From: Candidatus Lokiarchaeota archaeon
GTDB taxonomy: Archaea > Asgardarchaeota > Thorarchaeia > Thorarchaeales > Thorarchaeaceae
DNA: 56,227 bases
Assembly: GCA_014730275.1 (NCBI GenBank)
Contig: WJIL01000130.1
Coordinates: 1-56,227 of the forward strand
Reading direction: 5' to 3'
Part shown: piece by piece, positions 1-56,227 of the stretch
How positions within the stretch are numbered: the first letter of the stretch is position 1
How the letters are laid out: every line of letters begins with the position of its first letter
Program-made: the position numbers and the translations under genes
The notes under the pieces: generated by a model
The model's input: the letters and a program-made list of their open reading frames with translations, nothing else
Databases searched by the model: none
Told to the model about the DNA's origin: nothing

Positions 1-3
1 ACG

Positions 4-102
4 ATGTCAAACACAACCCGGTCAGAGAAGAAGAATATCGCAACCATCGCATACCAGTCTACCGAAGCTCTCGGTTATGCCTACGCAACAATCAGGAGAT
101 GA
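4..102 (+). CDS. Small ORF at window edge, 32 aa, possibly 3' part of a longer gene
   Basis: Opens with ATG at base 4 and ends with TGA at 100-102. The reading frame is open to the window edge, so it may be the tail of a longer gene. The product is small and basic with a SEKKN stretch and a YAYATIRR end. It has no recognised domain. It is first in a chain of three short ORFs on the same strand; the next ATG lies four bases after its stop and its end carries the Shine-Dalgarno-like AGGAGAT for that gene. Confidence 0.4.
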   Translation: MSNTTRSEKKNIATIAYQSTEALGYAYATIRR

Positions 103-106
103 TCAC

Positions 107-196
107 ATGAACCAGAAGAACACAACAAAGAGAACCAACGGGCCAAAGAAAGCCATATCGACCGACGCGATTGCAAACCGCTATTTCACGAGGTAG
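107..196 (+). CDS. Small basic ORF, 29 aa
   Basis: ATG at 107 is preceded at good spacing by AGGAGATGATC, a strong ribosome binding site, and the frame closes with TAG at 194-196. The product begins MNQKNTTKRT and is very basic. No family is recognised. The tight spacing to the ORFs on either side suggests a small polycistron. Confidence 0.4.
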   Translation: MNQKNTTKRTNGPKKAISTDAIANRYFTR

Positions 197-203
197 AATA
201 GTG

Positions 204-308
204 ATGAGCGAGAAGATTACTAGCTCAAGTCGTACTAGGTCGGAACAAACCTCCGATAGGGAAAACAGACTAACTATCGAAGAAGTGCTCGCGTTAGAAC
301 CAACGTGA
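204..308 (+). CDS. Small ORF, 34 aa
   Basis: ATG at 204 follows GAGG in the end of the preceding ORF, and TGA is at 306-308. The product begins MSEKITSSSR and ends in an acidic LTIEEVLALEPT helix-like segment. No family is recognised. It is followed at once by a pyrimidine-rich run (309-333), which would serve as a terminator for this short transcription unit. Confidence 0.4.
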   Translation: MSEKITSSSRTRSEQTSDRENRLTIEEVLALEPT

Positions 309-335
309 GCCCTTCTCTTTTCTTTTGTCTTATTG
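309..335 (+). terminator. T-rich termination tract
   Basis: Runs of T interrupted by C (CTTTTCTTTTGTCTTATTG) lie directly after the stop of the last small ORF and just before the convergent acetyltransferase gene ends. Archaeal termination commonly uses oligo-T tracts, so this is a plausible terminator; no stable hairpin is visible. Confidence 0.4.
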
Positions 336-336
336 T

Positions 337-1200
337 TTATCCAGTATCGTGCATGACGCGCTTTTTTGCCAGAAACTCAGAGTCTTTTCGAGCAAATCCT
401 TCAGCATAGAGGTAGTCAAGGATTTCCTGATGCATATCTTGAATCCAGAATACAACCCTGTCAGTTTGTACTTCACACATGGCGCTTTTTATCACATCTC
501 TACCATAACCCTCTTTGTAGCTGAATGATACCGTTGTAGTATCATTCGAGGCTTGATTGGGTATGAGTTGCATGAAACCAACCACCATATTGCTTTCTGG
601 CTCAGTCAGAGCATAACAGCGCCCTCCACGAATGGTATACTCCCATGTCTTTCGATTCCTATATCCCCAATAGGTATCTGGCTCCAGGTGGATGAAGAGT
701 GGAATGTGCTCCAACCGTGCTATGCCCACCTCGAGATCGAATTCTACTGCAGTAGTATCAGCAGGTCCTTCCAGCTGGAGAATGAGCGATTGTATGCCAT
801 ATCCAAGCCCCTCTACAAACGAGATAGCCTTCGTTCGATGTGTCTTAGGGGCAATCGCGAAGTGAGTAATAGCTGGGTTAAGGTCCAGAAAGGTTCTCTC
901 CGATTCCTTGACAATCTGAGTCCCAATACCTTTGTTTCTCATCTCGGGGTCTACAGCAAGCTCCCATATCGCTCCCCAGCCAAGGCTTCGCAACATGAGA
1001 TTGATTGCAACTCCTACAATCTCGTCATCTACAACCGCCACTTTCCACAACTTCTCAAGATCGCCGCTAATCTTGCAGCGGTCCCACGATCGAGAAAAAC
1101 CTTCGAAGCTCATTTCAAAATCGGGAAAACCTGTTTCATATACACTATAGGCCGCAGCTTTCTCTCCGCTTCTCGGTGGACGAATTGTGACTTCGGACAT
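337..1200 (-). CDS. GNAT-family N-acetyltransferase with two GNAT-like halves
   Basis: The protein of about 287 residues would transfer an acetyl group from acetyl-CoA to an unknown amine. The N-terminal half has the GNAT motif A pattern DPEMRNKGIGTQIV (R/N-x-G-x-G/A, acetyl-CoA pyrophosphate loop) after the strand WELAV. The second half (from about residue 155) looks like a weaker GNAT repeat lacking an obvious motif A. GTG at 1209 is possible, but ATG at 1200 has AGGTG just upstream and is preferred. Family assignment is firm; the substrate is unknown. Confidence 0.8.
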   Translation of the reverse strand: MSEVTIRPPRSGEKAAAYSVYETGFPDFEMSFEGFSRSWDRCKISGDLEKLWKVAVVDDEIVGVAINLMLRSLGWGAIWELAVDPEMRNKGIGTQIVKESERTFLDLNPAITHFAIAPKTHRTKAISFVEGLGYGIQSLILQLEGPADTTAVEFDLEVGIARLEHIPLFIHLEPDTYWGYRNRKTWEYTIRGGRCYALTEPESNMVVGFMQLIPNQASNDTTTVSFSYKEGYGRDVIKSAMCEVQTDRVVFWIQDMHQEILDYLYAEGFARKDSEFLAKKRVMHDTG

Positions 1201-1377
1201 CAATGGCACCTGTTTTCATCATCTGTCTTGCGTCTAAAGGCTGTGGGTGAAGGTGATTTCAGACAGTAATTATCAGAGATATTCCCGCAAAATAAGCCTG
1301 ATTCTTTGGCAACAGGTTCAATGTTTGAGATTCGTCGGAGAATCATCTGTCAGGATTAGCAACAATAAAGAGATAGA

Positions 1378-1491
1378 TGGTGCCGAGGAAGGGATTTGAA
1401 CCCCTGTACTGCTACCAGAACGGATGTCTCATCCGTAGCACGCCAACAGATCTTGAGTCCGTCGCCGTTGGCCGGGCTTGGCTACCTCGGC
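1378..1491 (-). tRNA. tRNA-Leu(CAA) with a canonical-position intron, CCA encoded
   Basis: On the minus strand the acceptor GCCGAGG pairs with CCTCGGC, followed by discriminator A and an encoded CCA (1378-1380). A D-arm, a long class II variable arm (CTG/CAG stem) and a T-arm with TTCAAAT are present. The anticodon stem ACGGA/TCCGT closes only if about 26 nt (1426-1451) are removed after G37, giving loop CTCAAGA with anticodon CAA. Position 37/38 is the standard archaeal intron site, cut by the splicing endonuclease at a bulge-helix-bulge. Confidence 0.93.
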
Positions 1492-1576
1492 ATACGATTG
1501 TCGTTAGGTGGAGCTTTGTTTATAGCAGTTTTCCTTGTACGAAACCCTTCCCCAACTACTGAGATGGTCCAGAACT

Positions 1577-1876
1577 TCATTCTACTGAGACATCCAAGAG
1601 TAAGGGCCTGATTTCCTCGTAGAAATCTATCAGAGCTTTGCTTTTTGGATCCTCACTTTGGAGAATGAACAGGCGGATTTGTTTTCCAACTTTGATTTCC
1701 TTTACCAGACCCATATCAACAAGTGGTTGAATGACACGATGGATAGTAGAATGAGCCAAATCCGTTTCCTTTGCTATTCGGCTCAGGTTGAAGAATTCTT
1801 TGGGTCTATCTAGAAAATGCTGAACAACTCTCGTTTGTGCCCGAGATGCAAATAATTTCTCAAGTAGTTCTCGCAA
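1577..1876 (-). CDS. Winged helix-turn-helix regulator, 99 aa
   Basis: Small ArsR/MarR-like DNA-binding protein. The helix-turn-helix lies at about residues 28-60 (NLSRIAKETDLAHSTIHRVI) followed by a wing containing GKQIRLF. The start is TTG at 1876. It lies just upstream of the tRNA-Leu gene and downstream of pyrH on the same strand. No ligand-binding residues are visible and the target is unknown. Confidence 0.75.
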   Translation of the reverse strand: MRELLEKLFASRAQTRVVQHFLDRPKEFFNLSRIAKETDLAHSTIHRVIQPLVDMGLVKEIKVGKQIRLFILQSEDPKSKALIDFYEEIRPLLLDVSVE

Positions 1877-1894
1877 TTATCATCAGACTCCGTT

Positions 1895-2587
1895 TCATTT
1901 GTCTTTCTTGTATACCACAGAGCTACCGATTTTCTCTCCCCTCAGAATTCGTACTAGGTTCTCAACCTCTCTGCCATCAAAGAATATTGTCCTAATTTTC
2001 GAGCGGCGTACAATTCGTATTGCCACAGGATCAAATAATTGGTATTCTCCTGCACGTGTACCACCTTTGGAAAGTATCTCGTTGAGCTCATCTATTGAGA
2101 GCTCATCCAATAAAACCGCGTTTTCCTCTCTTGGGTCACGGTCATAGACACCCTCAACATTTGTCGCATTCAACAGAATATCTGCATCAGTTATCTCTGC
2201 GGCTAGCGCTGCTACGGCGTTTGTGGATTGGCCCGGAGTTAATCCTCCCATGAAGACGACACGCCCAGATTGCTTTGCCACTTCCAGTTGACCAAGGCTT
2301 TCAACCACCTCAGAATATGCTTGGTCCCCAAGAGCTATGGTAAACAGTTCTGCGTTCTTTCGGGTCAACTCAATCCCTAGGATATCACAATTTGCCTCAC
2401 TCCCACCAAGAGCTCGGGCGGCGGCAATAAACTCACGAGCCGAAGCACCTCCGCCTACGACGACCACAAAATCATGTCCAGCTTCTATAGCTTTGCGTAG
2501 CTGTTTAGCGTACGCTTCTATCATCTCAACCTGGATGCGGTTGTCTTGATACAGGAGTGATCCTCCAATTTTGAGAACGACGCGCAT
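1895..2587 (-). CDS. pyrH: UMP kinase, archaeal type
   Basis: Phosphorylates UMP to UDP in pyrimidine nucleotide synthesis; cytosolic hexamer in the amino acid kinase family. The start MRVVLKIGGSLL at 2587 places the family N-terminal motif (KIGGS) directly at the beginning; a longer reading frame to 2662 adds 25 residues not expected in the family. Further motifs are VVVVGGGASAREF, NATNVEGVYDRDPR (nucleotide/Mg site) and SKGGTRAGEYQLFDP. The resulting length, 230 residues, matches archaeal PyrH. Confidence 0.93.
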   Translation of the reverse strand: MRVVLKIGGSLLYQDNRIQVEMIEAYAKQLRKAIEAGHDFVVVVGGGASAREFIAAARALGGSEANCDILGIELTRKNAELFTIALGDQAYSEVVESLGQLEVAKQSGRVVFMGGLTPGQSTNAVAALAAEITDADILLNATNVEGVYDRDPREENAVLLDELSIDELNEILSKGGTRAGEYQLFDPVAIRIVRRSKIRTIFFDGREVENLVRILRGEKIGSSVVYKKDK

Positions 2588-2689
2588 AGTCCGGCCTCTG
2601 GTGATATTCCTCAGTATCCCGCTTGTTGATACAAACCTAAAGAAGCTTTCCTGAATAGACACGCTTTACGATAAATCGATACCTTCTGA

Positions 2690-3655
2690 TTAACCATCGC
2701 GCCAATCTGACACGTCGTTAAGAGCACGTGTTTCTTCTCTAGACAACTCAATATCCAACGCGCCGAGATTGTCATGCAAGTGGTCAAGCGAACTTGTGCC
2801 TATGATTGGGGCTGTAATGCTGTCTTTGGTTAGTATCCATGCTAGGGCAATTTGGGGTATGGATACCCCTCTATTATCAGCTATTCTTCCAAGTTCTTCT
2901 ACGATTCGGTAATTCTCTTCTGTTGCATACCGTTTTTCGATACTTTCTGCTCTCTTCGAATCAGGTGTCTTATGCTTACTGTATTTTCCCGTCAGAAAAC
3001 CGCCACCAAGGGGGCTATATGGTGTTACTCCCAAGTCGTACTTCCTTACAACTGGGCGAAGATATTTTTCATACTCTTCCCTCCTTGCCAAACTATATGG
3101 TGGTTGAATCGCGTCATAGCTTGCCAAATTTCGCGAATCACTTATCCATAGAGATTCTACAATTTGAGCTGCTGTATGATTTGAAGCACCAATATGATGT
3201 ATACTGCCCTCATCAATCAGCTTGTCAAAAGCCCGAAGTGTAACCTCTTGATCTACCTCCTCATCTGGCCAATGAGACCAGTACAAATCTATCCAGTCTG
3301 TTTGAAGACGATCCAAACTGGCTCGTGCCCCTTCAGTGATGTGTTTTCGTGAAAGTCCTTTGTCATTTGGCCTATCACTCATTTTTCCCCGCACCTTTGT
3401 AGCCAAGATGATTTCTTCTCTTACACCCCGTTCTTTCATCCACCTTCCGATTATTTCTTCTGATTTTCCAGGATATGATTCATCAGTCCATCGGGAGTAG
3501 ATATCAGCTGTATCAATCGTGTTGATTCCAGCTTCAAGAGCTACATCCAGCAATTCGAAGCTCTCCTTCTCATTAAGAAGCCAACCAAGCTGCATGCTTC
3601 CAAGAATGAAACGGGAGACGCGTAGACCGGTATTTCCTAATGTGACGTAGTTCAT
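2690..3655 (-). CDS. Aldo/keto reductase
   Basis: NADPH-dependent oxidoreductase of the AKR (TIM barrel) family, 321 residues. The catalytic tetrad is visible: Asp in NTIDTADIYS, Tyr in the same motif, Lys in ATKVRGKM and His in DLYWSHWPDEE. The C-terminal cofactor-binding region includes APIIGTSSLDHLHDN. It is divergent from the surface-protein gene at 3679, with only 23 bases between starts. The substrate cannot be told from sequence. Confidence 0.9.
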   Translation of the reverse strand: MNYVTLGNTGLRVSRFILGSMQLGWLLNEKESFELLDVALEAGINTIDTADIYSRWTDESYPGKSEEIIGRWMKERGVREEIILATKVRGKMSDRPNDKGLSRKHITEGARASLDRLQTDWIDLYWSHWPDEEVDQEVTLRAFDKLIDEGSIHHIGASNHTAAQIVESLWISDSRNLASYDAIQPPYSLARREEYEKYLRPVVRKYDLGVTPYSPLGGGFLTGKYSKHKTPDSKRAESIEKRYATEENYRIVEELGRIADNRGVSIPQIALAWILTKDSITAPIIGTSSLDHLHDNLGALDIELSREETRALNDVSDWRDG

Positions 3656-3678
3656 GAATAAACAATAGTTAATGATAT

Positions 3679-4593
3679 ATGTTAAATCTTCTGAAACGCA
3701 TGAAACACTACACTGGAAAACCTGAAGTTGTGAGAGGTATGAGATTCAAAAGATGCCGAATTATGGGGATATTTGTAGTAACTGCATTGTTCACGTTTTT
3801 GCCTGTATCTACAGTTGCAGCTGGAGATATCACTGGTAATACTTATTTTTTCTCTGCAACGTGGAGTGATCAAAGCTATATCGTTGACGATGGCCCTCTA
3901 CACAAGTCATCGCTGACAGGGGATTTTCAACTGACCGTCCTAAACATAACCGCCAGTGACGCGTACGAATACCGGTACTTGGGAGCGAATTATCACTCAC
4001 GCGCCTACGATCCATACTTCGAAAATCGGACAGATAGTGTTTACTTCCAAGATAACAAGGTCAGTTTCGATTTGTCTACTGAAGATGAAGATAGCGACAA
4101 TAAATCCGAATCGTTTTCCTTTGAAATGACACCACATTTCGAACATCACCATCCAGGACACCTGTTTTTTGTGAACCCTGTTTGGTCGACTCATACCACA
4201 GAGTGGAACAGTGCAGTCCAAGAGGCAGAAAACAATCCCACAGTATCAGAAGTTAGTGATTCTATTGGTGATGGCACGTTTTCATTGCAGATTGTTGTAA
4301 ATACTGAATCTTCCCATGAGCTGTATGGTGCCATGAACGGTACAGCCAAAATCGCCTTTGATGCTTCTTATGATGATAATGGCATCCTTTCCGAATGGCA
4401 GGTCTCACAAACCCAAGAGAGCCAGAATGAGAATCATACACTCAGAATGACATTTACACAACATTTTGCGCGATTTTCTGGAGGCGATGTCGTGCTGGAT
4501 TCGGGTGTTACGACGCTCCTCGGTGTTGGTGGAGCTGCTGCCGTAGGTGGCTTGATTATTGGAGCTTTGGCAATGAAGAAGTACTACTCTTAA
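3679..4593 (+). CDS. Secreted, C-terminally anchored surface protein
   Basis: The N-terminus has basic residues then a hydrophobic signal segment (IMGIFVVTALFTFLPVSTVAAG). The body of about 220 residues is acidic, aromatic and carries several N-x-S/T sequons. The C-terminus has one membrane segment (GVGGAAAVGGLIIGALAM) and a short KKYYS tail. The ATG at 3739, after GTGAGAGGT, would give a more normal signal peptide than 3679. No family is recognised. It is probably exposed outside the cell. Confidence 0.65.
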   Translation: MLNLLKRMKHYTGKPEVVRGMRFKRCRIMGIFVVTALFTFLPVSTVAAGDITGNTYFFSATWSDQSYIVDDGPLHKSSLTGDFQLTVLNITASDAYEYRYLGANYHSRAYDPYFENRTDSVYFQDNKVSFDLSTEDEDSDNKSESFSFEMTPHFEHHHPGHLFFVNPVWSTHTTEWNSAVQEAENNPTVSEVSDSIGDGTFSLQIVVNTESSHELYGAMNGTAKIAFDASYDDNGILSEWQVSQTQESQNENHTLRMTFTQHFARFSGGDVVLDSGVTTLLGVGGAAAVGGLIIGALAMKKYYS

Positions 4594-4703
4594 TCAAAGT
4601 GGACAATTTGTGTTGTCCATAAGCCTTTTAGGAGTATTGAGTTGTCCGACTCAAAGGCGGACTTAGGTCCACACCTTGCTGACATCAAGGAGAGTCAACG
4701 ATT

Positions 4704-7169
4704 TTGCCAAAAAAATTCAGCCCCAAAATCCAATCCAAGCGATGGAAACCGGAATCCGAAGAGGCAATACTGGATCTCTGGGAAGACGAAGATACCTACG
4801 AGTTCAATTCTGAGTCAGATAAAACAATCTACTCTGTTGATACTCCCCCACCATATCTTTCTGGGCCCATGCATATTGGGCAGATGCTGCATTACTGCCA
4901 GATAGATCAGATTGCCCGGTACAGAAGAATGCAGAGTCTAGAGGTCAATTTTCCTCTTGGCATAGACCGGAATGGCTTGCCTGTCGAATTGCGAGTAGAG
5001 AAAGAGTTCGGCATGGATATGCACAGCACTCCCCGCGCGGAGTTTGTTGCGAAATGCCGGGAGCAACTGGACAAGTACGAAGATGAAGTACTCGATGGTT
5101 TCAAGCGCCTCGGAATTGGATTCAATACCTATGAAGATGAGGGCTCATACCGAACGGATAGCCCTCGATATCGTGCGCTTACTCAAGCTACATTCATAGA
5201 CCTGTGGAGGAATGGCTTGGTCTACAGTGACTATCGACCAAACAATTGGTGCTTCGAGTGTGGCACTACAATTGCTGATGCTGAAGTAGAATACACAGAG
5301 CGTCCTACAACTCTGAGCTACATTCGATTCGATGTGGAAGGGAAAGAACCGCTGACCATAGCTACTACTCGACCTGAGCTATTGTGTGCATGCGGAGCCG
5401 TTTTCATTCATCCCGACGATGACCGTTACGAAGGCTACGAGGGGGAAACTGTGGATATACCTCTATATGACAAAAAGGTACCAATCATTGCGAGTCCTAC
5501 TGCAGATAAGGAATTCGGGACCGGTGCCCTCATGGTGTGTAGCTATGGTGACCAAGCTGACGTCATGGCTTTCAGAGATTACGCCTTGGAACCTGTTGCC
5601 GCCATATCCCCCGAAGGTGAAATGACCGAGGCTGCAGGTAAGTACGAGGGGATGACGATTGAGGAGGCCAAAGAGGCCATAATCCACGACTTGGACGAAG
5701 AGGGCTTCCTTCTGAAACAGGAGGAGACTATACAGCGAGCTCCACTCTGTTGGCGGAGCAAAACCCCCATAGAGTTCATTGCTATGGACGAATACTATGT
5801 GAAACAGACCCAATTCATTGATGACTTGAAGGAAATCGTGGAAGAGATTGATTTCTACCCCTCGCATCACAAACAAATTCTGATTAACTGGCTCAACAGA
5901 GTATCTGTAGATTGGCCGGTAAGTCGCAGGCGATACTACGGAACGGAGATTCCGATTTGGTATTGTAACAGTTGCGGGGAACCGGTTCTGCCCGATAACG
6001 AAGAGCTAGAATACTATCAACCGTGGAAAGAGGACCCACCCTTTGCAAAATGTCCGAAATGCGGTGCCAGTGAGGGTTTTCGGGGCGAAGAGCGCACATT
6101 TGATACGTGGATGGATTCGTCGATTTCATGCTTGCAGATTGTCGACTACATGCGCGATGAAGACTTGTTTGAGAAGGCATTTGGAAATGTGATGAGACCT
6201 CAAGGGAAAGATATTGTCCGAACTTGGCTGTACTACACTCTTCTCAGGACTTATCAGCTACTCGAAGAACCAGCTTTCAAAGAAGTATGGATTTCTGGCC
6301 ATGTTGTGGACAAACATGGAGAGAAGATGAGCAAATCTCGAGGCAATTCTCCCCCTCCAAGACCATTCATTGAGGAGTATGGGGCCGACGCTATTCGTAT
6401 GTTCGGTGTTCTGGAAGCGGGACTGGGTAGCGATATACGATTTTCGGAAAACCGATTGGCCGGAGTCTCCAAATTCATGACCAAGCTGTGGAACATAGCC
6501 AGATTCATCTCGATGTTTCCTATACCTGATGATCTCGAATTCAGTGATTTGACACCGGTGGACCAATGGATACTTGCAGAAACAAACCATCTCATTGAAG
6601 TAATCACTCCTGATTGTGAACAACTCGATTTTCACAAACCAGCTATAGAAATTCGTAGCTTTGCATGGAATTTCTTTGCAGATCATGTATTGGAATTGCT
6701 CAAGGGCCGTTGTTTCAACAATGGAGATCTATTTGGTGAAACGGAACAGAAATCTGCTTGGTTTGTACTACATCAGACCCTTCAGACTATTCTGAGGGCC
6801 TTGGCCCCCATAACCCCTTTCATCACGGATAGGATTTATCGTGAACTCTACAATGACGATGGTATTCATAGCCAAAGATATCCTACAAGCAATGACAAAT
6901 GGAAGTCTCCCCTGACTGATTACACCGAGCTTCTACTGAGCGTCAACGGTGGATTCTGGAAGTTCAAGCGTGAGAACGACATGTCCCTCAGACAGGGTCT
7001 ACCTGAAGCTGTCGTTCCAGAAGAACTGAAACCCTGGAAGAAAGACCTTATGGCGATGCATGGTATAGACGAGCTAAAGTTCGAGAAACCCGAAGATGAC
7101 GAATTAGTAGAAGCGGAGTTGCCCGAATCAAATCGGACAATATACATCTCCCCTCCGTCTGAAGACTAG
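4704..7169 (+). CDS. valS: Valine--tRNA ligase
   Basis: Class I aminoacyl-tRNA synthetase, 821 residues, charging tRNA-Val. The HIGH motif appears as HIGQ (residues 57-60, in TPPPYLSGPMHIGQ) and the KMSKS loop at 541-545. The CP1 editing domain contains TIATTRPELL and PTADKEFGTGALMV. Two zinc-knuckle-like Cys pairs are present (CFEC, and CNSC with CPKC). The start is TTG at 4704 with AAGGAGA about ten bases upstream. The final stop is TAG. The archaeal-type ValRS assignment is supported by the PPP-x-S-G-x-x-HIG signature. Confidence 0.92.
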   Translation: MPKKFSPKIQSKRWKPESEEAILDLWEDEDTYEFNSESDKTIYSVDTPPPYLSGPMHIGQMLHYCQIDQIARYRRMQSLEVNFPLGIDRNGLPVELRVEKEFGMDMHSTPRAEFVAKCREQLDKYEDEVLDGFKRLGIGFNTYEDEGSYRTDSPRYRALTQATFIDLWRNGLVYSDYRPNNWCFECGTTIADAEVEYTERPTTLSYIRFDVEGKEPLTIATTRPELLCACGAVFIHPDDDRYEGYEGETVDIPLYDKKVPIIASPTADKEFGTGALMVCSYGDQADVMAFRDYALEPVAAISPEGEMTEAAGKYEGMTIEEAKEAIIHDLDEEGFLLKQEETIQRAPLCWRSKTPIEFIAMDEYYVKQTQFIDDLKEIVEEIDFYPSHHKQILINWLNRVSVDWPVSRRRYYGTEIPIWYCNSCGEPVLPDNEELEYYQPWKEDPPFAKCPKCGASEGFRGEERTFDTWMDSSISCLQIVDYMRDEDLFEKAFGNVMRPQGKDIVRTWLYYTLLRTYQLLEEPAFKEVWISGHVVDKHGEKMSKSRGNSPPPRPFIEEYGADAIRMFGVLEAGLGSDIRFSENRLAGVSKFMTKLWNIARFISMFPIPDDLEFSDLTPVDQWILAETNHLIEVITPDCEQLDFHKPAIEIRSFAWNFFADHVLELLKGRCFNNGDLFGETEQKSAWFVLHQTLQTILRALAPITPFITDRIYRELYNDDGIHSQRYPTSNDKWKSPLTDYTELLLSVNGGFWKFKRENDMSLRQGLPEAVVPEELKPWKKDLMAMHGIDELKFEKPEDDELVEAELPESNRTIYISPPSED

Positions 7170-7210
7170 GGAACCCATTCCCTGTTTTGAGTTGCATGGA
7201 GAGTATCTCT

Positions 7211-7645
7211 CTATGCAACTTCTACTTTGTTGATATGTTCCGTTTCACACTTCATGCTATTGGAAACTAGACAATATTTTCCTGCTAGCTCCAATGCTCT
7301 TTCTGCTTTCTTCTTGAGGTCCGAACTTCCAACTTTGACAGTAGTCTCCAAAACAATCTTCGTGAACTCAAATCCCTTTTCGACTCGTTCCAGGGTGCCC
7401 TCCCCTTTACAGCTGAATGTTTTAAACTCGAATCGCATCTTATTCGAAAATGCCACGAATGTCGTCATGAAACAAGCGGTTGCAGAGGAGACGAACATGT
7501 CCTCTGGTGAGGTTATACCTTCGGGTCCATCGAACTCTGGCGGAGATGCAACCTGTATATCAGGTTTTCCTGCTATTTTCAATTCTCCTACAGTATCATG
7601 TTTCCAGTTCACGGTCACTTCGTATTTGTGAGTCTCATCACTCAA
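7211..7645 (-). CDS. OsmC-like protein, copy 1
   Basis: OsmC/Ohr-type protein of 144 residues, a family that reduces organic hydroperoxides or binds small ligands. The Cys in SATACFMTTF fits the first family Cys and the Cys in LAGKYCLVSNSMKCETEH the second. The start is unclear; TTG at 7645 (LSDETHKYEV) aligns with the start of the paralog next door, while the longer frame to 7723 adds a stretch unlike the family. It is about 50% similar by eye to the neighbouring gene. Confidence 0.82.
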   Translation of the reverse strand: MSDETHKYEVTVNWKHDTVGELKIAGKPDIQVASPPEFDGPEGITSPEDMFVSSATACFMTTFVAFSNKMRFEFKTFSCKGEGTLERVEKGFEFTKIVLETTVKVGSSDLKKKAERALELAGKYCLVSNSMKCETEHINKVEVA

Positions 7646-7697
7646 GGCAATCACAACGGGAAGGAGGGGCTTATGAAGAAAAAGATTCCTAACCACC

Positions 7698-8132
7698 CTA
7701 TTCCACGACAATCTCGTGTTCATGTTCCCTTGGACATTTCATACTGTTTGCCACAAAGCAGTATTTGTCACCAAGTTCAAGAGCTCGCTCGATTTTCTTT
7801 CGTAGGTTCTCATCACTGATTACTACAGTTGATTTCATATCGATTTTCGTAATCTCGAAGCTTCGCCCAACTTTTTCTAGGCGTCCAGTGGCTTCTACAT
7901 CAAATGATTCAAACTCGATATGCATTTTCTTCGTGAACACGGCGAAAGAGTTCATAAAACAAAGAGCTGCTGAAGCTACGAAAAGCTCTTCTGGATTGTG
8001 AAGATTCGGTTGACTTTTGAATGCGGATGGTCTTGATGCTTCTATCGGTTTTTTGTCTTCTACAAGCACGGCACTTCCACCATTGTAATCCCAGACCACA
8101 GTCGCATTGTAATATCGGTCTTCTTCGGCCAT
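7698..8132 (-). CDS. OsmC-like protein, copy 2
   Basis: Paralog of the gene immediately downstream, 144 residues from ATG at 8132. Family Cys positions are in SAALCFMNSF and DKYCFVANSMKCPRE. Its stop (TAG) lies about 50 bases before the start of the next OsmC gene, so both are probably cotranscribed. Two tandem, diverged OsmC genes suggest two ligands or two peroxide substrates; this is inference. Confidence 0.83.
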   Translation of the reverse strand: MAEEDRYYNATVVWDYNGGSAVLVEDKKPIEASRPSAFKSQPNLHNPEELFVASAALCFMNSFAVFTKKMHIEFESFDVEATGRLEKVGRSFEITKIDMKSTVVISDENLRKKIERALELGDKYCFVANSMKCPREHEHEIVVE

Positions 8133-8279
8133 TATCAGCACCAGAAACTTCCATTGAACAGTTACATGAAAAAGGGTTTGTATCTGACTGCTATATGAGA
8201 TAAACATTTCAACTGGTATAATCACACATCACCAATACTAATTACAGTCCTGTAGATACACAATCGAGGCGACGCGGCA

Positions 8280-9029
8280 ATGAGTGATCAAGAAATAGAA
8301 ATCGATCTTTGGAGCACTGATCTTCACGAAGTTGAAATAGGTTTGAATAAACAGGAGGAATATAGAGCCAAGTCGAGGCATTTCACAAAAGACAGCGATA
8401 TTTTGGGTGAAGTATCCGGGGCTATGGATGGTTATATCACTATCCGGGTTGACCCATGGAACCAGGAGCCAACATCACAGAGGCTCGTTATGCGTTTATT
8501 TACTGAATCCATGAACTGGAAGGCATCCCTGGAAGAACTTGTTGGTCAAGGAATGGCACGGACGCTTGCAACTGGCCATGGTGTCCCTACTTTTACTGTG
8601 ATTATAGATGGGAATGATCACCTTGTTCCCCTTGAACGAGCATACTCACCCTCGCTACTTAACAAAGAAATCTATTCCTTTATGATTCTCGATGATGGAG
8701 CATTCAAGGGATATCACATTATCGCCGATCGGTTTAGTATAGGCGCCGATTTCACTGTTAAGAGCCATCATGGGGAGAAAGTTGCTTCCATTGGGGGGTC
8801 TGTATTCGACCTAGGTGGCAAGTGGAAAATCAGAACATTTGAAGAGAAACCTGTTCCCCCATCTTTCGATGACGTTCTTGTTCTCTTCTGTGCGTCCATC
8901 AAAACCCTCAACGAAATAAAGGACAGACTTGAATCCAATGCCAGACGCTTAAACAAGAATGAGGCTGAAATGGATATCAATCTACAAGAAATGCGACTCT
9001 ATGGCAATCCTCGGCGTCTGGAATACTAA
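8280..9029 (+). CDS. Uncharacterised protein, 249 aa
   Basis: Soluble, no signal peptide and no membrane segment. The central part alternates short beta strands (ISIGADFTVKSHH-like, then GGKWKIRTFEEKP), faintly like the LURP-one/tubby-like fold of lipid-associated proteins, but this is weak. The last 60 residues are a helix rich in charged residues (IKTLNEIKDRLESNARRLNKNE) and could form a coiled coil. The gene is divergent from the OsmC pair. No confident family. Confidence 0.6.
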   Translation: MSDQEIEIDLWSTDLHEVEIGLNKQEEYRAKSRHFTKDSDILGEVSGAMDGYITIRVDPWNQEPTSQRLVMRLFTESMNWKASLEELVGQGMARTLATGHGVPTFTVIIDGNDHLVPLERAYSPSLLNKEIYSFMILDDGAFKGYHIIADRFSIGADFTVKSHHGEKVASIGGSVFDLGGKWKIRTFEEKPVPPSFDDVLVLFCASIKTLNEIKDRLESNARRLNKNEAEMDINLQEMRLYGNPRRLEY

Positions 9030-9252
9030 GACACTATCTCCGTTGCCTGGCGGCGACAGATCCATTCACCCCCTCCCATCTCTGCACGAGCTACAATTCT
9101 ACACCACTGGAGGCCATTCGCACCTTTTCCAATGGGTTCTTCAGTGACTCATACTACGAAATCGGCAATAAAGACACAGGATTTCATAGTGGTCACTTCC
9201 CCTATGTTGTAGGGTGCACTCACCGAAGTTGAGTTGCTTGGCTATAAAATGA

Positions 9253-9328
9253 TGGTGGACCGGGTGGGATTTGAACCCACGCCCTCTTGATTGCGAACCA
9301 AGCGATCTGCCAGCTGATCTACCGGCCC
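9253..9328 (-). tRNA. tRNA-Ala(CGC), CCA encoded
   Basis: The minus strand folds to a complete cloverleaf: acceptor GGGCCGG/CCGGTCC, D-arm, anticodon stem CTTGG/TCAAG with loop TTCGCAA (anticodon CGC), and T-arm GTGGG/CCCAC with TTCAAAT. The acceptor has the G3:U70 wobble, the alanine identity element. Discriminator A and CCA are encoded (9253-9256). No intron. Confidence 0.95.
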
Positions 9329-9446
9329 ACATTTTTAGTGAAGCTGAGAGCAGATCAATTCACGCAAATCTAGCCATGGGTACTTCGTACAATGGTCCCA
9401 TTTTGAGTTGTCTTAAAATCTTGCCGAATCGACTATTGTATATTAT

Positions 9447-9734
9447 CTATACTTCTATTCCAAATGCTTCTGAGAAACGCTCTATCTTTTTGAACTCCTG
9501 AAGAAACTCCCTTCCTTTCTCTGTGAGAGAATAAATCCGTCTGTTTTCATCGATGTCATTTTCTAGAATCAGATTCTTTTTCATTAGCTCTTCGAGATAC
9601 TCAGTTAGGCGATCATGAGATAGATTTGCGCCATACAAGATTTTTGTTGGACCTACCCCATCGCTTCCCTCACGTTTAATCGTACGCATCATATCAACCA
9701 AGATTCTGATTTTGGATCGGTACGACTTTGTCAT
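9447..9734 (-). CDS. Winged helix-turn-helix protein, 95 aa
   Basis: Matches the archaeal HTH_45-type single-domain wHTH pattern: an N-terminal helix (YRSKIRILVDMMRTIK), recognition region (GPTKILYGANLSHDRLTEYLEELMKK) and a wing (DENRRIYSLTEKGREFL). It overlaps by four bases with the membrane-protein gene upstream (ATGA-type coupling), so the two are translated together. This arrangement, membrane protein plus small wHTH, often marks a regulator and its sensor, which is inference here. Confidence 0.78.
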   Translation of the reverse strand: MTKSYRSKIRILVDMMRTIKREGSDGVGPTKILYGANLSHDRLTEYLEELMKKNLILENDIDENRRIYSLTEKGREFLQEFKKIERFSEAFGIEV

Positions 9735-10354
9735 GTGTCTCTCCCCGCTCCGACAAGCATCAATAATAATGCAGCAAAACCTAGGAATTGAAATATTTGG
9801 CTAAGTAAATATCCCCGAATTGCATTGGCAGCGATGATTGATGTGATGTGACTTGTCAGGACAAGTGCGAAGGCTGCAAAAACATAGAATGCATATCTGT
9901 TTCTATTTGATAGATAGTTCATGAGTGATTGTAGTACCACGACTATCAGGATAAGTATTGCAACCATCTCAAGGCTGGGGTCAAGCAGGAATGGCAAGGC
10001 GAGTAGTGTCACAACCGACGGGGCCTTCTCAGAACGAGTATGCCGAGTAGAAATGGCAAAGATAAGGTATGCCATTATCCTCATCATGCCATATGCAATG
10101 GTTACCACACTAATGAGGGTATTAGACCTTGCTACTCCTTCATTTTGAAGCACAAAGAAATACAGTGTTCCAACGACTCGTCCCAGCATTCCCGCAGATA
10201 ATATGAGAAAACCCGTTGATAAGTCCGCCAACCGTTTCTGTTCTGTAATTCTGTATGCTTTGTTGGCGTAGTGAGATACAGCTAGAGCGATGATTCCACT
10301 GATTGTCTCCAGGAGGAGATCCAATCTAACTAGCTGAACAATTGGTTGCTGCAT
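9731..10354 (-). CDS. Multi-pass membrane protein, 207 aa
   Basis: About six hydrophobic segments are visible (for example ISGIIALAVSHYA, GFLILSAGMLGRVVGTLYFFVL, ISVVTIAYGMMRIMAYLIFA, VVTLLALPFLL, MVAILILIVVVLQSLM, YAFYVFAAFALVLTSH, IFQFLGFAALLLMLV). Loops are short and charged. No transporter motif is recognised. Translationally coupled to the wHTH gene at 9447. Confidence 0.65.
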   Translation of the reverse strand: MQQPIVQLVRLDLLLETISGIIALAVSHYANKAYRITEQKRLADLSTGFLILSAGMLGRVVGTLYFFVLQNEGVARSNTLISVVTIAYGMMRIMAYLIFAISTRHTRSEKAPSVVTLLALPFLLDPSLEMVAILILIVVVLQSLMNYLSNRNRYAFYVFAAFALVLTSHITSIIAANAIRGYLLSQIFQFLGFAALLLMLVGAGRDT

Positions 10355-10533
10355 TATGGAACAGTCCTTGGCGTGTCTGGAATGTTACTCTACTGATTAA
10401 TTGGTTGCATACTTCCTTTTGTACTCTACTCTGATGTATTGATATGACCTGCAAAATACTACTAGATGATTCATACATATTAAAGATTCATTGACCCTTT
10501 AAAATCAAAAACAGAAGAACCACATGAACTACA

Positions 10534-11079
10534 ATGAAGCGCCCCACAAAAACAGCCGTAGTGTTCGTGTCTGTTATTATAGCAGGTAGCCTACTTGCGG
10601 GTCACATGCTATCAGTTGATGCAACTGCTGAATTCATGTCCGCTGATACGTCACCTCGTAACATAGATGTTGGCGAGAGTTTCATTCTCTCATCACGAGG
10701 CGGAGCACGAGCTGATTCCAATGGTGACAAGATACATGCTTTAACCAAGCTAGAACTGCACTTTGAAGTCGCTGGAAAGGAAAATCGACGATTACAATTA
10801 AACGCATTCTCGGGACATTTAATCCTGAATGAAACTCGATTTGCCATTGAAGACGGTAGAGGAGTTGTCGGCAGACCCACCCAAGGAAGATTCAACGGGA
10901 CAACGGTTGTGGGCTTTCGTTTCAATGTAACAGATTCTGAAGGTAACACCGGGACTGTTGTATTTCTTGGGAAAGTTGTGTCAGCAGCCCGAGGAAAGGT
11001 TCTTCGCATGATTGGAACGGTTCACGTAGACGGCTTGGCATACAAATGGCGGCACATTGGACGTGTCCGCAGAGCCTAA
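10534..11079 (+). CDS. Exported protein, 181 aa
   Basis: The N-terminus is a typical signal peptide: KRPTK, then AVVFVSVIIAGSLLAGHML, and a likely cut after VDATAEF. The mature part is beta-rich and has three N-glycosylation sequons (NET, NGT, NVT), with a basic C-terminus. No known domain. AT-rich sequence with ATTAAAGATTC and CCTTTAAAATC about 30-50 bases upstream could hold the promoter. It converges with the aminopeptidase gene. Confidence 0.6.
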   Translation: MKRPTKTAVVFVSVIIAGSLLAGHMLSVDATAEFMSADTSPRNIDVGESFILSSRGGARADSNGDKIHALTKLELHFEVAGKENRRLQLNAFSGHLILNETRFAIEDGRGVVGRPTQGRFNGTTVVGFRFNVTDSEGNTGTVVFLGKVVSAARGKVLRMIGTVHVDGLAYKWRHIGRVRRA

Positions 11080-11168
11080 AAGGTGGAAGAAGCCGATGGC
11101 TAAGGGCGATTGTAGGATTTATCACTCAGCCGTCGAAGAGGAGGACTTGTGCTCTCCTCCAATTTTCC

Positions 11169-13772
11169 TTATTCTCGATTTTCTTCAACCATTTCTTCTA
11201 GCTTTGAAAGACGATCTTTCAAATCCCTATTTACCTTCTCGAGCTCCTCGATACTCTTCTGCATTGCATCGATTTCTTCCGGTTCTTTGTCTTTGCTCAA
11301 CGCCCTGATAGCTTCCCTCGAGTATCTGATGACCCTCGCCATGACTGCCCGTTCCGCGATGTTGCGTAGAACCGGGATGAGTGAAGCATCACCGTAGTCT
11401 TTGACAGCAAGAAGTGTCATGACCTTTACACGATAGGATTCATCATCAAGGAGCTTCTCCAATTCTGACTTGATTTCAGGTCGTTTCTTCTTGTATCGCT
11501 TACCGAGCTTTGCAAGCACCTTTGGCACGGTTCTGCGTAGCTCGTCCGGCGTACCTACTTCCAGGTATGGCATGATGTTATCGATTGCCTCTTCCTTTTC
11601 TATTTCCCCAAGTCCCTGTATGTATCCCTGTTTGATGATGTGGTGCCAGCTTTCCGGTGCTTCTTCCAAACCTTCTACAAGTGTATCAAATGCGTCTTCA
11701 TGCTTCGTCTTGCCAATAGAATTGGCTGCAGCAGAAACAACGAAGTAGCTCTTCTTGTCTTTTGATAGCTCCTTAAGGGCTTCAAAAGCACGGTCATTCT
11801 GATAGAATTCGCCGAGTGCTTTAGCAACTCCCGTTCGAGCTTTGCTATGTTCCACGTTCGTGGCCCGCAACAACTGGTCAAGAGCACTCTCGTTCTTGAT
11901 GGAGCCCAATACTTCTGCGATTTCCACTTGGGTTCCCCAGAACTCCTCGTTGAGCAATGCTTTGCCAAGCGCTCGTATTGCCTTAGGAGATGCTTTCTCA
12001 CCCAAAGCCTGAGCTGCCTTGATTTTCTGCACAACATTGGTACCATGCCTGAGCTGCTCTATCCACATTGGTTCTGGCTTCTCGATGGTCCAATCCATGA
12101 GGGTTGCATAATCTGGATCAATGATTATTTGCTTAGGCTTGACGTTGACTGGATAGTAAAAGGAGTGTACACGCTCATCGATCTCCATCTTGTATCTTGT
12201 GCGCTTTCCTTCGTTATCGACGAATTCCACTGTCAGGGGGAACTTGAACACCTCAGGCGTCATTTCATGTTCCTGTGTCTGTTCAATCCGCACCTTAGCA
12301 TGTTTGAGATTCTCATCATATGAACATTTGATTTTGCATTCGGGATAGCCGGCTTTGTAGAGCCATTGTTCAAAGAACCAGCCGTAATCGTCACCAGTCA
12401 TTTCGGTAAACAGAGCTTCAAGATCGTGTGTATATACCGACTCGTATGCATATCGATCCATCCATTCACCCAGAATACGCCACCAGTTCTCTTCACCAAC
12501 TAGATGCTTGAGCATATAGTATCTCCAAGCCCCACCTGGGTATAGGTGGCGATCAAAAACATCCATGCCACGCTCCCACTTATTTTGAACTAATGGTCTG
12601 CGATACTTCTTCTTATCTTCCTTGAAATACGCTTTCTGCTTCCCATATTGCTCGTAGTAGTACTCATCATCACCCTTGTCATGGCGCTTCCATTCATTCT
12701 GCATTTGTGTGGCCCACCCCTCATTGAGCCAACCATGACTCCAGGTCCGACAGGTCACCAGGTCCCCACCCCAGCTATGTGCCAACTCATGGGAAACAAG
12801 GCCATCCGAATCGAAATCCTTGTGTGCTTTTTCATCATGAAGTGTTTCGTCAGTTTGAATTGTTGCGCTGACGTTTTCCATTCCCCCAGCCACAAACTCT
12901 GCTGCTGTTACCTGCGCATATTTGTCCCACGGAAATGGAACACCAAGCTTATTCTCGAAGAACGTGACCATGTCAGGAGTTTTCTCAAAAGAGCGATAAA
13001 CAGTATCCTTGTCCCATTTCGGATGGGTGTAGTAACTGACTTCGAGACCGTTTACCTCTTCTTTGAATACTTGGGCTTTACTTATCCATACCATCATAAG
13101 ATATGCCGGAATCGGTTTTTCTTGGTACCAGTGGAAACTTTCGGTTCCATCATCATTTTCTTTCCGTTCCTTGAGCACACCATTACTCATGGCGAAGTAG
13201 CCTTTGGGAACTGTCAGGATCGTTTCCGTTGCGAACTTGTGGGAGGGATTATCGTAGACTGGTACAATGAATCTGGCATAATCATCCTGAAGCTGTGTCC
13301 AAGCGCTTTTCTCGCTGTCGGGAAATTCGGGACGGGGGCTTGTAAAGAAGAGCCCCGCCCGCGGCTTGTCAATAGCATAGACAAAGGTAATTTCCTCTTT
13401 GTCACCTTCTTCAAGGGTTTCCTTCAGATACACAATCATACCCTCGTCATCAGGATTCAGCTCCCATTCCAGTTCCTCCTCGTTAGAATCGCGAATCATG
13501 GTTATTTCAAGCTCAGCTGCGTGAAGGTGAAGGGTATCTAGTTCCTCCACAATTGATTCTATGCTGAGTTTCGATATAGCATCAACATATTGTTTGTCCA
13601 AATCAACCCGCCAATCCATTGTCAGCTGGTTTATTTCATAATGACGGGGTGGTGCCCATTGCGGCCGCGCAGTTGGAAAGGTGAAATCTTCGCGGTCGTC
13701 CAATAGTGCTTGTTCGGCTTCCCTGATACTGCCCCGCATGAGCAGTTTCAGATATTCATGAAAATCAGTCAT
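11169..13772 (-). CDS. M1-family zinc aminopeptidase with C-terminal HEAT-like repeats
   Basis: An 867-residue cytosolic peptidase that would remove N-terminal residues from peptides. The exopeptidase motif GGMEN is at residues 296-300; the zinc site HELAH is at 328-332 with the third ligand Glu351 (NEGWA). After the catalytic part (to about 540) come alpha-helical repeats of HEAT type (for example SPKAIRALGKALLNEEF, ALDQLLRATN, AFEALKELS). The end (about 825-867) is a charged coiled coil. HEAT-like tails are known in this family. No signal peptide. Confidence 0.93.
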   Translation of the reverse strand: MTDFHEYLKLLMRGSIREAEQALLDDREDFTFPTARPQWAPPRHYEINQLTMDWRVDLDKQYVDAISKLSIESIVEELDTLHLHAAELEITMIRDSNEEELEWELNPDDEGMIVYLKETLEEGDKEEITFVYAIDKPRAGLFFTSPRPEFPDSEKSAWTQLQDDYARFIVPVYDNPSHKFATETILTVPKGYFAMSNGVLKERKENDDGTESFHWYQEKPIPAYLMMVWISKAQVFKEEVNGLEVSYYTHPKWDKDTVYRSFEKTPDMVTFFENKLGVPFPWDKYAQVTAAEFVAGGMENVSATIQTDETLHDEKAHKDFDSDGLVSHELAHSWGGDLVTCRTWSHGWLNEGWATQMQNEWKRHDKGDDEYYYEQYGKQKAYFKEDKKKYRRPLVQNKWERGMDVFDRHLYPGGAWRYYMLKHLVGEENWWRILGEWMDRYAYESVYTHDLEALFTEMTGDDYGWFFEQWLYKAGYPECKIKCSYDENLKHAKVRIEQTQEHEMTPEVFKFPLTVEFVDNEGKRTRYKMEIDERVHSFYYPVNVKPKQIIIDPDYATLMDWTIEKPEPMWIEQLRHGTNVVQKIKAAQALGEKASPKAIRALGKALLNEEFWGTQVEIAEVLGSIKNESALDQLLRATNVEHSKARTGVAKALGEFYQNDRAFEALKELSKDKKSYFVVSAAANSIGKTKHEDAFDTLVEGLEEAPESWHHIIKQGYIQGLGEIEKEEAIDNIMPYLEVGTPDELRRTVPKVLAKLGKRYKKKRPEIKSELEKLLDDESYRVKVMTLLAVKDYGDASLIPVLRNIAERAVMARVIRYSREAIRALSKDKEPEEIDAMQKSIEELEKVNRDLKDRLSKLEEMVEENRE

Positions 13773-14059
13773 CTCAGAATCCTCGGTTCTCCGCTACTCG
13801 GAGTCCATGGATTAGTTGGAAGCAGACTATAATGTAAACATTTGCTATTGCGCCAGCATATGCATGGCACGTGGATTCTGGCTTCAGATTCACTCTTCAA
13901 TACCTGAATCTGTTGGAATAGCGTGTATTTCCGCGCGCCCTACTTTGTAAGTATGCGAGATTTTATATTCGCTTCTCAAGTACCTCGACATCGAGTTACC
14001 CCGAAATTCGGGCCGTCAGAACGCATGGAGAGGCTCCGAAAAGCTTGTTCCTTGCAAAG

Positions 14060-14068
14060 GTTTAAAAC
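14060..14068 (+). promoter_or_regulatory. Probable rRNA promoter TATA box
   Basis: GTTTAAAAC, a good archaeal TATA box, lies in GC-rich surroundings about 170 bases before the processing stem. Transcription would start near 14087-14092. Assigned from motif and position only. Confidence 0.45.
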
Positions 14069-14232
14069 GGTTTGAATCGGGGTACAAATGCTTCGTGTCC
14101 AAAGGTGTCATGCCTGATGCTGTCGGCGAATGCCGAGCGATGATGGTTCTGACTTCCAGACACGAATATATGATGCGGACTTGAGATAGACTGGCATGTT
14201 ATGTGCTGGAATCCCCTCAGGTCTAAGATACG

Positions 14233-14286
14233 CTCAACAGTGTGCAGGCCAAGGGTAAGCTTTCTGCTAACCCCGCGCGCCTGTAC
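14233..14286 (+). other. 5' strand of the pre-16S processing stem
   Basis: Three blocks pair with sequence downstream of 16S: 14233-14243 (CTCAACAGTGT) with 15967-15977, 14267-14276 (CTAACCCCGC) with 15933-15942, and 14281-14286 (CTGTAC) with 15923-15928. A 4x4 internal loop lies between the last two. Archaeal pre-16S is excised from such a stem by the tRNA splicing endonuclease. Confidence 0.85.
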
Positions 14287-14356
14287 TTCACAAGTTCATA
14301 GTGTGCACAACATTATGCATGGTATTTTACCTTGCCAACATGCGTAATTGGGATCA

Positions 14357-15890
<1,534 letters not shown>

Positions 15891-15895
15891 ACGTT

Positions 15896-15977
15896 CCCAC
15901 TCTAAGAGTGGGAGTACATGAGGTACAGACGAGCGGGGTTAGAGGAACAGGGAGTTTGCCCTCCTGACACTGTTGAG
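15896..15977 (+). other. 3' flank of 16S: hairpin and 3' strand of processing stem
   Basis: A 7-bp hairpin CCCACTC-TAA-GAGTGGG (15896-15912) follows the 16S end. It is followed by the processing-stem strand (15923-15977), which pairs with 14233-14286. A T-rich CTCTATATTTTGC run (about 15984) may end transcription. The same segment recurs, diverged, at 23.8, 24.8, 26.2, 27.2 and 32.7 kb. Confidence 0.85.
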
Positions 15978-16030
15978 CACCCTCTATATTTTGCATATGT
16001 TTTACAATGCTGAGTTAACATGCCGTCTGG

Positions 16031-16174
16031 CTAATCGGCGTTTTCGATTTTCTTTAGCAACTCTTTTGCTGCTTCGAGCTCCAGTCTCGTAGCGTTATTT
16101 CCCCATTTCTCCAGTTGCTTCTCGTAGATACTGATAGCTTCTTCCACATGGTTTCTTGCCTCAGAGGATTTCTA
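16031..16174 (-). other. In-frame continuation of the 897-aa gene after a TAG codon
   Basis: After the TAG at 16172-16174 the same frame continues for 46 codons (KSSEARNHVEEAISIYEKQ and on) to a second TAG at 16031. This continuation matches, residue by residue, the C-terminal parts of the fragments at 24947, 27292 and 30962 (for example EAIGIYE...KELLKQIENAE). So the TAG lies inside the family's conserved C-terminal repeat, at a position where the fragments have Gly. Confidence 0.85.
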
Positions 16175-18865
16175 GTCTTTCAACAAAGCGTGGGCATATT
16201 CAACAAGGGTCTCGGCAAGGTCGCCTTGCTCGAGCGGGTCTGCCGATGTCAGTTCCCGATGATACTTCACCTTTCGCTTCAACAGGTCAGCTCCACCTTC
16301 CTCCCCTAGTTCTTTGAAGATGATTTTTGGAATCAGCTCCTCGATTTTCCTCATCACATAGTTGTGATTGACCAGCTTCTTCTTCCACACTTCCTTGTCA
16401 CAGTTGAAATAGGACTTGACGGGTTTCTTCACCCTGTCTTTTGCCACCTCAACCGAAGAATCGACATCTTCTGGTCCAATCATCTCTGTGAACGTGAAGA
16501 GTCTGATTTTGTTTCTCCAATCTCCAGTAATGTTTGACTCAAAAGAGATTTCCAGCGCACCCTTCCATCGATGGACTTTCCCGCGCAGTATTTCGTTCTC
16601 AAGTTGCCTGAACGATCCCAGGGGAACTTGCTCTTGCCCAAGAATCTTCGCCATTCTCCAGTCTTCCCTGAAAACCATACCCTCTCGCGTGCTCGGGTCT
16701 GGCTGGAAACCAAGCTCGATGTTGTAAAGGTGGTTTTCAAAAATCAACCTCTTCGACTCCATCATGCTCAGGATATCACGAGTGTCTACAGATTCACTGA
16801 ATATATTGCGTAATCGCTCATTTTTGACAGATTTAGGAACATGTACCATCCAGCACCTTCCATGTTGATTGACCCCCTCAAGAACCGGACAGTATTCCTC
16901 CGCGTGGGTTACAGTTAACTTCACGGGCTCTTCTTTGGCATTGAGCAGTTCCGCACAGGTGAGGGGAAGCGGCGCATCAATTTCGACATACGGTTCTTTG
17001 CGGAAGACATAGGGCTTGAGAAGTGGCAGCTGCTCAAACTTGATGTCTTGATACGGGTCCCAGGTCAGGTACTGGTTCGGATTGACCGAGCTTTGTAGGG
17101 GAATCCCATCTACTACCGGCCGACGCAAAAGTGATAGAACTTCCGAGGTCCGATGAAACCGTCGTGTATCAACTGTTTCACCTTCGTGCTCGAACTCAAC
17201 AAGATAGTCCAACCCGTCTATGGAAAGGATACATTTTGCTGGGATGACATCTGTGAGGTCCTCTGCAATCTCTTCGAGTCTGCCTTTCACCCGTGCTTCC
17301 AATCCGGGGGGTACTGCTGACCCCCGCGGCTGCTTGATATTGGAATTACTCGCGTAGTCGATTCTCATGCCCCGTATCTGTGAGATGGCATCCCTCTTTC
17401 TAGGGATGATAGTCACTTCCCCTGACAGTTCCCATCCGCCGTCCGTGAACACCCATAAATACTCAATTCTATCAAGTGTCGCGACCATGATATTGTGGAG
17501 AGAATCGGTGCTCATCGCTTTCTCAAGACTGGCGGCCATCACATTGTGCGCATTCGCAGTCCAGCTGAATGCACCCCTGACATTCATCGGAATCCTGTCT
17601 TCCCAATAGCCGCTTACAAGCTTGGTCTTATCATATCGATCTTGGAGAAAGAGCCAGCACCCCTGCCCGTCACAGTCCAGCAGGAGACCGTGTCGAACTT
17701 GGGTCTGTGTAGGTACAGGAGTCGCGACAAGCTCCTTTGCACGCTTGTTCAGGTTAGACCAGACACTCCTCACACCGAACTTGGGAATCATTCGTTCGCG
17801 CGTTTCCTTATCCCTGAGCTCGAATCCGAGATGATGTAATTGCCAGGGACGGAGAACATCCCAGAGGGTCTCTATATCAGCGTCATCCAGTTCCGGGTGA
17901 ACAACTCTGATTGCAACCAGGAATAAGAACAGATGATTACCATACAGCGTTGCTATGTGCGGCCTGCTTTCAAGAATATCATCCAATGTTTTGCTAGCTT
18001 TGGGGAGGAGTCCATCGCCCAATCGTTTCTCACGATGCCATTCAAGGAGCCTCCATACATCATTTGAAAGCTCGTCATTCTTCAGGATAGAGACGACCTT
18101 CTTCAAAGCTTCAAGTGGTTCATCTCTTGTTGCTTTCTTCAGGTAACTTGATAGGGTGACCATCAATCTTTCCCAAAGATAATCTCCGCCTTTGACTTTT
18201 CGAGAAAGAAAGGCCACAGTCCGCCGTAAGCGACGGAGCTCTTTCCGCTGAACTTCTTCTTCGTCGATTTTATGGATTACGAGTCTCGCTGCGTCCGGAG
18301 GTCTATAGATTTGGGTAACAGGTTCGACATGTAGCTTATCATTCCTGTATCTTCTTGCTCGGGTGATTTCTCTCTCTGGTATGATCTGAAGGTTCTCGGC
18401 GTAGCTTTTGCCATACCCTTTCGCTTTGATTCGTACCCTGTACCTAACCCTGGACATGATACCTCCCGGGTTGGAGGGTCCTGCCGTCCGAAATTCTACT
18501 GATAGTGGTGTGAATTGGTACTTGCTTTTCTCATCCTGTTGCAGTTCTTTTCGAAGGAACGGCACGAGTTCTAGTGAGTCATACAGGAGATCAAGGCGGA
18601 GGTCTCTGTTATTCCTATCATGTATGAGGCTGTCAGCAGTTAGCAGTCCTCTACCGAGGCCTGTACCCTTCGATGATTTCTCCCTTTCGCCCCATTGCTT
18701 ACTTCTGAACCGGGCTGTCCAGCCTTCCAGAGGTGGCACTTGCGCGAAATAGGAAATTACTCTTTCCTCCGAATGCTCAATCATGATTCTGACATCGTCA
18801 AGCAAGGGGGCTTTCTGAGGGAATGCATACGGTCGCAATGGAAGATCCCATACTATGTCAGTCAC
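16172..18865 (-). CDS. Uncharacterised large protein of the 16S-linked family, 897 aa
   Basis: No family is recognised. The protein is soluble, charged and without signal peptide. Residues 1-280 are mixed and contain RVRYRVRIKAKGYG and a basic helix (RKELRRLRRTVAFLSRKVK). A middle part has DCDGQGCWLFLQDR and a beta-rich section. The C-terminal 90 residues are helical and TPR-like (KIEELIPKIIFKELGEE, LAETLVEYAHALL), cut by TAG inside the last repeat. It is 47 bases downstream of the 248-aa gene and convergent with 16S. Decayed 3' fragments of paralogs lie at 23.9, 24.9, 27.3 and 31 kb, so the family is multicopy. A role in a mobile or conflict system is inference. Confidence 0.75.
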   Translation of the reverse strand: MTDIVWDLPLRPYAFPQKAPLLDDVRIMIEHSEERVISYFAQVPPLEGWTARFRSKQWGEREKSSKGTGLGRGLLTADSLIHDRNNRDLRLDLLYDSLELVPFLRKELQQDEKSKYQFTPLSVEFRTAGPSNPGGIMSRVRYRVRIKAKGYGKSYAENLQIIPEREITRARRYRNDKLHVEPVTQIYRPPDAARLVIHKIDEEEVQRKELRRLRRTVAFLSRKVKGGDYLWERLMVTLSSYLKKATRDEPLEALKKVVSILKNDELSNDVWRLLEWHREKRLGDGLLPKASKTLDDILESRPHIATLYGNHLFLFLVAIRVVHPELDDADIETLWDVLRPWQLHHLGFELRDKETRERMIPKFGVRSVWSNLNKRAKELVATPVPTQTQVRHGLLLDCDGQGCWLFLQDRYDKTKLVSGYWEDRIPMNVRGAFSWTANAHNVMAASLEKAMSTDSLHNIMVATLDRIEYLWVFTDGGWELSGEVTIIPRKRDAISQIRGMRIDYASNSNIKQPRGSAVPPGLEARVKGRLEEIAEDLTDVIPAKCILSIDGLDYLVEFEHEGETVDTRRFHRTSEVLSLLRRPVVDGIPLQSSVNPNQYLTWDPYQDIKFEQLPLLKPYVFRKEPYVEIDAPLPLTCAELLNAKEEPVKLTVTHAEEYCPVLEGVNQHGRCWMVHVPKSVKNERLRNIFSESVDTRDILSMMESKRLIFENHLYNIELGFQPDPSTREGMVFREDWRMAKILGQEQVPLGSFRQLENEILRGKVHRWKGALEISFESNITGDWRNKIRLFTFTEMIGPEDVDSSVEVAKDRVKKPVKSYFNCDKEVWKKKLVNHNYVMRKIEELIPKIIFKELGEEGGADLLKRKVKYHRELTSADPLEQGDLAETLVEYAHALLKD

Positions 18866-18912
18866 ATAATGGCGATGGGAGGAAGAATCATAGAACGGGT
18901 GAACCGCCCGAC

Positions 18913-19659
18913 TCAGGTACTTGCCAGAAGTACGCTCAGGATTTGATCAGCATGAGGTCCCTGCTGGCGGCGCTTGGCTGCCCTATTGCGTGGACGCTTG
19001 AACCCCCAGTGACCTGCGTCCCCTCCCGTATAGACATAATCCAAGAACGCTGACAATCTTCTTACTTGGAGTAATGCATACTTGCTGAACTCTTTGGGGT
19101 CAACTCTGGAAATGAAGGCCTTAGCGCAGAGATTACGTCCGTGAGATCGTATCATATCAATGAAATCGAGCTCTGGGAGGGTGGGACCATGGGCTGTCTC
19201 GACTGAACCAAGCTTGTTGTTTCCTTCATATCCCCAGATTGGCACAGTACCTCTTTGGCCAATCTCCTCCGGTGTGGGCATGGGATACAGACAAACTGCA
19301 TAATCTCGTAGAATGGCCCCGTGTATGTTGAGGAGCTTGTTAAGATATCCGACCGGCCCGTCTTTCTCGCTTCTTATCCGTTTGTTCTCTGTGTTTCCGT
19401 ATCTGGCCGTACTCTGCCATATGAAGTCAAGCTCATCAAAACGGAGGTACTTTTCTTGTTTGGTAACTGGGAAGAAGTTTGGATTTCCTTTCTGCTTGCC
19501 TATTCTCCACTCGTTCGTTGCTCCCCTCAATTTGCTGAGTGCCCTTGTGTGGATGTCTTTGGTGTCCTTGTTGACACGCTCCCTGAGCAAATCCACCAGA
19601 GCTCTAAGGCCAACTAATTCAGCCTTTACGATTACCTTGGCAGGATCATCAGGATACAC
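18913..19659 (-). CDS. Uncharacterised protein, 248 aa, partner of the 897-aa gene
   Basis: Starts at GTG 19659, with an in-frame TGA 18 bases earlier. The protein is basic at its end (RPRNRAAKRRQQGPHAD), with alpha-helical segments and no membrane part. It shows KYLRFDELDFIWQSTARYG, GYLNKLLNIHGAILRDYAVC and EFSKYALLQVRRLSAFLDYVY. No catalytic motif is recognised. It precedes the 897-aa gene on the same strand by 47 bases, so the two probably form an operon. It could bind nucleic acid, judging by the basic tail only. Confidence 0.65.
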   Translation of the reverse strand: MYPDDPAKVIVKAELVGLRALVDLLRERVNKDTKDIHTRALSKLRGATNEWRIGKQKGNPNFFPVTKQEKYLRFDELDFIWQSTARYGNTENKRIRSEKDGPVGYLNKLLNIHGAILRDYAVCLYPMPTPEEIGQRGTVPIWGYEGNNKLGSVETAHGPTLPELDFIDMIRSHGRNLCAKAFISRVDPKEFSKYALLQVRRLSAFLDYVYTGGDAGHWGFKRPRNRAAKRRQQGPHADQILSVLLAST

Positions 19660-19904
19660 GTTAAACGCCGTCTCTCAGGCCCTCTCCGTTATGACGAAAA
19701 GCGCGGGTATTTCCCTTTTACTATTTCCATTCTAGCTTAAAAATTCGCCGTCTAAAAGCTCTTTCTAGAATAGTTATTAATTAGTGTTAATAAGTTTATT
19801 AGGCAACATACTCTACTCGTTAGTGGAGATTAACAATGAACTTCCGATATTGTCCATTGAGTGAAATTCACTCTACTTTCAACAGGTCGGAAGTTTATTA
19901 GGCA
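19660..19904 (+). repeat. Left end of the TnpB element: hairpins and direct repeat
   Basis: Two stem-loops lie ahead of tnpB: CTCTACT-CGTT-AGTGGAG (19810-19827) and AACTTCCGA/TCGGAAGTT (19839-19847 with 19887-19895), the latter enclosing the palindrome GAGTGAAATTCACTC. A 14-base direct repeat AAGTTTATTAGGCA occurs at 19792-19805 and 19891-19904. The motif GAGTGAAATTCAC recurs inverted after tnpB (about 21643-21655, GTGGATTTCACTC). Hairpin ends are usual for the IS200/IS605 group. Confidence 0.6.
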
Positions 19905-21617
19905 TTGGTGAAGCAGATGGGTCGCTCTAGCGGTGTAACGATAACGGTCAAGGTTCCCATCAGATGGGGAGTCATGACTAAAAGGCAGAAGAATCGCCTA
20001 TCTCGCATCACCAGTAGAGATACCCGTGTTATCAAGGCCTATCTTGGTATCATAGAGCGATACGAAGAGAAGCTCTTGGTTGGCAAACGGAAGACGCGGA
20101 TTGATGCCGGTGAGATCGACAAACTAACCCTGCGGACAAAGAATAGGCCATCGGTTCCACATGACTTCAAGAAACGGTTCCCGAACATTTCTACCAATGA
20201 ACTGCAGGAATGCCGGGAAACAGCTATTGGGATGTGGAAGGTCTATCTTGAGCGAGGGGAGAGCAAACCCCTGAAAGCTGAGGGGTACAGTCCGTGCAAG
20301 CTTCCCCGGCATATCTTCAAACAGCGCTTTGAGTTTGTATATACTCCTGAGAATGAAATCAAGCACTGGCTGGACTTGCGGGACTCGCTGGATTCTGTAC
20401 GGGAGGGGAGACGCCGGCATGACAGGCTGGTGATTCCGCTCAGTCCCAACTCCTATCATCTTAATCGTATAGATGAGGGGGACTTGAAATCCGTGCAGAT
20501 TGTGAAAGACGGCAATCGGAAGTGGTGGGTGCTGTTCAAGGTCAGGTTGCATCCCGAGCCAGTTGATATGTCAGAGAATCCGCCTGCAGTCATCGGTATC
20601 GATCTTGGCATCAAGAAAGCTGTCTGCTCGGCTGTGCTTACTCCAGATGGTCTCAAGCAGGTTAGGTACTGGACACAGCATGAGAAAGCCGAGGAAATCG
20701 AGAGATATGATGATATGGTCGCCAGTCTCCAGCGTAAGATGGAGAAGCTACGTGCCGATGGGGACTCTGTAGATGGTGTCCTTGGTCGACTGGATGAGAT
20801 TCGAACCAAGCGTAATGACATCAGCAAGGACTACGACCGGAAGTTGGTTCGGGTGTTAACAGACCATATTCTAGAGCTTGCTACATCGTATGACATCCAT
20901 GTGGCGATTGGCCGACTCAAGGGCATTCGAAACAGGGCTAGGCGCGGAAATGGGACTTCCCGTGCGTTCCGCAAGATGATCAATAGGTGGTCGTTTGCAC
21001 GGTTAACCAAAGCCCTGAAGCACAAGCTCAGTATGGAAGGCTTTCCGCCGGTGCGTGTTCGTGCAGTATCAGAAGCGTGGACGAGCATCACCTGTCATAA
21101 GTGTGGCACTACCGGTCTTCGGCCCAAGCAGAGCTTCTTTCTCTGTGACACCTGTGGATATCGCGACAACGCAGACAAGAACGCAGCGATCAACATCGCC
21201 AAGCGTTTGATTACGCTCATTCCTTCACTTCGGGATGAGGCAGGACTAGGGATGTGGCTCTCGGATTCCGAGGGCGCCCCAAAGACCCGGAGGAGCACAC
21301 GCTCTTATGGGAAGTCCTCACGCCCCCAGGGAACGCCAGTCCCGTCTGACGGGGCGTCCGTGGCTGACCGCTATGAACAGCTGACTCTCGAGTCGGTTGG
21401 GAGCGGTACCGACCCCGCCATGGCAAAAACTGTGGAACAACCGCCTGCCGCTACTGAGGCTCACAAGGCAGCTGGCACTCGTGGCAATAACGTGCAGCGG
21501 ACTGAGGCTACGTTCTGGAAGAGGAACAATGTTCCTGGGACACCAGACAAAGCTCGTGAACAAATAGCGGGTGAGATACCGCTATTCCCCGGTGACGGCA
21601 GTCACGAGAAGGGCTGA
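19905..21617 (+). CDS. tnpB: TnpB-like RNA-guided nuclease (IS200/IS605-group) with altered RuvC-II site
   Basis: Protein of 570 residues. RuvC-I is IGIDLG with Asp233. The zinc finger has Cys397, Cys400, Cys414 and Cys417. RuvC-III is RDNADKNAAINIA with Asp424. In the RuvC-II strand, where TnpB proteins usually carry Glu (ED-L-K-G-I-R), the sequence reads AIGRLKGIR, with Gly336. A Glu at 390 (VSEAWTS) just before the zinc finger might substitute. The last 135 residues are low-complexity and may only be the translation of the overlapping guide RNA. No tnpA is nearby, so it is a tnpB-only element. TTG and GTG starts are both possible. Confidence 0.9.
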   Translation: MVKQMGRSSGVTITVKVPIRWGVMTKRQKNRLSRITSRDTRVIKAYLGIIERYEEKLLVGKRKTRIDAGEIDKLTLRTKNRPSVPHDFKKRFPNISTNELQECRETAIGMWKVYLERGESKPLKAEGYSPCKLPRHIFKQRFEFVYTPENEIKHWLDLRDSLDSVREGRRRHDRLVIPLSPNSYHLNRIDEGDLKSVQIVKDGNRKWWVLFKVRLHPEPVDMSENPPAVIGIDLGIKKAVCSAVLTPDGLKQVRYWTQHEKAEEIERYDDMVASLQRKMEKLRADGDSVDGVLGRLDEIRTKRNDISKDYDRKLVRVLTDHILELATSYDIHVAIGRLKGIRNRARRGNGTSRAFRKMINRWSFARLTKALKHKLSMEGFPPVRVRAVSEAWTSITCHKCGTTGLRPKQSFFLCDTCGYRDNADKNAAINIAKRLITLIPSLRDEAGLGMWLSDSEGAPKTRRSTRSYGKSSRPQGTPVPSDGASVADRYEQLTLESVGSGTDPAMAKTVEQPPAATEAHKAAGTRGNNVQRTEATFWKRNNVPGTPDKAREQIAGEIPLFPGDGSHEKG

Positions 21618-21640
21618 ACACGGAAGTTGATGATACAGTG
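21300..21640 (+). ncRNA. Candidate omega RNA (reRNA) overlapping the tnpB 3' end
   Basis: In known TnpB systems the guide RNA scaffold overlaps the 3' end of tnpB and its guide comes from beyond the element end. Here the segment is GC-rich, full of short inverted repeats (GTCCCGTCTGACGGGGC, ATAGCGGGTGAGATACCGCTAT) and codes a non-conserved tail. The exact ends cannot be set without the element boundary. Confidence 0.35.
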
Positions 21641-21943
21641 GATTTCACTCACTCTAAATCGATGGGACGGGGAAGAACGTGAGAGTAATTCTTGCCTTCA
21701 AGGAATTGTATTCTCCGTTCTCCCACAGACAGGTCGGACCTTGTTACGATTCGGTGGAAAGAGCCATATTGGTTAAGTAACATGTTTCATGTATTCCCTG
21801 TGTCGATTTCTGATTTTCGACTAAGGCCGGCGTAGATTGACAAGTATTACAGAATTTTTGACATTCTTCCTTATTCATTCCAAGTTAAATAGCATATTGA
21901 AGAGGTTTATTTATGTTCGACTCAATGAATTAATTGAAGGTTT
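21618..21943. other. Gene-free stretch after tnpB
   Basis: Holds the inverted counterpart of the left-end motif (about 21643-21655), then AT-rich sequence. TTAAATAGCATATTG and GGTTTATTTATG near 21890-21915 could be the promoter of the SDH-protease operon. Nothing else is recognised. Confidence 0.4.
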
Positions 21944-22975
21944 ATGTCCACAGCATTGAAGAAGAATCGGTTACGGCTAATAGAGGAGATTGAAGACACT
22001 CGCAAATCTCGATTAATAGTTTGTATTTTGGGTGACCGAAGAAACGCTGAAACAAAAATTGCTAGTGATATTCTAACCCCTCTTAGTAAACATCTAACAA
22101 AAATGGGAAAACAGAATCGCATTGATTTGATGCTCTATAGTACAGGGGGAATCACCATGGCTGGTTTTGCTTTGGTCAATCTGATTAGGGAGTTCACCGA
22201 TGAATTCAGAATTATTATCCCCTCTAAGGCTCTCAGCTGCGCGACACTAATCGCTTTGGGTGCAGATAGCATATTTATGACTAGATTGGGGCTTTTGAGT
22301 CCTATAGACCCATCAGTTGGAACACCTTTTGCTCCAATACTTCAAGTCCCTGGTGCCCCAAAGGGCAACACGCGACAAGTTCCAATTTCGGTAGAGGACG
22401 TAATGGGTTTTCTTGGCTTAGCCGAAAAATCTTTCGACCTAAAGAGTGAAAAATCTAGGTTGGAAGTTTTTAAAGAACTTACAAATAAGGTTCACCCCAT
22501 TGCACTTGGGTCAGTATATCGATCCAGGCAGCAGATATCATTTTTTGGAGAATCCCTTTTATCAATGCATATGGATGATGAGGACCAAATTGACAAAACT
22601 GTTAAGGTCCTAACACAGGAGCGATTCTCACATAACTATTTGATGGGGCGCCGAGAAGCAATCGAAACGTTTGAACTCAATATCGAAGAGGAAGATTTGG
22701 CGACAGAACAACTGGTGATGAAACTTTTTAGTCTATATGTTCAAGCTCTGCTATTGAATCAGCCCTACCATCCAGAATCGGAACTTAATGAGGGGGACTC
22801 AGCTGTTGCTGAATTGAATAGAGCTATTATTGAAACCACTGGATTGACCCATGTATTTAGAACGAAAAAGGAAATAAATCGTGTCGAAATAAAACCTCCT
22901 GCTGTTCCTCAACCTACCATTGGGTATCAAGAACGAGTGCTAGAGGAAGGATGGTTCCAGAATGAAAAGATTTAG
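21944..22975 (+). CDS. ClpP-like serine protease of the SDH (serine dehydrogenase proteinase) family
   Basis: Protein of 343 residues with a ClpP/crotonase-type core. IDLMLYSTGGITMAGFALV gives the oxyanion GG motif, and SKALSCATLIALGADSIFM holds the probable nucleophile Ser in the usual S-x-A(T)-x-I context. A His or Asp partner would follow (SPIDPSVG). No signal peptide or membrane segment, unlike SppA. First gene of a tight operon with a small acidic protein and a Doc toxin, so the protease may process one of them. Family call from motifs; function in the operon is inference. Confidence 0.82.
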   Translation: MSTALKKNRLRLIEEIEDTRKSRLIVCILGDRRNAETKIASDILTPLSKHLTKMGKQNRIDLMLYSTGGITMAGFALVNLIREFTDEFRIIIPSKALSCATLIALGADSIFMTRLGLLSPIDPSVGTPFAPILQVPGAPKGNTRQVPISVEDVMGFLGLAEKSFDLKSEKSRLEVFKELTNKVHPIALGSVYRSRQQISFFGESLLSMHMDDEDQIDKTVKVLTQERFSHNYLMGRREAIETFELNIEEEDLATEQLVMKLFSLYVQALLLNQPYHPESELNEGDSAVAELNRAIIETTGLTHVFRTKKEINRVEIKPPAVPQPTIGYQERVLEEGWFQNEKI

Positions 22976-23015
22976 TAGAAAATCACTTGATAATAACACA
23001 AGAGGTGGCCAATAA

Positions 23016-23285
23016 ATGTCATATGAAGAGATTGAAGAAAATCCAGAAGATGGTACATCAGGCCTTACCTCTGCCTCTCAGATGTTGGACTCCACTTCAG
23101 CAGAAATGAGTTCTGAAATTGAAACAACTGGAGTTGACTCCATTCACCGGGTGTCTATTAGAGTCCCAATAAAGACTACGACACCTCGTAGAATAGATTC
23201 GCAAATTCCTAATGATGAGTTTGAAGAAGCCCTTGAGAAGGCATTTGAAGAATATGATGAGCTGCTCAGAAGATTAGCTGGTTAG
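23016..23285 (+). CDS. Small acidic protein between protease and Doc genes, 89 aa
   Basis: Acidic, Ser/Thr-rich N-terminal half without predicted order (DGTSGLTSASQMLDSTSA), then a short strand (HRVSIRVPIKTTT) and a C-terminal charged helix (FEEALEKAFEEYDELLRRL). It lies 40 bases after the protease and 26 bases before doc. In Doc/Phd modules the gene upstream encodes the antitoxin with a disordered part that binds Doc, so this is a good antitoxin candidate, though no Phd homology is visible. Confidence 0.65.
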   Translation: MSYEEIEENPEDGTSGLTSASQMLDSTSAEMSSEIETTGVDSIHRVSIRVPIKTTTPRRIDSQIPNDEFEEALEKAFEEYDELLRRLAG

Positions 23286-23311
23286 TCGTCCATTAGAGAG
23301 GGCAGTTCTGT

Positions 23312-23704
23312 TTGAAATTATTATCGATAAGTCAGGTAATGAGAATAAATGAACAATCTCTGGAACGGTACGGAGGTGAGTCTGGAATCTTATGTAGATC
23401 AGACTTGGTTGATTGTTTGGAAATCCCAGTCAAGCAATACTACGGATTTGATCCATATCCCTCCATTTGGAAAAAGGCTGCGGCCTTGTTGCATTGCATA
23501 ATCGACAAACATCCATTTGTTGATGGTAATAAAAGAACGGGATGGCTGACTACTGCGCTTTTTCTTGCTTTCAATGGTCATTACTTAATGATAGACATTG
23601 ATGATGCTGAAGAAATGTGTATTTCAATTGCAAAAGGAGGGGTTGAAATCGATGCTAGCGCCGCATGGCTAAGAAAGCATGCAGTTTCAGTCTCTTCAGA
23701 ATAA
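23312..23704 (+). CDS. doc: Doc/Fic-type toxin
   Basis: Protein of 130 residues beginning at TTG 23312. The Fic motif is HPFVDGNKRTG (His, Phe, Gly, Asn and Arg of HPFx[D/N]GN[K/G]R), so the catalytic loop is intact. Doc proteins phosphorylate EF-Tu/EF1A; other Fic proteins AMPylate. Length and the SRSDLVDCLEIP-type start match the Doc (death-on-curing) group. Third gene of the operon after SDH protease and a small acidic protein. Confidence 0.88.
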   Translation: MKLLSISQVMRINEQSLERYGGESGILCRSDLVDCLEIPVKQYYGFDPYPSIWKKAAALLHCIIDKHPFVDGNKRTGWLTTALFLAFNGHYLMIDIDDAEEMCISIAKGGVEIDASAAWLRKHAVSVSSE

Positions 23705-23780
23705 TTATGAATGAACACTCTTTGCCCATGAAATTCTCCCCTTGAACATCCAATAGATGAGCGTATTTGTCGCTTTGATA

Positions 23781-23976
23781 ATCACCTCCTACGTTTCTAC
23801 CTCGTAGAGGTAGAGCAGCTGAAGTATCGGGCCCGCGGGCAGGTTAGAGAACAGGGAGTTTACCCAACTGGCACTGTTGAGCACCCTCTATATTTTACAA
23901 AATATTGCAGATGATTACAACGTTAAGCTGAGATGCCGTCTTTCTACTGACTATTTTCAATTTTCTTGAGTAGCCA
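23781..23976 (+). repeat. Copy B of the 16S 3'-end repeat
   Basis: Begins precisely with ATCACCTCCT, the last 10 bases of 16S, followed by ACG and a hairpin CTACCTC-GTA-GAGGTAG (23797-23813) in place of CCCACTC-TAA-GAGTGGG. Then come the processing-stem remnants (GGTTAGAGAACAGGGAGTTT, GGCACTGTTGAGCACCCTCT) and the end of the 897-aa family gene (LLKKIENSQ, stop TAG, minus strand). It ends abruptly before the vapB gene. Confidence 0.85.
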
Positions 23977-24052
23977 TATCGTGCGTTCCCGTCGGCTTCA
24001 AGGCATGAGTTTAAATTGCTTCATGCACATATATACACAGAATGTGAACAAA

Positions 24053-24289
24053 ATGGCATACAAAACAATTTCGCTCTCGGAGGAAGCATACGAGATTCTC
24101 AAGAATGCCAAGAAAGAGAACGAGAGCTTCAGTCAAGTTGTCATCAGACTAGCAAGTAGACGGTCGCTTGATGCTTTTGTCGGATGTATTTCCAAGGAAT
24201 CAGTTGAAAGGCTATCAGATGCAATGGACACATTTCGGAAAGAGCGAGGCAAAATCTGGTTTGAGAGCATGGAAGAGATGGTGGGTTGA
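24053..24289 (+). CDS. vapB: VapB-type antitoxin
   Basis: Protein of 78 residues from ATG 24053 (MAYKTISLSEEAYEILK). It fits the archaeal VapB antitoxin family with an N-terminal KTISLSEEAYE strand-helix and a basic QVVIRLASR. It overlaps or abuts the VapC gene and is a close paralog of the orphan at 31729 (same RRSLDAFVGCISKESVE run). Confidence 0.8.
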   Translation: MAYKTISLSEEAYEILKNAKKENESFSQVVIRLASRRSLDAFVGCISKESVERLSDAMDTFRKERGKIWFESMEEMVG

Positions 24290-24296
24290 GATTGCC

Positions 24297-24689
24297 TTGA
24301 TAGCTGACTCATCTTTTGTGATAGATCTCATGAGGGAACATGAAGAAGCTTTGAAAAAGCTGGCTGAGATTAGGGAGAACAATCGCCTACAGTATATTGC
24401 ATCGCCTACCGTCATGGAGCTGGCAGTTGGCGTTGCATTAGCTGACCTTCCAACACAAGAGCAGGAAAAAATCGACGACATCCTCACAGGGTTTCAAGTT
24501 ATTCCCCTTGATACTGATTGTGCATGGCGAGCAGGAATAGAGACAGGTATACTTCGAAAGAATGGGAAAATTACTGACCCCATAGATGGACAAATTGCGG
24601 GAATTGCTCTTCAGAATGAGGAGCCCATAGTAACACGCAATCTGAAACACTTTGAGTTGTTCGAAGGCCTCCAAGTTGAAACATATTAG
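24297..24689 (+). CDS. vapC: VapC-type PIN-domain toxin
   Basis: Starts at TTG 24297, seven bases after the vapB stop. PIN acidic residues are Asp in LIADSSFVIDL, Glu in TVMELAVG and Asp in DPIDGQIAGIAL, then VTRNLKHFE. These proteins are Mg-dependent endoribonucleases that cut tRNA or rRNA. About 130 residues, normal for the family. Confidence 0.85.
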   Translation: MIADSSFVIDLMREHEEALKKLAEIRENNRLQYIASPTVMELAVGVALADLPTQEQEKIDDILTGFQVIPLDTDCAWRAGIETGILRKNGKITDPIDGQIAGIALQNEEPIVTRNLKHFELFEGLQVETY

Positions 24690-24726
24690 ATTCCTTTGAA
24701 CTAAGAAGCGTCCAAGAGGCTATGAT

Positions 24727-24946
24727 GTATCCGTAGCGGAAGCTGTGGATGGAAGCGAATGAGAGTTATTCTCATTCTCTATCACTCACCTCCTACGTTT
24801 CTACCCGTAGAGGTAGAGCAGCTGAAGTATCGGGCCCGCGGGCAGGTTAGAGAACAGGGAGTTTGCCCTCCTGGCACTGTTGAGCACCCTCTATATTTTA
24901 CAAAATATTGCAGATGATTACAAGGCTGAGCTGAGATGCCGTCTTT
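24727..24946 (+). repeat. Copy C of the 16S 3'-end repeat, with 32-nt insert
   Basis: GTATCCGTAGCGGAAGCTG then GGATGGA (24727-24753) is the 16S tail. A 32-nt insert (24754-24785) with a perfect hairpin GAATGAGA-GTTAT-TCTCATTC splits it before TCACCTCCT. Then follow ACG, a hairpin around TCTACC/GGTAGA, the stem sequence and CACTGTTGAGCACCCTCT, as in copies A and B. The flank continues into a 3' fragment of the 897-aa family gene. Confidence 0.88.
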
Positions 24947-25305
24947 CTATTCGGCGTTTTCGATTTGCTTTAGCAACTCTTTCGCCGTTTCGAGTTCAGC
25001 ACGAATACTATCACTGTCCCATTTCTCTAGGTATCCTTCGTAGATACCGATTGCTTCTCCCACGCGCCTTTCCGCTGGAGCGGATTTACCATTTTCCCAT
25101 AACGCCTCAGCATATTCCACCAGTGTTTCAGCCAGATGTATTTCTTCGACGGGATCTGACGCCGCCTGTTTTCGATGATACTGGATTTTGTGCTTCAACA
25201 GGTCAGCTCCACCTTCCTTTCCTAGTTCAGCAAAGATGATGTTCGGAACGAGTTCCTCGATTTTCCGCATCACGTATTTGTGGTTGGTAAGATTGTTCCC
25301 ATAAT
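24947..25305 (-). pseudogene. 3' fragment of an 897-aa family gene
   Basis: Encodes about 108 residues (from VMRKIEELVPNIIFAELG to KELLKQIENAE) homologous to the C-terminus of the 897-aa protein, including the part beyond its TAG codon. The upstream part of the gene is missing. The frame is intact within the fragment; expression is unknown. It adjoins repeat copy C. Confidence 0.85.
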
Positions 25306-25329
25306 CTAAATCCTATCAGAATAGAGAAT

Positions 25330-25785
25330 TCATCCAATATCACGTGGTGTAACAATGATATCCTGCAATCCTGCTTCATCGATGAACATCTTGAACTCGT
25401 TATCGATGCTGAGAAATGCGCAGTTATTTCTGAGAGAAATTGCATACAGAAGATTGTCAATCATGTCTGTATGACCCTTCTGATAGAGTCCAAGTGCAAG
25501 CATATGGTCTTCAGCACTAGCATGGAGTACTTGGTACATCCCTGTCCTGGTAATACTCAACATACCCCGTCTGAATACCTCTTTCTTGTACTTGTCTCTC
25601 TTCATTTGCCTGATGGCGAACCAGGTAGTTTCTAGCATACTTGGGTCTGAGTAGAATATTGATTGTTGCTCGAAATCCAGTGAAGAAAGCGCCTTTATGA
25701 CTTCATCTGTGACAGAAATACCAAACGTTGGAAGAAGGAACGATGTGTCAAGCAGAATCCTTGGTATACTTCGATTGCTCTTCAC
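25330..25785 (-). CDS. PIN-domain toxin (VapC-like)
   Basis: Protein of 151 residues from GTG 25785. PIN acidic residues: Asp in RILLDTSFLLP, Glu in MLETTWFAIR, Asp in HTDMIDNLLYA and LSIDNEF. The start overlaps the AbrB antitoxin stop by 38 bases, the usual coupling of a toxin-antitoxin pair. The second acidic cluster suggests an active ribonuclease. Confidence 0.8.
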   Translation of the reverse strand: MKSNRSIPRILLDTSFLLPTFGISVTDEVIKALSSLDFEQQSIFYSDPSMLETTWFAIRQMKRDKYKKEVFRRGMLSITRTGMYQVLHASAEDHMLALGLYQKGHTDMIDNLLYAISLRNNCAFLSIDNEFKMFIDEAGLQDIIVTPRDIG

Positions 25786-26002
25786 GGCTTATGCCCTCCA
25801 TCTCCTCAAGTGTCATGGTCGCGAATTTCTCTCCTTTAACAGCCAGAGTTACTGGGTCGGGGAGGGGCTCGATGATGATTTGGTTTCCCTCGACCCTGAT
25901 GAGGATTTTCATTCCCTCCTCCACCTCGGTCTCTTCGACGACTTCTCGTGGAAGGTAAATTGTGTATTTCTTTCCGATGCGACTTTCAGTTGTCAGGCCC
26001 AT
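25748..26002 (-). CDS. AbrB/SpoVT-type antitoxin
   Basis: 84 residues: TTESRIGKKYTIYLPREVVEE is the swapped-hairpin AbrB pattern (K-x-T/Y-x-LP), followed by VEEGMKILIRVEGNQIIIEPL. The N-terminus binds DNA and the C-terminus would neutralise the PIN toxin encoded downstream. Same strand, overlapping genes. Confidence 0.85.
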   Translation of the reverse strand: MGLTTESRIGKKYTIYLPREVVEETEVEEGMKILIRVEGNQIIIEPLPDPVTLAVKGEKFATMTLEEMEGISREEQSKYTKDSA

Positions 26003-26310
26003 ATTTATTCACCTGAACAAGGTATTTTTACCGGATTAAGATATAATATACTGAATATGGATTTAAACTCATGGTAACAAACGAGTATCAGCACAAGCAT
26101 TCTTTGGTTTAGAAACCATGGTTTTCCAAAATCCGTAGAACATACAAACGAAGTGATTGTTTAAGTTGCATAGACTTAAGTTTTCGAGAAATCAAAAACG
26201 AGAAGCCTACAGAATGTAATGATAATTGCGAGCCGACTTGAGGTACAGACGAGCGGGGTTAGAGGAACAGGGATATGCCATGCGACCCTGTCGGGTACCC
26301 TGTTCATTTT
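26003..26310. repeat. AbrB upstream region and copy D of the 16S-flank repeat
   Basis: Starts with the AbrB promoter region (AGATATAATATACTG, minus-strand TATA, about 26039-26053). From 26240 to 26273 a 34-base stretch is identical to 15920-15953, the 3' strand of the 16S processing stem, and then decays (ACCCTGTCGGGTACCC). It abuts the end of the nucleotidyltransferase gene. No gene. Confidence 0.8.
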
Positions 26311-26865
26311 TCATTGGGGTTCTTGAAATTCAATCCACTCTTCGTAGATATCAAGATTCTTGCACATCATCTCAATATAGCTGTAATCCAAGTCCTCCTC
26401 ATTTCTAACAAGAATTCCTCGTGCATCACGAAGGTCCTGTTCTCCCCGGAAGAGTATTTTGTTGATGAGAGTGTCTTCTGCGGAACCCAAGTACACCTTC
26501 ACCCCCGCAAACTCCACAGAAACTCTTCTCTCAAGAGTCATTTTGTCAAACTGGGAGCTTATCCCTTGAAGATCGAGTCTGAGCAACCCATCTCCAACAA
26601 AGACGGTGCAATGAGTACCCTCTCTCAAGGCATCAGTCAGGTCTTTTTTCGAAACATCAAAGCCTTCAGATTCCAGGAAAGAGGCGAACTGGTCGATTTC
26701 ATAGTTCTCCAATTTCAGAATGAAATCAATATCCACTGTGGTTCTTGGCACGCCGTGGTACATCACCGCAATTCCACCAACTATGACATATGCCATGTCA
26801 TTTTCATTTAGATAACCACATACGAGGCGTAGCACTTCAACAATATCATCCACTATCTCTTGCAC
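26311..26865 (-). CDS. AbiEii-like nucleotidyltransferase
   Basis: 184 residues, GTG start. The nucleotidyltransferase signature VGGIAVMYHGVPRTTVDIDF (GG...T-x-D-I-D) supplies the two metal-binding Asp residues, and a third acid is in LLRLDLQG. Such proteins act as toxins of AbiE/MNT-type systems. Its 5' end overlaps a 52-aa ORF upstream in another frame, a candidate partner. Confidence 0.75.
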   Translation of the reverse strand: MQEIVDDIVEVLRLVCGYLNENDMAYVIVGGIAVMYHGVPRTTVDIDFILKLENYEIDQFASFLESEGFDVSKKDLTDALREGTHCTVFVGDGLLRLDLQGISSQFDKMTLERRVSVEFAGVKVYLGSAEDTLINKILFRGEQDLRDARGILVRNEEDLDYSYIEMMCKNLDIYEEWIEFQEPQ

Positions 26866-27004
26866 CTGCCATCTTCAAAGCTAGGTTTGACATTCTGATT
26901 CCGAGGATCAAGGTCTCAAGGCCTGTGAAATGTCTGGCTCTCTTAGCTGTCTTAATTTGATCCCTCTCACGCCGTTCTCTGACACTGTCCCTTACTGATT
27001 TCAT
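26846..27004 (-). CDS. Short basic ORF upstream of nucleotidyltransferase, 52 aa
   Basis: ATG at 27004 opens a frame beginning MKSVRDSVRERRER with TGA at 26846-26848. It is basic and helical and ends by overlapping the nucleotidyltransferase start by 20 bases. The overlap with the next gene and the charged helical make-up suggest a small antitoxin or partner, but no family is recognised. Confidence 0.4.
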   Translation of the reverse strand: MKSVRDSVRERRERDQIKTAKRARHFTGLETLILGIRMSNLALKMAGARDSG

Positions 27005-27291
27005 TCAATCTCATCTATTATTCTAAACGAGTCCTCATATATTCTCCTTTTCATAGTGTTCCAATACCTCCTTTACTTATAGACTCGAAAATGAAGAGAG
27101 ACTTTGGCTTTCTATCAGACACATCATGTGCTTTCCTCCTTACAAACACCAAAGCGAGAGATACAAAACCGTGCTGGGTTAGCAGTGCAACGCAGGTTAC
27201 TCAAGAAACTGAATCTCCCTTTCATGTGCGCTGTTGAGCACCCTCTATATTTTGCATATGTTTTACACTGCTGAGCTGAGATACCGTTTTT
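27005..27291. repeat. Region with copy E of the 16S-flank repeat
   Basis: The first 200 bases hold a T-rich promoter-like section and nothing recognised. From about 27229 CTGTTGAGCACCCTCTATAT and TTGCATATGTTTTACA match 15971-16003, followed by CTGAGCTGAGATACCG. The 5' half of the repeat has been lost or replaced (GGGTTAGCAGTGC). Confidence 0.75.
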
Positions 27292-27402
27292 CTACTTGCG
27301 GTTTTCGATTTGTTTCAGCAGGTTGTTTGCCACTTCGAGCTCTCGTCGCAGATCATCATCGTCCCATTTCTGCAGTTGCTTCTCGTAGATACTGATGACT
27401 TC
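27292..27402 (-). pseudogene. 3' tip of an 897-aa family gene
   Basis: On the minus strand the frame reads EVISIYEKQLQKWDD, then LEVANNLLKQIENRK and TAG, matching the last 36 residues of the family. It is truncated at 27402, where the ABC permease gene's stop begins, so the permease gene arrived at this junction. Confidence 0.8.
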
Positions 27403-28182
27403 CTACTTAACGGGGATCTCAGTGTATTTGATGACTAGTGAAAAAACCAGCCCGGCAGTGAGAAAGAATCCAAAGCTGGAAATAAGCGGCATTATAGAGG
27501 GACTGATATTTGTCATGAGAAACGCTTCAAGCAACGCTTTCTGAGCGTCAGGTAAGGAGATGGACAAAAGGGGGAGCAAAAAATGGAATAGACCACCACT
27601 TTCAAAGCCCAAAAAAACATTCGGGATGTAAAGCAAAAATACCATAAACACGTGCACTATCATTTTTTCGATTCCTCGTCCAGGAAGGACATACAACAGG
27701 AAACCGATTCCGGTAACAAGAAATAAGCTAGTTAAATGGAGAACCACCATCGCAAATCCAATTGAAAGGATGTCAATCGCGATGGCAGAAAGGAGGTAGT
27801 ATTGCATCAGGAGCCCCCCCTCAAAGAGCGATATCACCAAGGAAAGAACTACTATCTTGGTTCCAATAAGAAGCCGTTTTGAAATGGGTTGCTGCAATAG
27901 TGTGGTTTCAATCTTGTTCTGTTTTTCTGAGAGGAACAGCTGGTAAAAGAGACCCGTAAATATGAGCTGGACCATGAGGAAGGTTCCACCCTGCATGAAT
28001 TCAATTTGGAGAATCATTCCCAAATACGGGGACGAACCCCCAAAGGGGAATTCGAAATACACAACCGCCCTGATAATCCATAGTATCGCTACCGCGACAC
28101 CCGCGAACTTGAAACACTCTGTGCTCTTGGCCAGTATGAATGCCTTGCGCCCTGTTAGCTTGATACGCCCCATCGATTTCAT
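27403..28182 (-). CDS. ABC-2 type transporter permease, subunit 2
   Basis: 259 residues from ATG 28182, whose ATGA overlaps the upstream permease stop. At least six hydrophobic segments are visible (for example FAGVAVAILWIIRAVVYF, VFMVFLLYIPNVFLGF, FGFFLTAGLVFSLVIK). A soluble loop with QPISKRLLIGTKI resembles its partner. It forms an exporter with the ATPase at 29059 and the permease at 28179. Confidence 0.8.
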   Translation of the reverse strand: MKSMGRIKLTGRKAFILAKSTECFKFAGVAVAILWIIRAVVYFEFPFGGSSPYLGMILQIEFMQGGTFLMVQLIFTGLFYQLFLSEKQNKIETTLLQQPISKRLLIGTKIVVLSLVISLFEGGLLMQYYLLSAIAIDILSIGFAMVVLHLTSLFLVTGIGFLLYVLPGRGIEKMIVHVFMVFLLYIPNVFLGFESGGLFHFLLPLLSISLPDAQKALLEAFLMTNISPSIMPLISSFGFFLTAGLVFSLVIKYTEIPVK

Positions 28183-29072
28183 CTCAAGAGTATTCTTCTG
28201 TGGATTTCTGTAACCATTACAATGAACAATATGCTTCCAATAATCCAAATATTGACTACTACTCTGAGTGCTGCTATGGGGACTTCCATCAAATTCCATA
28301 CCGATCTTGCGCCTCTCGTGTTGAATATGGGCTGATAGAATATATATAGCACACGGAACTCTGAATGTCGAAGTCCAGCTCCTTCCATAGGTATCGTATC
28401 TAAGTAATTGGAAAGAGGGGATGGGAAGAACATCATATAAGCTGCCACCGCTCCAAGGATTGGGTTCCTGAGTAGTTTCCCCAACAAGTAGGCGAAAGAA
28501 AACAGGAAGACATCATGGATTAGATAGACGAATATCGGAATCCCCATCGTCTGAATAAGCAACAGAGAAAAATCAAGATTCACGGATGCGATGTTTATTG
28601 AATAGGTTAAAATTGCTAGTACTAATAGACCTAAACGACATACAATTATAGGACCAACGGCAGCGAGAAACCGTGTGATAGAGAGAACTCGACTACTGAT
28701 TGGTTGAGTCATCAATGTCTTATCTTCCGCTTCTATGGTATCGGTCAGGGCATGGAATATAACAAAGGTCTGAGATGGAAGAATAAGATTCTGAATCGAA
28801 AACTGAATCGATCGCATGCTGTACGCTAGGCCGTACATAGCATCACTTGGCATGTCATAATTACCTATCCGGATTATGTGATTCTCCATGAAACCAGGTA
28901 GACTCCGGAAGATGTCCCAGAGGCCCCAAACTATAATGAATCCTAATGCTATCAGAAACAGCCCGCTGATACTGTGAGAAAGGGTTATTTTCATCAGAGC
29001 TAAAAACGATCTCAGTGACGACCGCAGCCTTGTTCCCAGCTTCCTCAGCTTGCTCATATCAGTCATCATCAT
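28179..29072 (-). CDS. ABC-2 type transporter permease, subunit 1
   Basis: 297 residues with hydrophobic segments at IALGFIIVWGLWDIF, ALTDTIEAEDK-linked segment, ILTYSINIASV and VVNIWIIGSILFIVMV. It contains QPISSRVLSITRFLAA, the loop shared with the other permease. Its start overlaps the end of the ATPase gene, and its stop overlaps the second permease start, so the three are translated in coupling. Confidence 0.8.
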   Translation of the reverse strand: MMMTDMSKLRKLGTRLRSSLRSFLALMKITLSHSISGLFLIALGFIIVWGLWDIFRSLPGFMENHIIRIGNYDMPSDAMYGLAYSMRSIQFSIQNLILPSQTFVIFHALTDTIEAEDKTLMTQPISSRVLSITRFLAAVGPIIVCRLGLLVLAILTYSINIASVNLDFSLLLIQTMGIPIFVYLIHDVFLFSFAYLLGKLLRNPILGAVAAYMMFFPSPLSNYLDTIPMEGAGLRHSEFRVLYIFYQPIFNTRGARSVWNLMEVPIAALRVVVNIWIIGSILFIVMVTEIHRRILLR

Positions 29073-30036
29073 CGTCTCCGAACATAATTCGTTCTAGTTC
29101 TCCTTTTACAGGTTCAAATCTCTGCATGGTTAGGCCATGGTATTGTACTCCCCTCGAAACCAGATCGAAGAGGCTTTTCTCTTCACCCTTGATATACAAT
29201 CGGTGTCCATCTCTTGTTACTTCTTTAAGGGAGCCATTCTCTTGGAGATAATTGTAGAGCACCTCCGGTTTATCCACCTCTACCAGAAATCTGGTCGGTC
29301 GTTTGATTTCACCAATTTCTGCCATGGTCCCAGCTGTTATGATTTCTCCTTTCGAGATGATCCATGCGTTCGTACAGATTTGCTCCAAGTCAGCCAAGAT
29401 ATGACTTGAGATGAGAAAACTAGTGTTATGCTCCTTGTAATATTGATTCACCGTTTCCATGAACAGTCTTCGCCCATCAGGGTCAAGAGATTTTGTTGGC
29501 TCATCCAAAACCACAAAACGTGGCGATCCAACCAGCGATACAGCGAGACCCAGACGTCTACGCATTCCTGCTGAATACGTTGAGATTTTTCTGTTTTGAG
29601 CGCCCGACATCCCAACTTGATTCAAGAGACTCTCTGTTTCCTTCTCAGCCGAGCTTCCGTCAAACCCTCTTATTTCACATATATACTTCAGGTATTTCCG
29701 CCCGCTTAGCGGGGGATACTGTGGTTCTTCAAGTAGGAAGCCCATTTCTGCCTTCATTCTTGTCGATTCTGACCATGGATCATAACCGAGGACTTCAAGA
29801 TTACCAAAAGATTGATGCAACAACCCCGCAATTATCTTGATTAGCGTGGTTTTCCCTGCACCATTCGGCCCCACTAGCCCAAGAATGCCGCCGTCAAAAG
29901 AACCAGAGATACTCACAAGCGCTCGTACCTGTTTCTGTCTAGGAACGAAACCATCAAGAGTTATGTTTCGATAGATCTTAGACAGGTCCTTGAGCTTGAG
30001 TAGAGAATCATAACGCCTACTTTCTTGTTTATTCAT
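29059..30036 (-). CDS. ABC transporter ATP-binding protein
   Basis: 325 residues. Walker A GLVGPNGAGKTTLIKI, Q-loop region LLEEPQYPP, signature YSAGMRRRLGLA, Walker B RFVVLDEPTKSLDP and H-loop ISSHILADLEQ are present. The C-terminal 80 residues (KRPTRFLVEVDKPEVL) are the usual extra domain of ABC-2 export ATPases. Energises the two permeases downstream, and may export the secreted protein at 30123 or a small compound; cargo is not determined. Confidence 0.92.
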   Translation of the reverse strand: MNKQESRRYDSLLKLKDLSKIYRNITLDGFVPRQKQVRALVSISGSFDGGILGLVGPNGAGKTTLIKIIAGLLHQSFGNLEVLGYDPWSESTRMKAEMGFLLEEPQYPPLSGRKYLKYICEIRGFDGSSAEKETESLLNQVGMSGAQNRKISTYSAGMRRRLGLAVSLVGSPRFVVLDEPTKSLDPDGRRLFMETVNQYYKEHNTSFLISSHILADLEQICTNAWIISKGEIITAGTMAEIGEIKRPTRFLVEVDKPEVLYNYLQENGSLKEVTRDGHRLYIKGEEKSLFDLVSRGVQYHGLTMQRFEPVKGELERIMFGDDDDD

Positions 30037-30122
30037 TATATGTCACCATCACTTTCTCTGTACCTTGGGAACAAAAAAGGAGAGAGTTCCTTTCCATTGA
30101 AAAAAACTAGTATCCCTTTTAA

Positions 30123-30788
30123 CTAGTCTGGGGCGGTTTCTGACCATGTGATTTGGTCGACCGTGAGTTTGGCCGGGGCGTAATGATCGGTTCGAGCGTT
30201 TACATCTATCGCACCAGAGTCGTTCATTACAGTGACTCTTAAGACAACAGCTAATTTGTATGTGTAACCGCTATACAGATTACAGCTGAACCCCTCAGTC
30301 TCGCTGTCATCTGTATTGACATCCTCATAATCATCCCAATTAAAGGCAGGACCTGTGAACGTGTATGACCACGCGCTTTTGGATTCTTTTTCGTCCTCGT
30401 TTGCGTCCATGATAAGAAAGCGAACCTCTATTTTTACTTTGCCACCCCATCCACAATTTAATCGAAAGTCGATATCCCATTGAGCTGTGAAGTACCATGT
30501 AGATGTAATAGTCTCGGACATTTCTACATCTTGAGCAACCCAGGCCTCTCCGTAGAGTCCTGCACCATACCAAAGGGGCCAAACCTTTGGATTCACTTGT
30601 ATCTCACATATTCCTGATATTGCGTCAGCATCCACAGTATGGTATTCACCGGATGTGGTTTCATATGTATCCGAATCGTCGTAGGATGGGGTAGCATTAC
30701 CGGACCATAGCGCTGATACATCAGAAACATTTGATGCTATAATGGTAATTGCAACCATAACTAAACATAATCTAACTCTTTTTCCCAT
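30123..30788 (-). CDS. Exported Trp/Tyr-rich protein, 221 aa
   Basis: Starts at ATG 30788 (MGKRVRLCLVM; a longer frame to 30821 is less likely). The signal peptide is MVAITIIASNVSDVSA. The mature part is rich in Trp, Tyr, Asp and Thr and contains repeated beta-strand patterns (TSTWYFTAQWDIDFRLNCGWG). It ends LTVDQITWSETAPD, with no anchor. It lies upstream of the ABC transporter genes on the same strand. No family recognised. Confidence 0.6.
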   Translation of the reverse strand: MGKRVRLCLVMVAITIIASNVSDVSALWSGNATPSYDDSDTYETTSGEYHTVDADAISGICEIQVNPKVWPLWYGAGLYGEAWVAQDVEMSETITSTWYFTAQWDIDFRLNCGWGGKVKIEVRFLIMDANEDEKESKSAWSYTFTGPAFNWDDYEDVNTDDSETEGFSCNLYSGYTYKLAVVLRVTVMNDSGAIDVNARTDHYAPAKLTVDQITWSETAPD

Positions 30789-30821
30789 ATTGTTACATTC
30801 CCAAGGACTATTGAAGTCCAT

Positions 30822-30961
30822 ATTTATAATTAATAATAATTGTTTATAAGGTTTTCATTTCTTTTTTGAGGGAAATCCACCCAAATCTCATTTGATAAGA
30901 TATTAGTGACAATCTGTGAGAAATCAGTGTGACATAAAGCTGCTATTCTTTCTTTCATAGT
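30822..30961. other. Gene-free AT-rich stretch
   Basis: Contains repeated AATTAATAATAATTG upstream of the exported-protein gene, its probable promoter region, and nothing else recognised. Confidence 0.4.
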
Positions 30962-31290
30962 TGTCAGCAGTTTTTCGCTGCTTCGAGGTCTCCTCGCGTA
31001 TCTCTGTTGTCCCATTTCTGCAGGTAATTTTCGTAGATACCGATTGCTTCTTCCACATGTTTCCTCGCTGGAGACGTATTGCCATCTTCCCACAACATCT
31101 CAGCATATTCCACCAGTGTTCCAGCCAAATGTATTTCTTCGACGGGATCTGACGCCGCCCGTTTTCGATGATAGTGGATTTTGTGCTTCAACAGGTCAGC
31201 TCCACCTTCCTCCCCTAGTTCAGCAAAGATAACCTTCAGAATCAGTTCTTTGATTTTCCATATCACGTAGTCGTAGTCAGTGACTTTCTC
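30962..31290 (-). pseudogene. Frameshifted 3' fragment of an 897-aa family gene
   Basis: Encodes KIKELILKVIFAELGEEGG through HVEEAIGIYENYLQKWDN, then LEAAKN. One base appears deleted after GCGAAAA, so the frame ends in C-stop instead of ELLK. The upstream gene part is lost. The flanking 16S-stem repeat is absent here, unlike in the other copies. Confidence 0.8.
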
Positions 31291-31366
31291 TCAATCGCGG
31301 TACTAGGTACAGGAAAGATGGATGATGAGTTTATACGTACTCATAGGCATATGTATAATGATACTG

Positions 31367-31609
31367 ATGGCCAAAAACATAGCGTTGGCAGATGATGTCT
31401 ATAAGGATTTCAAACGCTTGAAGAGAGAAAACGAGAGCTTCAGCGATGTGATTCGCAGGCTCATGAAGAATCGTGGGGAGATAGCGGACCTTGCTGGTTC
31501 TGCAACACTCAGTCTAGACGAATGGTTGGAGATGAAGAAGCTGAAGGAAGAACAGGCGAAGGAAGATCAGAAACGAGCAGAATCGCTGCTATCTCAACAA
31601 GATGAATGA
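31367..31609 (+). CDS. VapB-type antitoxin, apparently orphan
   Basis: 80 residues from ATG 31367 (MAKNIALADDVYKDFKRLK). The helix with ESFSDVIRRLMK matches the VapB family and the C-terminal part is a charged coil. No PIN gene follows; the next 100 bases contain an open stretch (VILLDESSVSNQRVAILL) resembling a decayed PIN start. Confidence 0.7.
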   Translation: MAKNIALADDVYKDFKRLKRENESFSDVIRRLMKNRGEIADLAGSATLSLDEWLEMKKLKEEQAKEDQKRAESLLSQQDE

Positions 31610-31728
31610 AGGCTCCGCTGTTACTATGTGATACTGCTTGATGAATCATCTGTTTCCAATCAACGTGTTGCTATCCTATTGGCAAATAAGTTGAAAACCA
31701 TCACGCAGGCACTCAGAGTGTGAAGACT

Positions 31729-31956
31729 ATGGTGCACAAGACCATCACGCTCTCAGAAGAAGTGTATGAGCTTCTAAAGAATGAAATGAAGGATAACGAG
31801 AGCTTTAGTCAGGTTATCATCAGATTGGCAAGCAGATGGTCCCTTGATGCTTTTGTTGGATGCATTTCGAAGGAATCGGTTGAAAAGCTAGCAACTGCAA
31901 TGGACGCGTTTCGGAAAGAGCGGGAAGCGCCTTGGCCTGTCTTCGATACTGAGTAG
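31729..31956 (+). CDS. VapB-type antitoxin, orphan
   Basis: 75 residues from ATG 31729 (MVHKTITLSEEVYELLK). Very similar to the antitoxin at 24053 through SFSQVIIRLASRWSLDAFVG and SKESVEKLATAMDAFRKERE. No toxin gene follows; the next VapBC pair begins 75 bases later. Confidence 0.75.
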   Translation: MVHKTITLSEEVYELLKNEMKDNESFSQVIIRLASRWSLDAFVGCISKESVEKLATAMDAFRKEREAPWPVFDTE

Positions 31957-32031
31957 ATGAGGGGTTCCCTCGGAATCAACCTCTCGGCAAAATTATATGT
32001 CTACATATGTATGTGTAGAATACGATGAACG

Positions 32032-32280
32032 ATGGTTTCTAAGACCATATCCGTCACTGAAGATGTGTATAACCTCCTCAAGAAAATGAAGTTGCCAGGT
32101 GAGAGTTTCGGAGATACTATAGCTCGACTCGCTAGAGGAAAGACTACAACATCGCTTCGAATGTGGGTGAAAACATCGGAAGGGTGGTCAGATTTGACTG
32201 ATGCTGAAGCTCGCAAGCTCGAAGAGACTCTAAAACAGATTGGAGAACGCTTTGATCTGGAGCGAGTTGATCTGTCTTGA
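32032..32280 (+). CDS. vapB: VapB-type antitoxin
   Basis: 82 residues (MVSKTISVTEDVYNLLKKMK). The ribbon-helix-helix-like pattern is ESFGDTIARLARG. The stop TGA overlaps the TTG of the toxin gene by four bases, so toxin and antitoxin are translated together. Confidence 0.8.
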   Translation: MVSKTISVTEDVYNLLKKMKLPGESFGDTIARLARGKTTTSLRMWVKTSEGWSDLTDAEARKLEETLKQIGERFDLERVDLS

Positions 32281-32684
32281 TATTCTTGGATACGACTTAC
32301 CTCGTTGATGTTCTTCGAAAAGATGGTGCAGCGATTGAATGGCTTGACAGCTCAGAAGAGGAACCTCTGTATACTTCGGAAATCAACACATTCGAACTCT
32401 ACACTGGGCTTTATAGAATATCTACGGCTTCGCGAGACAAGATCCAGAGACGCACAGAAGAATTGGAGCAGATTCTGGCCCGAGTTGAAGTCCTCCCATT
32501 CGAGAGAGCTGCATCGCTTACATCCACTGAGATTCTTGCTGAGCTACTGAGTAAAGGCACTCCCATTAGCACCAGTGATGTAATGATTGCTGGAACTGCG
32601 TTGTCAAAGGGAATCAATCGTGTACTTACTCGAAATGTTCAGCATTTTGAGCGCATCTCACTGATTTCTGTCGAAACCTACTGA
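32277..32684 (+). CDS. vapC: VapC-type PIN-domain toxin
   Basis: 135 residues from TTG 32277, in the overlap TTGA. PIN acids are Asp in MIFLDTTYLVDVLR, Glu in INTFELYTG, and Asp in ISTSDVMIAGTAL; the last strand is VLTRNVQHFER. It is an intact Mg-dependent ribonuclease candidate. Confidence 0.87.
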   Translation: MIFLDTTYLVDVLRKDGAAIEWLDSSEEEPLYTSEINTFELYTGLYRISTASRDKIQRRTEELEQILARVEVLPFERAASLTSTEILAELLSKGTPISTSDVMIAGTALSKGINRVLTRNVQHFERISLISVETY

Positions 32685-32988
32685 ATCTTGCCATGAAAGA
32701 TGCGTTAAGTATGAAAGTCACTTTATGTTCGAAGTGTTGAACACTTTCTGTATTTTCCACATGTTTTACAACACCAAGTCGATAGACCGTTTGACTCCTG
32801 ACCATCTTATTACATCTTAAGGAGATATCTGAAACCGAGGCTATCTAAAAAGGAAAGCAAATCAAATAACATTTATTCCACTTCTCGTTTATTGAAAGTA
32901 TTCCCGTATATAATAGGTTATATACTATTTGTATAGATACCACACAATGGTTTCATCAAAATACTCGTTGCGATATCTCAGGTGACAC
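32685..32988. repeat. Copy G of the 16S-flank repeat and promoter region
   Basis: TGTTGAACACTTTCTGTATT at about 32738 and the following ACATGTTTTACAACACC resemble 15971-16003 with several changes; the gene fragment is gone. From 32905 to 32935 the AT-rich TATATAATAGGTTATATAC could hold the promoter for the 55-aa gene. Nothing else is recognised. Confidence 0.55.
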
Positions 32989-33156
32989 ATGATGCGTACA
33001 TTAGAACTTGGACTATTGGAAGATATATTGTTCTCTCTCTTTGTGATGTTTTTTGCAGCAACAGTATCTCTTGTTCTGAACAAGCTCACCAACTATGTTT
33101 CTGAGAAGACTACCGTTCCAAAGATTGCAATGTCACAATCAAATATTTCTGTTTGA
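32989..33156 (+). CDS. Small single-pass membrane protein, 55 aa
   Basis: ATG 32989 follows CAGGTGACAC, a ribosome binding site. The product begins MMRTLELGLLEDI and has one hydrophobic segment (LFSLFVMFFAATVSLVL), then a basic stretch. The stop TGA at 33154 lies inside the ribosome binding site (GAGGAAG) of the antiporter gene, so the two genes are coupled. It may be a small subunit or assembly helper of the antiporter. Confidence 0.55.
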   Translation: MMRTLELGLLEDILFSLFVMFFAATVSLVLNKLTNYVSEKTTVPKIAMSQSNISV

Positions 33157-33167
33157 GGAAGAACCAC

Positions 33168-34502
33168 ATGGCCGCATCCGATTTCATACTACCATTTCTC
33201 TTTCTTGCATTAATTCTGACAATAATCAAAATATCCCAGATTCTGTTTAAGAAATTAGATCTACCAGAGGTCTTGGGAGAACTTCTCTTTGGGATATTGC
33301 TCGGACCTACTGTGCTAGGAATCCTATATCTAAATGCGGCACCAACAACATCTTTCAGCTTATTTTTCCCAATTGAGCAAAGCCAGCTGGATACAACGTC
33401 ACTCATTATCAATTTCATTAGCAACCTAGCGGTACTCCTGTTGTTATTCAAGGTGGGGATGGAGCTCGATTTTCATGATATGATTAAAGTGCGTACTCCT
33501 GCTTTTGTCACGGCAGGCGCTGGAATTCTGCTGATGATTGGTGGCGGCATAGTATTTTTCTTCACATTAGCCGGCATATCCACATTAGATTTGCAAACTC
33601 AAGGAATTGATACATGGCATTCAGCTATATTCCTTGGTGTTGCATTCACTGCAACCAGTATAGGTATCAGCACCCGGTTGTTTTGTGATTATAAGAAGCT
33701 GAAAACAAAAATGGCCCAGACAGTCGTGGCTTCTGCGATATTTGATGATATAATTGCAGTTGCATTGTTCTCATTCATACTCGCGTTTTTCGCTAGTACT
33801 GAATCTTTGAATCCATTTGGACTCCCCATCATCCTGATAAACATCCTTGTGTTCTTTGCTGTTAGCTACCTACTATACAAGTACATCCTACCCTATTTCT
33901 TCCTGAAGACCGAGAAATATGATGACAAATCATTACCTATTTTTGTGAGCCTGTCTCTAATGCTCTATATGGCATTTTTCGCGCAAATGCTAGGATTAGC
34001 GCCGATTATTGGTGCCTTTGTTGCAGGCGTAATAATTGGGAATGAAGATGAGTACCTTGACATTCATGATGATTTTGAACCCATCTCTTCTTGGATTATC
34101 CCTTTCTTCTTCATTAGTATAGGTTTGACCATCAACCTTGTACCTTTTCTGAATGTCTTCTCTTTTCTTATTTCACTCCTCCTCGTTGTCTTTGCCATTA
34201 TACCAAAATATGTGGGTGGGATCCTTGGATCCTTCTTTGGCAAGTATGATAAAGGAGAAGCTAGAACTCTTGGACTTAGTATGGCTGTGAGGGGCGAGGT
34301 CACGCTCTTTTTTGCTTATACAGGCTTCTCCCTCGGATATTTCACAGAAACCCTTTATGGAATCGTAATCCTTTCCGTCATCCTCGGCACTTCTATTCTC
34401 ATTCCTCTCCTCAAGTATGCCTGTACAAATTGGATCCCCGAGATTGAAGTGAAGTGTGAAACACCTGTTATCATATCTCATGAACCCTCCGAGATTTCAT
34501 AG
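33168..34502 (+). CDS. Kef/NhaP-type cation:proton antiporter
   Basis: About 444 residues with ten or more hydrophobic segments, ATG 33168 preceded by GAGGAAG. The CPA2 family pattern includes GELLFGILLGPTVLG, the ASAIFDDIIAVALF Asp pair typical of the ion site, and GAFVAGVIIGNEDEY and VRGEVTLFFAYTG near the end. No TrkA/KTN domain is attached. Exchanges Na+ or K+ for H+ across the membrane. Confidence 0.87.
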   Translation: MAASDFILPFLFLALILTIIKISQILFKKLDLPEVLGELLFGILLGPTVLGILYLNAAPTTSFSLFFPIEQSQLDTTSLIINFISNLAVLLLLFKVGMELDFHDMIKVRTPAFVTAGAGILLMIGGGIVFFFTLAGISTLDLQTQGIDTWHSAIFLGVAFTATSIGISTRLFCDYKKLKTKMAQTVVASAIFDDIIAVALFSFILAFFASTESLNPFGLPIILINILVFFAVSYLLYKYILPYFFLKTEKYDDKSLPIFVSLSLMLYMAFFAQMLGLAPIIGAFVAGVIIGNEDEYLDIHDDFEPISSWIIPFFFISIGLTINLVPFLNVFSFLISLLLVVFAIIPKYVGGILGSFFGKYDKGEARTLGLSMAVRGEVTLFFAYTGFSLGYFTETLYGIVILSVILGTSILIPLLKYACTNWIPEIEVKCETPVIISHEPSEIS

Positions 34503-34979
34503 GTTATCATAATCCATGATTTCCATCGCACTGTGGCAAAAACCGTGAGAAATCTTGCTGTCACCGGAGTGATGTTGCGAGCCAAGGACAAGAGAAGGAA
34601 GCCTGAATCGTGAGAGGAATCCTATTCCAGAAAAGACGGATAAAACCCTGCTGACCCAAGGGCCTTCGGGTACCAAGAGGGCGGCGACGCTGGCAGGGGA
34701 CGAGTGGAATGCAGAAATTCCCTTGATTGCGTTCACTCACTTACCTGTAAGAAAGAGGTTATGGGCGGGTTTTGACCGAAGCTGGAGCTCGAAAGCTCAA
34801 AGACCCACTCGTACGAGTTGAAGTAGACTCGGGATAACCAAACCATTCTTGAGCCTAGTCTATCGTAGTATAGCTCGTTGCCCATGTACTCTGAGAATCC
34901 GGGAGAAGTTTATCTTTTTCCTCGTATAACATATACTGGTAAGACAGATTAGTCGTCCTTTAACCCGGAGTGGAAGCAC
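34503..34979 (+). ncRNA. Candidate structured RNA or structured leader
   Basis: No gene is visible. Stable elements are CCCTGC/GCAGGG enclosing a UUCG-type hairpin (about 34652-34698), GGGTTTT/AAAGACCC enclosing GAGCT-CGAA-AGCTC, ACTCG-TA-CGAGT, and the outer GGTTAT/ATAACC (about 34758-34840). A ribosome binding site GGAG and a GTG (34980) follow, so it may be a regulatory leader. It does not match RNase P, SRP or tRNA landmarks by eye. Confidence 0.35.
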
Positions 34980-36056
34980 GTGAGCAGTATCAAGTCCTTT
35001 TTGAAGGATATAGGCCAGCAGTAGGGAACAGGAGCAGTCGTTTCTGCGGATGGCTTCTCGCTCTATCCTCTGCTAGGTGCGGATGGAACTGGCGTGATTG
35101 GTCTGGAAGAGGCCGAAACGCTCGAAGTTGGCTGGATTGAGGAATTGGAACAGGAAGATGTCCAGCGAATGCAGGCTATCAACATAGGAACACAGCCTTT
35201 TCTGATTCCCTATTTGACCCAGATTCAAGGTGGCCGGCAGGATAGGATAATATTCGAACCCATAATTGTTCCCGCTGGTCATGATCAGCATAATCCGTTG
35301 ACCATCCCAGCTCGCTGCATCGAACAATCAAGGTGGCGTTATTCGAGTTCGAGGGGGAAAACGACAACGAGAAGGCATCACTCGACACAAACTCGAATGA
35401 GCAGCCAGATGGCTCGCTCTATATCTGCCCATGCCGATCAACACACCGTGTGGGAGAATGTCCGTATAGCACGAGACGTCATGCCTGTTGCACGTTACGA
35501 CGCACCAACGCAGAGCTACCGCGAAATGAACGAGGCTGTGTTTGATAAACAGAAGGATCTCGGTGAACTGAAGAACAAGTTGTTGTCGGCTATGGATTAT
35601 CCCAACCAAGTGGGTCTCGTTGCTGTCTATCTGGGCAAAATCTTGGGTGTTGAGCTCTTTGGTTCCCATGGGCTCTGGGAGGCGTTCCGGGAAGAGGCAA
35701 TAAACGGCTTCCTTATGGACCGCTTTTTTCTCGGGACAGATAAGGATTCAAAGATATACCCACCGGAAGCCATGCTTTCAGTCATTGAGCACGAGTTAGG
35801 ATCAGTTGAAGTCAAGGAGAGTGAAGCTTCAGGTGTTGGAAAGCTGTACAGATTCGGTGATGTATCCTGGCGAGGAGTCACCGTCTTCTATGATGGAACC
35901 CCAGTTCACTTCTATGTTGTGAAAAAACATATGGACCCCGTGGCTGGACAAGGCAGGGGGGATCAGCAAATGGATTTCGATCCTATGGGAAGAACACAAA
36001 GACGTTCCCGCGACAATGAAAGAGAGGAGATTTCTCCGACACCATCAAACCTGTAG
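34980..36056 (+). pseudogene. ARPP-1-like gene interrupted by an in-frame TAG
   Basis: The frame opens with GTG 34980 (SSIKSFLKDIGQQ) and meets TAG at 35022-35024. Immediately after, the same frame reads GTGAVVSADGFSLYPLLG and continues to the conserved family block (GGRQDRIIFEPIIVPAG, then ARCIEQSRWRY). The ARPP-1/DUF6569 fold has the FPLLG-type strand near the N-terminus, so the conserved start is lost if translation begins at GTG 35094. Either a nonsense mutation, a readthrough, or a later start. The C-terminal 200 residues are not recognised. Function of the family is not established. Confidence 0.6.
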
Positions 36057-36177
36057 CCAAGAAGCTTCTGATTGGCGGAACCGCATTGACAGCCCCTCGT
36101 AGTTGTTGCAACTCATCAAATACCAGTCGAAATCTCCTACTGCTTTACTACTTGTATAATTAATAACAATATACTGG

Positions 36178-36193
36178 ATATATTTAAATAAAT
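36178..36193 (+). promoter_or_regulatory. Probable TATA promoter of the V4R gene
   Basis: TATATTTAAATAAATT about 45 bases before the V4R start fits the archaeal TATA-box pattern. Confidence 0.45.
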
Positions 36194-36231
36194 TACAATT
36201 ATCTATCATAATTGCAGCATATTTTATTGAG

Positions 36232-36885
36232 ATGTTCGAAATGCCGAAAACGGTAGAAGCTCCTGAAGAACTACACCCAATGATTGAAGCCCTTGAATCT
36301 CAGTACGAGACGATTCTCAACAACCAAATGGAATTCCGCCCGGAAGAAGGTAGAGTGCACCTAGCAGGAAAGAATATCATGCTCATCGCCCTTGAGACCA
36401 TTGCAGTCACTTTGAAAGAGGAACTTGTCGAAGTCCTTGGCGAGAATGGGATGACGCTGCTGATGTATCGGGTGGGCAAAGCCTTTGGACGTACTGCGGC
36501 GCAACAGATCCTACCCATCATAGAAACAGGCAAACTTGCTGAGAAGCTTGTAGCAGGACCGATATATGCAGCATACTCCGGCTTTGTACGGGTGCGACTA
36601 TTGCCTGGCTGCAATATCGTGGACAATGACGATTACTTTCTATTTTACGAGCATCCAAACAATTTCGAGTCGGATTTGTGGACCCAAGCTGGTAAGACTG
36701 CAAATGAGCCCATATGCAGCTTCAATGCCGGATACTCAGCTGGGTGGTGTTCTGAAGCAGTAGGTCTGGACCTTGATGCAACAGAAATATTGTGTGAGGC
36801 CGCCGGTGATTCATCTTGCCGCTTCATTATGTATCCTGCATCACGAACTATGGAATACATGGATAAAGCTGACGAGTACAAGTAA
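36232..36885 (+). CDS. V4R (4-vinyl reductase) domain protein
   Basis: 217 residues. The V4R fold of small-ligand (hydrocarbon or heme-like) binding is indicated by SFNAGYSAGWCSEAVG and EILCEAAGDSSCRFIMYP, the C-terminal Cys/Gly block of this family. The N-terminal half is helical and has an acidic lead. The domain is found in sensory and small-GTPase related proteins in archaea. First in the signalling cluster. Confidence 0.85.
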   Translation: MFEMPKTVEAPEELHPMIEALESQYETILNNQMEFRPEEGRVHLAGKNIMLIALETIAVTLKEELVEVLGENGMTLLMYRVGKAFGRTAAQQILPIIETGKLAEKLVAGPIYAAYSGFVRVRLLPGCNIVDNDDYFLFYEHPNNFESDLWTQAGKTANEPICSFNAGYSAGWCSEAVGLDLDATEILCEAAGDSSCRFIMYPASRTMEYMDKADEYK

Positions 36886-37124
36886 TCCGGAGTAAAATCT
36901 CTCTGGAGGGGGTCTTTCTTTTTTCTGCGTTTCTGGTTGATGTATTGGCTATGTGATTATCTATCCTCTTTTGAATCATTTACGATTCGCCAGTCTTCCT
37001 ATTTTTTCATAGCAAGTGTTCTATTATTTCATGTGTTTGTTTCGCAATGCAAAAGCGCATAGCATATATGCATTGCCACAATTTGTTTTTATTATTCTAA
37101 AATTACTGCATATTACCTCAGAAT

Positions 37125-37277
37125 ATGGTGAAAAATTACCTGCTTTGGGAGGTGAAAAAGCTGACTGATTGCAAATATGCAGGAGATGAAAACGCTTCGG
37201 GCCAAATTTGGTGTGAAAAAAAGAATATCTATGTAAGCGGCGAAGAAAGCGATCACTGTTCGGACTATGAAACATAA
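37125..37277 (+). CDS. Cys-bearing mini-protein, 50 aa (copy 1)
   Basis: ATG 37125 to TAA 37277. The core DCKYAGDENASGQIWCEKKN is shared with the mini-protein at 38052, through NIYVSGE and the last Cys. It has three Cys (first after KLTD, second WCEKK, third DHCSDY). A ribosome binding site GGGAGGTG is inside the 5' end, so the true start may be GTG 37152. Similarity across a divergent copy shows it is a real gene. Confidence 0.65.
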   Translation: MVKNYLLWEVKKLTDCKYAGDENASGQIWCEKKNIYVSGEESDHCSDYET

Positions 37278-37578
37278 TCGGTGATCGAATAACCAAAAAT
37301 CACTCTGATGTTCACAAAAAAAACGCAAGGAAGAGTGTATGAAGGCTGGTTCTAATCCGGGCAGTCTTCATCCTCAATATTGACTCCCTTTCGAGAATAT
37401 CTATGAAGAACAAGACACCATCAATACCTATTATTTATTAATCTTACTTTATTGTATTTACATTCAATTTTTTCAGATATACCAAGAACATATATATGGA
37501 AAATACTGGTGGTATGAGCTAGGTTGTACATCCAGTAGTTATGCTTGATGTACCGCGAACGGCTAGGAGATAAGAAAT
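37278..37578. other. Promoter region of the signalling operon
   Basis: About 300 bases without a gene, very AT-rich. ACATATATATGGAAAATA (about 37490) has the shape of a TATA box. Nothing else is recognised. Confidence 0.4.
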
Positions 37579-38046
37579 ATGGATTACAAAGGTTTACTGG
37601 ATAAATCAAATACTGTTATGGTGGTCATGGCTGAAGCTATGGTCAACATGGGCCTAGATATCGATCTGATTTGGACACAGATGGCTAACGCATACCAAGG
37701 CGATGCGAAGGAAATGCTGAGCCACATGGGTGTGAACATCGAGGGAGACGATGTGACATCTGTTGCAGAATCATTTGCAGAACAGATCAAGGCCACAGGT
37801 GCAGTACAGCGATGCAATATTGTCAGTGCGAGTGACGATGAGGTTGTCGTGGATATTGGTGAGTGCATTTATGCACCAGCTACCGCGAAACTCAGAGAAC
37901 ATCATCCAGATGATATTCCCCCCTGCCCCTTCATGGCGATTTTGTATGCGGGAGTGAATGAGCATACTGGAAAACACTGCCACGTTACAGGTGTGGAACA
38001 CAAGCCTGAACACAATTCAAACATCTTCACACTAGAAGTAGAGTGA
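37579..38046 (+). CDS. Uncharacterised 155-aa protein of the signalling operon
   Basis: Helical N-terminal half (LLDKSNTVMVVMAEAMVNMG) and a C-terminal block with VVVDIGECIYAPATAKLREHH, PPCPFMAILYAG and GKHCHVTGVEHKPEH. The Cys/His content suggests a metal or small-ligand site, and the end has weak likeness to V4R-type ligand domains. First gene of a dense operon. Confidence 0.6.
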   Translation: MDYKGLLDKSNTVMVVMAEAMVNMGLDIDLIWTQMANAYQGDAKEMLSHMGVNIEGDDVTSVAESFAEQIKATGAVQRCNIVSASDDEVVVDIGECIYAPATAKLREHHPDDIPPCPFMAILYAGVNEHTGKHCHVTGVEHKPEHNSNIFTLEVE

Positions 38047-38051
38047 TAATC

Positions 38052-38174
38052 ATGTCTTCATCTGACTGCATACATGCAGGAGAAGAAAACGCAGCGGGCC
38101 AAATCTGGTGCGAGAAGAAGAATATCTACGTATCTGGAGAACAAGCAGAAACTTGCGAGTATTATGAGAACTAG
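38052..38174 (+). CDS. Cys-bearing mini-protein, 40 aa (copy 2)
   Basis: ATG 38052 to TAG 38174, five bases after the upstream stop. The sequence MSSSDCIHAGEENAAGQIWC continues EKKNIYVSGEQAETC. Cys are at 6, 20 and 35. Near-identical core to the mini-protein at 37125 with mostly synonymous or conservative changes, so selection on protein is likely. Possibly a small zinc or redox protein. Confidence 0.72.
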   Translation: MSSSDCIHAGEENAAGQIWCEKKNIYVSGEQAETCEYYEN

Positions 38175-38189
38175 GAGAACGTGAACAGA

Positions 38190-38552
38190 ATGAGTGCTAA
38201 GATTAAGAAACTAGAAAGTACCTTGAAGAAGTTGGAGAACGATAGCGAAGTCGACGGCTGCGCTCTTGTCAGTGACAAGGGTCAGTTGATGGCTGCAGCC
38301 CTGCATAAGGGTGTTGATGAAAAAGGCATTTCTGCCATGGCAGCCGCGCTGGTTTCGATTGGAGGCAGAGTCGGTAAGGCTCTTGATTCAGGAACTCCAA
38401 ACAACATCGTAATTGAGGGTGAGGAGAAAACCGTTATTGTCAGGAATTTCCCTGATGCAGCCCTGATTGCGACAGCGCCAAAGGACTCTAAGATTGGTCT
38501 GATTGACTTCGAAATGGACAAGGCATGTGAGTCGATCGAGACGATTCTCTAG
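38190..38552 (+). CDS. Roadblock/LC7 domain protein
   Basis: 120 residues from ATG 38190 (GTG 38181 also possible). The Roadblock fold pattern is VDGCALVSDKGQLMAAAL, GISAMAAALVSIGGRV and DAALIATAPKDSKIGLI. Roadblock proteins bind small GTPases as activators or partners. A GTPase gene is next on the strand. Confidence 0.85.
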   Translation: MSAKIKKLESTLKKLENDSEVDGCALVSDKGQLMAAALHKGVDEKGISAMAAALVSIGGRVGKALDSGTPNNIVIEGEEKTVIVRNFPDAALIATAPKDSKIGLIDFEMDKACESIETIL

Positions 38553-38616
38553 GCTTCGGCGGGATAACGACAAGAACATACAACAATAAAAGACAATACC
38601 CAGGAGTCTAGAAATC

Positions 38617-39288
38617 TTGGCGACTAAAGACCTCAAAGCCTATGACTACAAAGTGTATGTCACAGGCCCGTTTCAAGCAGGAAAAACCACAATGATCCAC
38701 ACCCTGGACCCCAACGCGATGTCGGTGGAACGGGAGTTGAAGGAGGGATATCGTGGTGAAGAGAGTACAACAACCACGGGCTTCGATTTGGGACGAGTCG
38801 TGTGGGTTAGGAAGGAACTAGCTCACATGGGGCTTATTGTCCCGAAGAAGGAATACCAGGAGGAGCGCGCAGAATATGCTAATTGGACAGCAAAGGAAAT
38901 CGAGCTCCGAGGTGTGCCCGGTCAACTGCATTTCAAGTTTGTGCGAGATACGATGCGTGCAAACACAGATGGTGTGCTATTGATTATAGATTCATCTGAT
39001 CCTGCTATGATAGGAGATGCCTCTGCAATCCTGGCTGAAACACAGACTTCCTTTGGAAACACTCCGATGGTCACAATCGCCAACAAACAAGACCGCGCCG
39101 ATGCAGTTGCACCGAACGAAGTCGCGTCTTGGCTTGGTTTGGAAAAGGCAGTAGGTTGTTCTGCCTTAAACCGAGAATCCTCCAAGACCGCACTAATCCT
39201 CCTTCTGAAAAAGGTCGAAGAGAATGTTAATGCAGCAGCGGCCGAAAGTGGAGCCGGCGCTGTCTCTCAATCATCACGAGGCACATGA
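38617..39288 (+). CDS. Arf/MglA-like small GTPase
   Basis: 223 residues from TTG 38617. G1 GPFQAGKTT (17-25), G3 GVPGQ (99-103), G4 NKQD (156-159), G5 CSAL (181-184). A long insert of about 45 residues between G1 and G3 (EERAEYANWTAKE) is unusual, and the C-terminal tail is Ala-rich with no prenylation signal. Flanked by Roadblock genes on both sides, as in MglA-MglB-type pairs. Confidence 0.88.
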   Translation: MATKDLKAYDYKVYVTGPFQAGKTTMIHTLDPNAMSVERELKEGYRGEESTTTTGFDLGRVVWVRKELAHMGLIVPKKEYQEERAEYANWTAKEIELRGVPGQLHFKFVRDTMRANTDGVLLIIDSSDPAMIGDASAILAETQTSFGNTPMVTIANKQDRADAVAPNEVASWLGLEKAVGCSALNRESSKTALILLLKKVEENVNAAAAESGAGAVSQSSRGT

Positions 39289-39298
39289 GGTATGAATA

Positions 39299-40117
39299 AT
39301 GGATTTTAATCAGAATTACCATACAGATGAAAGCCAATCCGATACGGAAGAGCAGCCTGAGGAGTCTTTCACAAGCAATTCGGAATACAGTGAGGGCGCA
39401 GTACCTGAAGACAACACACGAGACCAGGTTCCAGACAACACACAACCCACACCTGAGTCCACAGAAGTCACAGCCCCTCCTGCACACAAGTCTGCTGACT
39501 CACCAGAGTCAGGTTCAAATGGGACACGTGAGCCCCCGTCTGGCATGGAAACAGGGGAAGAAGCCAATACGCAGTCTATGACTGGAGCTGCTCATCCCCA
39601 CGGTACAGAACCTGAAACAACCCAACCACAAGGGGTTGATGATGTTCCTCCGGCAGAGGTTGACGAGGAAGAAGAGGAAGAGATTCCCCCGGTAAGACAA
39701 ATCAGAGACTTGCTTACAGATTTCGAAATACGAGTACCCGTGTGGGGCATTACTGTATTCACCGTTGATGGTTACATCCTTGCTCATCGTCTTTTCTACG
39801 ATGATATGCCTCAGAATATTGAAATGGCTGTCAGCAGTATGTCTGCAGGACTTATTACCATATCTGAAGACTTCATCCGATTGGTTGATAGCAGCGCTGA
39901 TTTCAGCCAGGTATTGGTCGATGCTGAACATGAAACTGGTGATGTGAGCTTCTCTATTCTTCTGAAGCATATAGAAGAGAACGTGATGCTTACTTGCATC
40001 TTCCCAAGTGATACGAAGCTTGGACTTGTTTCTTTCGAGATTCAAACAGTTAGCAACAAGATCAAGGAAATCGTAGAAATGTGGGATGTGAAGCTTCACA
40101 GAGATACAATGACGTAG
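39299..40117 (+). CDS. Roadblock domain protein with long acidic disordered N-terminus
   Basis: 272 residues. Residues 1-130 are rich in Glu, Pro, Thr and Ser without structure (TPESTEVTAPPAHK), ending in an acidic DEEEEEEIPP tract. From about 140 a Roadblock domain (VPVWGITVFTVDGYILAHRL, IEMAVSSMSAGLITIS) follows. The long tail may tether the GTPase complex. Confidence 0.75.
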   Translation: MDFNQNYHTDESQSDTEEQPEESFTSNSEYSEGAVPEDNTRDQVPDNTQPTPESTEVTAPPAHKSADSPESGSNGTREPPSGMETGEEANTQSMTGAAHPHGTEPETTQPQGVDDVPPAEVDEEEEEEIPPVRQIRDLLTDFEIRVPVWGITVFTVDGYILAHRLFYDDMPQNIEMAVSSMSAGLITISEDFIRLVDSSADFSQVLVDAEHETGDVSFSILLKHIEENVMLTCIFPSDTKLGLVSFEIQTVSNKIKEIVEMWDVKLHRDTMT

Positions 40118-40133
40118 GAGAGATGATTATTAG

Positions 40134-40553
40134 ATGAAAAAAGGCAAGCATGAGAAACTAGAGGAAATAGTTACAGATGTAGTAGAAGACGGTCATGGAA
40201 TCCTTAGTTGCGTAGTCACCAATGAGAGAGGGCTCATTGTGACAGGTCAAACCACAGATGGCTCATCCAATGATACCCTAGCAGCTATGGTTTCCCTTCT
40301 GTCTGACAGCGCGACAAGAGTTAGTGAAAACCTTGGATACGGCCATCCCAGAACAGCAAGCGTCAAAAATTATGGAATCAATATAGCTCTCCATGAATTC
40401 AAAGTAAGAGATCGATGGTTTCGAATCGGGGCAGTCCATGAAGCCAGAGGCCTGCTCGATCGAGGCTTTTTCGATAAGCTGTTTAATCGGGGTTCGGTTG
40501 AAGATAATCTAACTGATGCGGCCGCAAAAATTCGCTCAGTTCTGGAAACCTAA
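40134..40553 (+). CDS. Roadblock/LC7 domain protein
   Basis: 139 residues. Pattern: HGILSCVVTNERGLIVTGQT, DTLAAMVSLLSDSATRVSEN, and a final GAVHEARGLLDRGF. Third Roadblock gene of the operon, 16 bases after the preceding stop. Confidence 0.78.
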   Translation: MKKGKHEKLEEIVTDVVEDGHGILSCVVTNERGLIVTGQTTDGSSNDTLAAMVSLLSDSATRVSENLGYGHPRTASVKNYGINIALHEFKVRDRWFRIGAVHEARGLLDRGFFDKLFNRGSVEDNLTDAAAKIRSVLET

Positions 40554-40628
40554 TGAGTGATGAAAGGAATCACATTGAACAAGAACGAATCAAGTAGGGA
40601 TTTCGTGTGATTCGGGAGAGAATCAAGT

Positions 40629-41789
40629 ATGTGCTGCAAGGACAGAAGAGACCAGCCAAAAGACAGGGATATACCCATTCTACAGTCGCGTCTGGAAGGC
40701 ACATACTGCGCCTCTCATAATAGCATAGCATCTCAATCGGAATATGATAATAAGACATTTTTACTTCATGTTATTGAATCGTTAGCGCACCCATTTTATG
40801 TTGTAGACCCACAAGATTACACTATCAAACTTGCTAATACTGCTGCCCAATTAGGTCAGCTTGATGCAAATCCGACATGTTACAGAATGATACATAATCG
40901 GAACACACCTTGTTCCAGTGAGCATCCATGCCCCCTTGATTTAGTGGAACAAACTAAAGATTTTGTAGTTGTTGAGCATACACACATTCATTCTGACGGA
41001 GAGACACGAATAGTTGAAATCCATGCGCATCCGATTCTTGATTCTGACGGAAATGTTTCACTGGTAATCGAACATTCACTTGATGTAACGGAACAGCGAC
41101 AAACCGAAGAAAAACTCCAAATGGAGTCACGAAGGGCACAACTCTACTTGGATAAACTCGGTCATGATATGGCCAACATGTTACAGGTCATTTTGGGGGA
41201 TGTTCAAATTCTTCAACATTGCATATCGTCAGATTCTGAAATGATGGCGGAATCTCTCAATCGCATTCAGGAAGCGCTAGGACGTTGTTTTGAATTAGTA
41301 TCCCAAGCTCAATTTACGCAGGACTTGATTTCAGCTCCACTCGTGAATCGATCTCTCGAAAGAGCATTGCTTGATTGTATTGAGACAGTAGCTGAGCGGC
41401 ATGATGATTTCCTTGTCCAAATGTCAATGGATATGGAAGACAGCAAGATAACCGCTGACAAGTTCTTAGACACCCTTCTTGATAATGTACTCGACAATGC
41501 TATACGGCATAATCCCTCTGACAATAAGCGTGTGTGGATACGAGCTATCCAAAAGAAGCGGGGATACAAGATTACTATCGAAGACAACGGACCAGGAATT
41601 GATGACGATTTCAAGTCGGTTGTGTTCAATCCTTTTCAATGGGACGGTCATTTTGGATTGTATTCTTCTGCGGATATTGTAGAAAAATACAACGGACGCA
41701 TTAGGGTATCTGACCGTGTTCCGGGAAATCCCGGCAGCGGAACGAAATTCACAATCTGGCTACCAACTTCGGAGGTAATATGTAGATGA
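40629..41789 (+). CDS. PAS-domain histidine kinase
   Basis: 386 residues, GGAGAGA ribosome binding site. The PAS domain (about 45-155) has SLAHPFYVVDPQDYTIKLAN and a Cys pair (TPCSSEHPCPL) also seen in the PAS domain of the gene at 43041. The phosphoacceptor helix has His179 (LGHDMANMLQ). The ATP site has DNVLDNAIRHN (N box) and EDNGPGID. No membrane part, so a cytosolic sensor. The stop overlaps the next ATG (ATGA). Confidence 0.87.
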   Translation: MCCKDRRDQPKDRDIPILQSRLEGTYCASHNSIASQSEYDNKTFLLHVIESLAHPFYVVDPQDYTIKLANTAAQLGQLDANPTCYRMIHNRNTPCSSEHPCPLDLVEQTKDFVVVEHTHIHSDGETRIVEIHAHPILDSDGNVSLVIEHSLDVTEQRQTEEKLQMESRRAQLYLDKLGHDMANMLQVILGDVQILQHCISSDSEMMAESLNRIQEALGRCFELVSQAQFTQDLISAPLVNRSLERALLDCIETVAERHDDFLVQMSMDMEDSKITADKFLDTLLDNVLDNAIRHNPSDNKRVWIRAIQKKRGYKITIEDNGPGIDDDFKSVVFNPFQWDGHFGLYSSADIVEKYNGRIRVSDRVPGNPGSGTKFTIWLPTSEVICR

Positions 41790-42343
41790 TAAGAAACTCC
41801 AAAGACACTACTCGAGTTGTACGAAAGCTTATGGATATTGCAGCTCAATCAATAGGACTTCCTGATACAGCTGGAATTATCCTGACTACTTTATACACCC
41901 ATAGAGCCACATCCGAAAAAGGATTGTCTATCGGGGAAATGAGTGACGATACTGGCTTATCAAGAAGTACCGTGTCTCAGATTTGCTCTCAGCTTGGTAC
42001 TGCAGGCATTTTGACACGACGGGCAGATACAGATCATACTGGGCGGGGAAGAAGGAAAATGCTCTACTATCCTCGAGTGAGTCTACATCATTTTCTTTCC
42101 CTTAGTATTAGAAGATACGTACAAGATATCAACAGAATAAGAATGAAGATTGAGGCTGTATTGAGTAGTGAGGACCAGATTGAAAGTATCGAAAACAGCA
42201 TACTGAAACTTGCCAAAGTTGAGATTGAGATGTTCCTGTCCGATTTCTCCCAGTTCTCAGATGGGGGAGTAAATTTCAACCGCCCGGTACAGGACCACAC
42301 TTCTCCCGATACCCAAGAAGGAACTGCAATGGATATGTCGTGA
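41786..42343 (+). CDS. GbsR/MarR-type winged-helix regulator
   Basis: 185 residues. The wHTH core is GLSIGEMSDDTGLSRSTVSQ and a wing GRGRRKMLYY, followed by a helical tail. Overlaps the kinase gene upstream by four bases and is followed at once by the kinase gene at 42345, so the three are likely one operon unit. Similar to the regulator at 44446. Confidence 0.8.
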   Translation: MIRNSKDTTRVVRKLMDIAAQSIGLPDTAGIILTTLYTHRATSEKGLSIGEMSDDTGLSRSTVSQICSQLGTAGILTRRADTDHTGRGRRKMLYYPRVSLHHFLSLSIRRYVQDINRIRMKIEAVLSSEDQIESIENSILKLAKVEIEMFLSDFSQFSDGGVNFNRPVQDHTSPDTQEGTAMDMS

Positions 42344-42344
42344 A

Positions 42345-43013
42345 ATGAGTTTCGCGGACAACTGCAAGGACGCAGACGCTCTCATTATCCAAAAACAAGA
42401 ATTCAGTGAATTCATGCAAAAGTTGTCTCATGATGTAGGCAACCAATTGCAGAATATTCGTGGGTATGCAGAGCTACTTGTCCTTGAGTGTGAATCCAAT
42501 TACCTTGAAAGGATTATGCATATTGCACATGTTACTCAGAAGATGCTGCGCCGCTCTGTTGAGTTTACTGACGTTGGGCCAATCGTGCATGAACCCACAT
42601 TAGTCAACTTAAATGATACAGTACGAGAAGCAGCCGAGTATGTTGTTCCGAAAGAAATCCGTTTTGAATGTAGCAATTTACCCTCTTGTTACGCAGAACG
42701 GGCAAAGGTTTTCCTTATCTTCACTAATCTGTTGAGAAATGCTTTGGATTCCAACTCTCAAGGAATCGAGGTGCGAGTCCAGGAGAAACAATCAACTTAC
42801 TCACTACTATTCATGAATGACGGCCGCCCACCTGATGATGCACTGCGTGAACAAATCACCACGGGAAAAATCAGTATGAAACATACTGAGGGGCTGGAGA
42901 TCCTGATTGTCAAAAAGTTAGTCAAGGCACATGGTTGGTCGTTCTCCCTTGAACCTGCCTCCAACACATGCTATAGAATTGGGATTCCGAAAGAGGACTG
43001 TATGCGCGTTTAG
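42345..43013 (+). CDS. Short histidine kinase, 222 aa
   Basis: Begins with a His phosphoacceptor helix (KLSHDVGNQLQNIRGYAEL) and ends in an ATPase domain: N box LLRNALDSNSQ, then MNDGRPPDDAL and HTEGLEILIVKKLVKAHGW, a variant G-box region. There is no sensor domain, so it probably receives input from partner proteins. Confidence 0.8.
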   Translation: MSFADNCKDADALIIQKQEFSEFMQKLSHDVGNQLQNIRGYAELLVLECESNYLERIMHIAHVTQKMLRRSVEFTDVGPIVHEPTLVNLNDTVREAAEYVVPKEIRFECSNLPSCYAERAKVFLIFTNLLRNALDSNSQGIEVRVQEKQSTYSLLFMNDGRPPDDALREQITTGKISMKHTEGLEILIVKKLVKAHGWSFSLEPASNTCYRIGIPKEDCMRV

Positions 43014-43040
43014 TATATGATACTAACTTGCCGAATCTCG

Positions 43041-44426
43041 CTATTCTGATTGATTTGCACCAGCACCTTGTTCTAGGGTGATTATATACGCTGGTTCATC
43101 GAGATATGTTGAAGGCGCCAGGGTCAATCGAACCTCTGTGTATTGCCCGTTTTTCTTTCTAAGCTTGCACTTCAAACTCGTCGGGTTTTCAATCTCTTCC
43201 ATTGTATTGACTATCAATTCTAGGTGCTTGTCATCAACCATTTTGTGTAACGGAACGTTTGTGAACTCGTGAACTTTATAGCCAAGCGCTTTTGCCAGCA
43301 GTGGATTACAGTATATCACCTGTTCATGTTGAACTACGAACGTCCCAGCAGCTACTTTCTCAGCGGTCATCTGATACAATTCCAACAGCCTTCGAATATC
43401 CCGCTCCAATTGCTTTCTGTCTGTGATATCCAAACAGTATTCGATTATTTTGTCTACATTCCCTTCTTCATCAAAAATGGGATGAGCATGCACCTCAAGA
43501 TGTCTTGTAGGACCTGATATTTGGTGATGGATATGTTCCACTGTAACTGGTTCCTTCTCTTCCTTTACTTTCTGTAATGGACAAGGATGTACATCAGCTG
43601 CACATGGAGAGCTTCTCCCATGGGTTAAGGCATAGCATTTTTTGTTTTGTGTCAAATCGCCGAATCGAGAAGCACTATTCGCAAGCTTGACTGAGTAATC
43701 GTTGGCGTCAATAACATAGAATGGGTGTTGGACCGACTCCATAACGCGATGCAGAAAATTTCGTTGTCTTTCAACTTCTTGTTCTGCCAATGTTCTCTTC
43801 GTGATGTCTTCAAGAATCATGGTAGCACCAGTCGTGCCATCGTAGAATGTTGTAGGCACCAACTTGACTCGAAAATGTCTTATTCCATCCTCTCGCTCTA
43901 TGGAGGTTTTGAAGTCGCATTCCTTTCCTCTTGCCGCATCAGACATTAAGGACAGTATCCAATCTTCAGATAATCCTGGCAGACTCAGATTGTCCAATTT
44001 TTTCCCAAGTACGGCGTCAGGCTCTATTTCCAATGATGTTGCACATGAGTTATTGGTTCTAATGACTTTGAGGTCTGAATCAAAAGTGAGAATACCGTCT
44101 TCGGCAATGTTCAACATTGCATCCAACGGAACGCGCTGCGATAGGGTATACAGTTTGGCTGGCCCCACCTTCCGCATTTCGACCTGCCCCGCCATCTGCA
44201 TTACATCGAGATATCTAGCTGTAGTATTTCTATTTACATCGATATCGCTCGCGATGTCTGTTATTGTAAGACCTTTTGGATTCTTTCTAAGATCTCCCAG
44301 TATCCTTTTTCGTATGGCTCCATGGTCATCCAATATAGAACATCCCTCTACGTAAACCGAAATCTTATCCCAGTATATAATAGGATTCAGTTCATCGTCT
44401 GTCATTTGCAGTCTGGTTGTTATCAA
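43041..44426 (-). CDS. HTH-PAS-PAS-PAS regulator without kinase domain
   Basis: 461 residues. An N-terminal HTH (LTITDIASDIDVNRNTTARY) is followed by three PAS repeats at about 105-215, 220-335 and 340-455. The second carries the PCAADVHPCPL Cys motif shared with the kinase at 40629. No histidine kinase core follows, so it may act directly as a ligand- or redox-controlled regulator. Confidence 0.8.
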   Translation of the reverse strand: MITTRLQMTDDELNPIIYWDKISVYVEGCSILDDHGAIRKRILGDLRKNPKGLTITDIASDIDVNRNTTARYLDVMQMAGQVEMRKVGPAKLYTLSQRVPLDAMLNIAEDGILTFDSDLKVIRTNNSCATSLEIEPDAVLGKKLDNLSLPGLSEDWILSLMSDAARGKECDFKTSIEREDGIRHFRVKLVPTTFYDGTTGATMILEDITKRTLAEQEVERQRNFLHRVMESVQHPFYVIDANDYSVKLANSASRFGDLTQNKKCYALTHGRSSPCAADVHPCPLQKVKEEKEPVTVEHIHHQISGPTRHLEVHAHPIFDEEGNVDKIIEYCLDITDRKQLERDIRRLLELYQMTAEKVAAGTFVVQHEQVIYCNPLLAKALGYKVHEFTNVPLHKMVDDKHLELIVNTMEEIENPTSLKCKLRKKNGQYTEVRLTLAPSTYLDEPAYIITLEQGAGANQSE

Positions 44427-44445
44427 CCCGCATGATATTACGGGT

Positions 44446-44964
44446 TTAGGACTTTAGTTCGTCCATCGCCTTGGCTGATAGAATACGTCGGCTGTACTCT
44501 CTAAGTTGTTTAGAGTTTCGCTTTATCTCCTCGGAGAGAGCATCCATAGCTTCTACTGCGTTCTTCTTATCAGGTTCGATAGTAAGCTTCAATGCTGCGA
44601 TCTCATTCTGAAGTCCTTCAAGCTCGATACCTAGCCTGCGGATACCGAACATTATCAACCCTGACAAACCTTCACTTAGCGCATAGAGAGTAGGTCTTCT
44701 ACCTCTCCCCTCTTGGCTTGTATCCACTCTTCCCTCGATAAATGCAAGCGACTTGAGTTGAGAAATGGCAGCACTAATGCTACCCCTCGAATATCCAGTA
44801 ATGGTGGCAAGAGTCTCTGATTTGAGAGCCTCTCCTGACCAGTAGTATTCAGCTAACAAGACCGCAAGCACATCTGTTGCGGCTTCTGACAAACCAATCC
44901 ATTGGAGATGTTTCTTACAAATACGGAAAAATTTCGTGTATACGAGAGAATCACGACGGGACAT
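44446..44964 (-). CDS. GbsR-type winged-helix regulator, 172 aa
   Basis: wHTH with LATITGYSRGSISAAISQLK and wing RGRRPTLYALSEG, then a coiled coil (ELEGLQNEIAALKLTIEPDKKN). Similar in make-up to the regulator at 41786. It is upstream of the HTH-PAS gene on the same strand and divergent from the large hybrid kinase. Confidence 0.8.
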   Translation of the reverse strand: MSRRDSLVYTKFFRICKKHLQWIGLSEAATDVLAVLLAEYYWSGEALKSETLATITGYSRGSISAAISQLKSLAFIEGRVDTSQEGRGRRPTLYALSEGLSGLIMFGIRRLGIELEGLQNEIAALKLTIEPDKKNAVEAMDALSEEIKRNSKQLREYSRRILSAKAMDELKS

Positions 44965-45211
44965 AGTTGTTTACTCCATGCTCAGCTGTGGGGTTAGCTG
45001 CAGCACCATTTTTAATTTATTCAGAATAGATTTAAAGTTTTGTATTTTATCCCGGTTTTTGCGAACGAATATTATATTATCCCATTATCAATTTGCGAGT
45101 AGTGATGCAGTACTGTGACAGGGATAAATCAAAATGTAAGTCAAGGGGAAGTAGAAATGGGAGCAACAACATATTTGCAGCGCAATACGATGCCCAAGTG
45201 GAGGACCGTGC

Positions 45212-48200
45212 ATGGATATCCAGATACTGGTAGTCGATGATGATGAAGATCTGATTTTCCTGGCACAGCAGTTTCTTGGCATGCAAGATGAAGATTTTCA
45301 TCTAGTCCCGGCTACCACAGGGCAGGAGGCTCTCCGTCTGTTGGAGAGCAATGAAATCGATGCTGTCATCTGTGACTATTACCTTGGTCCTGGTCAATTG
45401 AATGGATTAGAAATATTGGAATGGCTCAGAGATCAGGATTCTGATATCCCATTTATCATATTTACTGGCCGTAGTCGGGAAGATATTGCCATTCAAGCGC
45501 TCAATCTTGGAGCAGATTACTATTTCGAAAAAACAGATGATTTGGGTGGATTGTTCTCCGAGATTGCACATCATGTGAAAAGCGTAGTGCGTCATAGACG
45601 CATGAAAGAAGTACTACATGAAAGCGAGGAGCGATATCGAAGCCTAGTACAATCTATAGACGACATTCTTCTTGTGCTCGATGAAAACAACTTCATTGTT
45701 CAGTATCATCCATCTGAGAATGACGTTTTTGTGACGAATCCTGCAAGTATACGTGGCACCCACATCATGAATATTCTCCCCTCTACTATGGCAGAATCAT
45801 GCACTCGACTAGCTGAAGCAGTACGAGATACGGGAGAGCGACGGAGTACGGACTACGGGATTGTTATCAATGGTGAACAGATGTGGTTCACAGCCAATCT
45901 TGATCTTCATGAGAATGGGAAATATGTGGTTGTAACGCTCATAGATACTACAAAACGAAAAGAAGTGGAAGAGAATCTGAGGCAGGCTGAGGCTGAATGG
46001 CGGCATACCTTTGATGCGATTCCCGACATGGTTTCAGTCATCGATACCAATTTTCGAATAATGAAAGCAAATGAGTCGACCTATGAGAGCCTTGGTCTAT
46101 CTCGAGAAGAAATCATAGGTCAGAAGTGCTACGAAGTATTCCATGATTCTAGTGCACCAATTCCTGATTGCCCTCATACTGAAACAGCTGAAACCGGTGA
46201 AGATGCAGTCGCAGAGACATCCGATTTCCGAAATGGCTGCCCTTTTCTCGTGACCACATCCCCTCTTTTTGATCACGATGGGAATCAGATTGGCGTAGTC
46301 CATATCGCCAAAGACATCTCGGAACGGGTGCAGACCCGTGAGGCACTTCAGGCGAGTGAAGCCAAGTTCCGCGCCATATTTGAACGTGCGGGCATTGGTA
46401 TGTCTATGGTTACATTGGATGGGCATTTCTTGGAAGCCAACAAGGCACTGCAGGATATTCTGGGCTATAGCCGAGAGGAACTTCTTTCAATGCAGACAGC
46501 AGATGTAACCCATCCTGATGATATTGCCAAGGATGAAGCTGCCCTTTCATCTATGCTAAAAGGGGACTTGGACCGCTATCAGATTGAAAAAAGGTACATA
46601 CGAAAAGATGGGACAATTCTGTGGGGACTACTTACAGTATCTCTTCTTCGGGGGGAGAATGGTTCTCCTATCGGTACGGTTGGTATGCTCGAAAACATCA
46701 CTCAGCGAAAACAAGCCGAGAAGCTCCTTCGTGAAGAGAAAGAACGGGCACAAATGTACTTGGATCAAGCTGGAACCGTTATTCTTGTTACCGATTTGAA
46801 CTTGGACATAACTCTTCTGAACAAAAAGGGGTCCGAAGTTCTGGGGTATAATGAAGAAGATGTTCTTGGAAAAAACTGGATTGAAATGTTCATACCTGAT
46901 GGGGAGAAGGAATCCATTCGAGGGTACATGTCCGGGATTCTTGCTGGCACTTTGGAACCCACGAAGGCAGAAGAAGGCCCCGTTTTAACCTCCAACGGCG
47001 AAATCCGCTGGATTGAATGGTCTGATGCTGTGCTGAAGGATGAAAATGGTAAGCCCACTGGAATTCTCAGCGCGGGGCCTGATATAACTGAGCGAAAAAA
47101 GGCAAAAGAAGAAGCCCGGGAAAGCTACGAGAAGTTTCGTCAGCTGTTCGAACAAGCTCCAATTGGCACTGCTCAGGTGGACCTCGAAGGCAATATATTC
47201 GAGGTCAATCCTGCTCTTAGTGACATGCTGGGTTATTCTCGAAAAGAGCTTGTTTCGATGCAGGTCCAAGACGTAACTCATCCAGATGACTGGGGCACGG
47301 AGGCTGAGCTTAACCAAGAAATGCTAAGTGGTGAGAGGAACTCCTATAGTGCTCGCAAGAGGTTTATTGATCGCAATGGAAATGTGATATGGGGGGATCT
47401 ACATGTGTCAATGAACAGGAATGAAGATGGGGCCCCTCAGTCGGTCGTTGGAATGGTTTCCGATGTGACTGATGAGGTCTTGGCAAAACGCGAGTTGACC
47501 GAATCCGAAGAACAGTTCCGGATGATGGCTGAGAACATCAGTGATGGCCTTATGATTCTCCAGGAGGACTCCCTTGTTTATGCCAATGATCGGGTGACAG
47601 AGATTCTTGGCTTCACGCAGGAGGAACTTAGCAACATGAGCTATAGCGAGCTTGTTGCTGATGAGGAAAAAGACAGGCTTCTGAAGTCAATTCAGAAATG
47701 TGAGGCTGAGAAAAGGGGAACTCAGACTATGAGCCTCTGGATTAAGAGGAAAAACGGATCTCGACGGTACGTGAATGGGCGCTATACGTGTTTTGAGAAA
47801 GATGATGGTCATCTGATGAAATACATCCTTTTGACTGATAGAACAGATGAGAAACTTGCCCAGGAAAAACTAAAGAGGAAAGAGAAGAGATTTCGAGAGT
47901 TCTATGAGAAAGCTCCATTTGGATGTCAGATGCTGGATGAGCAAGGATGCTTACTTGATGTGAATCAGAAATGGCTTGAGACAACGGGATATTCTCGACA
48001 AGAGGTTTTGGGCGTGTATTTTGGGGAGTTTCTGACCGAAGAGGGGAAGCAGAGATTTTCACGTGTCTTCGCTGAGTTCAAGGAGCGAGGATTCGTTGAG
48101 GATATTAAATATAGTCTGGTCAAAAGAGATGGTTCGGTGTTGAAAGCAGTCTTCAACGGGCAAGTCATCTACGATGAGGCTGGCAATTTTGTCAGAACGC

Positions 48201-48883
48201 AGTGCATTTTCAGGGATATAACAAATGTGAGCAAGACAAATGCTATTCGAGAAAGACAACAAGAGGAGCTCGAGGACATTGCTCACATGATGGTGCATAA
48301 TCTAGCTAGCAAAATGCGGAATATCAGCAACTTGGTTGATTTACTGAAGACGGAACATAGTGACAGCACTATTAGGAAACTTGATAGCATAGCCTACCAT
48401 TCAGCTGAACTCCTTTGTGAGGCTGCTGAGCTTGCTGAAGAGCCTGCAGTTGCCACTCGCAAGGAATGGGTAGATTTGCGCGAATTAGCTCGAACAGCTG
48501 CTGCAACGACAATTCCAAACGAAATCGAGACAGATATTGACGATCTACCAAGGGTTCTAGCCAATCGGAAAAAATCTGCTACAATTTTTGAGAACATTTT
48601 CAGAAATGCCGTGGAACATGGCCAGCCAAACAGGATTGAAGTCAGGAAAGAGAAATCGAATCAAGGCACCTCTATTATTATTTCAAATGATGGTGTCCCA
48701 ATTCCTCAACGCATCAGAGATAAGATATTCAGAAGAGGTTTTACCACTAAAGATGAAGGGGCTGGAATGGGCCTTGCGGTTGTGGAGAAGGTTGTTAAGG
48801 CGCATGGTTGGAGAATCTATTTGGAGCCCTCTGATACCACGAGCTTCAGAATTGCACTGGGCCATCTAGGGCCTCTTGCCTGA
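45212..48883 (+). CDS. Receiver-PAS-histidine kinase hybrid, 1223 aa
   Basis: Receiver domain 1-120: acidic pocket Asp9-Asp11 (VVDDDED), phosphoacceptor Asp55 (ICDYYLG), Thr85 and Lys107. About seven PAS repeats follow (DDILLVLDENN, DMVSVIDTNFR, IGMSMVTLDGHFLEANKAL, TVILVTDLNLD, IGTAQVDLEGNIFEVNPAL, GLMILQEDSLVYAND, FGCQMLDEQGCLLDVNQ). A His helix (IAHMMVHNLASKMRN) and ATPase domain (ENIFRNAVEHGQ, KDEGAGMGLAVVEK) end the protein. No membrane segment. It would sense several cytosolic signals. Confidence 0.9.
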   Translation: MDIQILVVDDDEDLIFLAQQFLGMQDEDFHLVPATTGQEALRLLESNEIDAVICDYYLGPGQLNGLEILEWLRDQDSDIPFIIFTGRSREDIAIQALNLGADYYFEKTDDLGGLFSEIAHHVKSVVRHRRMKEVLHESEERYRSLVQSIDDILLVLDENNFIVQYHPSENDVFVTNPASIRGTHIMNILPSTMAESCTRLAEAVRDTGERRSTDYGIVINGEQMWFTANLDLHENGKYVVVTLIDTTKRKEVEENLRQAEAEWRHTFDAIPDMVSVIDTNFRIMKANESTYESLGLSREEIIGQKCYEVFHDSSAPIPDCPHTETAETGEDAVAETSDFRNGCPFLVTTSPLFDHDGNQIGVVHIAKDISERVQTREALQASEAKFRAIFERAGIGMSMVTLDGHFLEANKALQDILGYSREELLSMQTADVTHPDDIAKDEAALSSMLKGDLDRYQIEKRYIRKDGTILWGLLTVSLLRGENGSPIGTVGMLENITQRKQAEKLLREEKERAQMYLDQAGTVILVTDLNLDITLLNKKGSEVLGYNEEDVLGKNWIEMFIPDGEKESIRGYMSGILAGTLEPTKAEEGPVLTSNGEIRWIEWSDAVLKDENGKPTGILSAGPDITERKKAKEEARESYEKFRQLFEQAPIGTAQVDLEGNIFEVNPALSDMLGYSRKELVSMQVQDVTHPDDWGTEAELNQEMLSGERNSYSARKRFIDRNGNVIWGDLHVSMNRNEDGAPQSVVGMVSDVTDEVLAKRELTESEEQFRMMAENISDGLMILQEDSLVYANDRVTEILGFTQEELSNMSYSELVADEEKDRLLKSIQKCEAEKRGTQTMSLWIKRKNGSRRYVNGRYTCFEKDDGHLMKYILLTDRTDEKLAQEKLKRKEKRFREFYEKAPFGCQMLDEQGCLLDVNQKWLETTGYSRQEVLGVYFGEFLTEEGKQRFSRVFAEFKERGFVEDIKYSLVKRDGSVLKAVFNGQVIYDEAGNFVRTQCIFRDITNVSKTNAIRERQQEELEDIAHMMVHNLASKMRNISNLVDLLKTEHSDSTIRKLDSIAYHSAELLCEAAELAEEPAVATRKEWVDLRELARTAAATTIPNEIETDIDDLPRVLANRKKSATIFENIFRNAVEHGQPNRIEVRKEKSNQGTSIIISNDGVPIPQRIRDKIFRRGFTTKDEGAGMGLAVVEKVVKAHGWRIYLEPSDTTSFRIALGHLGPLA

Positions 48884-49158
48884 CGAGGTGAGATAGCATT
48901 ACCCACAATCCGATTTGTGCTGGTTTTGAGATGCAGGCACTAATGAACTCGAGCGAGGTATACTGTAGGAATGGTTGTCCTAACATCCTATACACTCGAT
49001 AATACCCGCCTTAATACTAAATATTTCATATATATACGAAAGAATTAAAAACATATTTGCTAAGGTGGTATTGTCTCACTGCTTCTAAGAAGCAAGGGGG
49101 CACAATACTCAGGCAGGTACCCAGAGTCAATCTGGTGGTATTCGAGGTCGAATATGAG
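48884..49158. other. Gene-free stretch with promoter-like motif
   Basis: The TAATACTAAATATTTCATATATATACG run (about 49010-49035, AT-rich) could be a promoter for the mini ORF at 49159. Nothing else is seen. Confidence 0.35.
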
Positions 49159-49293
49159 ATGGTTGTAACAACTAGTGAGCTAATTGAGCTTCTACAGACG
49201 CTGGAAGGCGATTCCACTGATGTGAATTGCCCAGTTTGTGAGCTACTGAATCAGCTAGACAGTGACAACCTGTGCATCAACCATCACGACTAG
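49159..49293 (+). CDS. Mini zinc-knuckle-like ORF, 44 aa
   Basis: ATG 49159 preceded by GAGGTCG. The N-terminal half is an acidic helix; the C-terminal half has CPVCELLNQLDSDNLCINHH, a CxxC-x11-C-x2-HH pattern that could bind zinc. The reading frame runs further upstream (to 49057), but that part lacks protein-like features. Uncertain. Confidence 0.45.
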   Translation: MVVTTSELIELLQTLEGDSTDVNCPVCELLNQLDSDNLCINHHD

Positions 49294-49355
49294 CCCTCCC
49301 AAGCGCGTCGGCAGACCTCTTATGATTAACAATGTACCTGTTCGTGAAACGGAGC

Positions 49356-49500
49356 GAGTGTCTTGTGCTTCGCACAAGAGGCGGGATTCAGCTGCGTACA
49401 GAACGTGGCCATTATGGTATGCAACTGAGCAATCCTCCATTGGGCGTCGGAACCCTAACACCAGGCCCCTCGTCATGAACGCAGAATCCCGCCAACACTC
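49356..49500. ncRNA. Strongly structured RNA candidate
   Basis: Nearly every base of the outer part pairs: GAGTGT (49356-49361) with ACACTC (49495-49500), hairpin CTTGTGC-TTC-GCACAAG (49362-49378), GGCGGGATT (49380-49388) with AATCCCGCC (49485-49493), and CTGCGT (49392-49397) with ACGCAG (49479-49484), leaving a CAG bulge. The centre (49398-49478) holds CCAT-TA-TGG. No RNase P, SRP or tRNA landmark is visible. On the minus strand GAATCCCGCC followed by a hairpin looks like the end of TnpB elements, so a relic omega RNA is possible. Confidence 0.5.
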
Positions 49501-49627
49501 CTCAATCACGCGTGACTTGGACATAGGATTATTGAAAATTATCTCTCCAAGTCTACTGTGTGATACATCATTTCTGGGTGTTGAAAGGTTACAATTCACT
49601 ATATGAACGGTATTTAGTTTGATTCTC
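49501..49627. other. Spacer after structured RNA
   Basis: No further gene; T-rich near 49610-49625. It also contains the minus-strand tail of the large gene at 49628. Confidence 0.3.
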
Positions 49628-50905
49628 CTAAAGGGTGGTCATTGAGGTGTTGTTCCGAGCATTGGCCAATGCTGTCTGAACAAGCTTTTCATCCACCTCT
49701 TCAGATAATGTGCCAGATAGCTCATTGATAACATACAACAATGCATCATACATGTCATCTAGATCGCTTGGACCCATGTATTCATCAGCAAGACAATGAA
49801 CTCTACACCCCTCCTCTATTCGGATACGTGAAAGCCACGGATGAATACGCGTACCCCGTTCAATCACAGTCACTAACAACTCTTTAGCAGTATCTTCAGA
49901 TATTCTACTTGCACATATTTCTCTGAGGAAGTTATTCAGAATGCGTTCATTAGTAAGGACCAACTTATGCTCTGTCGTAATCATCTGAACTAAACCTTGG
50001 CTGATAAGCGCGCCCAGTTCATGTAGAACTGGCTCTGCATCAACGTCTCCAAGCGATTCGATAAGTGATCCAATAGTAGTTCTACCATCCATTGCTCCTA
50101 TTACTTGAATCGTCTTGACTGAGAGATTCAGTGGGTTCCCCTGAGACAATAAAATACTCAGAGAATTTTCAGAAGGTATCAGTACGTCACGCCTTTCAGG
50201 AACGAAATGGATATTGATTGCGCCTTTCCAATATGCTTGAAGTGCACATTCTTTCGCTTCATCTATTGATACTTCTAGTTCGTTAGCTACCCTACTCAGC
50301 TTCATTGGCTCGTCCAACACTGAACGTAGTTTCTCAATCTCTACTCGTCTATCCGCATTTTCAAGAGTCTTCTCATTTAGTTCTCTCCGAGCTAATCGGG
50401 AACTGGGATTCAATCTATCGCCAACAAAAATCCGCATTACAAAATCATCGAAGGGAACAAAGACCCCCTCCTCAAAGCGGGGTGAATCTCGAAAGGCAGC
50501 ATAGGTCGCCTCAAACTCAGCAACAATGATTCTTAATTTGCTGCGCAATTCACTTGTTTCTCTTGATACTGCAAGGACACCGATTGCCCAATCCCCTGTT
50601 TCTACAATAAGTGTCGTGTCTGACCCATAATCTGCTTTCCACTGGGATTCTTCGGAGCCAACAAACTCAGAAAGGAAACTTGCCATTGCACCAATAAAAC
50701 CGGACAATAGCTGAGGGTCAACCAAATCTGGTGCGAATTCGTGACTATATTCTGCAACTCCTGAAGACCTGTGAAGTATAAACAGGGTCTTTTCATTCGA
50801 ATATTGAGGCTCTTTTTCGTACAGTTCCATCTGTTCTTGGTCATTGCAGCTGTCTCGCTCCATGTCCCCTCCTTTGTCAGCTGCCTTCATTTCTACCAAC
50901 CCCAT
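49628..50905 (-). CDS. Asgard-type protein with possible longin-like N-terminus and helical C-terminal half, 425 aa
   Basis: Residues about 40-135 (TLFILHRSSGVAEYSHEF, WAIGVLAVSR) look like a longin or Roadblock-related alpha-beta fold. The middle (about 185-240) has a wHTH-like region (MKLSRVANELEVSIDEAKEC), then a second winged-helix-like unit, and a helical end. No catalytic motif. It may be a scaffold or regulator for small GTPases; the family is not named with confidence. Confidence 0.55.
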   Translation of the reverse strand: MGLVEMKAADKGGDMERDSCNDQEQMELYEKEPQYSNEKTLFILHRSSGVAEYSHEFAPDLVDPQLLSGFIGAMASFLSEFVGSEESQWKADYGSDTTLIVETGDWAIGVLAVSRETSELRSKLRIIVAEFEATYAAFRDSPRFEEGVFVPFDDFVMRIFVGDRLNPSSRLARRELNEKTLENADRRVEIEKLRSVLDEPMKLSRVANELEVSIDEAKECALQAYWKGAINIHFVPERRDVLIPSENSLSILLSQGNPLNLSVKTIQVIGAMDGRTTIGSLIESLGDVDAEPVLHELGALISQGLVQMITTEHKLVLTNERILNNFLREICASRISEDTAKELLVTVIERGTRIHPWLSRIRIEEGCRVHCLADEYMGPSDLDDMYDALLYVINELSGTLSEEVDEKLVQTALANARNNTSMTTL

Positions 50906-51325
50906 TCATTTCTTGCGCCTATTTCATATGATCTCGAATAACACCCATGCATCGTGATATCTCTCTGCACGAAGTTGCATTCTTTAGTACCATAAGATAC
51001 GGTGACGTGATTTGATTCCATGGTTGTAGTTCCCGAGTTGGAAACCCCTCTGCTTGCTGGATACCAGAAGTCAGTCGTATCTAGAGTTCCCGTTGAACTA
51101 GTCAATAGTATCACATTCACTGATGCCACCAATCCAAGAAGTCAAAATCGTCTCCCCGCAGACGGTCATCATAATTGTACAACATTCATAACATTCTGAA
51201 TTAATATAAGTAAATTGCCGATTCATAGTGCGATGCAGTTCGTAGAATCCTGTTCACTATCGTGCTGCTTCATCCCACAATACAACTCTTTTATCATGTA
51301 GAAAGCAGTATTCACTTGGGTCGAT
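50906..51325. other. Gene-free stretch of about 420 bases
   Basis: A minus-strand frame (50893-51132) has a hydrophobic start (LLGLVASVNVILL) then a Ser/Thr-rich stretch; an in-frame TGA precedes it and no ribosome binding site is convincing. It is treated as unsupported. AT-rich sequence with AATATAAGTAAATT near 51203 could be a promoter for taw2. Confidence 0.3.
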
Positions 51326-52192
51326 ATGGACAAACCATTCAAAGATACGCTTAAGGAAAAACTAGCACCCAGACTTCCGAAAGAAGAGCTAGACGCTTTG
51401 CCGTCTGGCTATCAACGTGTCGGTGATATCCTCATATTGAGCCTCCAATCTGAAGCTGAGCATCATCGATTGCTGATTGGAGAAGCTACTCTCGAAGTTG
51501 TCCCCAATGTACGGACGGTTTGTCATAAAATAGGAGGAATATCCGGTGCTATGCGCCTGCCCAAAATCGAAGTTATTGCAGGTGAACCAAGCACCATTAC
51601 GGTACATAAAGAAAACGGTTGTCTATTCAGACTCGATATATCTGAAGTGATGTTTGCGAAAGGAAATGTTACTGAACGCGCACGCATTGCCAAGAGAGTC
51701 GGCGAATCAGAAACAGTCGTCGATATGTTTGCTGGCATAGGATATTTCTCAATACCAATTGCTGTTTTAGGAAAACCGGCTCAGGTCTATGCTGTTGAGA
51801 TTAACCCGGTGAGTTTCGATTTCCTGAAAGAGAATATCGAACTAAATAATGTTCAAGACATCGTTACACCCCTTTTTGGTGACTGTAGAGACTATGCAAC
51901 TCAGCTGAATGGTTCTGCAGACCGCATTGTTATGGGATACCTGCCTGATACCTATGAATTCCTGCCGGCTGCTTTCCACATTCTCAAGAAACATGGGGGT
52001 ATTATCCACTATCATGATGTTTTCTATGAATCGGAGCTCTTCGAGGCCCCTATAGGCCTTCTCAAGGAGTATTCAGAGGGGGCTGGATATCATATTGAAC
52101 GAATCCTGTCAAAACGCGAAGTAAAGAGCTATGCACCAAGACAGCTTCATGTAGTGCTTGATGTTGAATTTGGACGGGGAAACAGTCGATAA
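51326..52192 (+). CDS. taw2: tRNA(Phe) 4-demethylwyosine aminocarboxypropyltransferase-like (Taw2/Trm5 class)
   Basis: 288 residues. AdoMet motif VVDMFAGIGYFSIPIAV, motif II AVEINPVSFDFLKENIELN, then RIVMGYLPDTYEFL where Trm5 proteins have an NLP motif; the GYLP form is that of the TYW2/Taw2 group, which transfers the aminocarboxypropyl group of AdoMet in wyosine synthesis at G37 of tRNA-Phe. HYHDVFYE near the end fits the same group. Confidence 0.85.
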   Translation: MDKPFKDTLKEKLAPRLPKEELDALPSGYQRVGDILILSLQSEAEHHRLLIGEATLEVVPNVRTVCHKIGGISGAMRLPKIEVIAGEPSTITVHKENGCLFRLDISEVMFAKGNVTERARIAKRVGESETVVDMFAGIGYFSIPIAVLGKPAQVYAVEINPVSFDFLKENIELNNVQDIVTPLFGDCRDYATQLNGSADRIVMGYLPDTYEFLPAAFHILKKHGGIIHYHDVFYESELFEAPIGLLKEYSEGAGYHIERILSKREVKSYAPRQLHVVLDVEFGRGNSR

Positions 52193-52230
52193 GCATCCCA
52201 CTCTTGGGATTCGAGTCATAGGAAATAGAT

Positions 52231-52890
52231 CTAAGCGGATGCTCTAAGAACTGCTTCTGCGTAAGTGGAAACAAATGCATTCTCTGTATTAAGACGATAC
52301 TCGTATTTCCCGCGGCCCCATGTACCTCTTTTCGTCATAAGCACCAGTCCAACTGTTATTAGACGATCCATAACTCCTGCGCGCTTGTAAATCACTTTTC
52401 GCGATACTCCGCTTTCCAAATGGATTTGATGTCTGTTCATCCAACCTTTAGATATCTCCTTCAAATGGGTGTGCTTAGGTTTCCCATCCACCAAGAAAGC
52501 CTTTGCGAGAGCCTCAAGAATATCTATTTCTCTCTCTCTAAGAAAATTCCTGAAGAATCTCTCGAGCTGCTTCTTCTTCCACGATTCAATTTCCGTAAGG
52601 ATGTTTTTCAGATCTTGTTCCGAGACTGACACTTCAACAACTGAAATGTCTCCAATCCCCCAGTTATCTTCATTGGCACCTATAGCTGATTCTTTACTTG
52701 TTGGCAGATTCGTAGTTGACAGACTGGTGCTGGTATAATAGAACTGGGTAACAAATGCACCTAAGCCGAGGCCGACCAACAATACCACTATAATTTGAAC
52801 AAACAATTCCTCATCTCCATTCACTGCACCAAGTACCCAAAATAGATTGAGTGATGGTTTTTCTCCACTGAATATATCCTTTTTCTCCAC
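52231..52890 (-). CDS. Membrane-anchored wHTH protein, 219 aa
   Basis: A short N-terminal part, one hydrophobic segment (LFVQIIVVLLVGLGLGAFV), a Ser/Thr linker, a charged helix (WKKKQLERFFRNFLRERE) and a C-terminal winged-helix-like block (SRKVIYKRAGVMDRL, GKYEYRLN). Likely a membrane-tied regulator. It is convergent with taw2 and divergent from the GTPase gene. Confidence 0.6.
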   Translation of the reverse strand: MEKKDIFSGEKPSLNLFWVLGAVNGDEELFVQIIVVLLVGLGLGAFVTQFYYTSTSLSTTNLPTSKESAIGANEDNWGIGDISVVEVSVSEQDLKNILTEIESWKKKQLERFFRNFLREREIDILEALAKAFLVDGKPKHTHLKEISKGWMNRHQIHLESGVSRKVIYKRAGVMDRLITVGLVLMTKRGTWGRGKYEYRLNTENAFVSTYAEAVLRASA

Positions 52891-52914
52891 TTATTTGGAG
52901 TCCTGGGGCTATCA

Positions 52915-53784
52915 ATGATTGAAGCAGTGCTCATATTCAACAATTATGGTGACCTAGTTGCAAAAGAAATCTTGGGCGTAGCAGAACTAGGCGATTCCAT
53001 GAAGCGATTCCTGAGCGCACTTTCCGAAATAATCGGTGGGAAAAAGCATTCGTTTCGTGACCATCTCAACCTTGGCAATCGACTTGTCAGCTATATTGCT
53101 GATGAAGAACACTCACTCATTACAGTATCTCCCATACTCGCTGACGTTGCTACTTTGGAAGAAGTGCTTACGAAGATTTGGGAGCGCTGTGTCCGTGAAA
53201 TTGATGGAGTCCCAATCAATAAGGTGATGGCGAAAGCAGTAAACATCGTTTTGAGCCAAGAGATCAAAATTGCTATCTTTGGGCAGCCACGGGTTGGAAA
53301 AACTACAATCTCTCGCATGATACTCAAGAAACGCATCCCACTTAGATACGTTTCTACCATCGGTGTCAAGGTGAGACCCGTACCTGGTGGTTTGATTGGG
53401 AGTGGGACCGGCATCGTTTTGTGGGATATTGGTGGGCAGCCCAGATTTCGCAGTATGTGGCCTACCTATCTTAGAGGTTCTCAGCTTGTTCTTGTCACAA
53501 CGGATAGTACCCTTGAAAGCGTATTATGGGCTAGAAAGATGATTCCGCATGTCCGTTCTTGGACTGGTGATGCAGCTCTTTTGGGCGTTGCGAATAAACA
53601 GGATCGCCCTGTTGCGCTTACATGTGAGCGAGTTAGTAGTATCTTGGGAATAGATACGATTCCGTTAACAGCACTTGAAATGTTAGACCCTTCCGAACGG
53701 TCGCACCTAATCGACGCCATATTGGACAAGCTTGGTTCACCTCGAAATGAACCGTCTTCTAGCCCCTTGGTCTCCTCAACGTGA
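52915..53784 (+). CDS. Small GTPase of Arf type with longin-like N-terminal domain
   Basis: 289 residues. Residues 1-105 are alpha-beta with strands (EAVLIFNNYGDLVAKEIL, LVSYIADEEHSLITVSPI) as in longin or Roadblock folds. The GTPase follows: G1 GQPRVGKTT (123-131), G2 Thr148, G3 DIGGQ (171-175), G4 NKQD (227-230), G5 TAL (252-254). The DxGGQ and Arf-like pattern is clear. Fusion of longin-like and GTPase parts recalls eukaryotic signal-recognition and vesicle proteins, a trait seen in Asgard genomes. Confidence 0.85.
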   Translation: MIEAVLIFNNYGDLVAKEILGVAELGDSMKRFLSALSEIIGGKKHSFRDHLNLGNRLVSYIADEEHSLITVSPILADVATLEEVLTKIWERCVREIDGVPINKVMAKAVNIVLSQEIKIAIFGQPRVGKTTISRMILKKRIPLRYVSTIGVKVRPVPGGLIGSGTGIVLWDIGGQPRFRSMWPTYLRGSQLVLVTTDSTLESVLWARKMIPHVRSWTGDAALLGVANKQDRPVALTCERVSSILGIDTIPLTALEMLDPSERSHLIDAILDKLGSPRNEPSSSPLVSST

Positions 53785-53869
53785 ACTTATACAATGATTT
53801 TGAAAAAGAAAGTTAGAGCCCCTGAAGGGCTCTTCCTAGTAATCTATATTTTTTTGGGTTGGCATTCCA

Positions 53870-54457
53870 TCAGTAACTGGTGAAATGCACCATGAAGTAC
53901 GCCTGGTCATGATCACAGGCGGGACATTTTGCTGGTGGGGTGTCACCCTCGTGTCGATAACCACAGTTAGAACAACGCCACTCAATACTCTCTTCTCGCT
54001 TGAGAAGTGTACCATCCTTGAGTTGCTCGGCTAGTGCAATATACCGCTCGTGATGCCACGTTTCGGCTTTCGCGATCATTCTCCATGCAGCTGCAATCCT
54101 ACTGAAACCCTCTTCCTCTGCAATATCTGCATATCCGGGATACATCTCGGAGAACTCATACTTTTCACCTTCCGCAGCAGATCGCAGATTTTCTTCTGTG
54201 TTTGCAAGCGGCCCTGAGGGGAATTCCCAGTCAACTTTCAACATTGGAGTTGCTCCTCCTTCCTTCAGGAATTTGAAGAAGCGTTCTGCATGTTCCTTCT
54301 CGTGATTAGCAGTCTCATGAAAAACGTCTGCAATGTGGGGAAAGCCTTCTTTCTTTGCTTGACTCGCGTAGAATGTGTATCTCATTCTGGCTTGGCTTTC
54401 TCCAGCAAAGGACGTTAACAGGTTTTTCTCGGTTTCTGTGCCTTTCAAATCCATCAT
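53870..54457 (-). CDS. rbr: Rubrerythrin
   Basis: 195 residues. Two ferritin-like ExxH motifs: ETANHEKEHAERF and KAETWHHERY, plus Glu in FAGESQARM. The rubredoxin-type end has CSNC...CPAC around an iron site. It reduces hydrogen peroxide to water and protects against oxygen. Its start is ATG 54457. Confidence 0.95.
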   Translation of the reverse strand: MMDLKGTETEKNLLTSFAGESQARMRYTFYASQAKKEGFPHIADVFHETANHEKEHAERFFKFLKEGGATPMLKVDWEFPSGPLANTEENLRSAAEGEKYEFSEMYPGYADIAEEEGFSRIAAAWRMIAKAETWHHERYIALAEQLKDGTLLKREESIEWRCSNCGYRHEGDTPPAKCPACDHDQAYFMVHFTSY

Positions 54458-54559
54458 TATTACTCCTTTTCTTGCAGTTCTGAACGACTTCCTGCTCCAA
54501 ATTCACAGGTCAGTAAGTGTCGCTCCTCTTGTTAGAATTCTAATAAGGCCTAAGTTAGA

Positions 54560-55094
54560 AGACACTAAGAAAGGGTGCTACAAGGCAAAACTCTCCAACA
54601 ACGAAAGCGATAATGGCTGCAAGCCCTGTTACTGCCATTCTCATTGCAAAAATACCGCCCAAGCTTTTCTGGCGGAACAAGATCTCGCAGCCAAGAATTC
54701 CTACTCGGAGATGCAACAGCTAGGAATACAGCTTGGATGATGGTGCTTCCAATCAGAAGGGCGAGCCCCCTCCGATAGTGATACAAAAGGTATCAGTGCC
54801 ATTACAAGAATCCCTCCCCTATTACTAAGCTGGGTAAAGAAGTTCAATCGTTTCCTATTCCTGTATTTCTCAACGAGATATGAAGCTGGAACTTGCAACA
54901 GCTGAGCCAGAGAGGGACTTGCTGCAAGTAGACCGATTACAGTATTGGATGCCCAAAAGCAGAACAAAGTCGACAAGGAAGAAGCTCTCCGTGAGAGTAG
55001 TTTTTACTTGGGCTGCAACTCCTTGCAAGGTCATTTTTCCCAGTGCATCTTCAATCATTTTTGGGTTCAAATCCCCTGCATTTTCTGATGACAT
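54560..55094 (-). pseudogene. Frameshifted MFS transporter remnant
   Basis: Pieces in three frames join into an MFS-like sequence: MTLQGVAAQVKTTLTESFFL (start near 55094), ASNTVIGLLAASPSLAQLLQ then VPASYLVEKYRNRKRLNFFT, and RRGLALLIGSTIIQAVFLAV then SWLRDLVPPEKLGRYF. Frames change between each pair and the C-terminal half is missing, so the gene is broken. Confidence 0.75.
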
Positions 55095-55234
55095 GATACG
55101 AATGCCCCACATAGCGGCTGAGAGACAATCAGGAGAATATCAGACTAATAAATCTTCAAAGTCTTATGGGAATGTTACCTTCGGGAAGGGAATGCATGCG
55201 CTTTGATTTTGATATTCACATCTATGGATACCTG

Positions 55235-56200
55235 TCAGAGTAAGGGCAGGACACTATCTTTTATGATTTCTATTGCTCTTTTCCCATTGTTCAAAATATC
55301 TCCTATCCATGGCAGGCAGATTGATACTTGATCAATTCCAGCATCATCATATGCTTTTATTCTTTCAACCATTGTCTCTGGTGTACCCGAAAGACTTGAT
55401 TGCAAGTCCCTCCGAAAATGATCATGATGTTTCACAGGGATCTGTCGAAGCAGAGAATCTACTTTCTTCTCATATTCTTCTTCGCTTTTCGCAGGCACAA
55501 ATGTAGTCATATCCGTGGACCATGAGAGGTCTCCTGGATCTCTCCCAACTTTTGCGAGTGCATTATTCATCCTTTCCTTTTTCTGCTTGATTTTCTCGGG
55601 GCTGGCTCCTTCAAAATCAATACCATCTGCGTATTTCGCAATTGTATTCTCCATCATAGGTGCCTTGAGTGTCATCGTTCCGATACGAATAGGAACCCTA
55701 GGTTCCTGCACCGGCTTTGGAAGACATATTGCGTTATCTATCGAATAATATGTTCCTTCGAAAGGGGGTCGTGTTTCTGTCCACATCAACTCGAGTATTT
55801 CAAGAGCTTCTCTGAGCTGATGAATTCTTGTTCTGGCTTTGGGAAATTCATAGCCATATGCTTTGTATTCCGATTCTTTCCAACCCGCTCCAATTCCGAA
55901 ATCAATACGTCCGTTCGAAGAATTATCTAGATTGGATACAATCTTCGCAAGATATGCAGGATTTCTGTATGAGTGATTGGTGACCATTGTGCCTAGTCTG
56001 ATGTTACGGGTTTGAGGCGTTAGGAGGGCAAGAATTGTCCAAGCCTCGTAACATCTTCTTCCTGTTCTTTGGGGATTACCAAAGAAATGGTCTGATACAG
56101 AGAATTGATGGAATCCTTCTTTTTCTGCTTTCGTGGTCAGTGCAACTATTTCGTCATACGAGTATCCGACATGAGGTTCTATGTGAATACCAATTTTCAT
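55235..56200 (-). CDS. LLM-class flavin-dependent oxidoreductase
   Basis: 321 residues, luciferase-like barrel. Motifs: SVSDHFFGNPQRTGRRCYEAWT near the N-terminus, IRLGTMVTNHSYRNPAYLAK, and RIDFGIGAGWKESEYKAYGYEFP. These are typical of F420- or FMN-dependent members of this family, often acting on tetrahydromethanopterin or other small molecules. Substrate unknown. Confidence 0.9.
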   Translation of the reverse strand: MKIGIHIEPHVGYSYDEIVALTTKAEKEGFHQFSVSDHFFGNPQRTGRRCYEAWTILALLTPQTRNIRLGTMVTNHSYRNPAYLAKIVSNLDNSSNGRIDFGIGAGWKESEYKAYGYEFPKARTRIHQLREALEILELMWTETRPPFEGTYYSIDNAICLPKPVQEPRVPIRIGTMTLKAPMMENTIAKYADGIDFEGASPEKIKQKKERMNNALAKVGRDPGDLSWSTDMTTFVPAKSEEEYEKKVDSLLRQIPVKHHDHFRRDLQSSLSGTPETMVERIKAYDDAGIDQVSICLPWIGDILNNGKRAIEIIKDSVLPLL

Positions 56201-56227
56201 AACAGTGCGAGTCCTGAGTATCTGGAA

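Follow-up and report, generated by a model that had tools for sequence, protein, structure and literature searches.

A giant-protein and TnpB mobile-element family beside intron-bearing 16S rRNA genes in Thorarchaeota, a candidate case of RNA-guided intron homing

Introduction

The stretch of DNA analysed here (hereafter the window: 56,227 nt, contig WJIL01000130.1, genome G000) carries, just downstream of its 16S rRNA gene, two reading frames of no recognised family, with fragments of one of them scattered through the same region. What these frames are, and what ties them to the 16S gene, is the question raised by this locus.

Two reading frames are the remains of one giant gene

Both reading frames described in the initial annotation exist, together with a junction between them:

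16172..18865, minus strand: C-terminal fragment of the giant protein, 897 aa, corresponding to residues 777-1676 of the L041 giant
18913..19659, minus strand: N-terminal fragment of the giant, 248 aa, corresponding to residues 2-245 of the L041 giant
18929..18942, minus strand: deletion junction, 14 bp aligning to both flanks of the gene of the sister species (G001)

Neither frame matched Pfam even at E<=1, in agreement with the absence of a known family noted at first sight. They had been read as a two-gene unit; in relatives, the 248-aa and 897-aa parts are instead the two ends of a single reading frame of about 1,400-1,945 aa with about 530 aa between them. The 897-aa fragment shared 36% identity over 915 aa with the L041 giant and 83% with that of G001, and the 248-aa fragment 51% and 91%, respectively. 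An uninterrupted copy was present in the sister species, whose two matches overlapped by 14 bp at 18929-18942, where about 530 central residues were gone from the window. The 248-aa protein's basic tail, taken for a nucleic-acid contact, is just the point at which the deletion cuts the giant.

The nuclease motif and the RAD51-like fold described below both lay in the part that the window giant has lost. Because these parts are missing, the surviving pieces are now unlikely to mobilise anything, as had been suggested for them; PADLOC gave no match and nothing else pointed to the alternative suggestion of immunity. An internal deletion probably inactivated the window giant; TnpB, its guide and the 16S gene with its intron are still in place. 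That the two frames are ordinary host genes which happen to adjoin 16S has their being open reading frames in its favour, and is practically ruled out by the single gene in all relatives, its multiple copies, its patchy distribution and its tie to TnpB. No sign of an ordinary housekeeping family with fixed chromosomal location was found for the giant family.

A family of nuclease and RAD51-like giants

About 50 giant copies (1,400-1,945 aa) were found in Thorarchaeota relatives, all genomes analysed being metagenome-assembled, and Heimdallarchaeota also carried copies, likewise paired with TnpB. No reading frame longer than 1,945 aa matched the giant profile, the viral contigs searched contained no giant, and a genome scan with P0001 alone returned zero relatives.

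The giant is made of a PD-(D/E)XK nuclease, a RAD51-like domain and a C-terminal half of no assigned family. The PD-(D/E)XK/QxxxY motif was fully conserved, with D389, D/E417 and K419 in 48/48 sequences with letters at these positions, and Q471 and Y475 (QxxxY motif) in 49/49. Because there was no Pfam hit, the putative membership in the Cas4/RecB-like QxxxY type rests on this motif and on predicted strands. In the structure model (pLDDT 91), the RAD51 family was the top fold match (E 1.6e-5), with RAD51 paralogs, RadA and KaiC as top Foldseek matches; the Walker A lysine was absent, S.SGxSA replacing GxxxxGK[ST] in most copies. The giant had no significant match in Pfam, NCBIfam, PADLOC, PHROGs or PDB sequences, nor did its C-terminal half by Foldseek against PDB and BFVD. 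The TPR-like C-terminus proposed earlier stood only in weak form, through Pfam TPR at E 0.04-0.07 in one relative and weak TPR fold matches. The giant most likely processes broken ends and promotes recombination.

A TnpB partner and the mobility of the family

The window does contain a nuclease that was overlooked when no enzyme was reported as visible:

19905..21617, plus strand: 570-aa RNA-guided nuclease of the TnpB family, oriented divergently to the giant (Cas12f1-like_TNB, guided_TnpB)
21618..21737, plus strand: putative 3' scaffold of an omega-RNA, reaching to the right-end terminus GGTCGG, which is common to 16S-type elements
34500..34765, plus strand: remnant of a short deletion derivative (right end, on the TnpB side), which has a terminus of its own and is similar to a G001 derivative

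This TnpB matched Pfam Cas12f1-like_TNB (E 2.9e-14) and NCBIfam guided_TnpB (E 3.5e-33). In a motif alignment of 40 partners, its RuvC glutamate occupied the alternative position (ExxxxxxCxxC) defined as Ealt in PMC10711439. Partner TnpBs were of type I (D, Ealt, D) or type II (D, canonical E, D), and the two swapped within one giant cluster. A nuclease-dead, TldR-like regulator was suspected from the glycine at the canonical glutamate of type I and rejected, the alternative glutamate being invariant. Most giants had TnpB divergently adjacent, nearly all among complete giants with enough flank. RNAalifold found zero pairs in the last 60 nt of the right end, leaving an RNA structure there unsupported.

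The absence of integrase, DDE and HUH enzymes holds for the window, but not for relatives, in which an IS607 serine transposase lay directly beside the giant (L067, L070, L074, L075, L082 and L051; fragments in others); the L067 frame matched NF033518, the IS607 serine TnpA with N-terminal HTH, at E 1.8e-41. G001 contained many deletion derivatives of about 570 bp with sharp shared ends, to one of which the remnant at 34500..34765 was 75.5% identical over 233 nt (E 7.7e-39). Because relatives carry the IS607 transposase and because of these derivatives, the giant, the divergent TnpB, whose 3' region bears the guide, and the serine transposase of some copies constitute a Thorarchaeota mobile-element family, to which the window proteins belong as first supposed.

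The giant could itself be the transposase of the family, with TnpB as an accessory. A Y1 transposase (HUH TnpA, IS200/IS605 type) was rejected as mobiliser, PF01797 being absent from nearly all giant-bearing genomes searched, including G000, G001, G004 and G006. G000 had no resolvase-family match, and a serine recombinase search of G000 and G001 gave none at cut-off, yet G001 is rich in derivatives; the conserved nuclease motif of the giants is also in keeping with such a role. However, an IS607 serine transposase adjoins the giant in the six loci above, and mobility therefore has a known enzyme; moreover, the giant showed no fold of a DDE, HUH, tyrosine or serine transposase. We consider this role improbable.

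Element ends and scattered copies

16S tails and pieces of the element recurred across the window:

15971..16032, plus strand: probable left (giant-side) end, the repeat first described as a 16S flank
23779..23981, plus strand: displaced copy of the 16S tail end (ATCACCTCCTACGTT), spacer and left-end repeat
24727..25286, plus strand: displaced 16S tail with an insert of intron-2 type, followed by spacer, left-end repeat and giant 3' fragment
27232..27402, plus strand: left-end repeat and short giant 3' fragment
30973..31274, plus strand: giant 3' fragment

The left-end repeat recurred at 23803, 24806, 27232 and 32735, and its position agreed with the giant-side end of the deletion derivatives. 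The 3' fragments of the 897-aa family were confirmed at 24947-25286, 27301-27402 and 30973-31274 (72-77% identity, E 1e-15 to 1e-44). The 897-aa frame begins about 280 nt past the 16S 3' end. Linkage to 16S, as originally claimed, was retained in the closest relatives (L040, L041, L042), while other copies adjoined tRNA genes, RNase P RNA, 5S RNA or protein genes; the expectation that homologs lie next to 16S or tRNA ends was thus largely borne out, the family recurring beside RNA genes. At tRNA loci, the 3' end of the tRNA was not found directly repeated at the far ends of the elements, as it would be at classic attachment sites.

Introns in Thorarchaeota 16S rRNA genes

The neighbouring 16S gene is itself interrupted:

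14357..15890, plus strand: 16S rRNA gene (archaeal SSU, Rfam RF01959, 1317.5 bits, full length), the single copy found in the genome
15820..15849, plus strand: 30-nt bulge-helix-bulge (BHB) intron in the universal 1492R site (GTCGTA^ACAAGG)

Thorarchaeota 16S genes carried 30-32-nt BHB introns at six sites. BHB geometry was defined by a 4-bp central helix, two 3-nt bulges and restoration of the exon on removal, all of which were found; removal of the window intron restores GUCGUAACAAGG. Scores were obtained for 20 16S and 3 tRNA inserts and were better than those of shuffled introns in nearly all cases, the weakest being 871_G018 (94/300). An insert of the same length occupied the 1492R site in eight genomes and was absent from other Thorarchaeota; its covariation score was 0.58 against a shuffled mean of 0.23 (0/500 shuffles), and covariation was supported at 1460 and 1493. 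The introns are predicted to be spliced from the RNA. No LAGLIDADG gene was linked to them.

Guides matching 16S and tRNA genes

Guide-like bases follow the conserved right-end terminus, from which a guide RNA is predicted to derive. Two stretches were found in the window:

21671..21699, plus strand: first post-scaffold stretch, GGAAGAACGTGAGAG..., resembling 16S that carries intron 2
21738..21749, plus strand: guide g1, ACCTTGTTACGA, the reverse complement of a universal 16S 3' site

Power came from exact comparison with the adjacent gene, whereas a whole-guide 16-nt search over 24 kb lacked it. Eight 16S-linked elements showed exact 12-27 nt matches to 16S right after the terminus, at four universal sites, and the 16S targets were all preceded by GGAT or GAAT (GRAT). 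Most matches were only 12-14 nt, short compared with known TnpB guides. The 12 nt of g1 were exact, whereas none of 27 non-cognate guides exceeded 9 nt, and g1 was found only beside TnpB. The guide of L089 matched the intronless form of tRNA-His over 12 nt from its first base, the intron falling at guide position 3/4. Many elements had guides without a recognised target. L083 and L093 were discarded as not above non-cognate guides, L098 as an independent match since its flank is the tRNA itself, and one-mismatch pattern matches in G009, G001:C15, G041 and G055 as chance, no TnpB being present.

Elements carry two tandem guides. The stretch at 21671..21699 was identical at 24-25 of 29 nt to intron-2-bearing 16S (G006, G002), with the same start after GGAT, and is possibly a guide against the intron-bearing allele. 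This resemblance, as if directed against a rival allele, and the tandem guides would fit TnpB and giant using guides to silence or destroy rival rDNA-linked elements or intron-bearing alleles rather than for homing. Such a defence or regulatory function is very improbable, as no PADLOC or other defence match was obtained and guides against essential genes of the same cell would make little sense if no introns protected them.

Intron sites fall inside putative guide targets

Five of the six 16S intron sites lay inside the four guide targets, an outcome that each of three null models, including one restricted to conserved windows and one to GRAT-preceded windows, produced in 0/200,000 simulations; no guide was found for the sixth site. 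The window intron splits the target of its own TnpB's guide (21738-21749). The nuclease gene adjoined an intron-bearing target gene in the window, L040/L059, L041, L042 and L223, and the resident 16S was interrupted for window/G000-g1, G001-g1, G004-g3, G005-g2 and G006-g2. Interruption of the resident target was not constant, five of ten guide/resident-16S pairs being intact: G001-g3 (17 nt, GAAT in front), G006-g4, G012-g2, G018-g1 and G004-g1 (first base mismatched). Introns occurred with no detected guide in G023, G029, G011, G002 and G027. Site frequencies alone would give about three interrupted pairs by chance; the genome-level association between guides and introns was accordingly not significant, and its test was underpowered.

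The RNA-gene-like bases after the right end could alternatively be fossil attachment sites left by past integration, with introns coinciding through a shared preference for conserved positions and no targeting of the rRNA gene by TnpB. The 16S tail copies scattered through the island, the flank copies of L063 and L097 in direct orientation, as in gene-tail displacement, the half of resident targets left intact and the conservation of intron sites, a point made within PMC2814812, are all consistent with such remnants. However, g1 runs antisense to the adjacent 16S, an orientation that integration in place would not give, and L086 and L053 match the adjacent tRNA in inverted orientation. Furthermore, g1 is kept in four genomes of three or more genera though the following sequence differs, and introns in targets are far commoner than in the conserved-window or GRAT-preceded-window nulls. 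We regard fossil sites as rather unlikely, albeit the strongest competitor.

Discussion

Guides matching 16S at the spots where introns lie suggest RNA-guided intron homing. The explanation that we favour, with confidence somewhat above even, is RNA-guided collaborative homing, in which introns would shield the resident rRNA gene and the giant would handle repair. In an element-free cell, TnpB with a fixed guide would cut a copy of a universal RNA gene that has no interruption (here 16S, at GTCGTAACAAGG), thereby taking the place of the homing endonuclease. Repair from the incoming locus would copy in the element and the linked RNA gene, with its 30-nt BHB intron within the guide target, the giant processing the broken ends and promoting recombination. 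The intron would then hide the resident gene from the nuclease, and the ribosome would be unharmed because the intron is spliced out of the RNA. An extended version stands, in our judgement, about evenly between right and wrong: a natural RNA-guided cleave-and-rescue system, in which fixed tandem TnpB guides would act against universal 16S and tRNA sites, linked copies would be immunised by spliced 30-nt introns, a nuclease-RAD51-like giant would drive locus copying, and guides would follow introns in an arms race inside the rRNA gene.

Collaborative homing is known from F-CphI and the psbA group I intron of cyanophages (PMC6083498). As there, a free-standing nuclease gene adjoins an intron-containing target, and the intron lies in the recognition site and would block self-cleavage and spread with the nuclease. 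In contrast, the Thorarchaeota nuclease is a TnpB with predicted cleavage specificity in an RNA guide, and the introns are 30-nt BHB introns without reading frames in rRNA and tRNA genes. Archaeal 16S BHB introns, short hairpin introns included, are associated with LAGLIDADG homing endonucleases (PMC4496867), I-PogI being, as cited there, one known case of a nearby nuclease that cuts at a hairpin intron's site; no LAGLIDADG gene was linked in Thorarchaeota, and by our own position matching five of the six sites are seemingly outside the 13 published loci, while the sixth seems to correspond to locus 907/908.

IS607-family elements with Ealt TnpB share the serine TnpA of some copies, the alternative RuvC glutamate and the right-end guide, but lack the 1,400-1,945-aa giant gene; TnpA is often missing in the Thorarchaeota family, whose guide appears to be more than a record of the flanking insertion site. 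In the TnpB gene drive of plasmids (PMC11870625), cutting of element-free alleles likewise biases inheritance toward the element, whereas here the targets would be single-copy chromosomal RNA genes, the guides fixed and in tandem, and protection given by introns rather than insertion. The Caldiarchaeum tRNA-Thr disruption model (PMC3293823) also combines tRNA intron gain with pieces of tRNA next to a mobile element that encodes a recombinase, but explains them by integration and recombination instead of RNA-guided targeting. Aloposons and HeimM2 of Heimdallarchaeum (PMC8813620) are Asgard mobile elements as well, with giant genes at tRNA sites and HeimM2 between 16S and a tRNA gene; by description they are set apart, Aloposon giants having 3,000-6,000 aa and being arranged in tandem together with a ParA-like gene, while Thorarchaeota giants are single and of at most 1,945 aa.

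The giants represent a large PD-(D/E)XK and RAD51-like protein family that has no database relatives; their hosts, the Asgard archaea, are the group closest to eukaryotes. Introns at 1492R and neighbouring primer sites would hide Thorarchaeota from 16S surveys. If true, RNA-guided homing would join small introns at universal rRNA and tRNA positions, TnpB roles beyond transposon retention and the safe targeting of the cell's most conserved gene, and the old idea of introns shielding RNA genes from mobile elements would become directly testable.

The giant gene and its deletion in the window

Both reading frames next to the 16S rRNA gene (248 and 897 aa) exist as initially annotated, and neither has a Pfam match. 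Instead of forming a two-gene unit, as had been proposed, both proteins matched the same single ORFs in relatives, where one giant gene encodes 1,400-1,945 aa.

Features of the element in the window
14357-15890, +, 16S rRNA gene
16172-18865, -, 897-aa part of the giant
18913-19659, -, 248-aa part of the giant
19905-21617, +, TnpB (RNA-guided nuclease family), divergent from the giant
21738-21749, guide-like stretch g1

In the relative G006 (contig C131), the 248-aa part (25948-26679) and the 897-aa part (28273-30969) lay within one 1,744-codon frame. Along the 1,723-aa giant of locus L041, they covered residues 2-245 and 777-1676, respectively, about 530 residues being absent from the window giant. 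The match between the window and G001, a sister species of the same genus with giants 83-91% identical, broke at 18929-18942, where 14 bases aligned to both sides, as would be left by a deletion between short repeats. Since the two G001 contigs carrying giant halves overlapped by exactly 127 nt, an uninterrupted giant exists in G001. The other 3' fragments in the window are related to the 897-aa family, as the initial annotation had stated, and are additional remnants of the giant's 3' end.

Residues conserved in the giant, among them E376, G386, D389, D/E417-x-K419 and Q471xxxY475 (L041 numbering), follow the pattern of Cas4/RecB-like PD-(D/E)XK nucleases. Top PDB matches of the AlphaFold model of residues 1-830 (pLDDT 91, pTM 0.89) were RAD51 paralogs, RadA and KaiC (E 1.6e-5, about 240 residues aligned); predicted strand order and a WLDL motif would place the RAD51-like region at about 590-770, and the Walker A lysine is absent. 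The fold search with the C-terminal half (pLDDT 85, pTM 0.49) gave no significant match. Nuclease and RAD51-like part both fall within the segment deleted from the window giant, so its surviving pieces are most likely inactive.

Distribution, TnpB partners and mobility

Of 228 searched genomes from the phylum, 34 belonging to the Thorarchaeota family and 3 belonging to a single other family contained giants, with up to 17 family matches per genome; the named carriers were nearly all Candidatus Thorarchaeota and also included one Heimdallarchaeota MAG. At loci with enough flank, nearly all complete giants, Heimdallarchaeota copies included, were divergent to a TnpB-type protein. Exceptions were L060, where no TnpB was seen, and a 1,420-aa subgroup mostly without TnpB opposite the giant, in which a serine transposase gene or its fragments preceded the giant at L075, L081 and L078. 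Type I TnpBs (550-620 aa) have glycine in place of the usual RuvC-II glutamate and an invariant glutamate in ExxxxxxCxxC, an alternative arrangement also reported from Fanzor and certain TnpBs; type II (700-760 aa) keeps the usual glutamate. The giant is the constant part, as both types occurred within one giant cluster and the 16S-linked element of G001 carried a TnpB differing from the window's despite the 83-91% identity of the giants.

This is a mobile element family, or was one in the past. Right at the giant's end, L067, L070, L074, L082, L051 and others carried an IS607-type serine transposase (NF033518, 1.8e-41), and G001 contained a dozen or more derivatives, each about 520-570 bp long, in which the giant-side end is fused to the TnpB-side end; their borders are sharp and their flanks unrelated. 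One derivative remnant was present in the window (34500-34765). IS200/IS605 TnpA was not found in the genomes in question, and the window genome (3.64 Mb, 151 contigs, 99.5% complete) gave no transposase match at the cut-off.

Other element surroundings were also observed. Three copies of the 16S 3' tail (AACAAGGTATCC...CCTCCTACG) lay at a distance from the 16S gene at L227 (G009:C9, 10054-13504), at intervals of about 1.5-1.9 kb; ATCTCT stands ahead of two of the three, and the arrangement resembles a displacement array at the g1 site. The L063 element adjoined the 3' end of a protein gene, with the intact gene tail (...YAQEYLYYFSRSKGVKPES*) on the giant side and a second, diverged copy on the TnpB side (tails at 5500-5645 and 13832-13890). 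At L067 (1-760), the element adjoined a ribosomal protein gene (looks like L37Ae), and GGTTCCGTAACTG was present at both element ends. In the window, small ORF pairs between repeats (23966-24689 and 31322-32684) look like VapBC-type toxin-antitoxin modules. A ClpP-like SDH-type serine protease (21944-22975; PF01972, 4.6e-16) lies directly downstream of TnpB; this region was kept in G001 at 93%, and TnpB was not.

Guide-like stretches after TnpB

Past the TnpB stop, 16S-type elements carried a terminus GGTCGG (or close variant), followed by 16S-matching bases. When the 3' flanks of 41 TnpB genes were scanned without bias against two 16S genes lacking introns, eight elements showed exact 12-27-nt matches starting directly after the terminus, at four sites; reversed sequences yielded only scattered matches of 11-12 nt.

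Guide-like stretches matching 16S
g1, ACCTTGTTACGACT, antisense: window, L042, L238
g2, GGATCACCTCCT: L041, L223, L244
g3, ACGTCCCTGCTTCTTGC: L042 (27 nt), L046 (18 nt), L059 (17 nt)
g4, ACTAGGGATTCC, antisense: L041

All four targets were preceded by GGAT or GAAT, placed as would be expected of a TnpB target motif. Pattern searches of whole genomes added more genomes in which g1 and g2 follow the terminus next to a TnpB gene, and some elements had two guide-like stretches in tandem. In the guides of L053, L086 and L097, 11, 12 and 14 nt, respectively, matched the adjacent tRNA, and no non-cognate guide matched as well; the L089 guide matched intronless tRNA-His by 12 nt. At L043, L044 and L045, the guide-like TGCATGCAGCCGATC stood downstream of TnpB and immediately ahead of a gene with an MvhD-like translation (GCMQCMYAA...), a protein gene that is possibly targeted.

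Small introns at the guide targets

The window 16S contained 30 extra nt (15820-15849) in the universal GTCGTAACAAGG. Across Thorarchaeota, 16S inserts occurred at six positions with the geometry of bulge-helix-bulge (BHB) introns, their removal restoring the uninterrupted sequence; covariation supported the two best sampled. The same 30-nt type was present in tRNA-His (L089), tRNA-Thr (L053) and tRNA-Tyr (L093). The four guide targets enclose five of the six 16S positions (g4: 1311 and 1317; g3: 1358; g1: 1460; g2: 1493). No random placement equalled this in 200,000 trials for each of three schemes: unrestricted, confined to conserved windows, and confined to windows preceded by GGAT or GAAT.

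No TnpB guide was found to match the BHB-like inserts of 30 or 47 nt near position 871-873 in the 16S genes of L225, L228, L222 and L224. By our own position matching rather than numbering software, this position appears to be 907/908, which, like 1391, is among 13 published archaeal 16S intron loci (PMC4496867), and the other five appear to be absent from that list. The window also holds a 111-nt tRNA (1381-1491), found by Rfam and missed by ARAGORN, and thus probably intron-containing.

Within single genomes, the guide-intron link was incomplete. The cognate intron interrupted the target in 5 of 10 guide/resident-16S pairs (window genome G000-g1, G001-g1, G004-g3, G005-g2, G006-g2) and the target was uninterrupted in the other five; site frequencies would give about three interrupted pairs by chance, and the association is therefore not significant. 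The most awkward pair was G001-g3, with 17 matching nt, GAAT ahead and an intact target. Possible reasons for intact targets are decay or inactivity of the TnpB, short guides, and loss of introns or of elements.

Proposed mechanism and known parallels

The analysis establishes what the element is, the guide-like matches, the geometry of the introns and their coincidence with the target sites; the mechanism is proposed on that basis. In plasmids, TnpB is known to work as a gene drive that favours its own insertion sequence (PMC11870625). For Caldiarchaeum, gain of an intron and tRNA fragments beside a recombinase element have been described (PMC3293823), and HeimM2 of Heimdallarchaeum is located between 16S and a tRNA gene (PMC8813620). 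In collaborative homing, a free-standing nuclease targets the intron site of a neighbouring gene and the intron blocks self-cleavage (PMC6083498). The arrangement here matches this system, except that specificity would come from RNA: the right end would produce a guide RNA directing TnpB to cleave at the site of the neighbouring gene's intron, and the resident intron, presumably removed by splicing, would protect from self-cleavage. The element would thereby home, and the giant, judging from its domains, may take part through end processing and recombination.

Follow-up and report, generated by a model that had tools for sequence, protein, structure and literature searches.

The window, that is, the whole 56,227-nt stretch of DNA analyzed here, contains the following features between positions 36232 and 44964:

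36232..36885, forward strand: V4R sensor protein (XylR_N and V4R domains by Pfam), TRAPPC3 superfamily
37152..37277, forward strand: mc1, an extra, stand-alone mini-Cys copy, with start GTG at 37152 or ATG at 37125
37579..38046, forward strand: g2, a 155-aa protein of predicted TRAPPC3/V4R/H-NOX fold (AlphaFold2 and Foldseek)
38052..38174, forward strand: mc2, a 40-aa mini-Cys microprotein, from its conservation between g2 and RB1
38181..38552, forward strand: RB1, Roadblock/LC7 protein (Pfam and PDB matches)
38617..39288, forward strand: MglA-like small GTPase with extended interswitch region (G motifs, Foldseek)
39299..40117, forward strand: RB2, Roadblock protein with acidic N-terminal tail (match to 7f8m)
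40134..40553, forward strand: RB3, Roadblock protein (Robl_LC7, LAMTOR5)
40629..41789, forward strand: HK1, soluble PAS histidine kinase, a Thor-specific add-on (PAS_4, HATPase_c)
41786..42343, forward strand: HTH, MarR/Lrs14-like winged-helix protein, a Thor-specific add-on (MarR_2, Lrs14)
42345..43013, forward strand: HK2, short histidine-kinase-like protein without PAS (HATPase_c)
43041..44426, reverse strand: regulator beside the module, with a winged helix and three PAS domains (Pfam)
44446..44964, reverse strand: HTHb, a second winged-helix protein, whose orthologues lie upstream of the core

The core comprises six genes (37579 to 40553), namely g2, mc2, RB1, the GTPase gene, RB2 and RB3, and all products appear soluble. 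The genes named in the original prediction were all found in place, as a V4R protein, two mini-Cys ORFs, three Roadblock proteins, a P-loop GTPase and two kinase-like ATPases, and so was its one-direction run from 37579 to 43013. Of the ATGA overlaps described, the 4-bp overlap of HK1 and HTH (41786-41789) is real, and there is at most one more, g2/mc2, which needs an upstream GTG start. The term PAS kinases holds for HK1 and not for HK2, and a MarR/Lrs14-like winged-helix gene separates the two. The V4R ligand-sensor gene does adjoin the module, with 693 bp, containing mc1, between it and g2. The nearest named loci belong to Candidatus Thorarchaeota, in agreement with the proposed Asgard origin.

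Across the 227 genomes of the phylum, the GTPase family occupies 44 loci in 33 genomes, and a Roadblock gene lies within 5 kb at 36 of the 44. The g2-mc-RB1-GTPase segment is contiguous at 13 loci from six taxonomic families. A mini-Cys gene sits between g2 and RB1 at 15 loci from seven families; the gaps on either side of it amount to a few bases in most loci, and this spacing is kept over all seven. Conservation of gene order in Asgard genomes had been put forward as a check, its absence counting toward refutation, and the same order was found in other genera and families, with proteins 45-75% identical. Such wide recurrence rules out chance aggregation. The cassette is confirmed, and it is larger than first described. 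In many loci an RB1-like copy follows RB3, giving four Roadblock genes there. We found no description of this operon in open-licence PMC papers, although one may exist elsewhere.

Many loci contain Roadblock and GTPase genes without g2. Counting against an operon explanation, g2 occurs without the GTPase at three loci (L141, L142 and L145), and five Thor GTPase paralogues are solitary, with no Roadblock neighbours. At L145, the g2-mc pair adjoins genes for an aquaporin and a winged-helix protein. The cassette is absent from the sole other genome of the genus, and its patchy occurrence (33/227 genomes) means that the system is dispensable. The topology of the GTPase tree tracks taxonomic families, and the g2-mc state appears on deep branches of one 38-row clade (support 100/99). 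Uncorrected for the species tree, distances for RB2, RB1 and g2 correlate with those for the GTPase (r = 0.90, 0.76 and 0.70, respectively), which may reflect shared phylogeny alone.

The GTPase is a single domain of 223 aa with the motifs GPFQAGKTT (G1), TTTT (G2), GVPGQ (G3) and NKQD (G4). Among 17 sequences of the family, GPFQAGKTT and NKQD, which fit GxxxxGK[ST] and [NT]KxD, are invariant or nearly so, and T52-T53 is invariant, with Thr replacing the Arg finger of MglA Group 1. G3 reads G-[VAS]-P-G-Q in 16 of the 17, its second residue being unlike that of the published GTPGQ. The description Arf-like in the original prediction traces to a partial Pfam match alone (2e-9, residues 75-177); the G2 and G3 motifs are those of the MglA family. 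We reject a true Arf, because the Asp of the Arf DxxGQ G3 is missing from GVPGQ. For its single-chain model, Foldseek ranks MglA of the MglA-MglB complex 3t1q first (7.6e-9), and VIA places Arl2 (19.9) and MglA (19.5) in a tie. By its motifs, the GTPase is MglA-like and agrees with the published description of MglA Groups 2-5, in which Thr takes the place of the intrinsic Arg beside the G2 Thr, G3 is GTPGQ and an MglB-type Roadblock gene lies within four genes (Wuichet and Sogaard-Andersen 2014, PMC4316618); the 36 of 44 loci with a Roadblock gene within 5 kb fit the last point. NCBIfam yielded nothing useful for the GTPase, RB2, RB3 or g2.

RB1 exceeds the cut-off for Pfam Robl_LC7 (1.3e-11) and matches the solved structures 9jue (2.4e-12) and 7f8m (2.1e-11). 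RB2 is marginal in Pfam (E 0.13, 12.4 bits); its core matches the solved Roadblock protein 7f8m (2.3e-5) and, weakly, MglB (6h5b and 6izw). Orthologues of RB2 are 53-74% identical and, when full-length, 146-176 aa long, versus 272 aa here; an acidic N-terminal tail of ~125 aa is missing in them. RB3 matches Robl_LC7 at 9.8e-5 (22.5 bits, or 23.1 with frame neighbours, against the 23-bit cut-off of PF03259) and LAMTOR5 at 3.1e-4, and the motifs NERGL and FRiGa are conserved in it. A sequence search of solved structures with RB3 gave nothing below E 1. More distant Roadblock relatives show weak MAPKK1_Int matches.

No Pfam family was found for g2. Its AlphaFold2 single-chain model is confident (pLDDT 92.9), and the top Foldseek match is TRAPPC3 6aq3 (2.2e-4). 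Most of the chain aligns to TRAPPC3, Bet3, PoxR and MopR with Z scores of 9-11; values include 11.1 for TRAPPC3 6aq3 by VIA (148 aligned, 3.4 A), 9.9 for Thor TRAPPC3 7yh2 and about 9 for PoxR/MopR. The model has the TRAPPC3/V4R/H-NOX fold. It is not TRAPPC3 proper: none of 19 g2 proteins matched PF04051 at E up to 10, and a PF04051 search of the genome returned two other genes, g2 not among them. Matches to ATC_hydrolase are weak (3/19 family members, best 0.008). By inspection, the V4R zinc cysteines are absent from g2, and the two cysteines that g2 does have are lost in two families. The V4R protein itself matches XylR_N (1.1e-11), V4R (2.8e-9) and the PoxR/MopR phenol sensors (4e-10). Its orthologues, 56-60% identical, lie directly 5' of the core at L024, L026, L029, L030 and L032; in one Thor clade, this gene of the same superfamily fills the g2 slot before the core.

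The mini-Cys microprotein has three invariant Cys residues, spaced C-x13-C-x14-C in mc2. Codon differences are fewer at positions 1 and 2 (0.34) than at position 3 (0.58), with a median dN/dS of 0.24. The family is nearly confined to the cassette, with 17 of 21 matches in the 227 genomes falling within or beside it, and solitary genes also occur elsewhere in the genome. mc1 is 64% identical to mc2 (profile match 3.7e-21), and L028 likewise carries an additional copy 5' of g2. Searches of Pfam and the PDB gave no family; weak single matches to HIPIP (0.47) and BssC_TutF (0.61) are not significant and offer a mere Fe-S cluster lead. The analysis thereby brings to light a microprotein family that is conserved and matched nothing in Pfam or the PDB.

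The genes that follow the conserved core, for histidine kinases and winged-helix proteins, do not belong to it and are additions specific to Thor. HK1 matches PAS_4 (1e-9) and HATPase_c (5e-19), and its H-, N- and G-boxes are intact in the alignment; neither a membrane-like segment nor an LPxR motif was found in it. HK2 matches HATPase_c (2.4e-8) and retains the H-box, with a partly degenerate ATP lid. A kinase immediately follows the core at five loci (the window, L021, L027, L036 and L037), all Thor, and at none in other clades, so the GTPase under histidine-kinase control that had been envisaged is at best a Thor-specific elaboration. The HTH protein matches MarR_2 (3.7e-5) and Lrs14 (1e-4), with no DUF742 match at E up to 1, and a winged-helix gene likewise follows the core at L021, L025, L031 and L157. 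HTHb orthologues lie upstream of the core at L021, L025, L027, L028, L031, L033 and L157. The regulator at 43041..44426 has an orthologue beside mc/g2 in L028 and a fragment in L021.

We think it probable, with some reservation, that the cassette is an Asgard small-GTPase signaling operon, ancient and passed on mostly by vertical descent, with the following mechanism. RB1, RB2 and RB3 would pair up as homo- or heterodimers that, like MglB with MglA, bind the MglA-like GTPase encoded beside them and determine whether it carries GTP or GDP. The g2 protein, or else the V4R protein in its slot, would be a ligand-binding dimer docked on the Roadblock proteins, making the switch responsive to a small molecule. 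The mini-Cys protein may bind a metal or an Fe-S cluster and partner g2, and the two together would feed a ligand or redox signal into the switch. In part of the Thorarchaeota, including the window, the switch may have gained a link to transcription through two additions, a PAS histidine kinase that is soluble and a winged-helix protein. Because the core has no response regulator, the GTPase or winged-helix protein is the likely output. A bolder version strikes us as unlikely: here all would form one stable complex, TRAPP-like and pre-eukaryotic, with mini-Cys as an essential part. The TRAPPC3-fold dimer would join the Roadblock heterodimers in serving the MglA-like GTPase as its exchange factor or GAP, gated by a ligand.

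Other readings draw on the same genes. As in Streptomyces CvnABCD, a histidine kinase could provide the input, with a Roadblock protein acting as GAP, a winged-helix protein as third partner and the GTPase as output. The same protein kinds are adjacent in the window, known conservons unite kinase, Roadblock GAP, CvnC and GTPase in one operon, and the boxes of HK1 are intact. However, the restriction of the kinase to five Thor loci indicates that it is not a core part, HK1 lacks LPxR and a membrane-like segment, HTH lacks a DUF742 match, and G4 is NKQD instead of NxFD. We reject conservon membership, since three defining features (kinase with LPxR in every operon, CvnC/DUF742, NxFD) fail; the resemblance may be convergence of parts, and a conservon-like mechanism is possible but doubtful. 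The model of the original prediction, in which kinases control a polarity switch of the MglA-MglB type, is very unlikely. Its pairing of GTPase and Roadblock families does fit, and the RB2 core resembles MglB weakly, but the Group 1 Arg finger is Thr here, G3 is GVPGQ versus TVPGQ, three different Roadblock genes replace one MglB, the kinases are not conserved, and there is no sign of a role in cell polarity.

With its three distinct Roadblock genes, and four at many loci, the cassette could instead encode a Ragulator-like scaffold, in which Roadblock heterodimers would keep the GTPase on a membrane to sense nutrients, and the LAMTOR5 match of RB3 (3e-4) and the MAPKK1_Int matches are in keeping with this. 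Yet weak profile matches are expected between Roadblock subfamilies, the single MglA-like GTPase has no C-terminal Roadblock domain, and no LAMTOR1-like protein was recognized among the neighbour genes; we consider such a scaffold improbable. Slightly less probable still is a pair of independent neighbours, with g2, mini-Cys and the winged-helix protein forming a metal/redox sensing unit and Roadblock-GTPase merely adjacent. The g2-mc pair at L145, the solitary mc genes and the Roadblock-GTPase loci without g2 speak for it, whereas the gaps of a few bases kept across seven families, and the replacement of an absent g2 by a V4R gene of the same superfamily in one Thor clade, speak against it.

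The signaling operon that we favor shares with MglA/MglB the side-by-side arrangement of Roadblock and small GTPase genes and, with MglA Groups 2-5 (PMC4316618), the Thr for the Group 1 Arg finger, the GxPGQ G3 and a canonical G4. It differs in that each GTPase comes with three to four distinct Roadblock genes, in the presence of a TRAPPC3-fold gene and a microprotein, and in the long interswitch region of the GTPase; archaeal MglA Group 4 has been reported without conserved neighbours. Conservons (AGPS; CvnABCD, Mfp) likewise combine Roadblock and small GTPase genes in an operon, to which the window adds a histidine kinase and winged-helix protein, but the cassette kinase is optional and soluble, without LPxR, no DUF742 match is present, the sensor is of TRAPPC3/V4R fold, and G4 is NKQD. 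In Ragulator-Rag, too, a GTPase is accompanied by several distinct Roadblock proteins, whereas the cassette has one GTPase, free of a Roadblock domain, and no recognized LAMTOR1. g2 and the V4R gene share the fold of the V4R/MetOD1/ATC-hydrolase superfamily (PoxR, MopR, MsvR), whose members bind ligands as sensors for the control of transcription; in contrast, the two proteins described here stand alone and are associated with a GTPase operon, and g2 lacks the V4R zinc cysteines.

Asgard archaea are the closest relatives of eukaryotes and have dozens of small GTPases, along with Roadblock and TRAPPC3-like proteins. In the Lokiarchaeon MK-D1, GTPase genes are generally not in operons with such partners (Tran et al. 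2024, PMC10933270), so the partners of Asgard GTPases are hard to guess, and the cassette is a testable exception. It indicates probable regulators of one Asgard GTPase, which are hard to read from genomes, and names six specific proteins that could be produced and assayed together. As in eukaryotic TRAPP, a protein of TRAPPC3 fold is combined with proteins of the Roadblock/longin class and a small GTPase. We reject TRAPP membership, because the Roadblock proteins (Robl_LC7) are not longin, the GTPase is MglA-like rather than Rab, without the Rab/Ras DxxG motif, and Thor genomes carry separate PF04051 TRAPPC3 genes elsewhere. The presence of TRAPPC3-fold, Roadblock and GTPase genes in one operon bears on the pre-eukaryotic joining of such folds.

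ORF and Pfam analysis, together with reading of the gaps between genes, placed V4R, mini-Cys (40-aa cysteine microprotein), three Roadblock, GTPase and kinase genes in one cluster, as the original prediction held. The source genome is 3.64 Mb and 99.5% complete, and the closest named loci belong to Candidatus Thorarchaeota MAGs.

Genes of the cluster (ORF/Pfam; mc1 and mc2 were found by reading gaps)
36232-36885, +, V4R protein
37152-37277, +, mc1, 40-aa cysteine ORF, start uncertain
37579-38046, +, g2, 155-aa protein
38052-38174, +, mc2, 40-aa cysteine ORF
38181-38552, +, RB1, Roadblock protein
38617-39288, +, GTPase
39299-40117, +, RB2, Roadblock protein
40134-40553, +, RB3, Roadblock protein
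40629-41789, +, HK1, histidine kinase
41786-42343, +, HTH, MarR/Lrs14-like winged-helix protein
42345-43013, +, HK2, histidine-kinase-like protein
up to 44964, -, winged-helix/PAS protein, then a second winged-helix protein

Adjoining this island (45212-48883, +) is a protein in which a receiver domain precedes numerous PAS domains plus a histidine-kinase ATPase; its relatives adjoin the cassettes at L021, L028 and L033 (L numbers denote loci fetched from other genomes). Judged by eye, a TnpB-like protein with a C-terminal zinc ribbon lies at 19905-21617 (+).

We searched for the GTPase in relatives and then, as a profile, across 227 genomes of the phylum, labelling the neighbourhoods with profiles built in this analysis. 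The family comprises 44 loci, the window included, in 33 genomes, and at least one Roadblock gene lies within 5 kb of the GTPase in 36 of them; the remaining eight are five stand-alone Thorarchaeota paralogues and three loci near contig ends. The order g2-mc-RB1-GTPase is contiguous in 13/44 loci (L021, L023, L028, L033, L036, L037, L136, L139, L140, L143, L144, L146 and the window), one of them (L146, also L057) in a Heimdallarchaeota MAG, showing that gene order is indeed kept in Asgard genomes. These loci, with L138 (GTPase divergent from g2-mc-RB1-RB2-RB) and L137 (g2-mc-RB1-RB2 without a GTPase gene), cover taxonomic families f1, f2, f22, f23, f24, f25 and f27. In most loci g2 and mc are 5 to 7 bp apart. 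A search with g2 found it in 17 of the 227 genomes, mostly within the cassette, absences of cassette genes being soft because most genomes are fragmented MAGs. At L145 (6937-8400), g2 and mini-Cys precede an aquaporin (MIP) gene in place of the Roadblock-GTPase core.

Mini-Cys has invariant C, G, W-C, K and C residues and a coding-type substitution pattern; a search for a family match in Pfam and the PDB found none. Seventeen of its 21 matches in the 227 genomes are in or beside the cassette. The source genome carries two further, tandem stand-alone copies (contig C70, 36323-36448 and 36780-36905; in L186 coordinates, 7324-7449 and 7781-7906), with neither g2 nor a Roadblock gene alongside, and a HEAT-repeat and GNAT acetyltransferase protein near the L138 cassette (9063-10526) bears a C-terminal mini-Cys fusion.

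The window g2 copy matched no family in Pfam, and some family members weakly match ATC_hydrolase, which Galperin et al. 2018 (PMC5847659) connect to the V4R and HNOB domains. The predicted g2 model (pLDDT 93) has TRAPPC3/Bet3 as its top structural matches (Z 11.1 to 6aq3; 9.9 to Thorarchaeota TRAPPC3 7yh2), with Z of about 9 to PoxR and MopR, the phenol sensors that V4R matches at 4e-10. Therefore g2 and V4R, alternative occupants of the slot upstream of the core, belong to one superfamily; V4R has been argued to be the ancestor of Bet3 (Podar et al. 2008, PMC2253512). g2 is not itself a PF04051 TRAPPC3; Thorarchaeota genomes have two such genes at other sites. In the source genome they lie ~3 kb apart (contig C132, 127894-131327), likewise in most Thorarchaeota genomes, and the pair is kept in nearly all genomes of the family.

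The GTPase had been called Arf-like. Its motifs in a 17-sequence alignment (GPFQAGKTT, TTTT, G[VAS]PG[QS], NKQD) do not support this: when the sequence is held against the Wuichet and Sogaard-Andersen criteria (PMC4316618), they fit MglA Groups 2-5 rather than MglA Group 1 or Arf. The best Foldseek match of the predicted model (pLDDT 83) is MglA from the MglA-MglB complex; in the VIA comparison, MglA and Arl2 tied. Separately, an Arf-like GTPase at 52915-53784 (+) is a natural fusion with an N-terminal domain longin- or Roadblock-like in appearance. The Roadblock proteins fall into three classes, each with a distinct consensus, RB2 having a T-x-DG motif. The window RB2 also has an acidic, low-complexity N-terminal tail of ~125 residues (39299-39670), absent from orthologues (146-176 aa).

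A histidine-kinase pathway had been proposed to control the switch. Among the 44 loci, a kinase directly follows the core in only five (L021, L027, L036, L037 and the window) and HTH follows it in L021, L025, L031, L157 and the window; kinase and winged-helix genes thus appear to be Thorarchaeota additions rather than conserved components. From its sequence, HK1 is predicted to be soluble, and its H-, N- and G-boxes are all preserved.

A 53-row GTPase tree contains one 38-row clade (100/99) whose deep branches bear the scattered g2-mc state, and V4R in the upstream slot is confined to a single Thorarchaeota clade (95/87). As the tree agrees with taxonomic families, we infer that g2-mc-RB1-GTPase-RB2-RB3 was the ancestral operon, followed by numerous losses. 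In mirror-tree comparisons uncorrected for shared ancestry, GTPase distances correlate with those of RB2 (r 0.90), RB1 (0.76) and g2 (0.70). The nearest relatives found beyond Asgards are euryarchaeal KaiC-GTPase fusions adjoining one Roadblock gene, and bacterial GTPases, most of which have no Roadblock gene next to them. Methanosarcinales are among the archaea in which such fusions of a KaiC-type ATPase and MglA-like GTPase abut one Roadblock gene (L065, L068, L094 and similar loci).

By the precedents of MglB, MfpD (GAP) and MfpC (GEF), we infer that Roadblock dimers would regulate the co-encoded GTPase. Gene position, and the fact that the V4R/TRAPPC3 fold binds ligands, suggest that input would come from g2 or V4R; mini-Cys may, at a guess, hold a metal or Fe-S. 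In Thorarchaeota, the kinase and winged-helix protein probably link the switch to transcription.

Structures have been solved for Thorarchaeota Rab, Roadblock and TRAPPC3, and in MK-D1 GTPase genes are generally not in operons with Roadblock, longin or TRAPPC3 genes (Tran et al. 2024, PMC10933270). In other Asgards, the g2-mc-Roadblock-GTPase cassette departs from that pattern. The nearest system joining kinase, Roadblock and GTPase in one operon is the conservon, three defining features of which fail in the cassette.
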